A stretch of 64,000 nucleotides of DNA, from contig JAPJBO010000957.1 of the NCBI GenBank assembly GCA_030068145.1, positions 20,629-84,628 of the forward strand, written 5' to 3'. Below the pieces are notes generated by a model. That model made no database searches and was not told where the DNA came from. It was given only the letters and a program-made list of their open reading frames with translations. The position numbers and the translations under genes were made by a program. Numbering within the stretch: position 1 is the stretch's first letter; every line of letters starts with the position of its first letter. Of the stretch, positions 1 to 64,000 are shown piece after piece. The DNA is from Diplonema papillatum (Eukaryota > Euglenozoa > Diplonemea > Diplonemida > Diplonemidae).

Positions 1-159
1 GGTACTGAAAAGTGCGGGGTGCCCTCAAGGACCCCCTCCAAGACATCCAAACTGTATTTCCAGGTGATTGGTGCCTGGAATAGCCATCTAAACGTCAAAA
101 AATCTCAGAAATAGGTTTTCCGGACAGCCTCCCCACGGGGAGTCGTACCCCCTACACGG

Positions 160-290
160 TTGACCGGTCATGGTCATGACCGCATGTTTGACCGGTCAGT
201 TTTTGACCCGTCGTCTGAGAAAGTTATGCGGTCTTTGACCGCATACCTTGCGGCCAATGACCGCACCCTTGCGGTCATTGAACGTATCCT
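160..290. repeat. Iterated TGACCG motif cluster
   Basis: The hexamer TGACCG and its complement recur about every 10-20 bases, including palindromic GACCGGTC twice (near 160 and 190) and TTTGACCGCAT twice. It looks like the subterminal repeats of a DNA transposon, but no matching second end is visible in the window. Confidence 0.4.
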
Positions 291-1725
291 GTGGTGAGCC
301 ACAAGGATTCCTGCCTTTTTGGGTTGAAAATCACCCGGTCTCGGTCTCTCTCTTTTCTGGTAAACGTGCTTCTGCGTTTCGGGGGTCAGAAACGCTGGTT
401 GGAGAAAAGGTATGTTGGGTGTCACATACAGGGCTTTTTGGTGGGATTTCTGAGGTCACAATCACACGGTGTGCTCCAGCACCGGGTGAACTGTGCAGTC
501 CATTTTGCGGGTGTCACACCTGCACCTGTGTAAAGTTTAGATGGCTTCGAAGTTGTAGACGTTGGAGTGCCGCGGCCGCTCGCGCTCCGATCTGTGCCAA
601 GCAGTCAGGGCGCGAGCGGAGGCATCAAATTTATGGCCTCATACGTCAAGAACCTTGTGCGCCCTGGACGCCCGCATACTCGAGGTTCTAAGCAGCGCCA
701 GAAACTCGCCCAGAATCTGGGGAGCAGCGCCGTGGTCATGGACGGCATCGAAGATCGTCCTGAACTCCTTCACGCCCGGCGGCTTCGCCCGCCGTGGGTC
801 CGGCGACTCCTCCTGAGGACAGCCATCATCCTACTCACGCTCTTTCATTGAGCGGGTCGTCGAGGACACACGCCGCTGCTTTGTTCACGGACGCCATGAT
901 GTTTAGGGGCACCCCATAGGCCCATTGTCGCCCATCAGCAACAGGCGACCACCGCCACCGTAGGGCCCGACGCCCATGCCTCGACACTTGGGCCTGTTGT
1001 CCGTGGCTCTCGGAGCAGGGAGCCCCGGGGCTGGTCGGTGCCCGGGGCTCAGCCCCGGAGCGCTCCAGGAGCCCGACAGGGACGGGCATAGAACACACTT
1101 TCTACTGTTTTCCAGGTAGATCCGTTCTCAGCCGCGAGCGAGGCGACTCCTCGACTCGTCTGTGGGAGAGCGGCAGAAGAGGATAAAGGCCTCCCAGAGC
1201 TTGTATTTCCCAGCACCTTTCTTTCTTGTCCTGCTCATCCGCACCCAGTTCACTTTGGTCGTCAACGCAAACCCATCAACGCTCTCGTCCTCCGAATCTT
1301 CATCGACGGGTGAAGATCAGAGCCAAAGGGGACAGCTTTATCGGTCTCAGGGGTGAACACCGACGACCCCCTGCAGATGGCGCAGTACATGGCGCAGCTT
1401 GGGCGGCGGCCATCACTCAGCTGCCACCCGGACGGTGTTAACGAGTTTTCAGATTTTTCTGGACTCGGTGCCGTCGCCGCCGAAGAACCTGGCAGACCAG
1501 ATCACTGCCTGGGGAGCTTGGCCGACGGCCGCCGCCCAGGCTTTGATGTGGCAAGGGGCGGTGCGGACTCGTTGCCGCTCCTCTGTCCGCATCGTGCTGC
1601 GGCACCTCGATGGGATCTCGGGCCCGAACCTCCTGCTTTTCCCGGGCCACGAGTACCAACAACTGCTCGGGACCTGAAGTCCTATTTCTTCCAATTCCCA
1701 GTAGGACGGCCGACGCCCGGGAGCC
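291..1725. other. No recognisable gene
   Basis: Short overlapping open frames occur in all frames, none with a domain I recognise. A plus-strand frame ending near 1677 has a stretch reading LLFPGHEYQQLL that vaguely recalls the PGHEY motif of glyoxalase II-like hydrolases, but nothing else around it supports that family. Confidence 0.4.
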
Positions 1726-2356
1726 CAACGGGCTACGAGATGAGGCCAATTTTCCGCGGCGGCGAGGAGACGATGGGGGTCTCTGAGACGCAGCTGAAGG
1801 CGAGGCGTGGGGGATGGACCTTTTCCCGACGTACAGAAGAGAGAGGGCGGAGCGTGCAGCGAGATGGACGGCCTTCGACGACACCACGGAGAAGAAGAAG
1901 GGCAAGAAGTCGGCCGTTGTCGGAGGAGACCCGTGGCTCGTACCGGAAGGGATTTCCCGACACGAAAAGTGGGGTGAGCGGAAATGTGTGCCGAGCACCG
2001 GATGACGCAGTGCACCACAGTAAGTAGTGTAAGACGACAACGGAATGCTGTCGCAACCATCACCACCGATGTCTCGACCATGAGATGCCGACGTGCGACA
2101 GCTGCAAGAAACACGCCGACCTGAGGAGTAGGAGACGCGGGCACTGCTGCAGGAAAGGGCACCACCGGGCGGCCGTGGCGAGAGGAGAAGAATCAACGAC
2201 GAAGAAGAGGAAAGCGGAGCCGGAGGGCCCCGCGTCAGCGCCGAGACAGGCGAAGCGTGAGAGCGTGGTGCTCGTTCTGCCGGAAGCAGCGGAAGGCGAG
2301 CGAGGACCCGCAACATCGACATCGACTTCAGCAGCGAAGGTCGGGAAGACGGCGCT
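1726..2356 (+). pseudogene. Relic of LINE family B ORF2 C-terminus
   Basis: The nucleotide sequence closely follows family B ORF2 from its block beginning GYEMRPIFRGGEE through the Cys/His repeats (compare 50632-51377). About 108 bases covering the first Cys/His unit are missing: the sequence jumps from the GTGAGCGG block to AAATGTGTGCC. A stop (TAG) lies in the second unit, and frames shift. Similarity ends abruptly near 2356. It is a dead fragment with no upstream RT or endonuclease in the window, so it is either a severely 5'-truncated insertion or a rearranged piece. Identification is firm because long stretches match B1 almost base for base. Confidence 0.9.
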
Positions 2357-3002
2357 TTCTTCGGGCTTCGGACCAGGAGACCCGACGGGGGCGTGGCTCT
2401 GTATTGGTGGCGCCTGGGCAGGTCGTTTTCTATGATTGCGCAGGACTCTGATTTTGTTATCACGGAGGTTGCCGGGGACGACAGGATAGTCTGGTACGAC
2501 GACTGGGCCCTCGTCGTTGCCTGTCCGGGCGCGCTTCGCGCTGTGCGCAACCGGGTCCTGCAGCGTGCCCGCATGATGGTCAAGGACGAGTAGTCTGTCC
2601 TCGAGCAAGGACGAGAAGCACTTTCTCTCGTTGAAGAGATATTGTGCTATTTGCAAAGGCTGCCTTCCTGTTGAAATCATCTGTTCTCATAGTAGTGGAC
2701 GCCACACTAATTTTTGTGTACGCCGGTACACAACTGTTTGCGAGACTGGAGGCACTCGTTGCATCGAAGAGTTTGCAAAGGTCGACAGTCAACCTTGGGT
2801 TTTACATCGTCTGTTACGATGGAAAGGTGCGTGGCGTCCCGTGTCTTTCTTCGCACGGGCTCACCGTCGCATCGTTTGAGAGAGCTACACCACCAGGCTC
2901 GTTGCCAATCAAAAAACTGTCAGCTGCCCGTGAAAGTGTCTCTCTCCTCTGCGAGGTCGGTTTGAGACGCCTTCACGGGTAAAAACGGTGAGCCACTTAC
3001 AC
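2357..3002. other. Unassigned sequence
   Basis: A plus frame 2393-2593 and an overlapping one 2644-2982 are open, but I recognise no domain in either. Confidence 0.3.
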
Positions 3003-3030
3003 GGGGGGGGGGGGGGGGGGGGGGGGGGGG
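3003..3030. repeat. Run of 28 G
   Basis: An uninterrupted G28 tract preceded by CCACTTACAC. Read on the minus strand this is CCCCC followed by GTGTAAGTGG, the same poly-C plus GTGT form as the ends of the elements at 34.6, 41.0 and 43.3 kb, so it may be a lone element end. Confidence 0.6.
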
Positions 3031-4641
3031 TAGGGGGGTAAAGGCTGTCCATGGAGACCATTTTTTTAGACCCGCAATTCCGAGTGATAAAACTGAAAAA
3101 ATGCCAAAAATCGATACTTGAGGCGGTAGAAAACTGTTTCCGAGTCGGAGTTGGTGGTCAAACGGCCACGAATACCATCTTAGAAGGCAAACTCAAAAAG
3201 TCGTCCCAGGTGTGCCACGTTTGGTACCTGGTTGGCCCTTCTTCAGTTCAAGAACCAGTGCAATGTGCTAGCAGGAAGCTGCAGGTACCTATTTCTGAGC
3301 TGCTATGCCATGGCAATATCTTGGCCCAACCCCAAAGTTCTTCATTTGGGCCCAGTTTCGTTTTTTTTTTTTTTTTTTTGGATTTCGTCAGGGCATTAGC
3401 TTGGTCTCCGGCCCATTTTCCAAATTTGGACCGATAACGGCTCTTTTGCGTTTTCACTGTTTTTCTGCAATTTTTGCACTGAGTTGGCTCGCCTGCCGGT
3501 GTCGCACGTGATGTGTCATGCAGAGCTGTTGTTCTTTCCCCCGTGCCCGTCCAACTTGCATCCAAACTGGCCACTTCTACTGGTGCTGGGAAGTGGGATT
3601 CCCCCTGCGTGCACTCCTTCTGTAGCCTTTGCTGGTGCAGTGGTTGCCCCTCCAATTGCACATTGGCCACCGCTGCCGGCGCCTGGGGGACGATGCAGTC
3701 ACGGTAGTGCCATTTTTTTTTTTTTTTTTCCGGCGGCCTTTTTAAATTCTGACCGACGGTCCAAATGTGGATATAGAAGCTTATCCCCTGATTTCGTGCC
3801 GGGGCTAGGTACAAGGGTACCACTTGCCTTCAGTGACCCGCTGGTGTCTCCCTGGTGCGATGTTACCAACCCGTTCAGGGTTGGCGCACGGAAGACGGTT
3901 CTGAATGAAAGGAAACAGCCGTGTGTCTTCGACAATAAAATCTTTGGAGTACGGAAGGTCTCGACTGCCAGCTGGTGTCATTTCTTCGTCTGTTTTCGTT
4001 ACGGTGTACTACCTGTAAGCATGGCGTTTGCAGAAGCGCGGTGCAGCTTTGCTTCGTGGGCTGTGGACTCCTCAGCTTTTGCAAGATCAACTAGACTTCT
4101 GGGACGTTGAAACAATTCGGAGAAAACCCTTGCGCTCACTCTAGTACTACTCTTGATAGCCGGGACAATTTTTCACTTCGGTGATTTTTAGTTCACCTTC
4201 TTTGTCGACTTCCAATTTAGGAAGGCACGCCACACGTGTGGTCCACGTCTACCAAGAGCCTTCAGGCTTCGTCAGACCCGAGGTCACAGCACTTCAACAT
4301 CTCGCCATGATTTGCACGTCGTTTACAGGCACGGTAACACGCCTCCACTCCTGGACAACGAGCTTTCCCAAGTATTGGCTGTGTTGTCGACCTGGTAGTT
4401 TTCCCAAGTGTTGTTCGACCCATTTACACCCTACTAGTGCTCCTAGGGATGGTACCAAACGTGGCACAAAATATTTTCTGGCCAGAAAAACGGTAAAAAT
4501 CATCGCAAACGGTGGAATAAAAACACTTCTGACCATTTCCCCCGGAGGATCGTGGAGTCTGAGTCGAACTTTTGCTCGGAATGCATGCTTTTTGTCTTTG
4601 CAAAATTTCAAAAAAATTGGACGCGGGTTCAGGTGACATTA
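3031..4641. other. No gene seen; poly-T tracts
   Basis: Two T tracts (around 3360-3379 and 3712-3730) lie in otherwise unremarkable sequence. Open frames are short and overlap on both strands, with no domain recognised. Confidence 0.4.
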
Positions 4642-5950
4642 CCCCCCCCTAGGGCTATGTAGGATGGAAACGTTGGAAACGTTTCCGTTTCCGTTTCCGT
4701 TTCCGTTTCCTTCTTTTTGGCGGTGGATGGAAACGCCGTTTCTTTTCAAAAGAAACGGCTGGTATGCCACTGGTATACTGGCTGAAGGTCCGACCGGAAA
4801 TGTGTTCCGAACGGCGGACCCCGCAATCCAGTGGGAAACCATGGACAAGGAGGCTCCGAAAAAGAGGGAGGAAAGAAGCATAAGAGTTGCGACCGCGCAA
4901 CCACACGCATCCGGTTGTGATGACTTTGAGGTCTGCAGCTCTTTATACCAATGGCTGTTGTGGCGACGATGCTCTGTTGATGCGAGGCCGTTGGCCAACG
5001 CGCTGAAGACGATCGGGAAAGCACATCCGCTTCCAATAATAGGCTATACAGATACGATCGTTCAGGACAGCGGGAGCTCCGCCGCACCACAGGCTACAAG
5101 ACCGGGGTTTTCAGCGGTGTAAGACAAAGAGGGAGCATCAAGAGGTGAGAAGGGCACACGTATGCCGGGGCAATGTTAAACCCGCCAGAAAAGCGATGGC
5201 CACGCAGCAACGTGTGTGTTAAACATCGATTGCCACAGTGCACCTTGCATACAACGACGGGTGGCAACCGTCACCGGAAGGGGCACCATCGGGCGGTGTT
5301 GTCGGAGCATAGACAGCGACGGCAGGAAGAACCACCGACAATGCAGAAGAGGACTGCAGATTCAAAAAGCCCCACGCGGCACGGCCGCCGATACAAGTAA
5401 ACATGAGAACGTGGGTTGGAAGCAGCAGAGGACGAAGTGGTAGGCACAGAAGAGTGGAATCTGGTGCCAGAAAACCTCAGCATCCGCATGTAACGACATT
5501 CTGCATCATTAGCTTGTGGTTTCCTATTTGCTCGTCTCAGATCGCCGACGAAAGAAAGCGGTGAGCATCAGCGACTGCTCTGCACAAACGAGACCGCGAC
5601 GACACACAAGAAGGGGCCGAGCCAAGTCGAAGAACAGCCCAGGAAGGGCCCTGAAGAGTCAGAGAGCCCGCCAGAAGACGGAGGAAGAGAAGTGCCCGCT
5701 GGTAGATCAAAAGAAGAAGGTGATCCCGCCCTCTGAAAGGAAAGCCAAAATTTGGCTGGAAACGGACACCCGACGGACACACAGAAGGACCCGCGAAGTG
5801 GTATCCTATAGGACCCCTCAGCACGAGGAGCCTTCTGGCGTTTCTTTTAAAAGAAACGGAAACGTTTCCGTTTCCGTTTCCGTTTCCATATTTCGAAAAA
5901 ACTAAAAGAAACGGCGTTTCCATCCAACTTAGCCCTAGGGGGGGGGGGGG
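4642..5950. mobile_element. Inverted-repeat element with GTTTCC arrays
   Basis: The left end reads CCCCCCCCTAGGGCTATGTA followed by GGATGGAAACG. The right end, reverse-complemented, reads poly-C then CTAGGGCTAAGTT then GGATGGAAACG. Both ends carry subterminal arrays of GTTTCC (about 4678-4710 and 5857-5887) and a palindromic block in which CGTTTCTTTT faces AAAAGAAACG. Inside there is no intact gene; a decayed Cys/His stretch resembling the C-terminus of LINE family B lies at about 5200-5330. I see no convincing target-site duplication. It is best read as a non-autonomous foldback or DNA-transposon-like element of about 1.3 kb. Confidence 0.65.
5200..5330 (+). pseudogene. Decayed LINE B C-terminal Cys/His fragment
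   Basis: The frame reads VCVKHRLPQCTLHTTT and later KGHHRAV. This matches the second Cys/His unit of family B ORF2 (CAEHRMTQCATC, then RKGHHRAAVARG), with most cysteines lost. It lies inside the inverted-repeat element at 4642-5950. Confidence 0.55.
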
Positions 5951-6130
5951 AATGTTTCTTGGGTTTGAAAGAGCGCGTGGTGCTTGCACCACTGAGGCCA
6001 GGTTATTTAACCGCGGATTTAGTGAAGGCTTGTTCAGGAAACGGTCGCGAGCGAAACCCGACCAGGTAACGACCATTTCACTGTCTTCTTTGTTTTGTGA
6101 TGCGAACATCACGAGGTGCCTAGGGGGGGG

Positions 6131-6245
6131 GTACGAAGACGTGACTTTGGAAAGGATGTTTCACTTAGAAAAATAATCTCAGGGCAGAGGGTTGTACTAG
6201 GCTTCTCGGTCTGGAGATTTTGAGGCAATTGGTGGCTGGTGGTCT
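6131..6245 (+). repeat. Repeat shared with 31021-31165
   Basis: The stretch from TACGAAGACGTGACTTTGG to CAATTGGTGGCTGGTGGTC has a diverged copy at 31.0 kb. Here it starts directly after a CCTAGGGGGGGGG run. It reads YEDVTLERMFHLEK in frame, then hits a stop, while the 31 kb copy stays open. Confidence 0.6.
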
Positions 6246-6479
6246 CCTGCGCCGTTGCCTCTTTTAAGTACATGAACCACATGGATTAGCCGTTAAGCAG
6301 CGGCTGCCGGCTTATCCCGTGACACCTTTTATATGAAGAGTAGCGTTGGCACTCTTACAGGTTCGTTCCCTCGTAGCTCGCCGGGAACGGGCACAGACAA
6401 GAGGTATTGGGCGACACACAAGCCCTGAGTGTTTAAAGCCCACTTGCTTCAGAAGCAAGGCTGGAAGGTCACGATTCGG
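6246..6479. other. No gene seen
   Basis: Nothing recognised between the shared repeat and the LINE 3' relic. Confidence 0.4.
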
Positions 6480-6688
6480 AAACTAAAGGATTCGGAATTG
6501 GAAAATACCACAGGTAATTCCTGTCCAAGCCTCCACCGTCAGGTGGGCCAGGCTAGATTCGGAGGCTCCCTGGGAGGCCCCCATCAGCAGCCCGGGGGAG
6601 CATCAGCAGTAACCTAGAAGAAGCCGCGCGTGGACGCACTCTCGCTAAGAGGGGGGCCACGTTAAAATAGGTTCTTAACACACACACA
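6480..6688 (+). pseudogene. Relic 3' end of a family A LINE, opposite strand
   Basis: The plus-strand frame ends HQQPGGASAVT followed by a stop, matching the C-terminal RPAGASAVT of A1/A2 and EQPAGPSAVT of A3. After the stop comes a short 3' UTR with a CTCT/AGAG hairpin, placed as in the intact copies, and it ends in (AC)5 at about 6678-6687. It is therefore the 3' end of another, decayed copy in the opposite orientation to A1-A3, again abutting an AC tract. Upstream coding sequence is too decayed to place. Confidence 0.65.
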
Positions 6689-7032
6689 GGTGGGTGGGGA
6701 AGAGGCCCTGTGACTGCTAACGTAACTACCCCCTTCCCTGTCCCTGGAGTTTCATGCGGGCCGGAGTGGTGCTTGAGGCAGCATGGTCTTTCTTCCTCCG
6801 TCTCTCTGCACCGCTCTAGTCCATGAGGTCGGCAGTGTTCGGCTTCTGGACGTGGGCACTGTCGGCTGCGTCGCGCGCACACAAGTTCCTTGACTTCTCG
6901 TCCGCCCGGGCCCTCCTTCTCCTGGGGTCTAACCGGGCTCCGTGGGGCTTCCCTTCGAGTTCCTTCCCTGCGGTATTCGTCGACGTTTTGCGACCTCGCC
7001 CGTCTGGCTCCGGGTTGCGACCTTCCTTCGGG
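6689..7032. other. Flank of the LINE array, no gene
   Basis: Unique-looking sequence with no recognised domain between the relic 3' end and the first microsatellite. Confidence 0.4.
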
Positions 7033-7057
7033 GTGTGTGTGTGTGTGTGTGTGTGTG
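7033..7057. repeat. (GT)12 microsatellite at 3' end of A1
   Basis: About 12 GT units. On the minus strand A1 ends directly in (AC)n. Confidence 0.95.
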
Positions 7058-7112
7058 AAATCTCAGTAATGGGTAACCCCTGAGCGGAGTCTAGCCCAGT
7101 TACGCAATGCAC
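7058..7112 (-). promoter_or_regulatory. Conserved 3' UTR hairpin of family A
   Basis: On the minus strand the 3' UTR contains GGGCTAGACTCCGCTCAGG followed by GGTTACCC. ACTCC can pair with GGGGT around loop GCTCA, and GGG-TTA-CCC forms a second small hairpin. The same elements occur in A2 (14606-14660) and, with small changes, in A3 (22324-22377). Such 3' RNA structures are recognised by the reverse transcriptase in many LINEs; that role here is inferred. Confidence 0.55.
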
Positions 7113-10100
7113 CTACGTTACTGCTGATGCACCAGCCGGCCGCTGGCGGTGGTTGCGACGTACACGGAAATGCAGCCTCGACTGGCATTGGTTTCCTTCT
7201 TCGTGATTTGCATGTTGCTGTCTACAGCAGGTGTCCGGGGGTATTCGCCTTCTCGTACATGTGGTGCAGCGCGGGGCGTCATGCTTAGTACATCTTAAGG
7301 CCGCATTGACATTCCGTCTCGTTGGCGGGTGAGATCGTTGACTGGGAGGGTCTTCTCGTCCTCTCCCTTTCCACTCTGCTGTTTCCTTCCAGGTCGCCTC
7401 GTAGTATCGCTCGGGTTGGATACTTGCTGCCCACCTTTCGTGGGCCTTGACAAACGGATTCGGGGTTGTTCCTTCCGTGTCGGATGCGCCCCGGCTCATC
7501 GATCGTAGCACTGCCTCCGTCTGCGGTGAGAGCACGGCTCGGCACGATACGCCCTGCATTACCCCACCGCCCAAGGCCGTAGCGCTCGTCACGTTCGCAA
7601 CGCGTCCAGGGTGCCAGGCTGTGCCGTAAATCCGCGCGGCCGTGTTTGCTAGCCTGTGCAGGGTTCGGGCCTTTGCCAGCGCACTCCGTCTGTACGCTTC
7701 GTACTGCGCCATGACGGTGCTCACCTCTCCAGATGTCTGCTCTTGCACCTGGTCCATCGCCGCGTTGCTCAGCGCGTCGGCGTCGGTGTTGCGGTCACGC
7801 GCGACATGCTCCAGGTTGAAATTGAACCGTGGCGCGAGGGCTCCCATGGACGCCGTCGCCTGCAGGAGGTACGGCCGCAGGATCGGCTTGCACTGCGCTG
7901 TCTTCTTCATCGTGCTGATCACTACCTTCGAATCACCTCGGACCGTTACGGGTCCTTGCACGCTCGGGGGCTGCTCCCCGAGCAAGTGCAAGCCCCCGAC
8001 CAGAGCGCTAAACTCTGCCACGTTGTTGGTCGTTCGGCCTAGGGGGACGATGACCTCCGCGATCTTCTTCCCATCTTCGTATACAACCGCGCCAGCACCT
8101 GCCACAGCCAACGCGGTGCCGTTTTGCCTCGACCCGCCATCGAAGTACAGACACAAGCCCGACTGCGCTTCGCTTGGTGGGAGGATCTCCCGGGCTGTCG
8201 TTGTTTTGGTCTTCCGCATTGTGGGTGGCTGGATTCGCCGATCCGACACGTCCGGCAGCCGTTCTCCCGTCGTGAGCTCAAAGTCGACGGCTAGCTCTAA
8301 GAACGTCACCGTGTGTTCGGATCCGATATGTGCCCAGCACAACTTGCCGATCCACCAGTGTAGCGCCTTCCAGAGCGCCTCAGTCTGCTTCCATTGCTGC
8401 GAAACCGTCCCCACTTCGATTGTCGGCATGGATATCCTTCTCGGGCACGGTGTCGTCCATCCCCATGGATATTGGGCTAAGCGGTGGTGGCGTGACGTCT
8501 CTTGTGCTCTGTCGTCGCGTATTTGACGAGCACGCAGTACTGCAAGGAAGAAACGCTGCAGGTTTCCGACGAAAGCACACGCTCGTACATGATCCAGGGG
8601 GATCGGCTGCGCAGCCGCATCGACCCCATGCCTGTAGAGAGGCGCTATTCCGCACATGCTAAGGCAGGTTGGCCACGTTGTCCTGTCTGTGGTGACCATG
8701 CCGTGCTCTTCCCGCACATCCTTCCATGCCTCACACATCCACCATAGGTGCGCCACCGTTTCCCCCTCTTCGTCGTTACAATACGGGCAGGGCCTTCTCT
8801 GCCCTGTGCGGCCTGTCGTGGATACTGCCCCTGCGATAATGGACCTCAACATTCCTTGCTGGTATCCAGTGATGCCACTATCCGGCGTTTGCAGAAGGTG
8901 TCGGGTGACGCTTCCATCCACTCCATGCGCACACCCCCGCATGTCCTCCCTCCTTCTGCACACGATGGCAAGTTGCTGGCCACGCAGAGCATGGCGCAAG
9001 TCGTGCAGCATGACTTTGGTCTCCACCTCAGTCGCGCTCGTCACGTGGAAGCTCGTCTGCTGCGCGCTCTCGCTGACGTACAAGAGGGTTATCGGGCTGT
9101 CCCACGTCCAACCCGCTTGGTTAAGGGCTTCCTGAATCAGGCTGTGCGGCGAACCTTTTGGCAAGTCGTCACGGCGCGTCCACGCCCTTTGCGCGCTCGT
9201 TCTGATGTGTTGCCACTTCTGCATCTGCCTGACCCATGCCTTTACACGTAGATACGCTGGTGCCGTGTGCGGGTCAAGCCGATGTCCGTGGTGGAGCACC
9301 TGCATGACCACTTCCACCGCACGTCGGTTGGTGCCGGTCCACAGTGCCGACATGATCAATTGGCGTAGGGTGTATGCTGTTTTGCGGTCCAACGGCATCA
9401 CTGAAATTCCGTAGTAAAGCTTTGCACCAGCCGTCATGGATGCCAGCTTCTCTCGTGCCGCTGCGGGTACCGGGAGTCTCTTTACGCGTTGCAGATTTTG
9501 TACGGCGCTTCTCCTGCGCTCCTGGATCCTGCTCGACAGTTTGTGCCCCTGCCCCTTCGCGTGTAGCATCACGCCAAGGCAATCGAAGCTGTCCGCCCTT
9601 TTGTAAAACTGCGCGGGTTCCTGCGACTCGAATACGTCTGCGTGTTCCTGCCAGTCCATGACTTCGATCAGCCAACCATCTGATGTCCCGAACGAGTGAC
9701 ACTTCTTAGGGCACAGCGACAACCCTGTCAGGACAGTGAATCGGATTGTCTTATTTGCAATCGTCTGAAGAAGGCGGGCTTCTTTGGCGGTGGCTGTGAT
9801 GTCGTCCACGTATGACCGGGGTTCCCCTTCTCGCTTCACATGCCTCATCCATACGCTGATGAGTAGCCCGATAAGGATTACACTTATCGCGCATCCTTGC
9901 ATGATGCCATTCGTAGGGGTGAAGCCCTCTCCCACTGTGCCATTCACCTTGAAGTGTCGGCGCATCTGTTTATACGCGGCTTCTAATGCTCGAAGTACCA
10001 TCGCGTTGAAGCCCAGCCTTTTTGCTAGCTGCATTGTGACACCTATCGGCACTGTATCAAAGCACTTCTTGAAGTCGAAGGCTATTCCAAAAAGGGGGCG

Positions 10101-12758
10101 TCCGGTAATCCGCGCCTCCTCCAATTCCGCCGCCAGGTGCCAGAATAGATCTTCTGTGCTGTGTCCGGGCCGACAACCATGCAATCCTTCCGGTGCTAGC
10201 TCTTCCATCCATTTTTGCGCTTCTTTGGCCCTTACTGCTGCCCAAACCCTGTATAGCACCGGTGCAACCGAGATCGGGCGCTGAGACAGCGGGTCACCCG
10301 TGCTGTCAGGTTTCGGAATGAGGGAGATTAGTGCATGCATGAGATCCTCCGGCCACTCGCCTTGCCCCTCCACGTCATTCAGTACCTGCACAAACCCATT
10401 CAGAATGTCATTTGGCAGTTGTTGCAATTCGTGGATCCTCCACCCATGCATTCCTGCCGAGGCCGACTTCTTCATCTTTGCCAACACTGCCCTCACGTCC
10501 TTCACCGTGATCGGCTCGCACTGCATCTCCACTCTGTCCGGGAGTATGGACTCGTACGTTCGCATAAAGCGCTCCCAACATGGCTCCTCCTGTCGTGTGT
10601 ATTTATTGAAGATTCCTCCCCACGCACCATCGCTGCGCAGCATTCCGTCGATCTCCTTCGCATTCGCCGTAAGGGTTTTGTCTTCTCGTCTCATAAATAG
10701 CAATGGAGCGGTGTAGCGGTCAGCAACATGGGCGAATACGAGCCCCCCACCATGCATCCATGCCTCCTGCATCTTATGCGCCCACTGCGATCTCCTGTGC
10801 CGTTTGAGTGCGGCGAACGCCGCCTTTTGTGTCCCCTCGAGGTCGGCTAATGTACTCTGCAGCGTCTGTAACTCGGTAAATGCGCTGGAGGTCACAGCTT
10901 CTACAACGGATTTTGGGATGTAGCCCCTGATAACCCTCCTCCGCGCGGCGTCTCTCGCGTGTTCTTCCCGTCTTGTGAGCGGGTATGGCACGTCCGCCCT
11001 TAAGCGCTCGTGCCCGACCTGCACTAGCGTTCGGAGATGCCCCAGCAGTTCGTCTCGTGCACGTGTCTGCTTCGTGGACGCTCCTCTTACCGACTGTGGT
11101 TGGAACTTTGTAGCCAGCCGGGAGTCAGTGACTACTCGTCCTCCTCGTCCCGTGTACATCCCCGTAGGCAATACTAGATCTTTGCCGTGCAACTTCACTA
11201 AGTATTGTTCGGCACACTGCGATAGCTGTTTTAGACTGTGTGTCCCCCATCGCGTTTCCTTTGCTCTCTTGGCCAGTGCCTCGAGGTCGTCTCTCTCGTT
11301 CTGCTTCAACTTAGGTCTTTCTCGCGGGAAAGCGGCCGGGAGTATGGCGCGGCTGCTCTGTTCCCGGAATGCCTGCTGGCGGAGATTTACGTACAGCGGC
11401 GAGTGCGTGTGGAACTTGCTGCTCTCTCTCGCAACTGTCATTACCGTGTCAACGGCCGGTGCTGCACATGAGTTTGCGAGGCATAAGTCAATCCGACTTC
11501 CTTCTAACGCGTTCGGTGCCCAGCATGTGTTCGGCGGTATTTCACCACGTCCTCCAGCGTACGCAGCTGCCACGTCCACCCACCTCCCGGAACGACATGC
11601 TGCCGCTAGCACCGGACTCGACTCTGTTGTGCAATTGAGGTCACCGAGCACCAATACCGGCACCTGTCCCAGCCCCGCTGCAACGCCTAACACCTCCGAT
11701 AGGAGCTGTTCCCTTTCTTGCTGCACCTGCGTGCTGCTACCAGACTGCCCATACACGGAGAAAATGTGCATGGCTGTCTTCCCACAATCCAGGGCCACGG
11801 CTACTTGCACAACGCGTGTCGATGCGACAATTTTCTTCTCACATTCTTCCACTGGGGTCACTCGCTGCGCTGTGAGGTGCTGCCTTGTCAGGACCGCCAC
11901 TCCTCCAGGCTTTCTTTGCGTCTTTCCATCCCTTCCTACCACCATTTCTACATCGTTTCCCCAGTACACGTCCCACCCGTATGCTGCCAGTAGCGAACAC
12001 ATGTAAGCTTTTTCATGTTTCGTTACCCGCGTTTCTTGAACTACGATGATGTCCGCTACGAGCCGGGCTACTTCCAGTAGCTTTTCGGTGTCTAGGGACG
12101 TGACGTTGATCGTGACAATGACCAATGCACCGCTGTCCGCCGTGGCTACCATACTTACTGTTCGCCGCATGGGTGTCGCTGGGGGGTCGGCAGGTAGAGC
12201 AGGTTGTGTTCGTGCTGCTAGAGATTCTTGGCTCGGAATCGGGACTACCCCATCTGTTGATCGCTGGAGCTTCTCCCGCATCCGGCTCGTGACTAGCAGG
12301 ATATCGTAGTGTTCCCTCCTGTACGTTACGGTTAGGACTTTGGAGGGAGCTGCTCCTCTGCCGTACCTTGCGATCGACTTTCTGCTTCCTGCGGCGTCCA
12401 AGACCCATATTGCGGCATCGAGGATTTCTGCCGCTGCCTGCAGGCACCAATGATCCCCGTACGTTGTCCGTTCTTCCATGTGGTCCAGGTATTCGTCATA
12501 CGTTTGACGGTCTCTCTCATCCTCGGGACAAAACATCCCACGGTACTCGTCGTTGTTCCGCAGCCATCCCACCACTTGCTGTCTCAGCGTGGCTGCCGAC
12601 CGATCTTTCATGCACCGAGCTAGCGACGCGAACATACACGCGCCATCCTGTGCAACCGGTAGGACCACTGCCCCCAGCCGGCTCGCTGCGTCTCGAAGCC
12701 ACGTGTTGGCTTCTTCGATTTCTTGGAGGGGGTCCTGTCCGGGCCCTCCTCCCCTCAT
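7113..12758 (-). CDS. LINE ORF2: OTU-APE-RT-zinc-RNase H polyprotein (A1)
   Basis: 1881 residues from ATG; standard stop TAG. Domains in order: an OTU-type cysteine protease (D38-G-A-C41, the YGDHWCLQAAA block, H150 in EHYD); an APE-like endonuclease (N218, E242 in QETRV, D373/N375 in GDLN, D424, H452); a reverse transcriptase (box A with D895, YVDD at 983-986); a CCHC knuckle (C1324, C1327, H1337, C1342); a conserved block ending in LELAVDFE (about 1487-1494) of unknown role; RNase H (D1540, E1582, D1609, D1659 or D1661); and a C-terminal unit C1823-x2-H-x4-C-x2-C-x9-CC. It would nick the target, prime reverse transcription, and remove template RNA. Oddity: the Asp of the usual SDH motif is Thr (THS). 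The domain set resembles the Dualen/RandI group, but no restriction-like endonuclease was recognised. Confidence 0.95.
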   Translation of the reverse strand: MRGGGPGQDPLQEIEEANTWLRDAASRLGAVVLPVAQDGACMFASLARCMKDRSAATLRQQVVGWLRNNDEYRGMFCPEDERDRQTYDEYLDHMEERTTYGDHWCLQAAAEILDAAIWVLDAAGSRKSIARYGRGAAPSKVLTVTYRREHYDILLVTSRMREKLQRSTDGVVPIPSQESLAARTQPALPADPPATPMRRTVSMVATADSGALVIVTINVTSLDTEKLLEVARLVADIIVVQETRVTKHEKAYMCSLLAAYGWDVYWGNDVEMVVGRDGKTQRKPGGVAVLTRQHLTAQRVTPVEECEKKIVASTRVVQVAVALDCGKTAMHIFSVYGQSGSSTQVQQEREQLLSEVLGVAAGLGQVPVLVLGDLNCTTESSPVLAAACRSGRWVDVAAAYAGGRGEIPPNTCWAPNALEGSRIDLCLANSCAAPAVDTVMTVARESSKFHTHSPLYVNLRQQAFREQSSRAILPAAFPRERPKLKQNERDDLEALAKRAKETRWGTHSLKQLSQCAEQYLVKLHGKDLVLPTGMYTGRGGRVVTDSRLATKFQPQSVRGASTKQTRARDELLGHLRTLVQVGHERLRADVPYPLTRREEHARDAARRRVIRGYIPKSVVEAVTSSAFTELQTLQSTLADLEGTQKAAFAALKRHRRSQWAHKMQEAWMHGGGLVFAHVADRYTAPLLFMRREDKTLTANAKEIDGMLRSDGAWGGIFNKYTRQEEPCWERFMRTYESILPDRVEMQCEPITVKDVRAVLAKMKKSASAGMHGWRIHELQQLPNDILNGFVQVLNDVEGQGEWPEDLMHALISLIPKPDSTGDPLSQRPISVAPVLYRVWAAVRAKEAQKWMEELAPEGLHGCRPGHSTEDLFWHLAAELEEARITGRPLFGIAFDFKKCFDTVPIGVTMQLAKRLGFNAMVLRALEAAYKQMRRHFKVNGTVGEGFTPTNGIMQGCAISVILIGLLISVWMRHVKREGEPRSYVDDITATAKEARLLQTIANKTIRFTVLTGLSLCPKKCHSFGTSDGWLIEVMDWQEHADVFESQEPAQFYKRADSFDCLGVMLHAKGQGHKLSSRIQERRRSAVQNLQRVKRLPVPAAAREKLASMTAGAKLYYGISVMPLDRKTAYTLRQLIMSALWTGTNRRAVEVVMQVLHHGHRLDPHTAPAYLRVKAWVRQMQKWQHIRTSAQRAWTRRDDLPKGSPHSLIQEALNQAGWTWDSPITLLYVSESAQQTSFHVTSATEVETKVMLHDLRHALRGQQLAIVCRRREDMRGCAHGVDGSVTRHLLQTPDSGITGYQQGMLRSIIAGAVSTTGRTGQRRPCPYCNDEEGETVAHLWWMCEAWKDVREEHGMVTTDRTTWPTCLSMCGIAPLYRHGVDAAAQPIPLDHVRACAFVGNLQRFFLAVLRARQIRDDRAQETSRHHRLAQYPWGWTTPCPRRISMPTIEVGTVSQQWKQTEALWKALHWWIGKLCWAHIGSEHTVTFLELAVDFELTTGERLPDVSDRRIQPPTMRKTKTTTAREILPPSEAQSGLCLYFDGGSRQNGTALAVAGAGAVVYEDGKKIAEVIVPLGRTTNNVAEFSALVGGLHLLGEQPPSVQGPVTVRGDSKVVISTMKKTAQCKPILRPYLLQATASMGALAPRFNFNLEHVARDRNTDADALSNAAMDQVQEQTSGEVSTVMAQYEAYRRSALAKARTLHRLANTAARIYGTAWHPGRVANVTSATALGGGVMQGVSCRAVLSPQTEAVLRSMSRGASDTEGTTPNPFVKAHERWAASIQPERYYEATWKETAEWKGRGREDPPSQRSHPPTRRNVNAALRCTKHDAPRCTTCTRRRIPPDTCCRQQHANHEEGNQCQSRLHFRVRRNHRQRPAGASAVT

Positions 12759-12889
12759 CCATGCTCTACTGCACTTTCTACCACGGGTCTCTGCTGGGTG
12801 CCTATACCTGGCAGCTTGCCATGTTTTTACAAAAACATAAACACGCGTCCCTCCGGTAGCGTAGGTGTTGGAGCTGTTGTCGCCGCTGA

Positions 12890-12990
12890 TGTTGATTGAT
12901 GAAACTGATGAAATTGAAGACGACGTTGATGATGGAGGTGGTGATGGTGATGGTGATCGTGATGATGATGAGGGCGATGATGATACTACG
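12890..12990. repeat. GAT-rich tract between ORF1 and ORF2 of A1
   Basis: Imperfect GAT/GGT repeats in the 273 bp gap between the two frames; repeated at 20438-20538 in A2. The gap is much longer than in A3 (54 bp) or B1 (15 bp). Confidence 0.7.
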
Positions 12991-13031
12991 GGGGCGGTCC
13001 CGGAAGCTAGCTTTGCAAAAGTTACCGGCAG

Positions 13032-14519
13032 TCATATCTTTTGGCGCATTTGCTCCGGTAGTCGCCCCCCCTGCGTGACGCCGTTCGAGTACGCCACCGT
13101 CCATGTGCCGTCTGCCGCCTGCCCCTTGAGGGCGGCTTCGTACCACCTGTCGTCTGTGTGCTGCGCCTCCACCATGTCCCCTACTTCCCACCGGCCGCCC
13201 CTACATGAGGATGGGGTCGATGGCGGTGCGCCCTCACTGTCGCTCCCGTCAGTTGCCCAATCCACGACGCTCGGGCTCTCGCTGCTGTCCTCAGAGTCCT
13301 GCGCCAGGCGCAGCTTTGCCTTGGCTGGCGTTCCCTCTGCTGATCGGGATGCCTCCCGCTTCGTTGCGACCTTAGGCCGCGGCTGGTTCGTGTCACGCTG
13401 CTGTCGTTTCTGCAGCTCCCGGACGTGTTGCTGCTCGTGCTTATCCCACTGTTCCTGCTGCTCCTGTTGCACCCGTCCTCGCTCCTGCTCCTCTGCCGTG
13501 ACCAGCTGCTCCTGTCGTCCCTGCAGATCCTGCTCCCGGACGCGTTGCTGCTCCTGTTCGCTTCGGCTTTCCCGCTGCAGGTGCACCAATTGTTGTAGCA
13601 TCTCATGTTGCAACTGCTGCTGGCGTTCCTGACGCTGCTCCTGCTCGGCCATCCACCGTTGCTGGCGCGTCGTTTGCTCCTGTTGTTGCTTCTGTTGCTG
13701 CTCGTGTTGCTGACCGATTAGCTTTTGAAGATCAGTAAGGAACGCAGTTTGTGTTGTTCCCAGTGTTTCTGCGTGGTGTACGATCGCCTCTTCCAGTCGG
13801 CGGTCCACTCTTTCGGTCAGGCGTCGCTCCATCTCGGCAAGTTCCTTCTTCAAGTGAGCTAGCTGTGTCGCCCGTGGTGGCGACGCAGCTGCCTGTCCGG
13901 GTACTGGAACCGTTGCCGTCGCTGGTGCCGGTGCTGACGTTGCTTCTGGTGCTGCCCGTGCCGCTGCGACCGACGCCGGCGCCGAAGCTGACGCGGGCGT
14001 CTGGTTCCCGTCTACCCACGTTGTATTCGCCCTGATGGGTGCGGCCGTTGTTCTCTCTCCTTTCTGTTCCCGCCACTCGCGCTCCAACTGCAGCCCTCTC
14101 TCCCACCTGCGTACCCCTTCCTCTCGCCCGCAGAAGTCCAAGAACTCTTTCTTGGTGTACTTCTCCCGCTTGTTCCTCGCGGTGGGGTCTGGGACTCGGC
14201 TGATGGGTGGTGGTGACGGTCTGATGGTGCACGTCCCACCCTCGCGCAGCTTGAACTCCGTGGCCGGCGGAGCTCCGGCTGCTCGCACCACTAATACACG
14301 CCCATTCCGGGGCAGTGCTACGACCTCGGCATCCCAAGGGAGCTGCTGCAGGAGGGACGTTGCTGCCTCCCTCCTGGTTCCTTCCGGCAGCGCTTTGATG
14401 TCGTACAGCGACATCGTTCTCCTCACGAGTGTGATTGTGGGGAGGGTTGGGTCCGGCTGTTGGCTGGTGCTCGCACCATTGACCGGGGGAGCCGCGTGGA
14501 GGCCGCCGGACCCTGCCAT
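13032..14519 (-). CDS. LINE ORF1: Gln-rich coiled coil plus Tudor-like domain (A1)
   Basis: About 495 residues from the ATG at 14519; the frame is open further upstream only through the CA repeat, so this first ATG after the repeat is preferred. An N-terminal block (LYDIKALPEGTRREAA onward) matches the middle of A3 ORF1, followed by the YTKKEFLDF motif also shared with A3. An Ala/Pro-rich linker leads into a long Gln/Glu/Arg-rich coiled coil (about 240-400), likely for oligomerisation. The C-terminus (about 442-492, WEVGDMVEAQHTDDRWYEA to VAYSNG) reads as a Tudor/Agenet-like fold, which in other proteins binds methylated histone tails or arginines. ORF1 proteins normally coat the LINE RNA; the Tudor-like end suggests chromatin or RNP docking (inference). 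Absent from A3 and B. Confidence 0.8.
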   Translation of the reverse strand: MAGSGGLHAAPPVNGASTSQQPDPTLPTITLVRRTMSLYDIKALPEGTRREAATSLLQQLPWDAEVVALPRNGRVLVVRAAGAPPATEFKLREGGTCTIRPSPPPISRVPDPTARNKREKYTKKEFLDFCGREEGVRRWERGLQLEREWREQKGERTTAAPIRANTTWVDGNQTPASASAPASVAAARAAPEATSAPAPATATVPVPGQAAASPPRATQLAHLKKELAEMERRLTERVDRRLEEAIVHHAETLGTTQTAFLTDLQKLIGQQHEQQQKQQQEQTTRQQRWMAEQEQRQERQQQLQHEMLQQLVHLQRESRSEQEQQRVREQDLQGRQEQLVTAEEQERGRVQQEQQEQWDKHEQQHVRELQKRQQRDTNQPRPKVATKREASRSAEGTPAKAKLRLAQDSEDSSESPSVVDWATDGSDSEGAPPSTPSSCRGGRWEVGDMVEAQHTDDRWYEAALKGQAADGTWTVAYSNGVTQGGRLPEQMRQKI

Positions 14520-14571
14520 TATATTGTTGTCTTCGGTATATTTTTGGCTTTCGTGTTCCCTCTCAATTCCC

Positions 14572-14573
<2 letters not shown>

Positions 14574-14605
<32 letters not shown>
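14574..14605. repeat. (GT)16 microsatellite between A1 and A2
   Basis: 32 bases of pure GT forming both the 5' boundary of A1 and the 3' boundary of A2. Confidence 0.95.
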
Positions 14606-14608
<3 letters not shown>

Positions 14609-14660
14609 TCTCAGTAATGGGTAACCCCTGAGCGGAGTCTAGCCCAGTTGCGCAATGCAC

Positions 14661-17600
14661 CTACGTTACTGCTGATGCACCAGCCGGCCGCTGGCGGTGG
14701 TTGCGACGTACACGGAAATGCAGCCTCGACTGGCATTGGTTTCCTTCTTCGTGATTTGCATGTTGCTGTCTACAGCAGGTGTCCGGGGGTATTCGCCTTC
14801 TCGTACATGTGGTGCAGCGCGGGGCGTCATGCTTAGTACATCTTAAGGCCGCATTGACATTCCGTCTCGTTGGCGGGTGAGATCGTTGACTGGGAGGGTC
14901 TTCTCGTCCTCTCCCTTTCCACTCTGCTGTTTCCTTCCAGGTCGCCTCGTAGTATCGCTCGGGTTGGATACTTGCTGCCCACCTTTCGTGGGCCTTGACA
15001 AACGGATTCGGGGTTGTTCCTTCCGTGTCGGATGCGCCCCGGCTCATCGATCGTAGCACTGCCTCCGTCTGCGGTGAGAGCACGGCTCGGCACGATACGC
15101 CCTGCATTACCCCACCGCCCAAGGCCGTAGCGCTCGTCACGTTCGCAACGCGTCCAGGGTGCCAGGCTGTGCCGTAAATCCGCGCGGCCGTGTTTGCTAG
15201 CCTGTGCAGGGTTCGGGCCTTTGCCAGCGCACTCCGTCTGTACGCTTCGTACTGCGCCATGACGGTGCTCACCTCTCCAGATGTCTGCTCTTGCACCTGG
15301 TCCATCGCCGCGTTGCTCAGCGCGTCGGCGTCGGTGTTGCGGTCACGCGCGACATGCTCCAGGTTGAAATTGAACCGTGGCGCGAGGGCTCCCATGGACG
15401 CCGTCGCCTGCAGGAGGTACGGCCGCAGGATCGGCTTGCACTGCGCTGTCTTCTTCATCGTGCTGATCACTACCTTCGAATCACCTCGGACCGTTACGGG
15501 TCCTTGCACGCTCGGGGGCTGCTCCCCGAGCAAGTGCAAGCCCCCGACCAGAGCGCTAAACTCTGCCACGTTGTTGGTCGTTCGGCCTAGGGGGACGATG
15601 ACCTCCGCGATCTTCTTCCCATCTTCGTATACAACCGCGCCAGCACCTGCCACAGCCAACGCGGTGCCGTTTTGCCTCGACCCGCCATCGAAGTACAGAC
15701 ACAAGCCCGACTGCGCTTCGCTTGGTGGGAGGATCTCCCGGGCTGTCGTTGTTTTGGTCTTCCGCATTGTGGGTGGCTGGATTCGCCGATCCGACACGTC
15801 CGGCAGCCGTTCTCCCGTCGTGAGCTCAAAGTCGACGGCTAGCTCTAAGAACGTCACCGTGTGTTCGGATCCGATATGTGCCCAGCACAACTTGCCGATC
15901 CACCAGTGTAGCGCCTTCCAGAGCGCCTCAGTCTGCTTCCATTGCTGCGAAACCGTCCCCACTTCGATTGTCGGCATGGATATCCTTCTCGGGCACGGTG
16001 TCGTCCATCCCCATGGATATTGGGCTAAGCGGTGGTGGCGTGACGTCTCTTGTGCTCTGTCGTCGCGTATTTGACGAGCACGCAGTACTGCAAGGAAGAA
16101 ACGCTGCAGGTTTCCGACGAAAGCACACGCTCGTACATGATCCAGGGGGATCGGCTGCGCAGCCGCATCGACCCCATGCCTGTAGAGAGGCGCTATTCCG
16201 CACATGCTAAGGCAGGTTGGCCACGTTGTCCTGTCTGTGGTGACCATGCCGTGCTCTTCCCGCACATCCTTCCATGCCTCACACATCCACCATAGGTGCG
16301 CCACCGTTTCCCCCTCTTCGTCGTTACAATACGGGCAGGGCCTTCTCTGCCCTGTGCGGCCTGTCGTGGATACTGCCCCTGCGATAATGGACCTCAACAT
16401 TCCTTGCTGGTATCCAGTGATGCCACTATCCGGCGTTTGCAGAAGGTGTCGGGTGACGCTTCCATCCACTCCATGCGCACACCCCCGCATGTCCTCCCTC
16501 CTTCTGCACACGATGGCAAGTTGCTGGCCACGCAGAGCATGGCGCAAGTCGTGCAGCATGACTTTGGTCTCCACCTCAGTCGCGCTCGTCACGTGGAAGC
16601 TCGTCTGCTGCGCGCTCTCGCTGACGTACAAGAGGGTTATCGGGCTGTCCCACGTCCAACCCGCTTGGTTAAGGGCTTCCTGAATCAGGCTGTGCGGCGA
16701 ACCTTTTGGCAAGTCGTCACGGCGCGTCCACGCCCTTTGCGCGCTCGTTCTGATGTGTTGCCACTTCTGCATCTGCCTGACCCATGCCTTTACACGTAGA
16801 TACGCTGGTGCCGTGTGCGGGTCAAGCCGATGTCCGTGGTGGAGCACCTGCATGACCACTTCCACCGCACGTCGGTTGGTGCCGGTCCACAGTGCCGACA
16901 TGATCAATTGGCGTAGGGTGTATGCTGTTTTGCGGTCCAACGGCATCACTGAAATTCCGTAGTAAAGCTTTGCACCAGCCGTCATGGATGCCAGCTTCTC
17001 TCGTGCCGCTGCGGGTACCGGGAGTCTCTTTACGCGTTGCAGATTTTGTACGGCGCTTCTCCTGCGCTCCTGGATCCTGCTCGACAGTTTGTGCCCCTGC
17101 CCCTTCGCGTGTAGCATCACGCCAAGGCAATCGAAGCTGTCCGCCCTTTTGTAAAACTGCGCGGGTTCCTGCGACTCGAATACGTCTGCGTGTTCCTGCC
17201 AGTCCATGACTTCGATCAGCCAACCATCTGATGTCCCGAACGAGTGACACTTCTTAGGGCACAGCGACAACCCTGTCAGGACAGTGAATCGGATTGTCTT
17301 ATTTGCAATCGTCTGAAGAAGGCGGGCTTCTTTGGCGGTGGCTGTGATGTCGTCCACGTATGACCGGGGTTCCCCTTCTCGCTTCACATGCCTCATCCAT
17401 ACGCTGATGAGTAGCCCGATAAGGATTACACTTATCGCGCATCCTTGCATGATGCCATTCGTAGGGGTGAAGCCCTCTCCCACTGTGCCATTCACCTTGA
17501 AGTGTCGGCGCATCTGTTTATACGCGGCTTCTAATGCTCGAAGTACCATCGCGTTGAAGCCCAGCCTTTTTGCTAGCTGCATTGTGACACCTATCGGCAC

Positions 17601-20306
17601 TGTATCAAAGCACTTCTTGAAGTCGAAGGCTATTCCAAAAAGGGGGCGTCCGGTAATCCGCGCCTCCTCCAATTCCGCCGCCAGGTGCCAGAATAGATCT
17701 TCTGTGCTGTGTCCGGGCCGACAACCATGCAATCCTTCCGGTGCTAGCTCTTCCATCCATTTTTGCGCTTCTTTGGCCCTTACTGCTGCCCAAACCCTGT
17801 ATAGCACCGGTGCAACCGAGATCGGGCGCTGAGACAGCGGGTCACCCGTGCTGTCAGGTTTCGGAATGAGGGAGATTAGTGCATGCATGAGATCCTCCGG
17901 CCACTCGCCTTGCCCCTCCACGTCATTCAGTACCTGCACAAACCCATTCAGAATGTCATTTGGCAGTTGTTGCAATTCGTGGATCCTCCACCCATGCATT
18001 CCTGCCGAGGCCGACTTCTTCATCTTTGCCAACACTGCCCTCACGTCCTTCACCGTGATCGGCTCGCACTGCATCTCCACTCTGTCCGGGAGTATGGACT
18101 CGTACGTTCGCATAAAGCGCTCCCAACATGGCTCCTCCTGTCGTGTGTATTTATTGAAGATTCCTCCCCACGCACCATCGCTGCGCAGCATTCCGTCGAT
18201 CTCCTTCGCATTCGCCGTAAGGGTTTTGTCTTCTCGTCTCATAAATAGCAATGGAGCGGTGTAGCGGTCAGCAACATGGGCGAATACGAGCCCCCCACCA
18301 TGCATCCATGCCTCCTGCATCTTATGCGCCCACTGCGATCTCCTGTGCCGTTTGAGTGCGGCGAACGCCGCCTTTTGTGTCCCCTCGAGGTCGGCTAATG
18401 TACTCTGCAGCGTCTGTAACTCGGTAAATGCGCTGGAGGTCACAGCTTCTACAACGGATTTTGGGATGTAGCCCCTGATAACCCTCCTCCGCGCGGCGTC
18501 TCTCGCGTGTTCTTCCCGTCTTGTGAGCGGGTATGGCACGTCCGCCCTTAAGCGCTCGTGCCCGACCTGCACTAGCGTTCGGAGATGCCCCAGCAGTTCG
18601 TCTCGTGCACGTGTCTGCTTCGTGGACGCTCCTCTTACCGACTGTGGTTGGAACTTTGTAGCCAGCCGGGAGTCAGTGACTACTCGTCCTCCTCGTCCCG
18701 TGTACATCCCCGTAGGCAATACTAGATCTTTGCCGTGCAACTTCACTAAGTATTGTTCGGCACACTGCGATAGCTGTTTTAGACTGTGTGTCCCCCATCG
18801 CGTTTCCTTTGCTCTCTTGGCCAGTGCCTCGAGGTCGTCTCTCTCGTTCTGCTTCAACTTAGGTCTTTCTCGCGGGAAAGCGGCCGGGAGTATGGCGCGG
18901 CTGCTCTGTTCCCGGAATGCCTGCTGGCGGAGATTTACGTACAGCGGCGAGTGCGTGTGGAACTTGCTGCTCTCTCTCGCAACTGTCATTACCGTGTCAA
19001 CGGCCGGTGCTGCACATGAGTTTGCGAGGCATAAGTCAATCCGACTTCCTTCTAACGCGTTCGGTGCCCAGCATGTGTTCGGCGGTATTTCACCACGTCC
19101 TCCAGCGTACGCAGCTGCCACGTCCACCCACCTCCCGGAACGACATGCTGCCGCTAGCACCGGACTCGACTCTGTTGTGCAATTGAGGTCACCGAGCACC
19201 AATACCGGCACCTGTCCCAGCCCCGCTGCAACGCCTAACACCTCCGATAGGAGCTGTTCCCTTTCTTGCTGCACCTGCGTGCTGCTACCAGACTGCCCAT
19301 ACACGGAGAAAATGTGCATGGCTGTCTTCCCACAATCCAGGGCCACGGCTACTTGCACAACGCGTGTCGATGCGACAATTTTCTTCTCACATTCTTCCAC
19401 TGGGGTCACTCGCTGCGCTGTGAGGTGCTGCCTTGTCAGGACCGCCACTCCTCCAGGCTTTCTTTGCGTCTTTCCATCCCTTCCTACCACCATTTCTACA
19501 TCGTTTCCCCAGTACACGTCCCACCCGTATGCTGCCAGTAGCGAACACATGTAAGCTTTTTCATGTTTCGTTACCCGCGTTTCTTGAACTACGATGATGT
19601 CCGCTACGAGCCGGGCTACTTCCAGTAGCTTTTCGGTGTCTAGGGACGTGACGTTGATCGTGACAATGACCAATGCACCGCTGTCCGCCGTGGCTACCAT
19701 ACTTACTGTTCGCCGCATGGGTGTCGCTGGGGGGTCGGCAGGTAGAGCAGGTTGTGTTCGTGCTGCTAGAGATTCTTGGCTCGGAATCGGGACTACCCCA
19801 TCTGTTGATCGCTGGAGCTTCTCCCGCATCCGGCTCGTGACTAGCAGGATATCGTAGTGTTCCCTCCTGTACGTTACGGTTAGGACTTTGGAGGGAGCTG
19901 CTCCTCTGCCGTACCTTGCGATCGACTTTCTGCTTCCTGCGGCGTCCAAGACCCATATTGCGGCATCGAGGATTTCTGCCGCTGCCTGCAGGCACCAATG
20001 ATCCCCGTACGTTGTCCGTTCTTCCATGTGGTCCAGGTATTCGTCATACGTTTGACGGTCTCTCTCATCCTCGGGACAAAACATCCCACGGTACTCGTCG
20101 TTGTTCCGCAGCCATCCCACCACTTGCTGTCTCAGCGTGGCTGCCGACCGATCTTTCATGCACCGAGCTAGCGACGCGAACATACACGCGCCATCCTGTG
20201 CAACCGGTAGGACCACTGCCCCCAGCCGGCTCGCTGCGTCTCGAAGCCACGTGTTGGCTTCTTCGATTTCTTGGAGGGGGTCCTGTCCGGGCCCTCCTCC
20301 CCTCAT
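14661..20306 (-). CDS. LINE ORF2: OTU-APE-RT-zinc-RNase H polyprotein (A2)
   Basis: 1881 residues, with a protein sequence that appears identical to that of A1 ORF2. All catalytic residues listed for A1 are present at the same positions: OTU Cys41/His150, APE E242/D373/H452, RT YVDD 983-986, knuckle C1324 to C1342, RNase H D1540/E1582/D1609. It starts at the same ATG in the MRGGG context, which also begins family B ORF2. The conservation of a 5.6 kb frame in two copies means the element was coding-competent very recently. No frameshift or stop is seen. Confidence 0.95.
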   Translation of the reverse strand: MRGGGPGQDPLQEIEEANTWLRDAASRLGAVVLPVAQDGACMFASLARCMKDRSAATLRQQVVGWLRNNDEYRGMFCPEDERDRQTYDEYLDHMEERTTYGDHWCLQAAAEILDAAIWVLDAAGSRKSIARYGRGAAPSKVLTVTYRREHYDILLVTSRMREKLQRSTDGVVPIPSQESLAARTQPALPADPPATPMRRTVSMVATADSGALVIVTINVTSLDTEKLLEVARLVADIIVVQETRVTKHEKAYMCSLLAAYGWDVYWGNDVEMVVGRDGKTQRKPGGVAVLTRQHLTAQRVTPVEECEKKIVASTRVVQVAVALDCGKTAMHIFSVYGQSGSSTQVQQEREQLLSEVLGVAAGLGQVPVLVLGDLNCTTESSPVLAAACRSGRWVDVAAAYAGGRGEIPPNTCWAPNALEGSRIDLCLANSCAAPAVDTVMTVARESSKFHTHSPLYVNLRQQAFREQSSRAILPAAFPRERPKLKQNERDDLEALAKRAKETRWGTHSLKQLSQCAEQYLVKLHGKDLVLPTGMYTGRGGRVVTDSRLATKFQPQSVRGASTKQTRARDELLGHLRTLVQVGHERLRADVPYPLTRREEHARDAARRRVIRGYIPKSVVEAVTSSAFTELQTLQSTLADLEGTQKAAFAALKRHRRSQWAHKMQEAWMHGGGLVFAHVADRYTAPLLFMRREDKTLTANAKEIDGMLRSDGAWGGIFNKYTRQEEPCWERFMRTYESILPDRVEMQCEPITVKDVRAVLAKMKKSASAGMHGWRIHELQQLPNDILNGFVQVLNDVEGQGEWPEDLMHALISLIPKPDSTGDPLSQRPISVAPVLYRVWAAVRAKEAQKWMEELAPEGLHGCRPGHSTEDLFWHLAAELEEARITGRPLFGIAFDFKKCFDTVPIGVTMQLAKRLGFNAMVLRALEAAYKQMRRHFKVNGTVGEGFTPTNGIMQGCAISVILIGLLISVWMRHVKREGEPRSYVDDITATAKEARLLQTIANKTIRFTVLTGLSLCPKKCHSFGTSDGWLIEVMDWQEHADVFESQEPAQFYKRADSFDCLGVMLHAKGQGHKLSSRIQERRRSAVQNLQRVKRLPVPAAAREKLASMTAGAKLYYGISVMPLDRKTAYTLRQLIMSALWTGTNRRAVEVVMQVLHHGHRLDPHTAPAYLRVKAWVRQMQKWQHIRTSAQRAWTRRDDLPKGSPHSLIQEALNQAGWTWDSPITLLYVSESAQQTSFHVTSATEVETKVMLHDLRHALRGQQLAIVCRRREDMRGCAHGVDGSVTRHLLQTPDSGITGYQQGMLRSIIAGAVSTTGRTGQRRPCPYCNDEEGETVAHLWWMCEAWKDVREEHGMVTTDRTTWPTCLSMCGIAPLYRHGVDAAAQPIPLDHVRACAFVGNLQRFFLAVLRARQIRDDRAQETSRHHRLAQYPWGWTTPCPRRISMPTIEVGTVSQQWKQTEALWKALHWWIGKLCWAHIGSEHTVTFLELAVDFELTTGERLPDVSDRRIQPPTMRKTKTTTAREILPPSEAQSGLCLYFDGGSRQNGTALAVAGAGAVVYEDGKKIAEVIVPLGRTTNNVAEFSALVGGLHLLGEQPPSVQGPVTVRGDSKVVISTMKKTAQCKPILRPYLLQATASMGALAPRFNFNLEHVARDRNTDADALSNAAMDQVQEQTSGEVSTVMAQYEAYRRSALAKARTLHRLANTAARIYGTAWHPGRVANVTSATALGGGVMQGVSCRAVLSPQTEAVLRSMSRGASDTEGTTPNPFVKAHERWAASIQPERYYEATWKETAEWKGRGREDPPSQRSHPPTRRNVNAALRCTKHDAPRCTTCTRRRIPPDTCCRQQHANHEEGNQCQSRLHFRVRRNHRQRPAGASAVT

Positions 20307-20579
20307 CCATGCTCTACTGCACTTTCTACCACGGGTCTCTGCTGGGTGCCTATACCTGGCAGCTTGCCATGTTTTTACAAAAACATAAACACGCGTCCCT
20401 CCGGTAGCGTAGGTGTTGGAGCTGTTGTCGCCGCTGATGTTGATTGATGAAACTGATGAAATTGAAGACGACGTTGATGATGGAGGTGGTGATGGTGATG
20501 GTGATCGTGATGATGATGAGGGCGATGATGATACTACGGGGGCGGTCCCGGAAGCTAGCTTTGCAAAAGTTACCGGCAG

Positions 20580-22067
20580 TCATATCTTTTGGCGCATTTG
20601 CTCCGGTAGTCGCCCCCCCTGCGTGACGCCGTTCGAGTACGCCACCGTCCATGTGCCGTCTGCCGCCTGCCCCTTGAGGGCGGCTTCGTACCACCTGTCG
20701 TCTGTGTGCTGCGCCTCCACCATGTCCCCCACTTCCCACCGGCCGCCCCTACATGAGGATGGGGTCGATGGCGGTGCGCCCTCACTGTCGCTCCCGTCAG
20801 TTGCCCAATCCACGACGCTCGGGCTCTCGCTGCTGTCCTCAGAGTCCTGCGCCAGGCGCAGCTTTGCCTTGGCTGGCGTTCCCTCTGCTGATCGGGATGC
20901 CTCCCGCTTCGTTGCGACCTTAGGCCGCGGCTGGTTCGTGTCACGCTGCTGTCGTTTCTGCAGCTCCCGGACGTGTTGCTGCTCGTGCTTATCCCACTGT
21001 TCCTGCTGCTCCTGTTGCACCCGTCCTCGCTCCTGCTCCTCTGCCGTGACCAGCTGCTCCTGTCGTCCCTGCAGATCCTGCTCCCGGACGCGTTGCTGCT
21101 CCTGTTCGCTTCGGCTTTCCCGCTGCAGGTGCACCAATTGTTGTAGCATCTCATGTTGCAACTGCTGCTGGCGTTCCTGACGCTGCTCCTGCTCGGCCAT
21201 CCACCGTTGCTGGCGCGTCGTTTGCTCCTGTTGTTGCTTCTGTTGCTGCTCGTGTTGCTGGCCGATTAGCTTTTGAAGATCAGTAAGGAACGCAGTTTGT
21301 GTTGTTCCCAGTGTTTCTGCGTGGTGTACGATCGCCTCTTCCAGTCGGCGGTCCACTCTTTCGGTCAGGCGTCGCTCCATCTCGGCAAGTTCCTTCTTCA
21401 AGTGAGCTAGCTGTGTCGCCCGTGGTGGCGACGCAGCTGCCTGTCCGGGTACTGGAACCGTTGCCGTCGCTGGTGCCGGTGCTGACGTTGCTTCTGGTGC
21501 TGCCCGTGCCGCTGCGACCGACGCCGGCGCCGAAGCTGACGCGGGCGTCTGGTTCCCGTCTACCCACGTTGTATTCGCCCTGATGGGTGCGGCCGTTGTT
21601 CTCTCTCCTTTCTGTTCCCGCCACTCGCGCTCCAACTGCAGCCCTCTCTCCCACCTGCGTACCCCTTCCTCTCGCCCGCAGAAGTCCAAGAACTCTTTCT
21701 TGGTGTACTTCTCCCGCTTGTTCCTCGCGGTGGGGTCTGGGACTCGGCTGATGGGTGGTGGTGACGGTCTGATGGTGCACGTCCCACCCTCGCGCAGCTT
21801 GAACTCCGTGGCCGGCGGAGCTCCGGCTGCTCGCACCACTAATACACGCCCATTCCGGGGCAGTGCTACGACCTCGGCATCCCAAGGGAGCTGCTGCAGG
21901 AGGGACGTTGCTGCCTCCCTCCTGGTTCCTTCCGGCAGCGCTTTGATGTCGTACAGCGACATCGTTCTCCTCACGAGTGTGATTGTGGGGAGGGTTGGGT
22001 CCGGCTGTTGGCTGGTGCTCGCACCATTGACCGGGGGAGCCGCGTGGAGGCCGCCGGACCCTGCCAT
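20580..22067 (-). CDS. LINE ORF1: Gln-rich coiled coil plus Tudor-like domain (A2)
   Basis: About 495 residues from the ATG at 22067, same architecture as A1 ORF1: N-terminal block, YTKKEFLDF motif, Gln-rich coiled coil, Tudor-like C-terminus. The frame is technically open for a further 99 codons upstream through the CA microsatellite, which would give a poly(Thr-His) leader. That is an accident of the repeat phase, not a likely start. Single-base differences from A1 were noticed at about 20730 and 21259. Confidence 0.8.
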   Translation of the reverse strand: MAGSGGLHAAPPVNGASTSQQPDPTLPTITLVRRTMSLYDIKALPEGTRREAATSLLQQLPWDAEVVALPRNGRVLVVRAAGAPPATEFKLREGGTCTIRPSPPPISRVPDPTARNKREKYTKKEFLDFCGREEGVRRWERGLQLEREWREQKGERTTAAPIRANTTWVDGNQTPASASAPASVAAARAAPEATSAPAPATATVPVPGQAAASPPRATQLAHLKKELAEMERRLTERVDRRLEEAIVHHAETLGTTQTAFLTDLQKLIGQQHEQQQKQQQEQTTRQQRWMAEQEQRQERQQQLQHEMLQQLVHLQRESRSEQEQQRVREQDLQGRQEQLVTAEEQERGRVQQEQQEQWDKHEQQHVRELQKRQQRDTNQPRPKVATKREASRSAEGTPAKAKLRLAQDSEDSSESPSVVDWATDGSDSEGAPPSTPSSCRGGRWEVGDMVEAQHTDDRWYEAALKGQAADGTWTVAYSNGVTQGGRLPEQMRQKI

Positions 22068-22119
22068 TATATTGTTGTCTTCGGTATATTTTTGGCTTTC
22101 GTGTTCCCTCTCAATTCCC

Positions 22120-22326
<207 letters not shown>

Positions 22327-22377
22327 TCAATCGCGGGTAACCCCTGAAGCGGAGTATAGCCCAAGTCGTCAGCATCC

Positions 22378-25300
22378 TCACGTCACAGCTGATGGTCCTG
22401 CCGGCTGCTCGTGGTGGCCACGCGCTGATCTAAAGTGCAGCCTTGTTTGGTCAAGGCTCCCTGCTTCATGTCCCTTGTGCTGCAGGTTGCAACATGTATC
22501 TGGGGGCAATCGCCTCTTTTTACACGCGGTGCAGCGGGGTGCAACATGCTTCGTGCATCTTGCCGTCGCATTCTTCGCTCGCCCTGCAGTTGGTCGGGAT
22601 TGCTGGCTGCTTGCGCCCTTCTCCTGCTCTCTTCCCTTCCACTCCGCTTCCTTCTCCCATGTTGTACTGTAAAAGAGTTCTGGGTGCCTGCTCGCTGCCC
22701 ATGCCTCGTGTGCCTTCACAAACGGGTTCGCGAGTGTCGTCGTAGCTATGCCAGGGCGCGGCTGGCTCATTGCCCGCAGCACCGTTTCGGTTTGCGAGGC
22801 GAGTTCGGCTCGGCACGAGAGGCCTAGCATCACCCCTCCGCCTAGCGCTGTGACGCTGGTGACATTGGAGACATGCCCACAATGCCACGCCACGCCACAG
22901 ATCCGTGCTACCGCGCTGGTGACCGCTCGGAAAGATTGGCCTTTCGCCAGTGCACTGCTCTTAAACTCGTCGTACTGCGCCCGTATCACTCCTACCTGCG
23001 CACCCGTCCCTGCTTGTGCCATGTCCATGGCTGCGTTACTTAACGCGTCCGCATCAACGTTCTTCTTCCGCGGTACGTGTTCCAAGCTGAACTCAAACCG
23101 CGGCGACAGGTCGACCATGCTGGCTTTCGCCTGTAGAAAATACGGTCGCAGGTTGGGTTTGCATATAGCCGTCCCGTTTACCGGACCTATCACAACTTGT
23201 GAGTCGCCCCTGATCTTTACCGGCCCTCCCACATCGCGTGGTTGCTCCCCGAGCAGTCGTATCCCCGCTATCAGGCCGTTGTATTCGGCCACGTTGTTGG
23301 TTGTTCGACCCAAGGGGACCGTTGCTTCCGCCAGTTTTATTCCATCCTTGTACAAAACTGCTCCGGCCCCCGCTACCGCCAGAGCGGTCCCGTTCTGCCT
23401 TGAGCCGCCATCGAAATACACGCAAAGGCCCGCAGTGGTTTCTCTGAGGGGAAGAATTGCTCGGGCCGTTGTCGCCTTGGCTGCCGAGGCTGTCGGTGGT
23501 TGGATGCGGCGATTCGCCACTTCCGGCAGTCGTACGCCCGTCGTGACTTCGAAGTCAATGGCCAACTCCACGAATGTCACTGTGTGCTCCGATTCGACGT
23601 GCGCCCATCGGAGCCTGTTCAGCCACCAGTGCATGGCGTTCCACAATTCGCCGCCGTGCTTCCACTGCTGCGTGATTGTACCGGCATCAATCGTTGGGAT
23701 GCAGACCCGTCTTGGGCTCAATGTTCTCCACCCCCACGGGTATTGGACCAGACGATGGTGGCGACTTGTCTCCTGCTCTCTCTCATCCCGTATTTGTCTT
23801 GCACGCAGTACAGCCAGGAAGTAACGCTGCAGCCCGCTCACGAATTGACATGCTTCGCCATGGTCGAGTGGAACTGGTTGCTGGGCGGGGTCCGTGTCGT
23901 GTTTGAACAATGGTGCGACTCCGCAAATGCTAAGGCAGTTAGGCCATGTCGTCCTGTCTACGGAGCCCATGCCGTGCTCCTCCCGTACATTCCCCCAAGC
24001 CTCACACTCCCACCACAAGTGCGCCACAGTTTCCCTCTCGTCATTGTTGCAATACGGGCAAGTCGCATTTTGCCCCGTTCTGCCTGTCGTTGCCACGGCT
24101 CCTGCTAGTATGGACCGTAACATTCCCTGCTGGTATCCCGTTACACCACTATCGGCTGTTTCGAGGAGATGTCGTGTTACGCTCCCATCCACCCCGTGCT
24201 CACACCCTCTCAGGTCTTCCCTTCTGTTGCACATGTTTCTCATCTGTCGGCGCCGTAGCGCCTGGCGTAAGTCGTGCAGCATGATCGCCGTCTGCTTCTC
24301 GCTTGCATTGCTCGCGTGGAACACGACCTGCTGTCCTATCTCACTGGTGTACCCGATGACCTCGGGGGTCGTCCACACCCACTCCGCCTGGCTTAGAGAA
24401 TCTTGCATTAACCTGTGTGGAGACCCAGCCGGTAGCGTCTCTCTGCGCGTCCAAGCCACTTCCGCCAGCGCTCTGATGTGCCGCCACTTCTGCATTTGTC
24501 GCACCCAAGTCCGGATTCGTATGTACGCCGGGGCAGTAACTGGGTCCAGCCGGTGCCCGTGGTGGAGCACCTGCATCACCATTTCAACAGCGCGTCGGCT
24601 AGGACCAGTCCATAGGGCCGACATGATGGCCTGGCGCATAGTGTTGGACGTTCTGTTGTCTAACTGCATGACGGATATGCCATAGTACATTCTGGCACAC
24701 GCGGTCATTGACGCCAGCGTTTCACGTGCCGTCGCTGGAACTGGGATCTTCTTAACTCGTTGTAAGTTTGCAATTGCTCCTTCTCTGCGCTGTTGAATCC
24801 TGCTCGACAGCTGGCGTCCATGTCCCAACGCGTGAACCATGACCCCAAGACAATCGAAGCTATCCGTCCGTTTGTAGAACCGCGGGGGGTCTTGTGAGAC
24901 GAAAATATTAGCGTCTTCCTGCCAGCTCATGATTTCCACTAATGGCTGGCGCAACGTCGTTCCAAACGAGTGGGATTTCGCAAGGCAAATCCATAAACCT
25001 GTCAATTTTTCGAACTGCACCGTCTTGTTCGCGATCGTCTGCAGGTGATTCGCTTCTCTGGCCGTGGCTGTCACGTCATCCACGTACGATCGCGGACAGC
25101 CTTCTTGCGCTACGTGCCTCATCCACACGCTAATCAGCAGCCCTATCAGGATCACACTGATGGCGCAGCCCTGCATGATTCCGTTTGTTGGAATAAATCC
25201 TACCCCGACCGTCCCGTTCACTTTAAAATGCCGTTGCATTTGTCGGTATGCGGCTTTCAACGCCCGAAGCACCTTTCGGTTAAACCCAAGCCTCTTCGCG

Positions 25301-28053
25301 AGTCGCAGTGTGATGTCGATGGGTACCGAGTCGAAGCATTTCTTGAAATCGAACGCGATGCCATGGAGCGGGCGTCCCATGAGATGCGCCTCTTCGATCT
25401 CGGCTGCCAGATGCCAGAAAAGGTCTTCCGTACTGTGCCCGGGTCTGCATCCATGTAGTCCCTCTGGAGCTAATTCGTCCATCCAGCTTTGCGCATTCTT
25501 AGCCCTGATAGCAGCCCATATCCTGTACAGCACCGGTGCCACTGAGATCGGTCGTTGGGACAATGGATCCCCAGTACTCTTCGGTTTCGGTATCAGCGAG
25601 ACGAGAGCGTGCATCAGTTCTTCCGGCCATTCTCCGCTTTCTTCCACCTCGTTGAGCACCCGTGCAAACCCTTCCAAAAGCGAGTTCGGTAGCTGTTGCA
25701 GCTCGTGGATCCTCCACCCGTGCATCCCGGCCGAGGCTGACTTCTTCATCTTCGCCAGCGCTGCTCTCACTTCCCCCACCGTGATCGACTCGCACTCCAT
25801 TTCGGCCCTGTCCGGCAAGACGGGGCTGTACATTCGCAGGAACCGTCCCCAGCACGGTTCCTCCTGCGTTGCGTATCGTTGAAATATTCCGCCCCACGCC
25901 TTCTCGCCCCTCAAGATCTCGTCTATCTCCGCTGCGTTCGCCGTCAGGGTTTTGTCCTCTCGCTGCAGGAAAGTCAACGGTGAGGAGTATCTGTCGGCGA
26001 TGTAATCGAACACTAAGCCCCTTCCGTGCGCCCAAGCTTCCTGCATCTTATGCGTCCACTGTGTTTTCCTGTGCCGCCTGAGCGCAGTGAACGCTGCCTT
26101 TTGGGATCCCTCCAGGTCCGCCAAGGCGCTCTGGAGTGCTTGTAGCTCGGAAAGATCGGCTGTCATCACGATGTTGGCAACTGCCTCCGGGATGTAACCT
26201 CGTCCTACTCTCTTTCGTGCGGCATCTCTCGCGTTCTCTTCTCGCCTCGTTAGCGGATACGGTATGCCAGCACTCAGACGCTCCCGGCCTGCTTGCACCA
26301 ACGTCCGCAGGTGCCCCAACAGCTCGTCTCGTGCACGTGTTTGCTTGGTGGAGGCACCCCTTGTTGACGAGTGTTGGAACTTACTAGCAAGCCGTGAGTC
26401 GCTGACAGCTTGGTTCCCACGTCCTGTGTACGCCCTAGACGGCAATGCGAGCTCGTGCCTGTGCAACATGAGAAGGTAGCCCTCTGCTTGTTGCGATAGC
26501 TCCTTCAAACTCATCGCTCCCGTTAGAGCCTCTTGTGCTTCCCTGGCGAACACTTCTAAGCCACTCTTTTCTTCCTGGTTTAGCTTGGGGTACGCCCGAG
26601 GAAATGCGGCCGGGAGTATTGCACGCCTGTGACGCTCTCGGAATGCCTGCTGGCGTATCGTTACGTACATCGGTGCATGCGTGTAGAATTCGCTGTCTTT
26701 CCTCTCTACTGTGAAGACTTTGCTGATGGCAGGTGCCGCACATGCATTCGCGAGGCACAAGTCTATCCTGCTCCCTCCTGTCGTATTCGGCGCCCAACAT
26801 GTGCACGGTGGTTCTTCGCCTTGGCCTACCGCGTAAGCGGCTGCCGCATCTGCCCACCTTCCCGACCGGCACGCTGCAGCTAGAACTGAACTGGTCTCTG
26901 TTGTGCAGTTGTAGTCTCCTACTACCAGAGTCGGCACCTGTCCCAGACCTGCCGCTACGCCCAGCACCTCTGATACCAGCTGTTCCCTTTCCCTTTGCAC
27001 CTGCACGCTATTTCCACTCTGCCCGTACAACGAGAATATGTGTAGTGCCGTTCTGCCGTCCCCCAGGGCTACGGCGACGTGCACAACGCGAGTCGATGCC
27101 ACCACTCTCTTCTCAGACTCTTCTACCGCCGCTACCCGCTGTGCTGCGAGGTGCTGCCGGGTCATCACTGCCACTCCACCCGGTCTCCTTTGCCACCTCC
27201 CGTCTCTACCTTCCACCATCGTCACGTCGTCGCCCCAGTGTACGTTCCATCCGTACGCCGCGAGAAAAGAGCTCATATAGGCTTTTTCCACCTTTGTAAC
27301 GCGGGTCTCTTGCAGAACTACTATATCTGCTTTGAGCAGGGCCACCACCAACAGTTTCTCCGTGTCCAAGGACGTCACGTTTATGGTGACGATAATCAGG
27401 TCGTCGTCCTGCGAGCGCGATGTTTCTTCTGCTTTCGCCTCGGCGACGCGACGCCCCTGGATGCGTGCTGGTGGGGCCGCGCTGACGGGTATCTTTACTG
27501 CCCTGCCGTCCGATTCGGACCGCCGGGCTCGTCCTTGCCCGATGAACAGGTCATTAAGCGGCAATGTGTTTTGCTCAGCCTGCTCTAGCTTCCGCAGGCT
27601 GGCGTGTGGGAGCTGAACGCTGTCGTAGTGCTGCGGGAGGTACGTGACTACGACGGTTCTTTCCGCTCCTTCCGTGGTCCACCGTTGGATGACACCGCGC
27701 CGTTCTGCGTTGATGACCCATATGCTGCACCGTAGCACTTCGGCCGCCGCACACAACGTCACCTCATCGCCATATGTGCCGTTGAGCCTCATCCTGGCTA
27801 TGTATGGGGCTAGCTCCTCCCCGACCATCGCTTCCCAGTACCTGGCGGTATTTGTCTCGATGTTTGCCACCACCCTTTCCCTCAACGAACCGGCATCAAT
27901 ATTCCCGTAGCCTTCTGCGATTGCGGAGAACTGACAGTTTCCATCCCCTGGTACGTGTGTGATTCTCGCACACATGCTGCGCGCCGTCTGCTCCAACCAC
28001 TCGTGGTTGCGAGGGTACTGTCCTCCACCGTCTTCTCTTCCTCCCCCAACCAT
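22378..28053 (-). CDS. LINE ORF2: OTU-APE-RT-zinc-RNase H polyprotein (A3)
   Basis: 1891 residues from the ATG at 28053 (the frame is open to a GTG 33 bases upstream, but MVGGG resembles the MRGGG start of the other copies). OTU: D37-G-N-C40 and H142 in QHYDS, closer to the canonical OTU pattern than A1. APE: TINVTSL, QETRV, GDYN, RIDLCL and YTHAPM, again without the Asp of SDH. RT: AFDFKKCFDSVP and YVDD at roughly 990. CCHC knuckle CPYCNNDERETVAHLWWEC. RNase H: YFDGGSRQNG, NNVAEYNG, RGDSQVV, DADALSNA. The C-terminal unit is CTKHVAPRCTACKKRR followed by PPDTCC. Function as for A1. Confidence 0.95.
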   Translation of the reverse strand: MVGGGREDGGGQYPRNHEWLEQTARSMCARITHVPGDGNCQFSAIAEGYGNIDAGSLRERVVANIETNTARYWEAMVGEELAPYIARMRLNGTYGDEVTLCAAAEVLRCSIWVINAERRGVIQRWTTEGAERTVVVTYLPQHYDSVQLPHASLRKLEQAEQNTLPLNDLFIGQGRARRSESDGRAVKIPVSAAPPARIQGRRVAEAKAEETSRSQDDDLIIVTINVTSLDTEKLLVVALLKADIVVLQETRVTKVEKAYMSSFLAAYGWNVHWGDDVTMVEGRDGRWQRRPGGVAVMTRQHLAAQRVAAVEESEKRVVASTRVVHVAVALGDGRTALHIFSLYGQSGNSVQVQREREQLVSEVLGVAAGLGQVPTLVVGDYNCTTETSSVLAAACRSGRWADAAAAYAVGQGEEPPCTCWAPNTTGGSRIDLCLANACAAPAISKVFTVERKDSEFYTHAPMYVTIRQQAFRERHRRAILPAAFPRAYPKLNQEEKSGLEVFAREAQEALTGAMSLKELSQQAEGYLLMLHRHELALPSRAYTGRGNQAVSDSRLASKFQHSSTRGASTKQTRARDELLGHLRTLVQAGRERLSAGIPYPLTRREENARDAARKRVGRGYIPEAVANIVMTADLSELQALQSALADLEGSQKAAFTALRRHRKTQWTHKMQEAWAHGRGLVFDYIADRYSSPLTFLQREDKTLTANAAEIDEILRGEKAWGGIFQRYATQEEPCWGRFLRMYSPVLPDRAEMECESITVGEVRAALAKMKKSASAGMHGWRIHELQQLPNSLLEGFARVLNEVEESGEWPEELMHALVSLIPKPKSTGDPLSQRPISVAPVLYRIWAAIRAKNAQSWMDELAPEGLHGCRPGHSTEDLFWHLAAEIEEAHLMGRPLHGIAFDFKKCFDSVPIDITLRLAKRLGFNRKVLRALKAAYRQMQRHFKVNGTVGVGFIPTNGIMQGCAISVILIGLLISVWMRHVAQEGCPRSYVDDVTATAREANHLQTIANKTVQFEKLTGLWICLAKSHSFGTTLRQPLVEIMSWQEDANIFVSQDPPRFYKRTDSFDCLGVMVHALGHGRQLSSRIQQRREGAIANLQRVKKIPVPATARETLASMTACARMYYGISVMQLDNRTSNTMRQAIMSALWTGPSRRAVEMVMQVLHHGHRLDPVTAPAYIRIRTWVRQMQKWRHIRALAEVAWTRRETLPAGSPHRLMQDSLSQAEWVWTTPEVIGYTSEIGQQVVFHASNASEKQTAIMLHDLRQALRRRQMRNMCNRREDLRGCEHGVDGSVTRHLLETADSGVTGYQQGMLRSILAGAVATTGRTGQNATCPYCNNDERETVAHLWWECEAWGNVREEHGMGSVDRTTWPNCLSICGVAPLFKHDTDPAQQPVPLDHGEACQFVSGLQRYFLAVLRARQIRDEREQETSRHHRLVQYPWGWRTLSPRRVCIPTIDAGTITQQWKHGGELWNAMHWWLNRLRWAHVESEHTVTFVELAIDFEVTTGVRLPEVANRRIQPPTASAAKATTARAILPLRETTAGLCVYFDGGSRQNGTALAVAGAGAVLYKDGIKLAEATVPLGRTTNNVAEYNGLIAGIRLLGEQPRDVGGPVKIRGDSQVVIGPVNGTAICKPNLRPYFLQAKASMVDLSPRFEFSLEHVPRKKNVDADALSNAAMDMAQAGTGAQVGVIRAQYDEFKSSALAKGQSFRAVTSAVARICGVAWHCGHVSNVTSVTALGGGVMLGLSCRAELASQTETVLRAMSQPRPGIATTTLANPFVKAHEAWAASRHPELFYSTTWEKEAEWKGREQEKGASSQQSRPTAGRAKNATARCTKHVAPRCTACKKRRLPPDTCCNLQHKGHEAGSLDQTRLHFRSARGHHEQPAGPSAVT

Positions 28054-28107
28054 GCGTTGTTGCTTGCTAGCGAAGTCTGTGGCCACAGCTGGTCTCCCGG
28101 AGGTGAG

Positions 28108-29985
28108 TCATACCCGCGGTTTCATGTAGTCGGTAATTTTCTTTCCTGCTGGCCTCTTTGCCTGGGAGAGTGGCTCCTGAGACTTCGATGTCGAGGTCGA
28201 GCGCGTAACCGCCCTCCTCCTTTTCCCTCCAACCGACGCAGCCGCTGCATGGGGAGGAGATGCTTCCCGCTTCTCTCTTTCCTCGGACCGCTTGTTCGAC
28301 GCCTGGACCTGCTCCTGCAGACTCCCCAACAGGGTGGTGAGCTCCTCCACTTTTCTCGACAGTAGCTTGTTCTGCTCGACCACCTCTCGCGTCGCCCCTC
28401 GTTCTTCCTCTGCTGCCTTGGCTGCTCTCTCGAGCTTTGCATTGAGCCGCTGGTTCTCTCCCCGGAGTTGTTCCAGTTGATGTTCTACTTCCTCCCCTTC
28501 TTGCGGCTTCTTCTGCTTACCCCGCTTACCTTCTGCGTTCCCTTTTTTCCCCGAGGCAGCGGCTTGCGCGTACGTTTCACTTATCGGCGACGATGCGTCC
28601 TTTAGACCCGTGTCGCCCTTGGCGCCTTTCCCGTTCTGGACTCCAGCGGCTGCCGGCTGCTGTTCAATTGGAACGACTCCTGACGCGGCCTCCTTTTCAC
28701 GCCCGGCGTTGCTCCATTCCTTCTCCGCCTGCTTCATTCCATAATGCTGGACGAACTCCTTCCAGGTGTACGACTCGTCCTCCCTGGCTGTACCGCGCTC
28801 GCCAGGGTCTTTCCTTCTCTCCTGCGCGATGGCCTGTACCCAACGCTGGTCCGTCTCCGTTCTGTACCTTGTCGTGGATACGAGGATTCGGGCCTTTGCG
28901 CCTTCGACTCCAAACTCCCATGTAGGTGGGTCCTGACCCCTCACGACCGCAAGAATCCCCCCTCGCTTCGGTATGGCCCTGATGATCGTGGCGTCGGCCC
29001 ACCCCGCGGTCCGCAGAAACAATTCTGCCTGTCCGGCCGTTGTCCCCCTGTCGAAGCCGGACACGTCATACAACCTACCCTGCTGTTTGGGGACCGCCGC
29101 CCCCGCTGCTTCCTTTCGGGCGCGGTCCTCGTCCTCTGTCTTTACCCGAAGCCCGAGACCTTTCTTGTTGACCGCAAGCCTGATCACGAGGCCCGGCCTG
29201 TCACGTGCGAATGCCTGCGCCTCTTCCAACTTCGTGCCGGTGGACAACCACACGACTGGCCCTTCGTCTCCTTTCGGGGCTGCAAAGACGCCGTTACGCC
29301 CGGAGGCCTTCGCGAGAGCTGCCGCCCCTTCTTCCGTCGTGCGCACAAGGGCACCGAAAAAACGCGTCGGGTCATCGAAGCGGCCCCGTGTCTCCACTCC
29401 GGTGATGGAGATGCTGCCAGCTCCCGTCTCCGCGGCATGCTTCCTGAGATATCCCCTCAGGTCTCTTGCAGCCTCCTCCCACTGCGCGTTGGTGGTCTGG
29501 CTCTTCGGAATTCGAACCGAGACCTTCCTCTCTTCGCAAACCGGCATCGGCACGGACCTTAAGACCCGCCTCTGCCGGACGTTTTCGTCGCCCAACTGAA
29601 CGACCCAAGCCGCGACGGCCTCGATTTGTCGTCCTCTCGTGACGACCACGGTTGTTTCTTCCGCTGTCTTCCTGTCCAGGCCTGGGGCTGCTCCCAACAC
29701 AACTATCGCGCGCGACCCCTTCTTCTTCTTCTTCCCTTCGCCAGCTATTGCGGCGATGGCCCGTCTGACGTCGGCTATCGCTACCCCTTCCTCTTCTCCC
29801 TCGATCAGCTCGTTGACGTCGAGGATCGGAGTCGACCAGTCTTCAGCCCGCAGTTTAGCTGGGGCTGTTTTCTTGTTGCCGCTAGCCGGCACCCATTGCC
29901 AGGGTGCCTCGGTGCTGGTCTGCGTCGGCCGTGTCTCATTTGACTGGACACGTTGCCCAGGACCACCGCTTGGAGGTGCAGACAT
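28108..29985 (-). CDS. LINE ORF1 of A3, coiled-coil type
   Basis: 625 residues from ATG. The region KLRAEDWSTPILDVNELIEG (about 44-63) matches ELRQEDWGVPVVDHTELAEA of family B ORF1, and further blocks align down to the RLYDVSGFDRGTTAGQAELF segment (about 301-320), which also begins A1 ORF1. A YTWKEFVQHYG motif follows, then a Lys-rich linker, a leucine-zipper-like coiled coil (about 500-560) and a basic Ser/Thr tail. The last residues, GKKITDYMKPRV, resemble a PCNA-binding PIP box but have Met where the second aromatic belongs. Expected role: RNA binding and RNP formation. There is no Tudor-like domain. Confidence 0.85.
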   Translation of the reverse strand: MSAPPSGGPGQRVQSNETRPTQTSTEAPWQWVPASGNKKTAPAKLRAEDWSTPILDVNELIEGEEEGVAIADVRRAIAAIAGEGKKKKKGSRAIVVLGAAPGLDRKTAEETTVVVTRGRQIEAVAAWVVQLGDENVRQRRVLRSVPMPVCEERKVSVRIPKSQTTNAQWEEAARDLRGYLRKHAAETGAGSISITGVETRGRFDDPTRFFGALVRTTEEGAAALAKASGRNGVFAAPKGDEGPVVWLSTGTKLEEAQAFARDRPGLVIRLAVNKKGLGLRVKTEDEDRARKEAAGAAVPKQQGRLYDVSGFDRGTTAGQAELFLRTAGWADATIIRAIPKRGGILAVVRGQDPPTWEFGVEGAKARILVSTTRYRTETDQRWVQAIAQERRKDPGERGTAREDESYTWKEFVQHYGMKQAEKEWSNAGREKEAASGVVPIEQQPAAAGVQNGKGAKGDTGLKDASSPISETYAQAAASGKKGNAEGKRGKQKKPQEGEEVEHQLEQLRGENQRLNAKLERAAKAAEEERGATREVVEQNKLLSRKVEELTTLLGSLQEQVQASNKRSEEREKREASPPHAAAASVGGKRRRAVTRSTSTSKSQEPLSQAKRPAGKKITDYMKPRV

Positions 29986-30032
29986 GTATTTGATGATGAT
30001 TTTGTGATCGGTTCAAACTTTTTCTCCCAGTC

Positions 30033-31020
<988 letters not shown>

Positions 31021-31329
31021 GAGGACATGACTTTGGAAATGATGCTTCATTTGAAAAAGTGCGAGGGCAAAGGTTTACTCGGCTTGCCGACTGCGCCAGG
31101 TTCCTCGGTTCCCGTAGTGTCGGGAGAGTTTGAGACAATTGGTGGCTGGTGGTCGGTTGTAGTCCGTTGCGTCAAGCACAACCGGGCTTGCACTCTGGAG
31201 GCTTTGGAAAATAGTAGCTCCTGTCTGTCAGAGGTGTGCATTCAGCGCTGCAATGGCAAAAAGCATTCCGGGCATCTTCTGCAGTGGACCTACACTTTCA
31301 GTGCCGCCATACTTATTTATTGGTGCTGA
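31021..31329 (+). other. Coding-like segment, copy of 6131-6245
   Basis: Open frame reading TYEDMTLEMMLHLKKCEGKG, later EFETIGGWWSVVVR, related to the decayed copy at 6.1 kb. No family recognised; no ATG-to-stop structure I would trust. It could be an exon or part of an unknown repeat. Confidence 0.35.
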
Positions 31330-31399
31330 TTTTGACTCAACAGGACCCTGGTGCAGTCGGTTTAGCTTGAATGCAGCAGTCACCTGCCACAACCTGAAG

Positions 31400-31500
31400 G
31401 GGTGGTGCAAAATAAAAAATCGGACCCCCCTTGAGTTTTTCCGGGTTTATGCCGGGTTTGTGCCGGGTTTGCACCGGGCATATGGATCACACCACAGCCG
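31400..31500. repeat. GCCGGGTTT direct repeats
   Basis: CCGGGTTTATGCCGGGTTTGTGCCGGGTTTGCACCGGG, three to four short direct repeats at about 31440-31478. Confidence 0.6.
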
Positions 31501-31696
31501 GTAATAAAATTTGTTTTTGCTGGCTGTTAGGGAATTAAATTTGTTTTGATGGCTCGAAGGGTAATACCCCTTATTTTTTTCACCTGAAAATGGCTGGCGG
31601 CACAAAATAAATGCTGCCACACAAAATAAATTCCAAAGATAAACTCGTTTATTTTTTCGGCCTGTGTAAACACAACGGAATCCTGCCAAAAATAAA

Positions 31697-31759
31697 CGAA
31701 ATTTATCGTCACGCTCCGCAAGCCATTTCCACCAGAGGGAATTTATTTTTCCCAATAAA
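31697..31759. repeat. 63 bp repeat, copy 1
   Basis: A 63 bp stretch beginning CGAAATTTATCGTCACGC and ending CCCAATAAA is perfectly repeated in the same orientation at 36549-36611. It sits in AT-rich sequence with many AATAAA-like words. Confidence 0.9.
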
Positions 31760-31786
31760 ACGCTAAATTTATCTCCAAAACCAGTC

Positions 31787-31831
31787 GACCTACTATCCTA
31801 GGATAATAGTTCCCCTGGATAGTAGGTCTAC
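31787..31831. repeat. Short hairpin ACCTACTATCC
   Basis: GACCTACTATCC faces GGATAGTAGGTC across about 18 bases. The context suggests a small foldback or an element end. Confidence 0.55.
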
Positions 31832-32324
31832 CCCCCCTTTACATGTCCGACATATTTTCAAAATGCCCCTTATAATATTGGGTTCACGCTGAGAGTGCTG
31901 TATCTACATGAATCGAAGTGTGAGGTCGAATCTTCATCTTCGTCCACCGCAGCAGAGGTTGGCAAGACAACATACTTTTCTGTTCGCTTCCATGCACGTG
32001 TGGTTTCATTGTACACCATAGAGAACTTGTTACTCGACAGCTGCTTCTTGTCCAACTTTACAGCACGTCCGAGCTTCATGAAGTGGATGGTCCTGTATAC
32101 AAGCTCGTGCGACTTCGTCCTGTGGGTTGTTGTTGGCGTGATCCACTCCCGTGCGGGTGAGCTGTGAACGAAGCCCCACCACTGAGTCAGATGGGATCAA
32201 CTCTTGTAACCCGGACTCGCGCAACTTCAACTCATCTTCCGAGACTAGAGGTATGCTAATAGCTCTATCGAACCAACCCCACTTTTTAGGGGGTCGGGGG
32301 CGAAGCCCGGGGGCACCAGAACTT

Positions 32325-32690
32325 AGCTTCGCCCGAACTTTGCTTTGCTTCGCCCGAACTTTGCTTTCACCAGAACTTAGCTTCACCCGAACTTTGCTTT
32401 GATCTAGCTTCGCCCGAACTTTGTTACGCCCGAACTTTGCTTCACCAGAACATAGCTTCGCCCGAACTTTGCTTTGCTTCGCCCGAACTTTGCTTTCACC
32501 AGAACTTAGCCTCCCAGAACTTACCTTCACCCGAACTTTGCTTTGACTTGGCTTCGCCGAACTTAGCACCAGAACTTTGCTTCGCCAAACCAGAACTTCG
32601 CTTTGCCCGAACTTTGCTTTTTCGCCCGAACTTTGCTTTGTTTCGCCCGAACTTAGCTCGCCCGAACTTTACTGTTTCCCGAACTTTAAC
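32325..32690. repeat. CCCGAACTTTGCTT iterated array
   Basis: About 370 bases made of irregularly spaced copies of (TT)CGCCCGAACTTTGCTT and CACCAGAACTTAGCTT, all in one orientation. Spacing is variable, unlike a simple satellite. Confidence 0.85.
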
Positions 32691-32801
32691 TGCTGCCTCT
32701 AGTCGCTGGGCGCCGGTTTTTACCGGCGCAAATGTACTTTTGTAGCTCCTCGCAGGTACAACGTTTCCTCAAAAGAAATCTTCTTGCAAATATTATGAAG
32801 C

Positions 32802-33200
32802 CTACAACGTAAACCCGTACCGTGGTTGCATTGCCATCGTCTTCGCTCCAATGTGGCCCATGAAAATGGCCCACGTGCCGTACGGACTTCCGACATCCAG
32901 GAACTGCGGGTACTCGTACTTGTATCCAAAAGGAAGTTGCTTCGTGTATACGCGGTGCATCGCGCGGACGAGCTGCATAGCGTTCTTATCATTCTCGAAT
33001 ATCATCTGAAGATTCGCTATCGAGTCCGCGGCAGCGTAGAATGAGGGATCCGATGGGAAGAGAAAGATATTGTCGGTCTTCTCGTTCTTGGACCGCCCTC
33101 CCCGCATTGCAACAGCTGGGTCAGGTTTAAAAAGCATGTCCCGGCTCCATGCGTATTGAAACAAGAACCTGTATGGTGTGGTATCAAATGCATACACTGG
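32802..33200 (-). CDS. Unrecognised coding-like exon
   Basis: A 133-codon open stretch ending in a stop. It contains FDTTPYRFLFQYAWSRDM, later DPSFYAAADSIANLQMIF and FGYKYEYPQFLDVG. The composition looks like real protein (balanced, many aromatics) but I recognise no family. There is no ATG at the 5' side; it begins with GTG after an in-frame stop, so it may be an exon, with CCAG upstream as a possible 3' splice site. Upstream minus frames at 33232-33492 contain a hydrophobic GIAVGVFLYALL stretch that may belong to the same gene. Confidence 0.35.
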   Translation of the reverse strand, partial: PVYAFDTTPYRFLFQYAWSRDMLFKPDPAVAMRGGRSKNEKTDNIFLFPSDPSFYAAADSIANLQMIFENDKNAMQLVRAMHRVYTKQLPFGYKYEYPQFLDVGSPYGTWAIFMGHIGAKTMAMQPRYGFTL

Positions 33201-33584
33201 TCAACGACTAAATACCTGAGGGCCGATGACGTTACGTAACGCGTAACTTACTTAGTCGCCAGGTCCGGAGTAAACTAGTGATAATTTCTGGAGGAGTATC
33301 CACTTTCACCCGCATGGGGTGTTCGGTGGTCGTCCGCACAAATGCAAACAAACAAGTGCGTAGTCTTGTTTTGTTCTTTTGCTTGTTCGTTGTCGACAAC
33401 CTGTTTGTGTTGTGAAGAAGAGCATACAAGAAAACACCAACCGCGATACCTTGGTTGATGGTGTTCCGCATATCCGTCCCCGCACCCTTCATATTGAATC
33501 CGTGTGGAGGGGGGCTCTCCTGTGAACTTCAATGAAAAGCGCTGAACGCTCAGTAGACTCGCTTTAGCATATCAAGTTACCTTT

Positions 33585-34639
33585 CCCCCACGTATTAGTG
33601 TCGCCTCCGTTTCTCCCTTGTCAGTGTCGCCTTTTGTCCTGGAGACGCGAGGCGGCACCTGAAGGAAACAATCATTGACAACGAAGCTTGTGGCAGAAAG
33701 CAAGCATCCTGATGCCCATGACTGCGAGAAAGTCATTGGTCTGGATTCGACTGATCCGATACTGAATCAGCAGGAAACACAACAAGACGGGGCAAGAAAC
33801 CCGTCTTGCACCGTCTATAAACATGCATGACCAAAGCACAGACTGATCTACGAAAGCAGAGTGCGGTTTCTGGTACCCGGAACAGTAGCAACAACGGGCG
33901 CACGAGTCCATGAAGAAGCTGAAAGCTTCCTCGCGTGATCGACAGGTGTTGATTTCACCTCGCCAATGTAAATCTGCGTTCCTCGACAACGCCTCCATGC
34001 AAACTTAGAAAAATGGTGACTGAATGGGATTTCAACACGTATTGGCAGCCGGTCGAGTAGTGCTGTTGCGTCGTTTGACAGTCCTTCACATATTCTCGAA
34101 GAATTGGTGCAATGGAGGGAGGTACAACCGCATACTTGCCGACGAGTCGACAGTGTTTCCCCGGGCAACGGGTGCCAGAAGAAACAACTCGAGCCCCCGG
34201 TGCGGTGCAGAACAAGCGCAAGTACTCCAAGAAGCATGACAGGAGAACTGACATGGTCTAAATTTTGAGCCAACAGAGAAAGGACCAAAACATCACCAAA
34301 ACCGTGCGAGACCACGTCTGCGTGCGGCCTTGTTTGTAGCGGGAGACAGAGTCAACGAACACGCTTTCACATGCCAAGAAAGCACGCGATGTCATGGGAG
34401 GGTGCTGTATGTAGACGTCTGCCCTCTACTTCCACGACTACCATCCGCTGGTTTGCAGGTTTGCAGTCTTACCGGTGAGCATCGGAAGAATGCACGAGGG
34501 AACGTAACTATCTACCACGGTGGCAGTCACACCAATTTCCTTGCACCCTTGGTCACACCCCGTGTTAGTGTCGCCTTCCCGTGTTAGTGTCGCCTTTTCG
34601 GAACGGTGCCTTTAGGTAGGCGACACTAACACGGGGGGG
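33585..34639. mobile_element. Poly-C-capped TIR element (GTGTCGCCT type)
   Basis: The left end is CCCCCACGTATTAGTGTCGCCT. The right end, reverse-complemented, is CCCCCCCGTGTTAGTGTCGCCT. Extra copies of TTAGTGTCGCC or CAGTGTCGCC lie just inside both ends. It is about 1055 bp with no intact gene inside, so it is a non-autonomous TIR element with poly-C/poly-G caps. Confidence 0.65.
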
Positions 34640-35068
34640 AAAACTTAGTTTAATGTTTAGGCAGAACACTGCCTCGCGTGCATGTTTGATGCTAGCACCA
34701 AGTCTTCGTCGAAGAAAGTGTAAAATAAAATAGGGGAAAGGGAAAAAGGGTCGCAGGGAGTGTAAGACTCCGCAGGTAGGGTCTGGAACCTTGAGGGACT
34801 ATTCCTCTTATTCTTTTTTTCACCACGGTGTTGTGTGCACCTCGTTCTTTGTCTCTGGTGTCGCTCTTGAACGCATGCCAATCCAAAGTTAGAGCTCTTC
34901 AGGGTCCTTTGGACGGGGACTTTCGGTCCTGTTCCGGTGCTATCACAACTTTCTGGTTCCAATGTATATCCCATCCTTGCTTCGTCAGATTAAAAAAAGG
35001 GGGTTCTGGTTTGGGTTGTGGCTCGTAACCAACCGCCACGGGGCACTGCTTCCACTGAGTGAAAGTGT
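34640..35068. other. No gene seen
   Basis: Lies just downstream of the RT-USP relic on the minus strand and may be its 3' untranslated part. Confidence 0.3.
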
Positions 35069-36540
35069 TTATATCTTCTCAAGGGAGACGATGTAACCGT
35101 TCGAAACGAACTTTCCGGCACATGCTTCCCATGAGAGCACTGATACTTGCTGGTCGTCATAACACACCCATTCGTCTGCTTCTTTCATGATGGTGTAATA
35201 GTTCCCAGCATGTACTTTTCCAGTGTGGATTATGAAACCCGTCACCATGTACGTGTCTTCGCCAATCCCAATGATTGATTGGATTGGTGTGCGGGCTTTC
35301 ACTTTTATCTCCTCGCCTGTCCTCTTCGACCGTTGGGCTCGTTTCAGTGCCACATAGATCTCTTTCGAGGAGCCTACCGTCTTCTTTCGGCAAGTTGTAC
35401 AGTCGAGGTCGACATCGGCTGCTCTCTTGTTCTTTACTTTGTTTACAAGAACTTCAACCGTCTCGGTCTAGAAGTTCACCCTGTTCTTGAGTTCTACAAG
35501 GAGAAATGGTTCTAACACCGGCACCGCTGTCGAGGTCTCCTGACATACTTTACAGGTGGTTCGTCGTGAGTATGTCACCATCGTTGGGTCGTTGTTATCC
35601 CCCCTCACGCAGCTTCTCATCCATGTCAGCAGTTCGTGGGCATCACGGTGTTCGGAGTCGTTCTCGGTTGTGCCGAAAACGAGACTTCGAATTTCTTCCA
35701 TCGAACCGGCCAGCATCAAAATCCGTGAAAAGTCGACGGATTTTCAACTGTTCTTCATCCGGACGCTCGATAGTTTCGAGTTGGTTCCGGAAGTTTCGTT
35801 TGCGTGCCAGAAATTGGACGCTGGCGGCAAAGAAGCACGTGTTGCGAACGTTGGTGATGCCGTTGCGGTTGCGTTTGGGAGAACCTGTTGGTTCGTTTGA
35901 GGGCGAGACCGTCGTTGTGGTGTTTTCGGGCTCGGGCGGGTTGGGCGTCTGATGTGGTGGGGAGGTGGGTCGGTTCGGCTGCCGGGTGTTGATGTACGGC
36001 TTTTCTGCGTTCGTCGGGTGTCCTTCGTCGTAGGCTTTCCCAAATAGTGTCAGCACCCGTGCGTCCAGTTCGTACTTGCCGTATGTCTGCACGACAAAAG
36101 TATCGAACGTGTCGAAGTTCACGTCCGGAGAACCCACGATCTCGCAATCTGTAGTACACCTTCGTTATCTCGACTTTGAGATCAGGCTTGTTGCAGATGC
36201 GGGCTGCTCGTATCAGGGCACCTTTGAATATCGAGGTTCCGGTGTTTCGCGGAACCGTCGACTCGGCATGCGTGTATTTGATGGGGTACCATGGGAACTC
36301 TTCACCCTTGTCAAGAACGGAGAGTAGGATGAAGTTGGCTTTGTTACCCCTCTCAACTCTAACGCGCATTCCCAAGAAGACTACGTCGTCAACGTCTTTC
36401 GACGTTTCCGAATACTCCATGCCGTAGATTGCTTCCGGTGGTGGTCGTGCACTCCAAGTCAGGAAATCATCGATGAACCTGACGCTGTCGGCGTGGGCTC
36501 TGGCTTCTTCATGGCGTCCTTCCGTGATCAGGAAAGCTTT
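35069..36540 (-). pseudogene. Decayed reverse transcriptase fused or linked to a USP-type protease
   Basis: Minus-strand reading begins inside an RT palm: RFIDDFLTW (FIDD at about 36466-36477), then VVFLGMRV and a thumb-like FKGALIRAARICNKPDLKVE and RLRDRGFS, recalling Penelope-type RTs. After a frame change near 36140 comes a Pro/Thr-rich linker, then a USP (C19) protease: Cys box ITNVRNTCFFAASVQFL (Cys codon at about 35835), RDAHELL (about 35647), zinc-ribbon CKVC (35554-35545) and CTTC (35401-35392), and His box HAGNYYTIMK then WVCYDDQQV (from 35212). A frameshift near 35720 and a TAG at 35468 break it. The order and spacing of USP landmarks are canonical. The RT is truncated upstream at a repeat. 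Confidence 0.75.
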
Positions 36541-36548
36541 TCACACCA

Positions 36549-36611
36549 CGAAATTTATCGTCACGCTCCGCAAGCCATTTCCACCAGAGGGAATTTATTT
36601 TTCCCAATAAA
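36549..36611. repeat. 63 bp repeat, copy 2
   Basis: Perfect copy of 31697-31759, immediately upstream (minus sense) of the truncated RT, so it probably marks the breakpoint that removed the RT N-terminus. Confidence 0.9.
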
Positions 36612-36614
36612 TGA

Positions 36615-36778
36615 CATAGTTGGCAAGCAAAGCAAATTTAAGCAAAGTTGGTGACCCCCGAAAAAAGCAAAGTCGATTTGCTTAGATTTGCTTCAGATTC
36701 GCTTAAATTCGCTTAATTTTGCTTAAATTTGCTTAAATTTGCTCAAGCAAAACTGAAGCAAATTTAAGCAAAGTTCGG
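36615..36778. repeat. AAGCAAATTTAAGC array, both orientations
   Basis: Copies of GCAAATTTAAGCAAAGTT and their reverse complements TTGCTTAAATTTGC alternate over about 160 bases, so the array can fold on itself. Confidence 0.8.
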
Positions 36779-36779
36779 C

Positions 36780-37868
36780 AGGAATGGTGAATCCAGCGTT
36801 GCATGCGGGCACTGTTCTTCATAGCGAATGGGACATTCTGCAGGGAAGTACCCCTTTTGTCCAATGTGCAGCGCGTGGCCGAATAGTGGACCACAATCCC
36901 ATCCCCTTTGTACCTTGAGTCCCTTGAGTAGAGTCATGTTGTCGCACAAACCACGAACAAACGACAATGCGGCATCTATGCTGGTTCTTCCCCGGTTTGC
37001 CGCAGTCTCTTGTTCGCTCTCCTCTTTCCAACGCTTTTCGTGGATTAGAAGGTCGGTATTTTGATTTCCCTTGGTCTCTTTGTGGTCCCATCTCACCTTC
37101 AAGACATGGCATGCTCTTGACGGACGCTAGCGTCTGGCATTATGCATGTGTGTTACAGTCGTTGTAGCAAGGGGTTTCACCCGACACTCGGATGAGGTTC
37201 GTTGCTTCACCGCCGTAGGCTGTTCCCTGCCTGAAGGTCTGTTTGGCTGTCGGTGTTGAACTCTTTCTTCAACAGCATTGCCCAGCGTCTGCGCTCATTC
37301 TGCGGTTCTTCTCTCTTGCCTGACTCCTTGCTTCCACCGGGCCTACGGGTAGGATGAAACCTGCCGCTCAGGGTCACAGCTTTGCGAAGCCCTGCCGCTG
37401 CGGCACGGCTCGCACCTTGTCACCGTCCTTACTTGCCGTCTGCTCTTGGTAGGTGCACATCGACTTCGAACGTCTGCTGGTTCGGTGTGGCCTCTTGTTG
37501 AGACCGGCCATGTTCCCACCTCGTTGACATGCAACTACTGCCCCCTGTTCTTTGAACATGACCCACCGGACAGTAGAGGAACGAGTGCCCTTGTTCATGT
37601 CTAACGCCCCCTGCCCTCATGAGAGTCAGAACCTTGATCACATCGAGTCGTTCTTCAGCTTTTCTGGTGTCATGTTGGGGGTTTCGATCGTCCTTCTCCT
37701 TCTGTTCCGGGAACACGGTACGAATGGTTGAGCCTTGCGAGACTTTTCTTTAACGGCACCATTCTTGTCATCCTGCACGGCTTTCGTACAACGCAGTCCC
37801 GGCTCCGTTTCCACAGGTTCGCCTTTTCCTGCCTTCGTTGCATAGTTCCTCAGTTGTCAAAATCCCTA
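36780..37868. other. Unassigned sequence
   Basis: Minus frames at 36764-37102 and 37429-37716 are open and protein-like in composition, but I recognise no domain in either. Confidence 0.3.
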
Positions 37869-37911
37869 CTGGGGGGGGTCAAATACAATAGGTATAATGT
37901 AATTGTATTTG
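37869..37911. repeat. CTGGGGGGGG-ended hairpin fragment
   Basis: TA then CTGGGGGGGGTCAAATACAA, with CAAATACAAT facing ATTGTATTTG. The end resembles that of the TIR element at 42019-43023. Confidence 0.55.
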
Positions 37912-38114
37912 CTAGGGGAGGCTAAAGAAAACCGGGTTTTCAAAAGTCTGGGTGCTGAAAGTCTGGTGCAAGCACTTGGGGGTCAACAATGGAGGAAATT
38001 TGGCAAAAACGTTGCGGGACGGGAAGAGCTATCCCTGGCACGTATCGGCACCTTTTCTACACTCGATATAGCCTAAAATCTGGCACCCAGATGGCACTTC
38101 AGACTTTGGAAAAA

Positions 38115-38190
38115 CCACTCCGCCAGGAATCGAACCAGCACCCTCAGCACCACATGTGGGTGTGGGAACCGCTGGACCACGTCGATGCCC
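38115..38190 (-). repeat. tRNA-like (SINE head) sequence
   Basis: On the minus strand TGGTCCAGCGG (A-box-like, 38179-38169) is followed after 32 bases by GGTTCGATTCC (a perfect B-box form, 38136-38126). The stems are not clean, so it is more likely a tRNA-derived SINE relic than a functional tRNA. Confidence 0.45.
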
Positions 38191-38533
38191 ACATGCTCGC
38201 CACAAGGTCCTGTAGTTTCAAAGTCGCGACACCCCCTGAAACCTTCCCTTCTCCAGTTCGTCGAACAGTCGTACGGCTCGTGCCTCCAGTGATGTGTTGG
38301 AAGACAAGGCGGCCGAAGAGGGTCGTGAGGTGTGGGTCGCTTGCTTGATTGTGATGAAGGAGTTGGTTGACCGGACTTCTTTGAGAGACGCTGCAAGGCA
38401 TGAAGCCCGTTGTGGAGTTTTCGGACCTTGGCATTAAGTGCCTTCGACGACGAGGAAGCAGTTTGATTTCGGAAGGAATCCGGTTTGTTGTTGCGGGGAC
38501 TGGCGTTTTTGGCTCCAGCCGGGGCGGACCCAG

Positions 38534-39553
38534 TCATTTCGCACCGGCCGAACCTTTTCCCTGACCCTGACGCTTCCAAGAGGGGGTCGACCTTTGCACT
38601 TTCCCCGACATCCGCTGCATCACAACAGCGGCGGCCTTGTCCACAGCATTTACCGGGCCAGACATACCCTCACCCTGCTTGGCTAGCTCTGTCTTCAGCT
38701 CCCGTCGTGGAACCTTGTGCCGCACGTAGTTGTGCTGCACGCGGACGAGTTGAAGCAGGTTGTTGCCCGCCTGCCTTTGCGGTGTCCCTTGCCATCCGTC
38801 GAAGTAGGCGACGCCCATGATCCAAAGGCGCAAGCTGTGGAACGCCTCCTCAAGCTGCTCGCCCCCTGGCAGATGTGCCATTCCACTGAGATAGCGCGAC
38901 TCCAAGTGGAATATGAGCCGGTGCGGGTCAGTGGAAATTTCATCCACCCAGTCTTTGACGTCTTCGGCGTCTGCTGGGAAAACAACTGCGACATCGCCAT
39001 CATCTCCGTCTTGAGCTGCTTTCTTCTGTCCTCCGGCACTGAGGTCCTCCACCTTCTTCAGCAACAACGACAACTGTTGCTGCAGCGCTTGCAACTGTTG
39101 GTCCTTCTCAGTGTTGCTGCGCCTCAGCTCGGCTATGATAGCCACAGCCTGCTCTGTCTGGTGGACGGCAGCCTCCAACACACGGGAGTACTCGTACCCC
39201 TCTGCAGGTAGAGGGTACTCCTGCTCTGGTCCGGCATGTTGCTGAACACCGTTCAAGTGGTTGTTCGCCACTGATGCACGAACCTTGTACTTCGCTCCTG
39301 CTTCCTCGAGGAGGCCTGCATGAAGCAGGTACGGGCCATCTGAGCCAGCAATGCGGACGCTGTAGACGACAACCTTGCCCACCAAGGCCCTGCACTGGTC
39401 ATGCATCTGGCGCTCACTCATCTTCATTGGTGCAGGGATGCCGGCTTGTCCAGCCGTTGCTGACGGTGCGACCGAGCGTGCTCTTTCTGTTGCCGACTCG
39501 GAGGACCCTCTCTGTGGCTCTGGCTCTGGTGATGCTTCAGGCAAAGACAACAT
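38534..39553 (-). CDS. Gag-like or unknown 339-residue protein
   Basis: Starts at the ATG at 39553 (open to a TTG 33 bases further). An N-terminal Ser/Glu-rich segment precedes a compact region (RALVGKVVVYSVRIAGSDGP to VRASVANNHL, about 75-125), a predicted coiled coil rich in Gln and Leu (DQQLQALQQQLSLLLKKVED), an acidic patch, and a helical region (EEAFHSLRLWIMGVAYFDGW) ending in a Lys/Gly/Gln-rich basic tail. The layout, oligomerising coil plus basic tail, is like a retroelement gag. No RT, integrase or tyrosine recombinase frame follows, so the identity is open. Confidence 0.45.
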   Translation of the reverse strand: MLSLPEASPEPEPQRGSSESATERARSVAPSATAGQAGIPAPMKMSERQMHDQCRALVGKVVVYSVRIAGSDGPYLLHAGLLEEAGAKYKVRASVANNHLNGVQQHAGPEQEYPLPAEGYEYSRVLEAAVHQTEQAVAIIAELRRSNTEKDQQLQALQQQLSLLLKKVEDLSAGGQKKAAQDGDDGDVAVVFPADAEDVKDWVDEISTDPHRLIFHLESRYLSGMAHLPGGEQLEEAFHSLRLWIMGVAYFDGWQGTPQRQAGNNLLQLVRVQHNYVRHKVPRRELKTELAKQGEGMSGPVNAVDKAAAVVMQRMSGKVQRSTPSWKRQGQGKGSAGAK

Positions 39554-39937
39554 CTTTGGATTCAAGGCTTTGAGACCACCAACCAAGCAACCAACCTCCC
39601 CCCTGGTTCTTAGTACTATTTGTTGGATAAATAGCTACTAGGGGCTATTCTCTGGAATGTCGATTCCCCAAATGAATCTGCAGCACAGAATTAGGAAGCG
39701 CTACAGGTAGAACGGGCATACCTGAATTATGCACGAATCTGTGTGCACAATTGCTTTAGAAAACCGTTTACCCGTAGTCTGCGGTGTCAATGACCCAGTG
39801 CGCAACCAGGATACCGAGCCGGGACGCAGCAGCCAACCACAATGCTGGCCCCTTGTTCGAGGAACGGATCCGACGGAAATCGGAATCGGAAATGGCGAAC
39901 CCAAAAATGGCTGGGATTTTTTGGATGTATGGGTGGT

Positions 39938-39950
39938 GAGTTCGAATCCC
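39938..39950 (+). repeat. tRNA T-arm-like sequence
   Basis: GAGTTCGAATCCC inside a near-perfect T-stem (GTGAG/CCCAC). It is a B-box without a convincing A-box, so only a SINE remnant. Confidence 0.35.
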
Positions 39951-39968
39951 ACCCTGGGCAAATTTCAA

Positions 39969-40101
39969 TGTTCGAGAATGGGCAAAAAGTTAGGCGACTG
40001 TTCGAGAATGGGCAAAAAGTTAAAAAGTGTTCGAGAATGGGCAAAAAGTTAGCGAGTGTTCGAGAATGGGCAAAAAGTTAAATTGTGTTCGAGAATGGGA
40101 A
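39969..40101. repeat. ~30 bp tandem repeat, about five units
   Basis: Unit TGTTCGAGAATGGGCAAAAA then GTTA plus 4-6 variable bases, repeated four times, with a partial fifth. Confidence 0.9.
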
Positions 40102-40119
40102 TTAGGCCGCAAATCCGCA

Positions 40120-40225
40120 CCTTTTGCCCAGCCAGTGGAGATCCACCAGCGGGAACCGAACCTCCCACCCGTAGGTAAGGAACGTCGTCAACTAACGACT
40201 GTGCCACGCCGTTGTCCGCCGCGAG
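40120..40225 (-). repeat. tRNA-like SINE remnant
   Basis: On the minus strand TGGCACAGTCGTTAG (A-box-like, 40206-40192) is followed by GGTTCGGTTCC (B-box-like, 40162-40152). The spacing suits a pol III promoter, but the cloverleaf is not clean. Confidence 0.45.
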
Positions 40226-40309
40226 AAAAATTTTCGACGAATTTTGAATTCTCAAAAATGCCAAAAAAAAAAACGGTAGAGAAATGTCCGGGGTGGGGGT
40301 ACCCCCAGG

Positions 40310-40845
40310 CAGGTCTTCACTTTGGCTCATCTTCACTTTGTCTCCGGATGCAAAGTGAAGATTTTAAGTCGAAAAATCTTCACTTTACAGATCTTCACTT
40401 TAGATACGAGAAACCAAGATCTTCACTTTGTATCCAAACTGGATCTTCACTTTGTATCCTGACTGGATCTTCACTTTGCTGATCTTCACTTTGGATCATC
40501 TTCACTTTGTCTCCAAACAGGATCTTCACTTTAGAGATCTTCACTTTACATCCCGGATACAAAGTGAAGATCCTGTTTAAATACAATGTGAAGATCCTGT
40601 TTGGAGACAAAGTGAAGATCCAGTTTGGATACAAAGTGAAGATTTAAAGTCGAAAAATCTTCACTTTGTTTCCAAACTGGATCTTCACTTTGGAGATCTT
40701 CACTTTGTACCCAGGATACAAAGTGAAGATCCTGTTTGGAGACAAAGTGAAGATTTTAAGTCGAAAAATCTTCACTTTGTCTCCCGGGTACAAAGTGAAG
40801 ATCCTGTTTGGAGACAAAGTGAAGATTTTGAGTCGAAAAATCTCC
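40310..40845. repeat. GATCTTCACTTTG array in both orientations
   Basis: More than twenty copies of ATCTTCACTTTGT or its complement ACAAAGTGAAGAT, separated by CTCCAAACAGG- and TTTAAGTCGAAAAA-type spacers. Orientation flips several times, giving strong foldback potential. Confidence 0.85.
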
Positions 40846-40945
40846 ACTCGGAAAAAAAAAAAATTGCTCAACTTCCTCAAAAATTACTGCAGAGTTTGTT
40901 CCAAACTTTTAAAATTCAAAAAACCCAATTTTTTTCCGGAAATTT
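40845..40945. mobile_element. Internal fragment of the TA-MITE
   Basis: Contains the MITE core (TTGCTCAACTTCCTC, then ACTGCAGAGTTTGTTCC, then AAAACCCAATTTTTTTCCGG) without its terminal CATGCAGGGTC ends. Confidence 0.8.
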
Positions 40946-40962
40946 TTTTTTTGGTACCTACC

Positions 40963-41057
40963 GTGTTTAAGATCGCGTTTTTCCGTGTTTAAGATCGCCC
41001 CCCAAAAAAACCGATCTTATACACGGGGGGGGACGATCTTAAACACGGGGGGGGACA
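40963..41057. repeat. CCGTGTTTAAGATCG nested hairpins
   Basis: CCGTGTTTAAGATCGCCCCCC and CGATCTTATACACGGGGGGG, then CGATCTTAAACACGGGGGG. These are poly-C/poly-G-capped inverted repeats of the same family as 43313-43381. Confidence 0.75.
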
Positions 41058-41317
41058 AAAACACCCCAAAATTTTTTTTTTCGCTGCGCGGGGCCTTGAA
41101 CCCGTGTGCCGTATGTGTCCGTGGCTTAGAGGACCGAAACACGGCGCAGACGGGACCAGTGCGGTGTTGAGCACATACCCATTCCAAGCACGTTCTTGCA
41201 ATCCCCCCACCCCCCAGTGCTGATGCTTAGGCCCAAAAACTCGGCATCGTTGTCAGCCGGACGGTAAGTGGGGTTTTGGGGCTGTTTTGGGGTGTCTCCC
41301 AGAGGGGTAAACGTTGC

Positions 41318-41815
41318 TTACGTTTGTTTGGGTTTTCTTTTGTGAATGTCAGGGTGCAAAGACGAGCCTGCCCACAGAGCACTTTTGAAGGCAGAATCTA
41401 TGTCTGCATCTGTGATTGCCAAGTATGAGTCCGCGAGCCACTTGCACACCTCGTCACGGGTTGGCGCACTGTTTTCTGCAACAAGCTGTTGCGAGGACCA
41501 GTCTATCCACTTGGAACGAAGAAGTCGTCGCACCTTCAGATTGCAGGCTCTGGTCGCCAACATTCAAGTGACCTGACGTGTTCGGAGGTATAATGAACAC
41601 CAGCCAGCCCCGCGATCTCGCCTCCTTCACGACAGGAATGCTGTAGTGCGACTTGTACCCATCCACCATTACGAGAAGCCCATACTTCCCTGAGGGGAAG
41701 CTGGGTAATGTACAGATGTACTCGAGCATTACTTCGTAGTCGCATCGGATTGCCGAAAGGGAATGCGTGAACATTCCGCAACCCGGATGCAGAGATCTGA
41801 AGTGGTGACACATTG
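41318..41815 (-). pseudogene. Relic of a pogo-type (DDE_1) transposase
   Basis: One minus frame reads GKYGLLVMVDGYKSHYSIPVV, then IIPPNTSGHLNVGDQSL. This is the second and third catalytic Asp of the DDE_1 family (codons at about 41663 and 41555, 35 residues between), with the PPNTS-x5-D pattern of pogo/Tigger/jerky transposases. Another frame, shifted near 41555, continues with a C-terminal region (LRSKWIDWS, PTRDEVCKWLADSYLAIT, DIDSAFKSALWAG) typical of the same family. No first catalytic Asp or DNA-binding domain was recognised. Broken by a frameshift. Confidence 0.75.
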
Positions 41816-42018
41816 ACGATCCTGTTGACCATGTCCACAGGCCCCGGATGATGCAGTCGTCTCTTTTTGAAGGAAGGGTTGACCGTCGAAACGCTTCACG
41901 CGGGGACAGGGTTAACTATCCTGGAAAGCTGCACTTTCTTCGTGTAGTAGGGTGTCTTGTGGATGTGCATGGAAAAAACAGGGGAGATCTCATTCTCTTG
42001 CATCGGGCCGTACCGTTA

Positions 42019-43023
42019 CTGGGGGGGGCTAATTACTATTGAACCGTATAATACAATTGAACCGTATAATACAATTGAACTTTTTTTTCGGGGAATCGGC
42101 GCATCCCAACCGTATAATACAATTGAATTGTAATGTTACTGTACGGCTGACACTTTCGCACTGCCGTTGAGTGTGAACCAGTCAGTGAGGCGGTTTCAGG
42201 GCCGTTTTCGTTTCGGCTTTTTTTTGGAAAAGTCATGTTGGACCTCCAAAGCGGAGAAGAAATCTTAAAACGAGGTTTTGGTGTGCATTCCGAACCCGGG
42301 TCTTCCAAAGGTTTTGAGCATGATCATGATGATGTCGCTGATGCCGGTGCTCGTGCCAAAGTCTTGGAGCTGGCTGTGTGCGGGGATCATGAAGCGGCAA
42401 TCGCAGTGTGGCGGTGGCTCCGGAGCTGCTGAGCCAGCTCCGGAGTTGAGCTTCGGAGCCAGCCGGAGACACTGCCAATCGTGACCGTGGCCCGGCATGG
42501 GGGCGATGGCCCATCGGATGGGACATCTTGTTATCCCCAGATTTATCGGTGGTGCCCGTCTGCCGCCAGCGCTCTCTGTCAAAAAGAGAAAGCAGTAAGT
42601 TCGTCGGACTGCGGTCGCCATGTTGTTGGAAACTCTGATACTGAGCAACCGCCCCAGAAAAAGTGAACCTTAGGCCCAAGTTAGGGCACTCTCTTGCCAA
42701 GAGTCTTAGCAGGAGCCTCGCCAGGTGTTGGTGGAAACACCCACGGCCTGCGGTATTTCCGACCCGGTGTACGAGAAATCAGGGCTCGGAGTCCGAACTG
42801 CGGGCTCGAACCTTTCGCTTGTTGCGTGAAGGTTTTCCCTTCAGTTTTTGCTCGGAGTTGCGTTGTACTGTCATTTAGTCCCGACAACAACGTGTTTCTA
42901 ACAGGCAAGCTGCACTTCAATTGTAATACACTAGTGTTTTTTGGGGGGGGTCTGAGACCCCCCAATTCCACGTCGTGTATCGTTATATTACAATTGAACT
43001 CAATTGTAATTGGCCCCCCCCAG
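42019..43023. mobile_element. TA-flanked TIR element, CTGGGGGGGGC ends
   Basis: The left end CTGGGGGGGGCTAATTACTA and the right end, reverse-complemented, CTGGGGGGGGCCAATTACAA form TIRs; both sides are flanked by TA (42017-42018 and 43024-43025). AACCGTATAATACAATTGAA is repeated three times inside the left end. No intact gene inside its 1005 bp. TA flanks fit the Tc1/mariner/pogo group. Confidence 0.7.
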
Positions 43024-43120
43024 TAACCGCAATAGGTCTCCTAGGCTAAAAGCCTCTGGCCGACAGAACAATGTAGGTAAGGGAAGTCGGCAAACTGGAT
43101 CTGTAACTTCCCCCGCGGCA

Positions 43121-43156
43121 GCGTTTAAAAAAGACAAGGTTTTGACCCTGCATGGT
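43121..43156. mobile_element. Solo end of the TA-MITE
   Basis: GCGTTTAAAAAAGACAAGG, then TTTTGACCCTGCATGG, then TA: a MITE terminus without its body. Confidence 0.7.
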
Positions 43157-43312
43157 ATCTCCCAACTTGGGGGGTCCAAGAGATATTTTTCCCGCCAGAA
43201 CCTCCCAGAGAAAAAGTACCCCAAAAAAAAAAAATTCCCGCTGCGCGGGGCCAAAAAACCCCCACAGTAAAAATGCCCCAAAAAAAAAACTTTCCCGCTG
43301 CGCGGGACCCCA

Positions 43313-43385
43313 CCCCACTCCCCCCCCGTGTATAAGATCGCCCTCATTTCTCAAAAGAACCGATCTTATACACGGGGGGGGGGGT
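43313..43385. repeat. CCCCCCCGTGTATAAGATCG hairpin
   Basis: Twenty-base arms (CCCCCCCGTGTATAAGATCG and its complement) around a ~20 base loop. It is a short foldback with G/C-run caps; shares its arm with 40963-41057. Confidence 0.85.
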
Positions 43386-43710
43386 AGGTAACCCGGAAAA
43401 AATGCTTTACGCACGACCCCCGTGGGCTAAGCGGAGAGTGTGGGACTACGTTCGTGGAGCTATGGTGGCCGAACGCTACCCACTAAAACAACCGGGGGCC
43501 CTTAGAGACTGCTGCTGAGGAGGCCATCCCCCGTGACTCCCCCGGAGGGGGGCTTGTCAGGCCGAGTCACGACAGCATCAGGGAGAGTGAGGTCAACCAT
43601 CTCTCCCTGCTCCGCTCCTGCTCCTGGGTTTGTTTGTTTGTTTTTGCTACCGCTGATCTGATTCGCTGATGGTGATGCTGCGCTCCGAGCTATCCCTGTC
43701 AAGGGCTGAC

Positions 43711-43893
43711 TTGCTCCCTTTTTTTTGCCATTTTCAAAAAGACACAAGGTTTTGACCCTGCATGCTATGTACTTAACATGCAGGGTCAGAACCTTGTGTA
43801 TCATGCAGGGTCAGAACCTTGTGTCTTTTTAAAACGCTCCTGCGGGGCCGATGGAGCCCCAAAAAAAATGTTGGAAAAAAAAAATTTTGCTCA
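43711..43893. mobile_element. Nested TA-MITE fragments
   Basis: A right end (to CCTGCATGC, TA), a 23 bp left end fragment (ACATGCAGGGTCAGAACC) and a longer left part from 43802 lie in series, separated by TA-containing junctions. This suggests repeated insertion at or beside MITE ends. Confidence 0.7.
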
Positions 43894-44073
43894 ACTGAGC
43901 CAATTCACCTAGCCCCCCTGAAAGTGACTTTAGCTCGATTACGCGTCGATTGACTGTACTTTATTGGTGTCTTGCCGTGGACACTCTCGAAGGAGAGCGG
44001 CACCGGGATCCGTCCCGGTAAAAGGAAGCACCAAGAAAGTATTAAGAGGACGAAGACAAAGAGAAGACCGACG

Positions 44074-44096
44074 ACACACACACACACACACACACA
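44074..44096. repeat. (AC)11 tract upstream of B1 ORF1
   Basis: Lies 35 bases before the ORF1 ATG of B1, a position similar to the AC tract before A1-A3 ORF1, so it may mark the 5' junction of B1 or lie in its 5' UTR. Confidence 0.85.
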
Positions 44097-44130
44097 TACA
44101 CATCAAGCTGTACAACCCCGAGAGCGCGCA

Positions 44131-46083
44131 ATGACGGATCCGGGGTTCAAGGAACTCGCCGCCCAGGTGCAGGCTCAAGGTAAGCAGATGGCTGATCTGA
44201 TGGCCGCAGTCAGCGGGCTGGTAAAGCAGGCTCAGACGGATGGCGCGAAGAAGCAGAGTACAACAAACGCTCCCAGCTGGGCGGATGACGAGGGGGATGA
44301 GCGCGAGCTCTGCTGGGACGACGGCGGTGACGGTGTCGCGGGTTCAAATGCAGAGAAGGCGGGCGGTAAAAGCGGAAAAGGCAAGGCGAGTGCAGGTGAG
44401 AACGACGATACCAGCGGCGGCGGGGACGGCGTGGCGAAGCAAGAGGCGTCGGGTGGAAAACAGGGGAAAAAGAAAAAGAAGCGCAACGGAGGGTGGATAG
44501 AGGTGCCGGGCAAGAAGCCGACGGCCGCGCGCGCGATGGAAGAGGACGGACAGAAGAAGGGACAAGAAGGCGAGAAGGCAGTCGGAGGGGCGAGGAAGGC
44601 GAAAATAGAGCTGAGGCAGGAAGACTGGGGGGTGCCGGTGGTTGACCACACCGAGCTGGCCGAAGCGACGGTGGCGTTCGCGCCCATGGCGAGCGCACGC
44701 AGGATACGACGTGAAGGGATGCCAGAGGGCTCGGCGGTGGTCACGGTGGCGGCTCTGGAGGGCAGCAGGCGGACGGACGTGGTGTGCCGAGTTGACGGCG
44801 CGGAGAAGGTGCTGCCGGGATACGTGACAAGGTCCCCGGAGGGAGACGTGGTGTACGCGCCCGCGGACGTGAAGAAGGTCGACCGCCCGCCGACATCGAC
44901 GGTGCTGATTTGCGCCGAGATAGATGCACGCTGGTGCGGGGCAGACACGTTAGCGGCCCTACAGGAGCCATCGGGGGGGCGGGTGCTGAAGGCGGAGTGC
45001 AGGCGGCTCGCGGGAGAGGCGAAGGTGGACCTGAGTCCGCACAGCATGTTCAACGTGCGGCGGGTAAACCGCGTTTTTCAGATGATGGTACGCGTCGAAG
45101 AGGAGCAGGTCGAGAGATTGCTGAGAATTTCGGGCAGGAGGGGTCTCTTTCTACGCGTACCGCGCTGGAAGGAGGGGTCGGAGACGAGCGACGTCGTATG
45201 GCTAGCTGACGAGGAAGCATCGCTGAAGAGCGCTCTCGTGCTCGCGCAGGGGAAAGGCTGCCTGGGCCTTGCTCGTAGTCGCGCGCGGCTGGGGGTGAGG
45301 GTCGAAGACGGCATGTCCGAGCGGGTGCGGGAATCGCTGGGCGAAGCGGCGGTGAAGCAGGGACCGCCCGCGATGCATTACCTGGTGAGGGGGGCACAGG
45401 CGCGCGATGCCGCTTCGGATCTTGAGGCGACCATGAAGGCGGCGGGATGGACATGTCGCCAAGTCGCGTCCTACCGGAGCAAGACGCATGGGGACACGCG
45501 CGTCGTCGCCAGCGAGGAGTCGCCCCCGCATCGACTGATAAGCGCGGGAGGTGCGCTGATGAAGGTCGACGACGAGACCGAGGAAGACAGGTCCGGACGG
45601 CGGCCGAAATCGCAGGTGTGGGATGCGAGGGCGGAGAGGACGCCGAAGGTCTCGTCATATCTCGAGGCGATGCAACGGCAGGGTCAGGAAAAGACGAGCA
45701 TACCCGAGCAACCGAGGGGCGCAGGCGACAACAATGGCGCGGTGCGACAGCTCAGGGCGGAGAACGCGGAGCTACGCGCGAAGAACGACGCGCTGCGTGA
45801 AGACATCGCAGCACTCAGTGCTCAGATGGCCAAGCTGACCGAGATGGTCGCAACGATGAGGCCGAAGACACCCCCGGCGATGCCCGTAGACCGAACCCCG
45901 ATCAAGAAGAAGGCTCCGAAGACGCCCGTCGCCACACCGACGAAGCAGAAGACGGGACGGGCCGAGGCTCCGTCTGAAGACGTCCACATGACGCAACCGA
46001 AGCGTCCGCTGGGAACGCCGGGGAAGTCACCGTTAGCGAAGACGAAGAAGGCGCACCAACCGGCGTCGGCGAAGCGCTCGTGA
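44131..46083 (+). CDS. LINE ORF1 of B1, coiled-coil type
   Basis: 650 residues from the first ATG after the AC tract (MTDPGFKEL). The N-terminus is Lys/Gly-rich and acidic-basic mixed. ELRQEDWGVPVVDHTELAEA (about 150-170) and later blocks, including MHYLVRGAQARDAASDLEA, align with A3 ORF1. A heptad coiled coil (about 532-575, RQLRAENAELRAKNDALRED) precedes a basic Pro/Lys/Thr-rich tail ending AKRS. There is no zinc knuckle or RRM I can be sure of. Presumed RNA-binding, RNP-forming partner of ORF2. The last ~75 codons recur at the start of B2. Confidence 0.85.
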   Translation: MTDPGFKELAAQVQAQGKQMADLMAAVSGLVKQAQTDGAKKQSTTNAPSWADDEGDERELCWDDGGDGVAGSNAEKAGGKSGKGKASAGENDDTSGGGDGVAKQEASGGKQGKKKKKRNGGWIEVPGKKPTAARAMEEDGQKKGQEGEKAVGGARKAKIELRQEDWGVPVVDHTELAEATVAFAPMASARRIRREGMPEGSAVVTVAALEGSRRTDVVCRVDGAEKVLPGYVTRSPEGDVVYAPADVKKVDRPPTSTVLICAEIDARWCGADTLAALQEPSGGRVLKAECRRLAGEAKVDLSPHSMFNVRRVNRVFQMMVRVEEEQVERLLRISGRRGLFLRVPRWKEGSETSDVVWLADEEASLKSALVLAQGKGCLGLARSRARLGVRVEDGMSERVRESLGEAAVKQGPPAMHYLVRGAQARDAASDLEATMKAAGWTCRQVASYRSKTHGDTRVVASEESPPHRLISAGGALMKVDDETEEDRSGRRPKSQVWDARAERTPKVSSYLEAMQRQGQEKTSIPEQPRGAGDNNGAVRQLRAENAELRAKNDALREDIAALSAQMAKLTEMVATMRPKTPPAMPVDRTPIKKKAPKTPVATPTKQKTGRAEAPSEDVHMTQPKRPLGTPGKSPLAKTKKAHQPASAKRS

Positions 46084-46098
46084 CTGACGAACGACGAG

Positions 46099-49000
46099 AT
46101 GCGTGGCGGAGGGAAGACGCTCGAAGCGCTGGGGTCTAGGTTGAAGGAAGCGGCGGACGCGATGGGGGCTAGTGTGCAAGAGATTCCTGGGGACGGTGCC
46201 TGCCAGTTCGCAGCGGTCGTGGCCGGGCTGCCGGGATGGTCGGTAGGGGGGCTTCGTGCGCGTGTTGTGGACGCGATGTTGGAGGACCCGACGTTCGAGG
46301 CTCACTTCGCGCCGTCCGAAAGGTACGGCAGCTGGGAGTTCTACGTGGGGGCGATGCGGGGACCGTACGAGTACGGGGACGAGATGACGCTGACGGCAGC
46401 CGCAACGGTCACCGGGACGACAATCTGGGTACTGGACAGCAGGAGACCGCACATCCTACGACGGTACGCACCTCGCGCGGGCGCCACAGGGGAGCAGGCG
46501 GTAGTCACGTATGTACCGGAACACTACGACCGACTCCTACTCCCGGGCAGCGCAATAGCAGAGCTGGCGCGACGTACGGACACGGTGGAAACTGCGGCAT
46601 TGCGCATTGGGGACGCGGGGAGGGTCGCGGCGGATGAAAGAGGGGGCGCCGAGTCACGGGAGGTGCCGCCGAAGTGGGATGGCGGAGTGTTGCAACGAGA
46701 GGAAGGGAAGACACTGAAGTTTGGAACGCTGAACATGACCTCGTTGGGGGGAAGGGCACACTTTTTGGACTGTGCCGCGGTAGACATCCTGGCGGTACAG
46801 GAGACGCTCTTGACCGAATGGGGTCAGAGGGAATTCGAGGACGGCGTCCGACAAAGCTGGAAGTCGCTGTGGGGGGAACCGTGTCGGGAACGGCTCGACC
46901 GGCAGGGTAAGGCGTCACCGTGGGTAGCGGAAGCCGGCGGAGCGGGTGTTGCAGTTTTTGCGAAGAAACCGGCGCCGGCCTTCGTGGTCGGGAAGCCATC
47001 ACTGAGCCGAAGATGGGTGCACGTGGCCGTCGGAATTGGAAAAGGAAGCCAATTCTTGCATATATTCACTCTATATGCGAACTCTGGAGAAAAGGCTGCG
47101 TCGGAGAGGGAGAGGATCATTGCGGAGGTGCACCGGGAAGCATCGAGTCTCGGACGGGTGCCAGTGGTTGTGGCCGGGGACTTCAATGCAGAACCCTCGT
47201 CGTCGGCGGCGATGTCGAGCATGCTGCGGTCGGGATGGTACGACGCCGCGGAAATCTGCTCCGCTGGCGGTGCCCCGAAGACGTACGAGAAGACAGGCAC
47301 GCGAGGCACACGCATCGACCACATCTTGTTGAACGACGTCGCGATGCAGGCACTCGTAGCGAGCGAGACCACCGTCGTCGTGGACGGGGAGGGGCAGCGG
47401 GTGCCCAGTCACAAGATGGTAACGGTGGAGTTGGACATCGCCGCGTTCGCAGACACGTGTGAGAGGTATCGAATGCCGAGGTCACTGCGGCATATAAGCA
47501 AGGTGGACGAGGGGCGGACAGCGGCAAGGGCGGAAGAGTTGTTGGTGAAGAATCGCTTCGGCGATGCGGCACCAGGGAACGTGGAAGCACTCTGGCTGTC
47601 GGCGACGAAGGCGTGCGAGCAGTTTCTGATCGAGCTGGCAGAGGAACAGGGGCTGCTCGACGGGCCCGTTGCCGCCTATCGAGGAAGAGGTGAGACGAGG
47701 GTGCCCAAAAGGGCGCGGATTGCATCTGCGACGGACACCGGGACGGGCGCAGACACATATGCCTCGAGCAGAGTCCGGAAGGCGATGAACGGCCTCGACG
47801 CGTATATCCGAGGGTTGCAAGCTCTGAATGGGGAAGGACCTGGGTGCATGCCGAGGTCGCTGGAGAAGACGTGGCAGAACGTGGTGTCTGGTCTGGATTC
47901 TATGGCCGGACAATTACCGAAGGTGCGCAATTTCCCGCGGCGTCCACCGGACTTGAGCGTCGCCCAGACCGTCAGGCAGAAGCTGGAAGCGAGAAGCCGT
48001 TCACTGACGGCACAAGCGCGTAAAGGAAGGATTGCACAGCTGGAGAACAAGATGCAAAACCTCCACTGCGCGAACAAAGGGCAGTTGCTACCGTGGTGCA
48101 GGAAGAAGAGGGCGGATGGCCTGGTGGCGCTGAAGGTGGAGGGGCAGTACACGGCGAATGCGCGGCAGATCGATGCGGCGTTGCAGAAGGAGTGGGCGCC
48201 GGTTAACCGGATGTACGAGTGCAAACAGGAGCCAAGCTATGAAGCGTTCCGGACGGAGTATGCGGAGTACATCGAACATCGTCCGATGGAATGCCGAGAT
48301 TTGACGGGCGAGGATCTGAGAAGCATTCTTGGAAAGAAGAGGGATGGCGGTGTCCCAGGTGTGGACGGATGGAACACAGCGGAGCTGAAGAAGCTGCCAT
48401 TGCCGCTACTGAACGCCCTGGCAGAGGTGTTCAACGCGATAGAAGCGACCGGGACGTGGCCAGACGCGTTGTTGGAAGCCGCGGTCACGCTGATCCCGAA
48501 GGACGAAACTCTTGACCCGCTGGCGTTGCGGCCGATCACCGTCACAAGTGCGATCTATCGCTTGTGGGCGAGTACGCGGCTCAGGGACGTCGTCCAGTGG
48601 CAGGAGAAATGGATAGCGAATAGCCAGCACGGGTTCAGGCCCAAACACGGAACCGTGGACGTGGTATTCGAAATCGCCTCGCAAATCGAAGAAGCGCTCT
48701 TGACGGGAAGGGAGCTATACGGCGTGGCCCTAGACTTTGCCAAGTGTTTTGACAAGGTGCCGCGAGACATCGTGTTGAAGCTGGTGGGGGAGCTGGGCCT
48801 CCATGAGAGAATCCTCGGGCCGCTGCGCGACATTTACGCGCGACTACGAAGGCGGTACAAGCTGCACATGGGAGTGGGAGGTGTCTTCTTCACCACCAAT
48901 GGGATACTGCAGGGCTGCCCCCTGAGCGTGATCCTCATCAACGCGCTGCTGTCCATCGTGGTGCGCAGAGTGGACGACGTGGGGGGGGTGACGAGCGAAT

Positions 49001-51621
49001 CCTTCGCGGACGACCTCACCCTCCTGTCGCGTCTCAAGGAAGCCTGCTTGCAGAACGCCTTGGTGGAAGTCGACAGATTTTGTTCGAACACCGGCATGTC
49101 GATCGGGATACCGAAGACGTTTGCTTTTGGGACGCCGAAGGCGTATGAAGCGAAGTTGAGGGTAGGCGGCGCACTTATCGCGACGAAGGAGGAGCTCACC
49201 ATCGTTGGGTGTCTAGTCGGCACGAAGCGAACACGCAGGACAACGGACCTGCGCTACGACCAGCGTGCAGAGGAGGCCGAACGGTTGGGAGCTCTGCCGA
49301 TCTCGATGACGCAGAGGTCGGGACTAGCGGCGATGGCAGTTTTACCGGCGGCGACATACGGCTCGGAGTTCGCGCTTCCGACGGTGCGGGGGCTGGGGAA
49401 GTTCACCGCAGCGTTACTCAGAGGCGTCTGGGACCCGGTGAGGCTGCATCGGGCACAGGAGGCCGTGTTGGGCATTCTAAACAAGGCCCACGTGCTCGAC
49501 CCCTACTCAGTGCTGCCGTATCGGTCGCTCGGTATGATTGCAGAAGTGTGCCGAAAGAGGCCGGTATGGAGGGCCCGCGTCGCAACAGTTCGAAGGGCGT
49601 ATGGCAGCAGAATCCGCGCATGGGGACCGATCGGTATTGCGGCCGAGCATGCAAAAAAGCTCGGTATACGATGGACGGAAGATCTCGACGACGCCGAGGA
49701 CGAGGCAGGGAATGTGCTGAGACTGGTGCGACAGAGTAAGGGGGAGCGAGGGCACACCCTGAGAAAGGCGATTCACGGCTGGCGACTAGGGGAGCTCGAG
49801 AAGAGGCGCACAAACTTCGGAGGGGTACGGGCGGGTGTCGACTACACCGCGACGAATGCCTACGGGCTGAAGGCGTCGACAACGCTGACGGCCGCGCGGG
49901 ACGTTGCCGAGGTCGTAGCAGGGTCGGTGATGACGGAATCACATGCTGCCAAGCTGTGGGGAGGTGACGGGCTGTGCAGACGCTGTGACGAGGCGACGGA
50001 AGAAACTCTGGGCCACATTTGGTGGCAGTGCCGGGCGTATGAACGAATCCGAATGCAACAGCAGTATGCCGAAATTGTTGACGCAGATCGCTCGACTTGG
50101 CCTCCGTGCCTGCAAGAACACGGGATTCTGCCGAAGGGAAGTCGAATCAACATCGAAGTGCTGCACACATTCATGGCGGAAGTCATGCAAGAGAGACGAC
50201 GGCTGGAGAGAGAAGGAAGAGACCGGGCAGTCGGCCACCCCTGGAGACAACTGCACCCTGACGACTGCCCCCCGCGCCGGCTGAATTTCGAAGCGATCGC
50301 TGGACCGGGGACCTTCACGGCGGTCGCAGGAGAGAGGTGGTTCCGGGCGCTGCAGTATTGGCTGGATGGGATGTGCTGGTCGGTAGCGGGTGACGTCTCG
50401 ACGGCAGAGCTCGCAGTAGACTTCGAAGTGTACACCGGGCTCGATCTACCGGGCAGTTTAGTGGCGACGACAGGTGGGACGCCGCTGTGTATCCGTGCGA
50501 GAATGTTGGCGCGGATGCTGAAAACGATCGGGGAAGCGCTTGAGCGGAAAGGGGTGGGGCCGCTTCTGCCGGGTAGAAAGCTGGAGAAGATAGGTTCATT
50601 GAGAACGGTAGGGGCCCCCCCATGCCTCACGGGCTACGAGATGAGGCCAATTTTCCGCGGCGGCGAGGAGACGATGGGAATCTTGGAGACGCAGCTGAAG
50701 GCGAGCCGGCATGCGTTCACCGGCGAGGCGTGGGGGATGGACCTTTTCCCGACGTACGGAAGAGAAAGGGCGGAGCGTGCGGCGAGATGGGCGGCCTTCG
50801 ATGACGCTACGGAGAAGAAGAAAGGCAAGAAGTCGGCTGTCGTCGGAGGGGATCCGTGGCTCGTGCCGGAAGGGATTCCCCGACACGAAAAGTGGGGTGA
50901 GCGGGTGTGCCCCGGGCACCAAAAGGTGAAGTGCGACGTGTGCAAGCGCCGGGGCAAGTCGGTGGCGTGGTGCTGCCAGGCCCATCACAGGGAGGGTGAT
51001 GGCCTAGCCGTAAAAATGTGTGCCGAGCACCGGATGACGCAGTGCGCCACGTGTAAGACGACAGCGGAGTGCTGTCGCAACCATCACCACCGATGCCTCG
51101 ATCATGGCATGCCGACGTGCGACGGCTGTAAGAAACACGCCGACCTGAGGAGTAGGAGACCCGGGCACTGCTGCAGGAAAGGGCACCACCGGGCGGCCGT
51201 GGCGAGAGGTGAAGAAACAACAACGGAGAAGAGGAAGGCGGAGCCGGAGGGTCCCGCGCCAGCGCCGAGACAGGCGAAACGTGAGAACGTGGTGCTCGTT
51301 CTGCCGGAAGCAGAGGAAGACGAGCGAGAACCCGCAACATCAACGCCGACATCAGCAGCGAAGGTCGGGAAGACGGCGCCAACGCCAGCGAAGAAGCGGC
51401 AATCAGACTCCGCGGCGGAGCCGGTACCGAAAAGACGCAAAGGACGCGTCGATGCGCCACGACCATCGCCCAGGCGCCGAGAAGAAGCAGATATCGACGC
51501 GCAACCGATGAACCTCGACGAGCAATCGAAGAAGAAGCGATGCACCAAACGCGCGCCTGAGCGCGACGATCAAGACGAGCTAAAGAGGCGAAAGCATGAC
51601 ACATCACGTGCGAAGAGATAA
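46099..51621 (+). CDS. LINE ORF2: OTU-APE-RT with triple Cys/His tail (B1)
   Basis: 1840 residues from ATG, same MRGGG start as family A. OTU protease: D32-G-A-C35 and H142 in EHYD. APE endonuclease: N212, E235 in QETLL, D361/N363 in GDFN, D407, H438 in PSHK (Asp of SDH absent). RT: box A D879/D885, active site FADD at 969-972 instead of Y-x-DD. CCHC knuckle C1293, C1296, H1306, C1311. The AELAVDFE block (about 1436-1443) is kept, but no RNase H follows. The tail (1604-1696) has three units of the form C-x2-H-x4/5-C-x2-C-x5-16-CC-x2-HH, then a Lys/Arg/Pro-rich C-terminus that may localise it to the nucleus. Intact. Confidence 0.95.
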   Translation: MRGGGKTLEALGSRLKEAADAMGASVQEIPGDGACQFAAVVAGLPGWSVGGLRARVVDAMLEDPTFEAHFAPSERYGSWEFYVGAMRGPYEYGDEMTLTAAATVTGTTIWVLDSRRPHILRRYAPRAGATGEQAVVTYVPEHYDRLLLPGSAIAELARRTDTVETAALRIGDAGRVAADERGGAESREVPPKWDGGVLQREEGKTLKFGTLNMTSLGGRAHFLDCAAVDILAVQETLLTEWGQREFEDGVRQSWKSLWGEPCRERLDRQGKASPWVAEAGGAGVAVFAKKPAPAFVVGKPSLSRRWVHVAVGIGKGSQFLHIFTLYANSGEKAASERERIIAEVHREASSLGRVPVVVAGDFNAEPSSSAAMSSMLRSGWYDAAEICSAGGAPKTYEKTGTRGTRIDHILLNDVAMQALVASETTVVVDGEGQRVPSHKMVTVELDIAAFADTCERYRMPRSLRHISKVDEGRTAARAEELLVKNRFGDAAPGNVEALWLSATKACEQFLIELAEEQGLLDGPVAAYRGRGETRVPKRARIASATDTGTGADTYASSRVRKAMNGLDAYIRGLQALNGEGPGCMPRSLEKTWQNVVSGLDSMAGQLPKVRNFPRRPPDLSVAQTVRQKLEARSRSLTAQARKGRIAQLENKMQNLHCANKGQLLPWCRKKRADGLVALKVEGQYTANARQIDAALQKEWAPVNRMYECKQEPSYEAFRTEYAEYIEHRPMECRDLTGEDLRSILGKKRDGGVPGVDGWNTAELKKLPLPLLNALAEVFNAIEATGTWPDALLEAAVTLIPKDETLDPLALRPITVTSAIYRLWASTRLRDVVQWQEKWIANSQHGFRPKHGTVDVVFEIASQIEEALLTGRELYGVALDFAKCFDKVPRDIVLKLVGELGLHERILGPLRDIYARLRRRYKLHMGVGGVFFTTNGILQGCPLSVILINALLSIVVRRVDDVGGVTSESFADDLTLLSRLKEACLQNALVEVDRFCSNTGMSIGIPKTFAFGTPKAYEAKLRVGGALIATKEELTIVGCLVGTKRTRRTTDLRYDQRAEEAERLGALPISMTQRSGLAAMAVLPAATYGSEFALPTVRGLGKFTAALLRGVWDPVRLHRAQEAVLGILNKAHVLDPYSVLPYRSLGMIAEVCRKRPVWRARVATVRRAYGSRIRAWGPIGIAAEHAKKLGIRWTEDLDDAEDEAGNVLRLVRQSKGERGHTLRKAIHGWRLGELEKRRTNFGGVRAGVDYTATNAYGLKASTTLTAARDVAEVVAGSVMTESHAAKLWGGDGLCRRCDEATEETLGHIWWQCRAYERIRMQQQYAEIVDADRSTWPPCLQEHGILPKGSRINIEVLHTFMAEVMQERRRLEREGRDRAVGHPWRQLHPDDCPPRRLNFEAIAGPGTFTAVAGERWFRALQYWLDGMCWSVAGDVSTAELAVDFEVYTGLDLPGSLVATTGGTPLCIRARMLARMLKTIGEALERKGVGPLLPGRKLEKIGSLRTVGAPPCLTGYEMRPIFRGGEETMGILETQLKASRHAFTGEAWGMDLFPTYGRERAERAARWAAFDDATEKKKGKKSAVVGGDPWLVPEGIPRHEKWGERVCPGHQKVKCDVCKRRGKSVAWCCQAHHREGDGLAVKMCAEHRMTQCATCKTTAECCRNHHHRCLDHGMPTCDGCKKHADLRSRRPGHCCRKGHHRAAVARGEETTTEKRKAEPEGPAPAPRQAKRENVVLVLPEAEEDEREPATSTPTSAAKVGKTAPTPAKKRQSDSAAEPVPKRRKGRVDAPRPSPRRREEADIDAQPMNLDEQSKKKRCTKRAPERDDQDELKRRKHDTSRAKR

Positions 51622-51699
51622 CCACGCCGTCGGCGATGCAGATTATCGCCACAGATTCTTTGCATTCTAATCCAAACGATTACACTCGATTACACTCGG
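51622..51699 (+). promoter_or_regulatory. 3' UTR and decamer tail of B1
   Basis: A short 3' UTR ending in two CGATTACACT decamers. The same UTR with one base change in the decamer ends B2 (57690-57768). Short repeat tails of this kind replace poly(A) in several LINE clades. Confidence 0.75.
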
Positions 51700-51935
51700 T
51701 CGCGACGATGAGGCCGAAGACACCCCCGGCGATGCCCGTAGACCGGACCCCGGTCAAGAAGAAGGCACCGAAGACGCCCGTCGCCACACCGACGAAGCAG
51801 AAGATGGGACGGGCCGAGGCTCCGTCTCAAGACGTCCACATGACGCAACCGAAGCGTCCGCTGGGAACGCCGGGGAAGTCACCGTTAGCGAAGACGAAGA
51901 AGGCACACCAACCAGCAGCGGCGAAGCGTTCGTGA
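51700..51935 (+). pseudogene. C-terminal fragment of LINE ORF1 (B2)
   Basis: Equivalent to the last ~78 codons of B1 ORF1 (VATMRPKTPPAMPVDRTP to AAKRS), with a stop at 51933. The coiled coil and everything upstream are missing, so it cannot work alone. Confidence 0.9.
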
Positions 51936-51950
51936 CTGGGGAACGACGGG

Positions 51951-54900
51951 ATGCGTGGCGGTGGAGAGACGCACGAAACGCTGGGGTTAAGGTTGAGAGA
52001 AGCCGCGGACGCGATGGGAGCGAGTGTGCAAGAAGTCCCTGGGGACGGGGCCTGCCAGTTCGCAGCGGTCGCAGCCGGACTGCCGGGGTGGTCGGTAAGG
52101 AGACTTCGTGCACGGGTTGTGGACGCGATGTTAAAAGACCCGACATTCGAAGCACACTTCGCGCCGTCCGAAAGGTACGGCAGCTGGTTTGCTTACGTGG
52201 AGGCAATGCGGGGGCCGTACGAGTACGGGGACGAGATGACGTTGACGGCAGCCGCGACGGTCACCGGAGCGGTACTCTGGGTGCTGGACAGCAGGAGGCC
52301 GCACATCCTGCGACGATACGCACCTCGCGTGGGCGCCACGGGGCAGCAGACGGCGGTCACGTACGTTCCGGAGCACTACGACCGGCTCCTGCTCCCGGGT
52401 ACCACATTGGCGGAGCTGGCGCTACATGCAGACACGGTGGAAACTGTGGAGTTGAGCCGGGTCGAGCACGCGGTGAGGGTCGCAGCACATGAAGGAACGG
52501 ACGCCAGGTCGCAGCAGGTGCCGCCGAAGCGGGACGGGGGCGTGTTACAAGGAGGAAGGGAGACGCTGAAGTTCGGGACGATAAACATGACATCTCTCGG
52601 GGGGAGGGCACACTTTTTGGATTGTGCCGCTGTCGACATTCTGGCGGTACAGGAGACGCTTTTGACCGACTGGGGTCAGAGGGAGTTCGAGGACGGCGTC
52701 AGGCGAGACTGGAAGTCGCTGTGGGGGGAACCGTGTCGGGAGCGACTTGACCGGCAGGGCAAAGCATCACCGTGGATAGCGGAAGCCGGCGGAGCGGGTG
52801 TTGCAGTCTTCGCGAAGAAACCGGCGCCGGCCTTCGTGGTCGGGAAGCCGTCACCGAGCCGGAGGTGGGTGCACGTGGCCGTCGGACTTGGAAGAGGAAA
52901 CCAATTTTTGCATGTCTTCACACTGTATGCGAACTCGGGGGACAAGGCGGCGCCGGAGAGGGAGAAGATTATTGCGGAGGTGCACCGAGAAGCAGCAAGT
53001 CTCGGACGAGTACCGGTCATTGTGGCCGGCGATTTTAATGCGGAGCCCTCGTCGTCGGCGGCGATGTCGTGCATGCTGCGATCGGGATGGTACGACGCCG
53101 CAGAGATCTGCACCGATGGCGGTGCCCCGAAGACGTACGAGAAGACGGGGACGCGAGGCACACGCATCGATCACGTCTTGCTGAACGACGTCGCGATACA
53201 CTCACTGGTAGCGAGCGAAACCACCGTCGTCGTAGACGCGGAAGGGCAGCGGGTGCCCAGCCACAAGATGGTGACGGTAGAGCTGGACATCACCGCGTTT
53301 GCAGACACATGTGAGAGGTACCGCATGCCAAGGTCCATGAGCCAGGTAGACGTGACGCACGAAGGACGGGCAGCAGCGCGGGCGGAAGAGTTGTTAGTGA
53401 AGCACCGGTTCGAAGATGCAGCACCAGATGACGTGGAAGCGCTCTGGGTGTCGGCGACTAAGGCGTGCGAGGGGTATCTGGTCGAGCTGGCGGAGAAACA
53501 GGGGTTGCTCGACGGGCCCGTTGCCGCCTATCAAGGACGGGGTGAGACAAGAAAGCCTAAGAGAGAACATTTTGCGTCCGTGACAGACACCGGGACGGGC
53601 GCGGGTACGTATGCCTCAAGCAGATTCCGGAAGATATTGAACGGCCTCGACGCCTACATCCGAGGGCTGCAAACACTGAGTGGGGAAGGACCCGGGTGCA
53701 TGCCGAGATCGCTGGAGAAGACGTGGGAGAACGTAGTATCGGGACTGGAATCAATGGCCGGACGAGTACCAAAGGTGCGCGATTTGCCGCGACGCCCGCC
53801 GGACTTGAGCGTCGCCCAGACCTTGAGGCAGAAGCTGGAAGCGAGGAGCCGGTCACTGACAGCACAGGCGCGAAAGGGGAGAATAGCTCAGCTGGAGAGC
53901 AAGATGCAGAACTTCCACTGTGCAAACAGGGCGCAACTGCTTCCGTGGTGCAGAAGGAAGAAGGCGGACGGTCTGGTGGCGCTGAAAGTGGATGGCCGCT
54001 ACACGGCAAATCTACGGGAGATCGACGCGACGTTGCAGAAAGAATGGGCGCCCATCAACCGGATGTACGCGAGTAGACCGGAACCGTGCTATGAAGCCTT
54101 CAAGGCGGAGTATGCGGAATACATCCGATGTCGACCGATGGTGTGCCGAGATTTGACGGGCGATGATCTGAGGAGCGTTCTTGGAAAGAAGCAGCGTGCC
54201 GGAGTCCCGGGCGTGGACGGATGGAGCACAGCAGAGTTAAAGAAGCTGCCACTGCCGTTGCTGAACGCCCTGGCGAAGGTGTTCAACGCGATAGAAGCGA
54301 CCGGAACGTGGCCGAACGCGTTGTTGGAAGCCGCGGTCACGCTGATCCCGAAAGACGAAACCCTCGACCCGCTGGCATTGCGGCCCATCACCGTCACAAG
54401 CGCGGTCTATCGCTTGTGGGCGAGCACGAGGCTCAGGGACGTCGTCCAGTGGCAAGAAGGCTGGATAGCAGATAGCCAGCACGGGTTCAGGCCCAAACAC
54501 GGAACCGTGGACGTGGTGTTTGAAATCGCCTCGCAGATTGAAGAGGCTCTCTTGACGGGAAAGGAGCTGTACGGCGTGGCCCTAGACTTTGCCAAGTGCT
54601 TCGACAAAGTGCCACGAGACGTCGTGCTGAAGCTGGTGGGGGATCTTGGCCTCCATGAGAGAATTCTCGGGCCGCTGCGCGATGTTTACGCGCGACTACG
54701 AAGGCGGTACAAGTTGCACATGGGGCTGGGAGACATCTTTTACACCACCAACGGGATACTGCAGGGCTGCCCCCTGAGCGTGATCCTCATCAACGCGCTG
54801 CTGTCCATCGTGGTGCGCAGAGTGGACGACGTGGGGGGGGTGACGAGCGAGTCCTTCGCGGACGACCTCACCCTCCTGACGCGTCTCAGAGAAGCATGCT

Positions 54901-57689
54901 TGCAGGACGCCTTGGTGGAAGTCGACAGGTTTTGTGCGAACACCGGCATGTCGATCGGGATACCGAAGACGTTCGCTTTCGGGACGCCGAAGGGGTACGA
55001 AGCGAAGTTGAAGATAGGTGGCACCGACATCGTGACGAAGGAAGAGCTTACAATCGTAGGATGTCTGGTCGGCACGAAGCGGACACGCAGAACAACGGAC
55101 CTGCGCTACGACCAGCGTGCAGAGGAGGCCGAACGGTTGGGTGCCTTACCGATCTCGAGGGCGCAGAGGTCGGGGCTAGCGGCGATGGCGGTTCTACCGG
55201 CGGCGACATACGGCTCGGAGTTCGCGCTTCCGACGGTGCGGGGGCTGGGGAAGTTCACCGCAGCATTGCTCAGAGGCGTCTGGGACCCGGTGAGGCTGCA
55301 TCGGGCACAGGAGGCCGTGTTGGGCATTCTAAACAAGGCCCACATGCTCGACCCCTACACAGTGCTGCCATATCGGTCGCTCGGCATGATCGCAGAAGTG
55401 TGCCGAAAGAGGCCGGTATGGAGGGCCCGCGTCGCAACAGTTCGAAGGGCGTATGGCAGCAGAATCCGCGCATGGGGACCGATCGGTATTGCGGCCGAGC
55501 ATGCAAAGAAGCTCGGTATACGATGGACAGAAGATCTCGACGACGCCGAGGACGAGGCAGGGAATGTGCTGAGGCTGGTGCGACAGAGTAAGGGGGAGCG
55601 AGGGCACACCCTGAGAAAGGCGATTCACGGCTGGCGACTAGGGGAGCTCGAGAAGAGGCGCACAAACTTCGGAGGGGTACGGGCGGGTGTCGACTACACC
55701 GCGACGAATGCCTACGGGCTGAAGGCGTCGACAACGCTGACGGCCGCGCGGGACGTTGCCGAGGTCGTAGCAGGGTCGGTGATGACGGAATCACATGCTG
55801 CCAAGCTGTGGGGAGGTGACGGGCTGTGCAGACGCTGTGACGAGGCGACGGAAGAAACTCTGGGCCACATTTGGTGGCAGTGCCGGGCGTATGAACGAAT
55901 CCGAATGCAACAGCAGTATGCCGAAATTGTTGACGCAGATCGCTCGACTTGGCCTCCGTGCCTGCAAGAACACGGGATTCTGCCGAAGGGAAGTCGGATC
56001 AACATCGAAGTGCTGCACACATTCATGGCGGAAGTCATGCAAGAGAGACGACGGCTGGAGAGAGAAGGAAGAGACCGGGCAGTCGGCCACCCCTGGAGAC
56101 AACTGCACCCTGACGACTGCCCCCCGCGCCGGCTGAATTTCGAAGCGATCGCTGGACCGGGGACCTTCACGGCGGTAGCAGGAGAGAGGTGGTTCCGGGC
56201 GCTGCAGTATTGGCTGGATGGGATGTGCTGGTCGGTAGCGGGTGACGTCTCGACGGCAGAGCTCGCAGTAGACTTCGAAGTGTACACCGGGCTCGATCTA
56301 CCGGGCAGTTTAGTGGCGACGACAGGTGGGACGCCGCTGTGTATCCGTGCGAGAATGTTGGCGCGGATGCTGAAAACGATCGGGGAAGCGCTTGAGCGGA
56401 AAGGGGTGGGGCCGCTTCTGCCGGGTAGAAAGCTGGAGAAGATAGGTTCATTGAGAACGGTAGGGGCCCCCCCATGCCTCACGGGCTACGAGATGAGGCC
56501 AATTTTCCGCGGCGGCGAGGAGACGATGGGAATCTTGGAGACGCAGCTGAAGGCGAGCCGGCATGCGTTCACCGGCGAGGCGTGGGGGATGGACCTTTTC
56601 CCGACGTACGGAAGAGAAAGGGCGGAGCGTGCGGCGAGATGGGCGGCCTTCGATGACGATACGGAGAAGAGGAAAGGGAAGAAGTCGGCTGTCGTCGGAG
56701 GGGATCCGTGGCTCGTGCCGGAAGGGATTCCCCGACACGAAAAGTGGGGTGAGCGGGTGTGCCCCGGGCACCAAAAGGTGAAGTGCGACGTATCATGCAG
56801 GGTCAAAACCTTGTGTCTTTTTAAAACGCTCCCGCGGAGCCGATGGAGCCCTAAAATTTTTTTTGGAAAAAAAAAATTTTGCTCAACTTCCTCAAAAATT
56901 ACTGCAGAGTTTGTTCCAAACTTTTAAAATTCAAAAAACCCAATTTTTTTCTGGAATTTTTTTTTTTGCCATTTTCAAAAAGACACAAGGTTTTGACCCT
57001 GCATGGTATGTAAGCGCCGGGGCAAGTCGGTGGCGTGGTGCTGCCAGGCCCATCACAGGGAGGGTGATGGCCTAGCCGTAAAAATGTGTGCCGAGCACCG
57101 GATGACGCAGTGCGCCACGTGTAAGACGACAGCGGAATGCTGTCGCAACCATCACCACCGATGCCTCGATCATGGCATGCCGACGTGCGACGGCTGTAAG
57201 AAACACGCCGACCTGAGGAGTAGGAGACCCGGGCACTGCTGCAGGAAAGGGCACCACCGGGCGGCCGTGGCGAGAGGTGAAGAAACAACGGCGAAGAAGA
57301 GGAAGGCGGAGCCGGAGGGTCCCGCGCCAGCGCCGAGACAGGCGAAACGTGAGAACGTGGTGCTCGTTCTGCCGGAAGCAGAGGAAGACGAGCGAGAACC
57401 CGCAACATCAACGCCGACATCAGCAGCGAAGGTCGGGAAGACGGCGCCAACGCCAGCGAAGAAGCGGCAACCAGACTCCGCGGCGGAGCCGGTACCGAAA
57501 AGACGCAAAGGACGCGTCGATGCGCCACGACCATCGCCCAGGCGCTGGGAAAAAGCAGAAATCGACGCGCAACCGATGAACCTCGACGAGCAATCGAAGA
57601 AGAAGCGAAGCACCAAACGCGCGCCTGAGCGCGACGATCAAGACGAGCTAAAGAGGCGAAAGCATGACACATCACGTGCGAAGAGATAA
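51951..57689 (+). pseudogene. LINE ORF2 of B2 interrupted by a MITE
   Basis: Starts at ATG with the same OTU (DGACQF, EHYD), APE (QETLL, GDFN, TRIDH, PSHK), RT (ALDFAKCFDKVP, FADD) and CCHC (CRRCDEATEETLGHIWWQC) landmarks as B1. The frame is open for about 1613 codons up to 56790. There a 214 bp MITE flanked by TA enters after the KCD of the first C-terminal Cys/His unit; translation would run into MITE sequence and stop at 56927. The coding sequence resumes at 57009 with CKRRGKSVAWCC and runs to the normal stop at 57689. Without the insertion the reading frame would be whole. RNase H is absent, as in B1. Confidence 0.93.
56793..57006 (+). mobile_element. TA-MITE copy M1, inside LINE B2
   Basis: 214 bp, TA on both sides (56791-56792, 57007-57008). 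Terminal inverted repeats of about 30 bp: YCATGCAGGGTCAAAACC, then TTGTGTCTTTTT, with the complement at the other end. The core is asymmetric: GC-rich GCTCCCGCGGAGCCGATGG, then A/T runs, then ACTGCAGAGTTTGTTCC. There is no coding capacity. TA duplication suggests mobilisation by a Tc1/mariner- or pogo-type transposase. Confidence 0.93.
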
Positions 57690-57768
57690 CCGCGCCGTCG
57701 GCGATGCAGATTATCGCCACAGATTCTTTGCATTCTAATCCAAACGATTACGCTCGATTACACTCGAT

Positions 57769-58248
57769 CAACTTTTGGGTGAATTGGGGGGGTACTGCAG
57801 TAATTGATTAACGGCGTAACACTCAGGCAATCTTGATTGGTCGGTTCAACGTACCCACTAACGCACCTTCTTCCGGGGCTAAAAAGGTGCTGATGACAGG
57901 ATATTGAAATCGGAATAAAAACAAGAATATTAGTCTGAAAAAATGACCGAGACAGGCCGTGCAGCTGGAGACCAGGAAGTTCGGGCTGACTTGCGGAAGC
58001 AGGTTGTCGAGTGCGTACGGGCTCGGGTACCAGTATCTCGCATTAGCTCGCATATATATTCAATTTAGCGCAGCTAGTACTTGGGCCTTTCGGCATTCCG
58101 TGCGGGCCAGTTCCAGGCGATAGGGCTGTTCGCTGAGCGCTTGTAGGCACCTTGTCCTCGGTGACATGGAGTTTCTGCTCCGGCTTGGGGGTGGTGACTT
58201 CGTCATTGCCGGGGATGCAGGAGAGCTTCCAGGGGCAGGTGTAACATA
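57769..58248. other. No gene seen
   Basis: Between the B2 tail and MITE M2. Contains a G7 run near 57788; open frames are short and unrecognised. Confidence 0.4.
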
Positions 58249-58462
58249 CCATGCAGGGTCTAAACCTTGTGTCTTTTTGAAAATGGCAAAAAAAAAAATT
58301 CCGGAAAAAAATTGGGTTTTTTGAATTTTAAAAGTTTGGAACAAACTCTGCAGTAATTTTTGAGGAAGTTGAGCAAAATTTTTTTTATCCAAAAAAATTT
58401 TTAGGGCTCCATCGGCCCTGCAGGAGCGTTTTAAAAAGACACAAGGTTTTGACCCTGCATGG
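58249..58462 (-). mobile_element. TA-MITE copy M2
   Basis: 214 bp, opposite orientation to M1, flanked by TA (58247-58248, 58463-58464), with the same terminal repeats and core. Confidence 0.93.
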
Positions 58463-58827
58463 TAGTCCTTCTGAATTCTTTTCACAGGTCCGTTCGTGCA
58501 CACCCACACCGAACTGGTTGACAAACGGGTTGCCAGACCTTGTTGTTGTTACGCCACAATGGCGGCATTGAAGAACCATTTCGTTTTGTGGAAGCTGTGT
58601 TCTTGTGTTCGTGGGATGTTTGCTGGTGGGCTTGCGTGCCGGGTTTGTGTTTGTGACGACGTCGATAGTCCTTGCGGTAGTTCCGGTGTTTGCGATCGAC
58701 TTTGTAGATGCTCCGGTGTCGCCGGGCGAGCAGGTGGCTGTTCCGGTGGTTCCGGTTGAGCGAGTGGCTCTTTCGGAGATGCCGGTTGCGCTACCGGCTG
58801 CGAAAATTGAGCAGATGGAACTGGTTA
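58463..58827 (-). other. Fragment with a C2HC zinc-finger-like motif
   Basis: On the minus strand LQCRHCGVTTTRSGNPFVN then QFGVGVHERTC forms C-x2-C-x17-H-x3-C at about 58485-58575, preceded by a Thr/Ala/Gly-rich stretch. MITE M2 lies four codons after the motif, so the rest of any gene is interrupted. It may be a host or transposon DNA-binding domain. Confidence 0.35.
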
Positions 58828-59042
58828 TCATGCAGGGTCCAAACCTTGTGTCTTTTTAAAACGCTCCTGCGGGGCCGATGGACCCCAAAAAAAAAAGTTG
58901 GAAAAAAAAAATTTTGCTCAACTTCCTTAAAAATTACTGCAGAGTTTGTTCCAAACTTTTAAAGTTCAAAAACCCCAATTTTTTTCCGGAATTTTTTTTT
59001 TTTGCCATTTCCAAAAAGACACAAGGTTCTGACCCTGCATGT
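58828..59042 (+). mobile_element. TA-MITE copy M3
   Basis: 215 bp with TA at 58826-58827 and 59043-59044; the right TA is shared with M4. Confidence 0.93.
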
Positions 59043-59044
59043 TA

Positions 59045-59258
59045 TCATGCAGGGTCAAAACCTTGTGTCTTTTTGGAAATGGCCAAAATTTTGTTTCCGG
59101 AAAAAAAATGGGTTTTTTGAATTTTAAAAGTTTGGAACAAACTCTGCAGCAATTTTTGAGGAAGTTGAGCAAAAAATTTTTTTTCCAAAAATTTTTTTAG
59201 GGCTCCATCGGCCCCGCGGGAGCGTTTTAAAAAGACACAAGGTTTTGACCCTGCATGT
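59045..59258 (-). mobile_element. TA-MITE copy M4
   Basis: 214 bp, inverted relative to M3 and separated from it by only the shared TA; right TA at 59259-59260. Confidence 0.93.
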
Positions 59259-59260
59259 TA

Positions 59261-59516
59261 TGATGCCCCCCTAATCTCCACCCCCTCCCTTTTTTTTTAT
59301 GGTTTTTGTTTTTTTTTTTTTTTTTTTTCAGTTGGGGGGAGGGTCCCATTTTTTTTTTTTTTTATGATTTTTGTATTGTTTTTTTTATGGTTTTTTTTTT
59401 ATGTTTTTTGGTTTTTTTTTCAGTATTATCGAATTTATGGTGCTCAGGAACACCTCCCAGATGGGATGGAAAAAGAGAGAAAGAGAGGAAAGAAAATAAA
59501 AGTGATCATTTGAAGA
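59261..59516. repeat. T-rich low-complexity stretch
   Basis: Long T tracts with ATGG/ATGATT interruptions, about 59290-59430. No gene. Confidence 0.8.
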
Positions 59517-59518
59517 TA

Positions 59519-59729
59519 ACATGCAGGGTCAAAACCTTGTGTCTTTTTGGAAATGGCCAAAATTTTATTTCCAGAAAAAAAATGGGTTTTTTGAATTTTA
59601 AAAGTTTGGAACAAACACTGCAGTAATTTTTGAGGAAGAGCAAATTTTTTTTTTTCCAAAAAAATTCTTAGGGCTCCATCGACCCCGCAAGAGCGTTTAA
59701 AAAAGACACAAGGTTTTGACCCTGCATGA
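59519..59729 (-). mobile_element. TA-MITE copy M5
   Basis: 211 bp, TA at 59517-59518 and 59730-59731. It cuts off the C-terminal end of the ISXO2-like transposase relic. Confidence 0.9.
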
Positions 59730-59731
59730 TA

Positions 59732-61020
59732 AGTTGCAGCCTTCTGCGAGGAGGGTTTTCATGCTCAGGGTTGTACACAACCCTCTGTTCAGCTGTGTGA
59801 AAAACTGGGACACTTGGCAGGCTGGTTTGAGGTGCTTCTGCCTCACTGTCACTTGAAAGAAATGGGTTTTCCTCATCATCAGTGTCTTCTTTTTCTTGTT
59901 CTTGTTTTGGCTCAACGAGATCATGGCCAGGCTCATTCTGCGGCTCCTGCAGACCTTGCATCAGCAACTCACGTACTCCTGGTTGTGACAGCACCTGCTC
60001 ACGCATTCCAGGCTGTGCCAGCAGCTGCATTAGGTTAGATGGCATGTTTGGTGCTTCTGGGTCTCTCACAATGCCGTCCTGACTCTCACCAGCTGGAATA
60101 ACCAGTTCCATCTGCTCAATTTTCTTTCCCAAAGTGCACAGAAAAATGTGGATGAGGTCAAACCCTGTGTTTTGCATCCTCCATTGAGACCGGACAATCT
60201 CTCCTGGCTTGGAACGGTTCCTGCAGTTCTTGTGTTTAAGTGAAGACTTGAGGTGCTTCCACAAACCATCTGCTTTCTGTGTTCCAGCAACCCACACTTT
60301 GTTTCGATAGTTCGGGGAAAAGTTGCCTCCTGCAGCAGCAGAAGTGCCCGAGGCTGGCTCAGACAGTTTGCACAGTGTCTCTGCAACACATGTTTCTCCA
60401 TAGCATTTCTCAATAGAGGGGGTGGCCACTAGCTCGACCTTCTTGCACCACTCTTCTTTTCCGTGATTAACCCACGCATAATTAATGCAGTGTTTCTTGT
60501 CACCCCAATAAAACGAAGGCGATGTAGGATCAAGCATGGAGCGATAAGTTGCTGCACCGTCTGTTGATATGTACAGCGGGTCCTCTTCTGTTCCTATTTC
60601 AATGACCCCCTCATCTAGAAGAGCTTTGAACTCCTCCTTTGAGATCGGTGGTGGTGGTGGTGCAACTGAGTGGCCTTTGTTGTTTGTAAAGTCCTTATCA
60701 TGCAGGGTCAAAACCTTGTGTCTTTTTAAAACGCTCCCGCGGGGCCGATGGAGCCCTAAAAAAAATTTTGGAAAAAAAAAAATTTGTTCAACTTCCTCAA
60801 AAATTGCTGCAGAGTTTGTTCCAAACTTTTAAAATTCAAAAAACCCATTTTTTTTCCTGAAATTTTTTTTTGGCCATTTCCAAAAAGACACAAGGTTTTG
60901 ACCCTGCATGACAAGGTTTTGACCTTGCATGATAGAACCATTTGCTGCCGTCCAGACCATGTCTTCAAGCTTTGCATTGCACTTGTTGCATGTGATAGAC
61001 TGCGGGATCACTCCATATTC
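59732..61020 (-). pseudogene. Relic of an ISXO2/Merlin-like transposase
   Basis: Minus-strand order: a zinc ribbon half, SITCNKCNAKLEDMVW (Cys codons at about 60990 and 60981), then MITE M6, then a frame with LYISTDGAATYRSM (Asp at about 60561), CINYAWVNHGKEEW (about 60471) and VAGTQKADGLWKHLKSSL. These match the DG-x2-Y, VNH and x-EG-W-x2-LK landmarks of ISXO2/IS1016-type DDE transposases, with Asp in place of the usual Glu of EGLW. A C-terminal tail has a repeated QPGxREQ/QPGVREL helix pattern and an acidic stretch, and runs into MITE M5. It is split by two MITEs and so dead. Confidence 0.7.
60698..60932 (+). mobile_element. TA-MITE copy M6, with duplicated terminus
   Basis: 235 bp; TA at 60696-60697 and 60933-60934. 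The last 21 bases (CAAGGTTTTGACCTTGCATGA) repeat the terminus just before them. It lies inside the transposase relic. Confidence 0.88.
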
Positions 61021-61373
61021 ACGTCAGCCATTGTCCTGTCTCCCTCCTGAATCAGTGCAGCAATCCCAAATTTAGGCTTTGCCTGCACCCGCTTTCGAAA
61101 GGTTCCAGAGTATCCCTCAGCCCTCTGCTGCTGTTTTTGGGCAGGTGTAGCTGGCTTACGCTGCTTTGTGCGTTGTCGGTGTTTTGCAACAGGCACAGGC
61201 ACATCATCATTGTTGTCTTCTTCCTTTTTGACCTCAGCCCCTTCAGCCAGTGGAAGTCGAAGAGGAGCCGGTGCAGGGCCTGTGGGTCTTCTTTTGCTTC
61301 CTGGCTCTGCAGCTTCACAACCAGGTATCCACACAAGGAACAACAGCAACAGTATCAGCACGAGCATTTTCAT
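61008..61373 (-). other. Open frame upstream of the transposase relic
   Basis: 121 codons beginning MKMLVLILLLLFLVWIPGCE, a signal-peptide-like hydrophobic start, then Pro/Lys/Gln-rich sequence with the basic stretch KHRQRTKQRK. It stops just before the zinc ribbon in another frame. It could be an unrelated secreted peptide frame or, more likely, a shifted N-terminal part of the transposon protein. Confidence 0.3.
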
Positions 61374-61484
61374 TTTCTGGTTTTCTCACAATGTTCACCT
61401 GTCTGATGTGGCATAATGTTGGAGTGGCAAACTCTGGTTCAATGTTGCAATGGTCTGTTCTCCTTCAGCTGTGTTCTGTGATCT

Positions 61485-61550
61485 GTGAAACCTGGTGTGA
61501 CCTGTGTCTCTTCACAAAGAAGATCAAGACAGAAATCCAGGCTCGCCTCA
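61485..61550. repeat. ~60 bp repeat shared with 62815-62885
   Basis: CCTGTGTCTCTTC and GATCAAGACAGAAATCCAG, with matching surroundings, recur inside the foldback element at 62815-62885. Confidence 0.6.
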
Positions 61551-61619
61551 AGACACCCTCAGGTCACCACACCCACTACACTAATGTGTAGTGGAAATGT
61601 GTGGTGAAGGAAGGGTGTA

Positions 61620-61821
61620 TCATGCAGGGTCAAAACCTTGTGTCTTTTTAAAACGCTCCCGCGGGGCCGATGGAGCCCTAGAAAAAAAAAATTTTGCTCA
61701 ACGTCCTCAAAAATTACTGCAGAGTTTGTTCCAAACTTTTAAAATTCAAAAAACCCATTTTTTTTCCGGAAATTTTTTTTTGGCCATTTCCAAAAAGACA
61801 CAAGGTTTTGACCCTGCATGG
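61620..61821 (+). mobile_element. TA-MITE copy M7
   Basis: 202 bp; TA at 61618-61619 and 61822-61823. Confidence 0.92.
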
Positions 61822-61860
61822 TATGTCCAGTTTGTACTGTGTTGGCTGCTCTTGTCTCCC

Positions 61861-62011
61861 CCCCACTACACAACACACACTACACTCACACTACACACCA
61901 CTACACACACACTACACTCACACAACACATCCCACACTACACTCACACTTCACTACACTACACTGCAACTACACTACACTACACTACAACTACACTACAA
62001 CTACACTACAA
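61861..62011. repeat. (ACTAC)n-type satellite
   Basis: Irregular CTACA/CACTA repeats; further short blocks at 62230-62289, 63409-63434, 63650-63687 and 63902-63926 show that MITEs and the foldback element inserted into one satellite tract. Confidence 0.85.
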
Positions 62012-62013
62012 TA

Positions 62014-62227
62014 CCATGCAGGGTCCAAACCTTGTGTCTTTTTAAAACGCTCCCACGGAGCCGATGGACCCCAAAAAAAAAAGTTGGAAAAAAAAAAAAT
62101 TGCTCAACTTCATCCAAAATTCCTGCAGAGTTTGTTCCAAAATTTTAAAATTCAAAAAACCCATTTTTTTTCCGGAAGCAAAATTTTGGCCATTTCCAAA
62201 AAGACACAAGGTTTTGACCCTGCATGA
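62014..62227 (+). mobile_element. TA-MITE copy M8
   Basis: 214 bp; TA at 62012-62013 and 62228-62229, inside the ACTAC satellite. Confidence 0.93.
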
Positions 62228-62289
62228 TACACTACACTACACTACACTACACTACACTACACTACACTACAACTACACTACACTACACT

Positions 62290-63408
62290 GGCGGGTCTGG
62301 ATCAACCCAATCTGGATCAATAAAAACTGGATCAATAAAAACTGGATCAAAAAAAACTGGATCAATAAAAACTGGATCAACTTTCCTGGTCAAAAAACTG
62401 GATCAAACTTTGATCCAGTTTTTTTCAGGTGGGTACACCTGGATCAAAAAAAACTGGATCAATAAAAACTGGATCAACTTTTTTGATCCAGTTTTTTTCA
62501 GGTGGGTACACCTGGATCAAAAAAAACTGGATCAAAAAAACTGGATCAAAAAAAACCCCAAGAAAAACTGGATCAAAAAAAACTGGATCAAAAAAAACTG
62601 GGTCAAAAAAAACTTGATCAGCTTTTTTGGTCAGTTTCTGGACCAAAAAGTTGTTAGAAGGGTCACTTGGCAAATCAAATCAATTCAATCAAGTGCTGTC
62701 CACTTCAACTGTCCTGTTGTGCTGGTGGGACTCAAAGCAGAAATGAAAGGGAGCAGGAGACAGAAGATTGAAGAATGGTTGAAGGAAGAGTAAGAAAATA
62801 ACAGAAAGGTGTGCCTCAAGACAGAAACCTGGTTTAGCCTGTGTCTCTTCCCCAAGGGAAGATCAAGACAGAAATCCAGTTTGACCTGTATTGGCACCAC
62901 ACTCAACCCACCCCACACCACCCATTCACACCCACCTCACTCACCCTCACTCAACCCACCCACACCACTTTCACCCACACCCACACCACCCACACCTCAC
63001 TCAACCCACCCACATCACTCACTCCACCTCACAATACACCCACACAACACCACAAACTGGATCAAAAAATTGATCCAGTTTTTTTTTGACCATAATGATC
63101 CAGCTTTTTTTGATCCAGTTTTTTTGATGACATTGATCCAGTTTTTTTTGATCCAGTTTTTTTGACCATATTGATCCAGTTTTTTTTGATCCAGTTTTTA
63201 TTGATCCAGTTTTTTTTGATCCAGGTATACCCACCAGGAAAAAACTGGATCAAAGTTTGATCCAGGTCTACCCACCTGCAAAAAACTGGATCAACTTTCC
63301 TGGTCAAAAAACTGGATCAATAAAAACTGGATCAAAAAGTTGATCCAGTTTTTTTGGCCATATTGATCCAGTTTTTATTGATCCAGATTGGGTTGATCCA
63401 GACCCGCC
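62290..63408. mobile_element. Foldback element with CTGGATCAA arrays
   Basis: A perfect 48 bp terminal inverted repeat begins GGCGGGTCTGGATCAACCC at both ends. Inside each end lie many copies of CTGGATCAA(T)AAAAA, mainly direct on the left (62310-62620) and inverted on the right (63057-63400), with some mixed. The middle (62640-63050) holds no recognised gene but includes the 60 bp repeat and a CACCCA-rich tract. Flanks are ACTACACT on both sides, which could be an 8 bp target duplication but is also satellite sequence. Confidence 0.8.
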
Positions 63409-63434
63409 ACTACACTACACTACAACTACAACTA

Positions 63435-63649
63435 CCATGCAGGGTCAAAACCTTGTGTCTTTTTGGAAATGGCAAAAAAAAAAAATTCTGGAAAAAAATT
63501 GGGTTTTTTGAATTTTAAAATTTTGGAACAAACTCTGCAGTAATTTTTGATGAAGTTGAGCAAATTTTTTTTTTTCCAACTTTTTTTTTTGGGGTCCATC
63601 GGCTCCGCGGGACCGTTTTAAAAAGACACAAGGTTTGGACCCTGCATGC
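63435..63649 (-). mobile_element. TA-MITE copy M9
   Basis: 215 bp; TA at 63433-63434 and 63650-63651, inside the ACTAC satellite. Confidence 0.93.
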
Positions 63650-63687
63650 TACACTACACTTCACTACACTACACTGCAACCACACTA

Positions 63688-63901
63688 CCATGCAGGGTCA
63701 AAACCTTGTGTCTTTTTGGAAATGGCAAAAAAAAAATTTCCAGAAAAAAATTGGGTTTTTTGAATTTTAAAATTTTGGAACAAACTCTGCAGTAATTTTT
63801 GCTGAAGTTGAGCGAAATTTTTTTTTTCCAACTTTTTTTTTTGGGGTCCATCGGCCCCGCGGGAGCGTTTTAAAAAGACACAAGGTTTTGACCCTGCATG
63901 C
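63688..63901 (-). mobile_element. TA-MITE copy M10
   Basis: 214 bp; TA at 63686-63687 and 63902-63903, same orientation as M9, 38 bases away. Confidence 0.93.
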
Positions 63902-64000
63902 TACACAACACTACACTACACTGCACTGGCGGCGGTCCCGATAACGTCGCATGAGACCTTATCGGTACCTCTTTTGCCCATTTCTGGGTTGCGACCTTAT

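Follow-up and report, generated by a model that had tools for sequence, protein, structure and literature searches.

The window, a stretch of 64,000 nucleotides from contig JAPJBO010000957.1 of Diplonema papillatum, holds the remains of a retroelement on its minus strand together with LINEs of two families (Table 1). The initial annotation had read a reverse transcriptase (RT) palm and thumb, a Pro-rich linker and the landmarks of a ubiquitin-specific protease (USP, peptidase C19) between 35069 and 36540, and all of these were found there on the minus strand. The decay that it had described is equally visible: the reading frame shifts close to 36140 and 35720, and together with an in-frame TAG at 35468 this breaks the region into separate ORFs. 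Similarity to the 1448-aa subfamily of an element family termed A extends from 36548 to 34634, and identity to five other copies (L009, L010, L011, L012 and L023) is 93.3–93.7% over about 1.98–1.99 kb. The fragment is confirmed as one dead copy among the many of this retroelement. It shares its 3′ terminus with the other copies, and its 5′ start falls between the motifs that we take to be RT motifs B and C. When four pieces of the copy were searched separately with Pfam, UCH (PF00443) was matched at 3.7e-9 on 35069-35467; the Cys-box piece scored 0.0041 (17.2 bits, under the 23.9 cut-off), and the remaining two pieces gave no match. At the catalytic His position the window copy has Asn, whereas His is kept in all 18 long frames described below. 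In the flank of the copy, at 34559-34635, a 17-base unit occurs twice in the same direction (34559 and 34578) and once inverted (34619).

Table 1. Features of the window, with positions counted from its first letter
Feature	Position	Strand	Basis
Decayed, 5′-truncated copy of probable Penelope-like element (PLE) family A, 1448-aa subfamily	34633..36548	(-)	Identity to other copies
RT remnant: motif C (RFIDD), later palm and thumb; truncation removed motifs A and B	36004..36548	(-)	ORF 35755-36540 and alignment with intact copies; ends by eye
Pro-rich linker joining RT to USP	35864..36003	(-)	Ends by eye
USP (peptidase C19) domain, split over three frame pieces	35069..35863	(-)	PF00443 on two of three pieces, one below cut-off
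USP Cys codon	35835-35837	(-)	
Catalytic His position, occupied by Asn	35201-35203	(-)	
3′ untranslated region, common to other copies	34640..35068	(-)	Copy comparison
C homopolymer at 3′ junction, then flank	34633..34639	(-)	Comparison of termini
LINE ORF2s: N-terminal OTU protease, endonuclease, RT, RNase H	7113-13031, 14661-20579, 22378-28107	(-)	
Second LINE family	46084-51621, 51936-56927	(+)	Endonuclease and RT in first by Pfam

Intact copies and their protein

Intact relatives with one continuous frame, which the initial annotation had recommended seeking, occur in this genome, as two families, and in a foreign contig. Searching the genome (271 Mb in 2910 contigs) at the protein level with the USP end, with 150 of 908 candidates scored, gave at least 151 matches, a number far above chance; frames of at least 1400 aa were counted by hand in 33 of the 150 matches listed. 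Sixteen family A stretches were fetched, picked mostly for long frames, and five family A frames were translated (1448, 1458, 1491, 1513 and 1525 aa). A second, divergent family, B, was recognised from an ORF downstream of one copy. Its search gave 52 rows, 24 of them with frames of at least 1500 aa (counted by hand, with 51 of 4778 candidates scored), and three of its stretches were read. A frame of at least 1400 aa was present in 18 of the 19 stretches fetched (15 of family A and 3 of family B), with none that long in L021. Each of these 18 long frames contained the motifs of a GIY-YIG endonuclease, a CxC linker, an RT and a USP together in one protein, and at least 57 rows (33 A and 24 B) lie in frames long enough for the fusion. 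The proposed link between an RT and a C19 protease within a single element is supported: both domains sit in one uninterrupted frame in both families and in the foreign contig. ORFs of the sampled copies were 99.0–100% identical within the sets compared; the copies are young and the element has spread recently. PLEs without a USP were not found among the 49 of 487 candidates scored in the same genome, and no relatives were confirmed in IMG/VR.

The intact protein is a single polypeptide of about 1420–1650 aa. From N- to C-terminus it consists of a low-complexity N-terminus, the GIY-YIG endonuclease, the CxC linker, the RT, the Pro-rich linker and the USP, which in family B is followed by a longer tail. 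Pfam matched UCH in four proteins of family A (9e-16 to 3.8e-18) and in three of family B (4.9e-20 to 1.5e-20). GIY-YIG (PF01541) was matched at 5.5e-6 to 3.1e-4 in family A, above the cut-off in three of four proteins, and at 1.5e-4 to 8.9e-4 in family B; the fourth A protein and all three B proteins fell just below, at 20.0–22.4 against 22.6 bits. Between A and B, residue identity is 33% in the endonuclease, 36% in the RT and 24% in the USP. Both families have RT motifs A (FDF or WDF), B (GIPMG.NASPD) and C (FIDD). The CxC reads CPC in all 18 long frames and is invariant in the five lineages that have that part, being CPC in A and B and CNC, CDC and CKC in three foreign relatives (L038, L039 and L041). 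These three also have an extra pair of Cys residues in the endonuclease, absent from A and B. Matches to an arenavirus glycoprotein (E 0.024 and 0.005) at residues 498-601 of one family A protein (P0001, from L009) fall on the CxC linker and were judged to be due to chance; Pfam did not give this match for P0002-P0004 or for family B. A zinc finger suggested by eye in the family B tail had no Pfam match.

Termini, tandems and class of the element

Copies stand in head-to-tail tandems whose units measure 5726 and 5850 bp, and the tandem repeats are 99.91–100% identical. Direct repeats of 233–433 bp resembling pseudo-LTRs flank the unit at four of 16 loci (L014, L018, L019 and L020). At L037 (517-8417), the family B tandem unit measures ∼7.9 kb, with some 2.5 kb ahead of the ORF, longer than in family A. 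A 20-base word recovered 17 distinct family A termini (20 rows, the window included), a count that covers subfamilies other than those of 1513 and 1491 aa, whose loci did not match the word. All 17 end in T followed by at least four C; three continue into the next tandem unit and two have a common flank. In family B, a C tract ends 11 of 15 rows (10 places), and none occurs within the 700 bases printed in the other four rows (3 places). Because families A and B, with unlike 3′ ends, both finish in C tracts, these termini suggest an insertion bias toward C/G homopolymers, with a tract that may partly be the element's own end.

The element is probably a PLE with an N-terminal GIY-YIG endonuclease, a class absent from the initial annotation. 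A GIY-YIG endonuclease and an RT share one ORF, and the window copy is 5′-truncated; the endonuclease precedes the RT with a CxC between them in both A and B, as in PLEs with an N-terminal endonuclease and not as in canonical PLEs, where it lies C-terminal to the RT. Such N-terminal-endonuclease PLEs, with Chlamys and Naiad groups, were reportedly described by Craig et al. in 2021. In A and B the endonuclease is without the CCHH motif, as in the Chlamys subgroup, in that it lacks the extra Cys pair of L038, L039 and L041, which places it closer to Chlamys. By its domain features, the nearest PLE group is probably Chlamys. Features shared with Chlamys and Naiad are the N-terminal GIY-YIG, the CxC, the telomerase-type RT, pseudo-LTR tandems, no hammerhead found and, possibly, simple-repeat junctions; families A and B differ in adding a C-terminal USP.

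The RT appears to be related to telomerase. Foldseek ranks 1–9 for an AlphaFold model of the endonuclease and RT were all telomerase RTs in the PDB (best E 4.9e-4, two of nine under 0.001), matches that support this relationship and stop short of proof, as the model is weak (pLDDT 48.8; telomerase TM-scores 0.18–0.26; next match E 1). A sequence profile of the RT had no PDB match, and Pfam RVT_1 was absent or below its cut-off in all PLE proteins scanned. A match to the model of group II intron RTs, at 5.6e-4 and well short of its cut-off, is explained by shared RT motifs alone. For the hammerhead ribozyme, Rfam searches run without a positive control gave no hits at the gathering threshold in nine loci and none up to E 2 in three loci, where the sole match was an unrelated mir-344.

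The USP domain and its proposed role

All 18 long frames carry the Cys, His and Asp boxes of the USP, and none of these three residues varies among the six USPs aligned. The domain has the C19 features of fold and of catalytic Cys, His and Asp/Asn. The 50 best structural matches of its model (pLDDT 64.8) were all USPs (TM-scores 0.26–0.45), and a profile built from A and B together matched USP46 and USP12 in the PDB at about 1e-20; a profile of family A only had no PDB match at E 1e-8. In four bootstrapped pairs, dN/dS of the USP was 0.098, 0.117 and 0.257 in A and 0.203 in B (calculated without the tail), and no bootstrap upper limit exceeded 0.416. The wider of these pairs have dS near saturation, and undefined dS cost them 13 and 32 of 200 bootstrap replicates; the closer pairs gave 0.20–0.26. 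Across a larger set the values ran from 0.098 to 0.258 in six pairs; one further pair was too similar to yield a value and the A-B pair too distant. The linker showed 0.19–0.64 within families and, in the more divergent pairs of family A, the highest dN of any segment. These ratios indicate that the USP is under purifying selection. With low dN/dS, kept catalytic motifs and young copies, it is a maintained part of a recently spread element, and apparently an active deubiquitinase that would hydrolyse ubiquitin. The ratios speak of constraint and not of substrate, and a related modifier rather than ubiquitin could be the target.

In the PLE model, insertion from a nick gives 5′ truncations and head-to-tail tandems, and the anatomy seen here is consistent with it. 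The endonuclease would nick DNA, favouring C/G homopolymers, and the RT would copy the element RNA starting at the nick, leaving such truncations and tandems. The USP most likely frees the element's own protein complex of ubiquitin, allowing escape from the proteasome, or strips ubiquitin from chromatin and from DNA-damage proteins at the site of the nick. On balance we favour, as the probable account of the locus, a dead PLE copy whose intact relatives encode an endonuclease-CxC-RT-USP protein in which the USP deubiquitinates either the element's own complex or proteins where the element inserts.

Several other readings were weighed against this account. That a host USP gene adjoins or received an RT insertion, or that the fusion is an assembly error, has a negligible probability given 18 fused frames at separate places, the 57 rows in frames of sufficient length and the fusion in a foreign contig. 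The separate, intron-bearing host USP beside an RT that would have overturned the initial annotation is inconsistent with the 18 frames read, where the fusion rules out a separate host gene or neighbouring insertion. Transposable elements often bear pieces of host genes, and the USP evolves faster than the RT, as might a functionless passenger captured by chance; dN/dS of 0.10–0.26 with the bootstrap limits given above, catalytic motifs kept across the long frames of two divergent families, and the close similarity of young copies make this highly improbable.

A working protease could also act on other targets. It ends one long polypeptide behind a flexible Pro-rich linker, as polyprotein-processing proteases can, and might cleave the element's polypeptide at a ubiquitin-like site instead of removing ubiquitin. 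However, none of the proteins scanned has a ubiquitin-like domain by Pfam, the three other N-terminal-endonuclease PLEs fetched have no protease by Pfam, and to our knowledge USPs require the ubiquitin fold, so we regard processing as quite improbable. Less remote, though still unlikely, is action in trans, aimed at host defence or at stress signalling and not at the complex or insertion site of the element itself. Two unrelated retroelement classes here bear deubiquitinase-type proteases (USP in PLEs and OTU in LINEs), as counter-defence predicts, yet fusion to the RT points to local action, and a free protein would fit a role in trans better.

Relatives and comparison with known elements

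Four relatives were found in a scan of prokaryote genome contigs; they are probably eukaryote contaminants in MAGs. Three of them (L038, L039 and L041) have the N-terminal GIY-YIG, CxC and RT, with no USP or other protease by Pfam. In the Naiad-like contigs L039 (214-870 and 5487-6050) and L041 (1-456), a charged ORF lies upstream; in L039 it flanks the RT ORF on both sides, an arrangement like that of a tandem. The fourth, L040 (WVYN01000087.1, 3808 bp), encodes an RT and then a complete USP in one frame that is open at its 5′ end, with PF00443 matched at 5.6e-27 over profile positions 1-254 of 254. Its RT is 42% identical to that of L038 and 28% to that of family A. This third fusion means that the RT-USP architecture is not private to the present genome and, provided that the L040 contig is not chimeric, would place it in at least two organisms.

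Whether the USP was acquired once or repeatedly was considered from trees, bit scores and divergence. An RT tree grouped L040 with the USP-free L038 with weak support (74/76) and flagged long branches, and a single clade of USP bearers was not rejected (AU p 0.14). The best cellular USP in the PDB scored 45.9 bits for the family B USP and 39.9 bits for that of L040, whereas these two scored 17.2–17.5 bits against each other and at best 28.1 (B) and 25.0 (L040) against the family A USP. These scores lean towards separate captures, in a comparison where the PDB gives far more chances for a best match. For A and B, a single capture fits, as their USP/RT dN ratio of 1.35 is not above the 1.5–2.4 found inside A; the shared position of the USP, and a divergence no larger than a faster-evolving USP predicts, speak for it. 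We tentatively entertain, at somewhat less than even confidence, the broader idea that telomerase-related retroelements of different eukaryotes captured cellular deubiquitinases more than once, defeating ubiquitin-based control of retrotransposition, with the LINEs here doing likewise with OTU.

Chlamys PLEs are known from Ectocarpus (PMC12477816). Canonical PLEs (Penelope/Poseidon) likewise have GIY-YIG and a telomerase-like RT in one ORF and pseudo-LTR tandems; they differ in a C-terminal endonuclease and a hammerhead ribozyme, A and B having an N-terminal endonuclease and no ribozyme found (PMC11167929). Ubiquitin-type proteases fused to a mobility enzyme have precedents among DNA transposons: PMC2836005 gives OTU, Ulp1 or C19 proteases in Ginger1 and some Helitrons and Mutators, with OTU and Ulp1 in Ginger1 and a Trichomonas transposase with peptidase C19. 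Families A and B share that fusion but are retroelements with a telomerase-type RT. A description of a USP in a PLE was not found in the open-access papers searched, with PMC6431247, PMC2836005 and PMC3482391 among them and the principal paper on this group of PLEs outside them.

With cellular USPs (USP12/46, USP21 and USP15), the USP of A and B has the Cys box, the His box and the zinc-binding CxxC pairs in common; it differs in being divergent and in residing within a mobile element. A maintained USP in a probable N-terminal-endonuclease PLE extends the known protein content of PLEs and links telomerase-type RTs to ubiquitin signalling. A retroelement with its own putative deubiquitinase would make ubiquitin control of retrotransposition directly testable by a single catalytic mutant.

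The OTU LINEs of the window similarly combine a retroelement with a deubiquitinase-type cysteine protease. They differ from A and B in the class of RT and endonuclease, and their OTU is N-terminal whereas the USP is C-terminal. OTU (PF02338) was matched at 2.5e-8 in ORF2 7113-13031 and at 1.7e-8 in 22378-28107, the two scanned; ORF2s 7113-13031 and 14661-20579 are identical in DNA. The occurrence of OTU in LINEs and USP in PLEs of one genome suggests a common pressure. In the second LINE family, the one copy scanned has no Pfam score for OTU, and an OTU-like GDGACQF is seen by eye in both copies.
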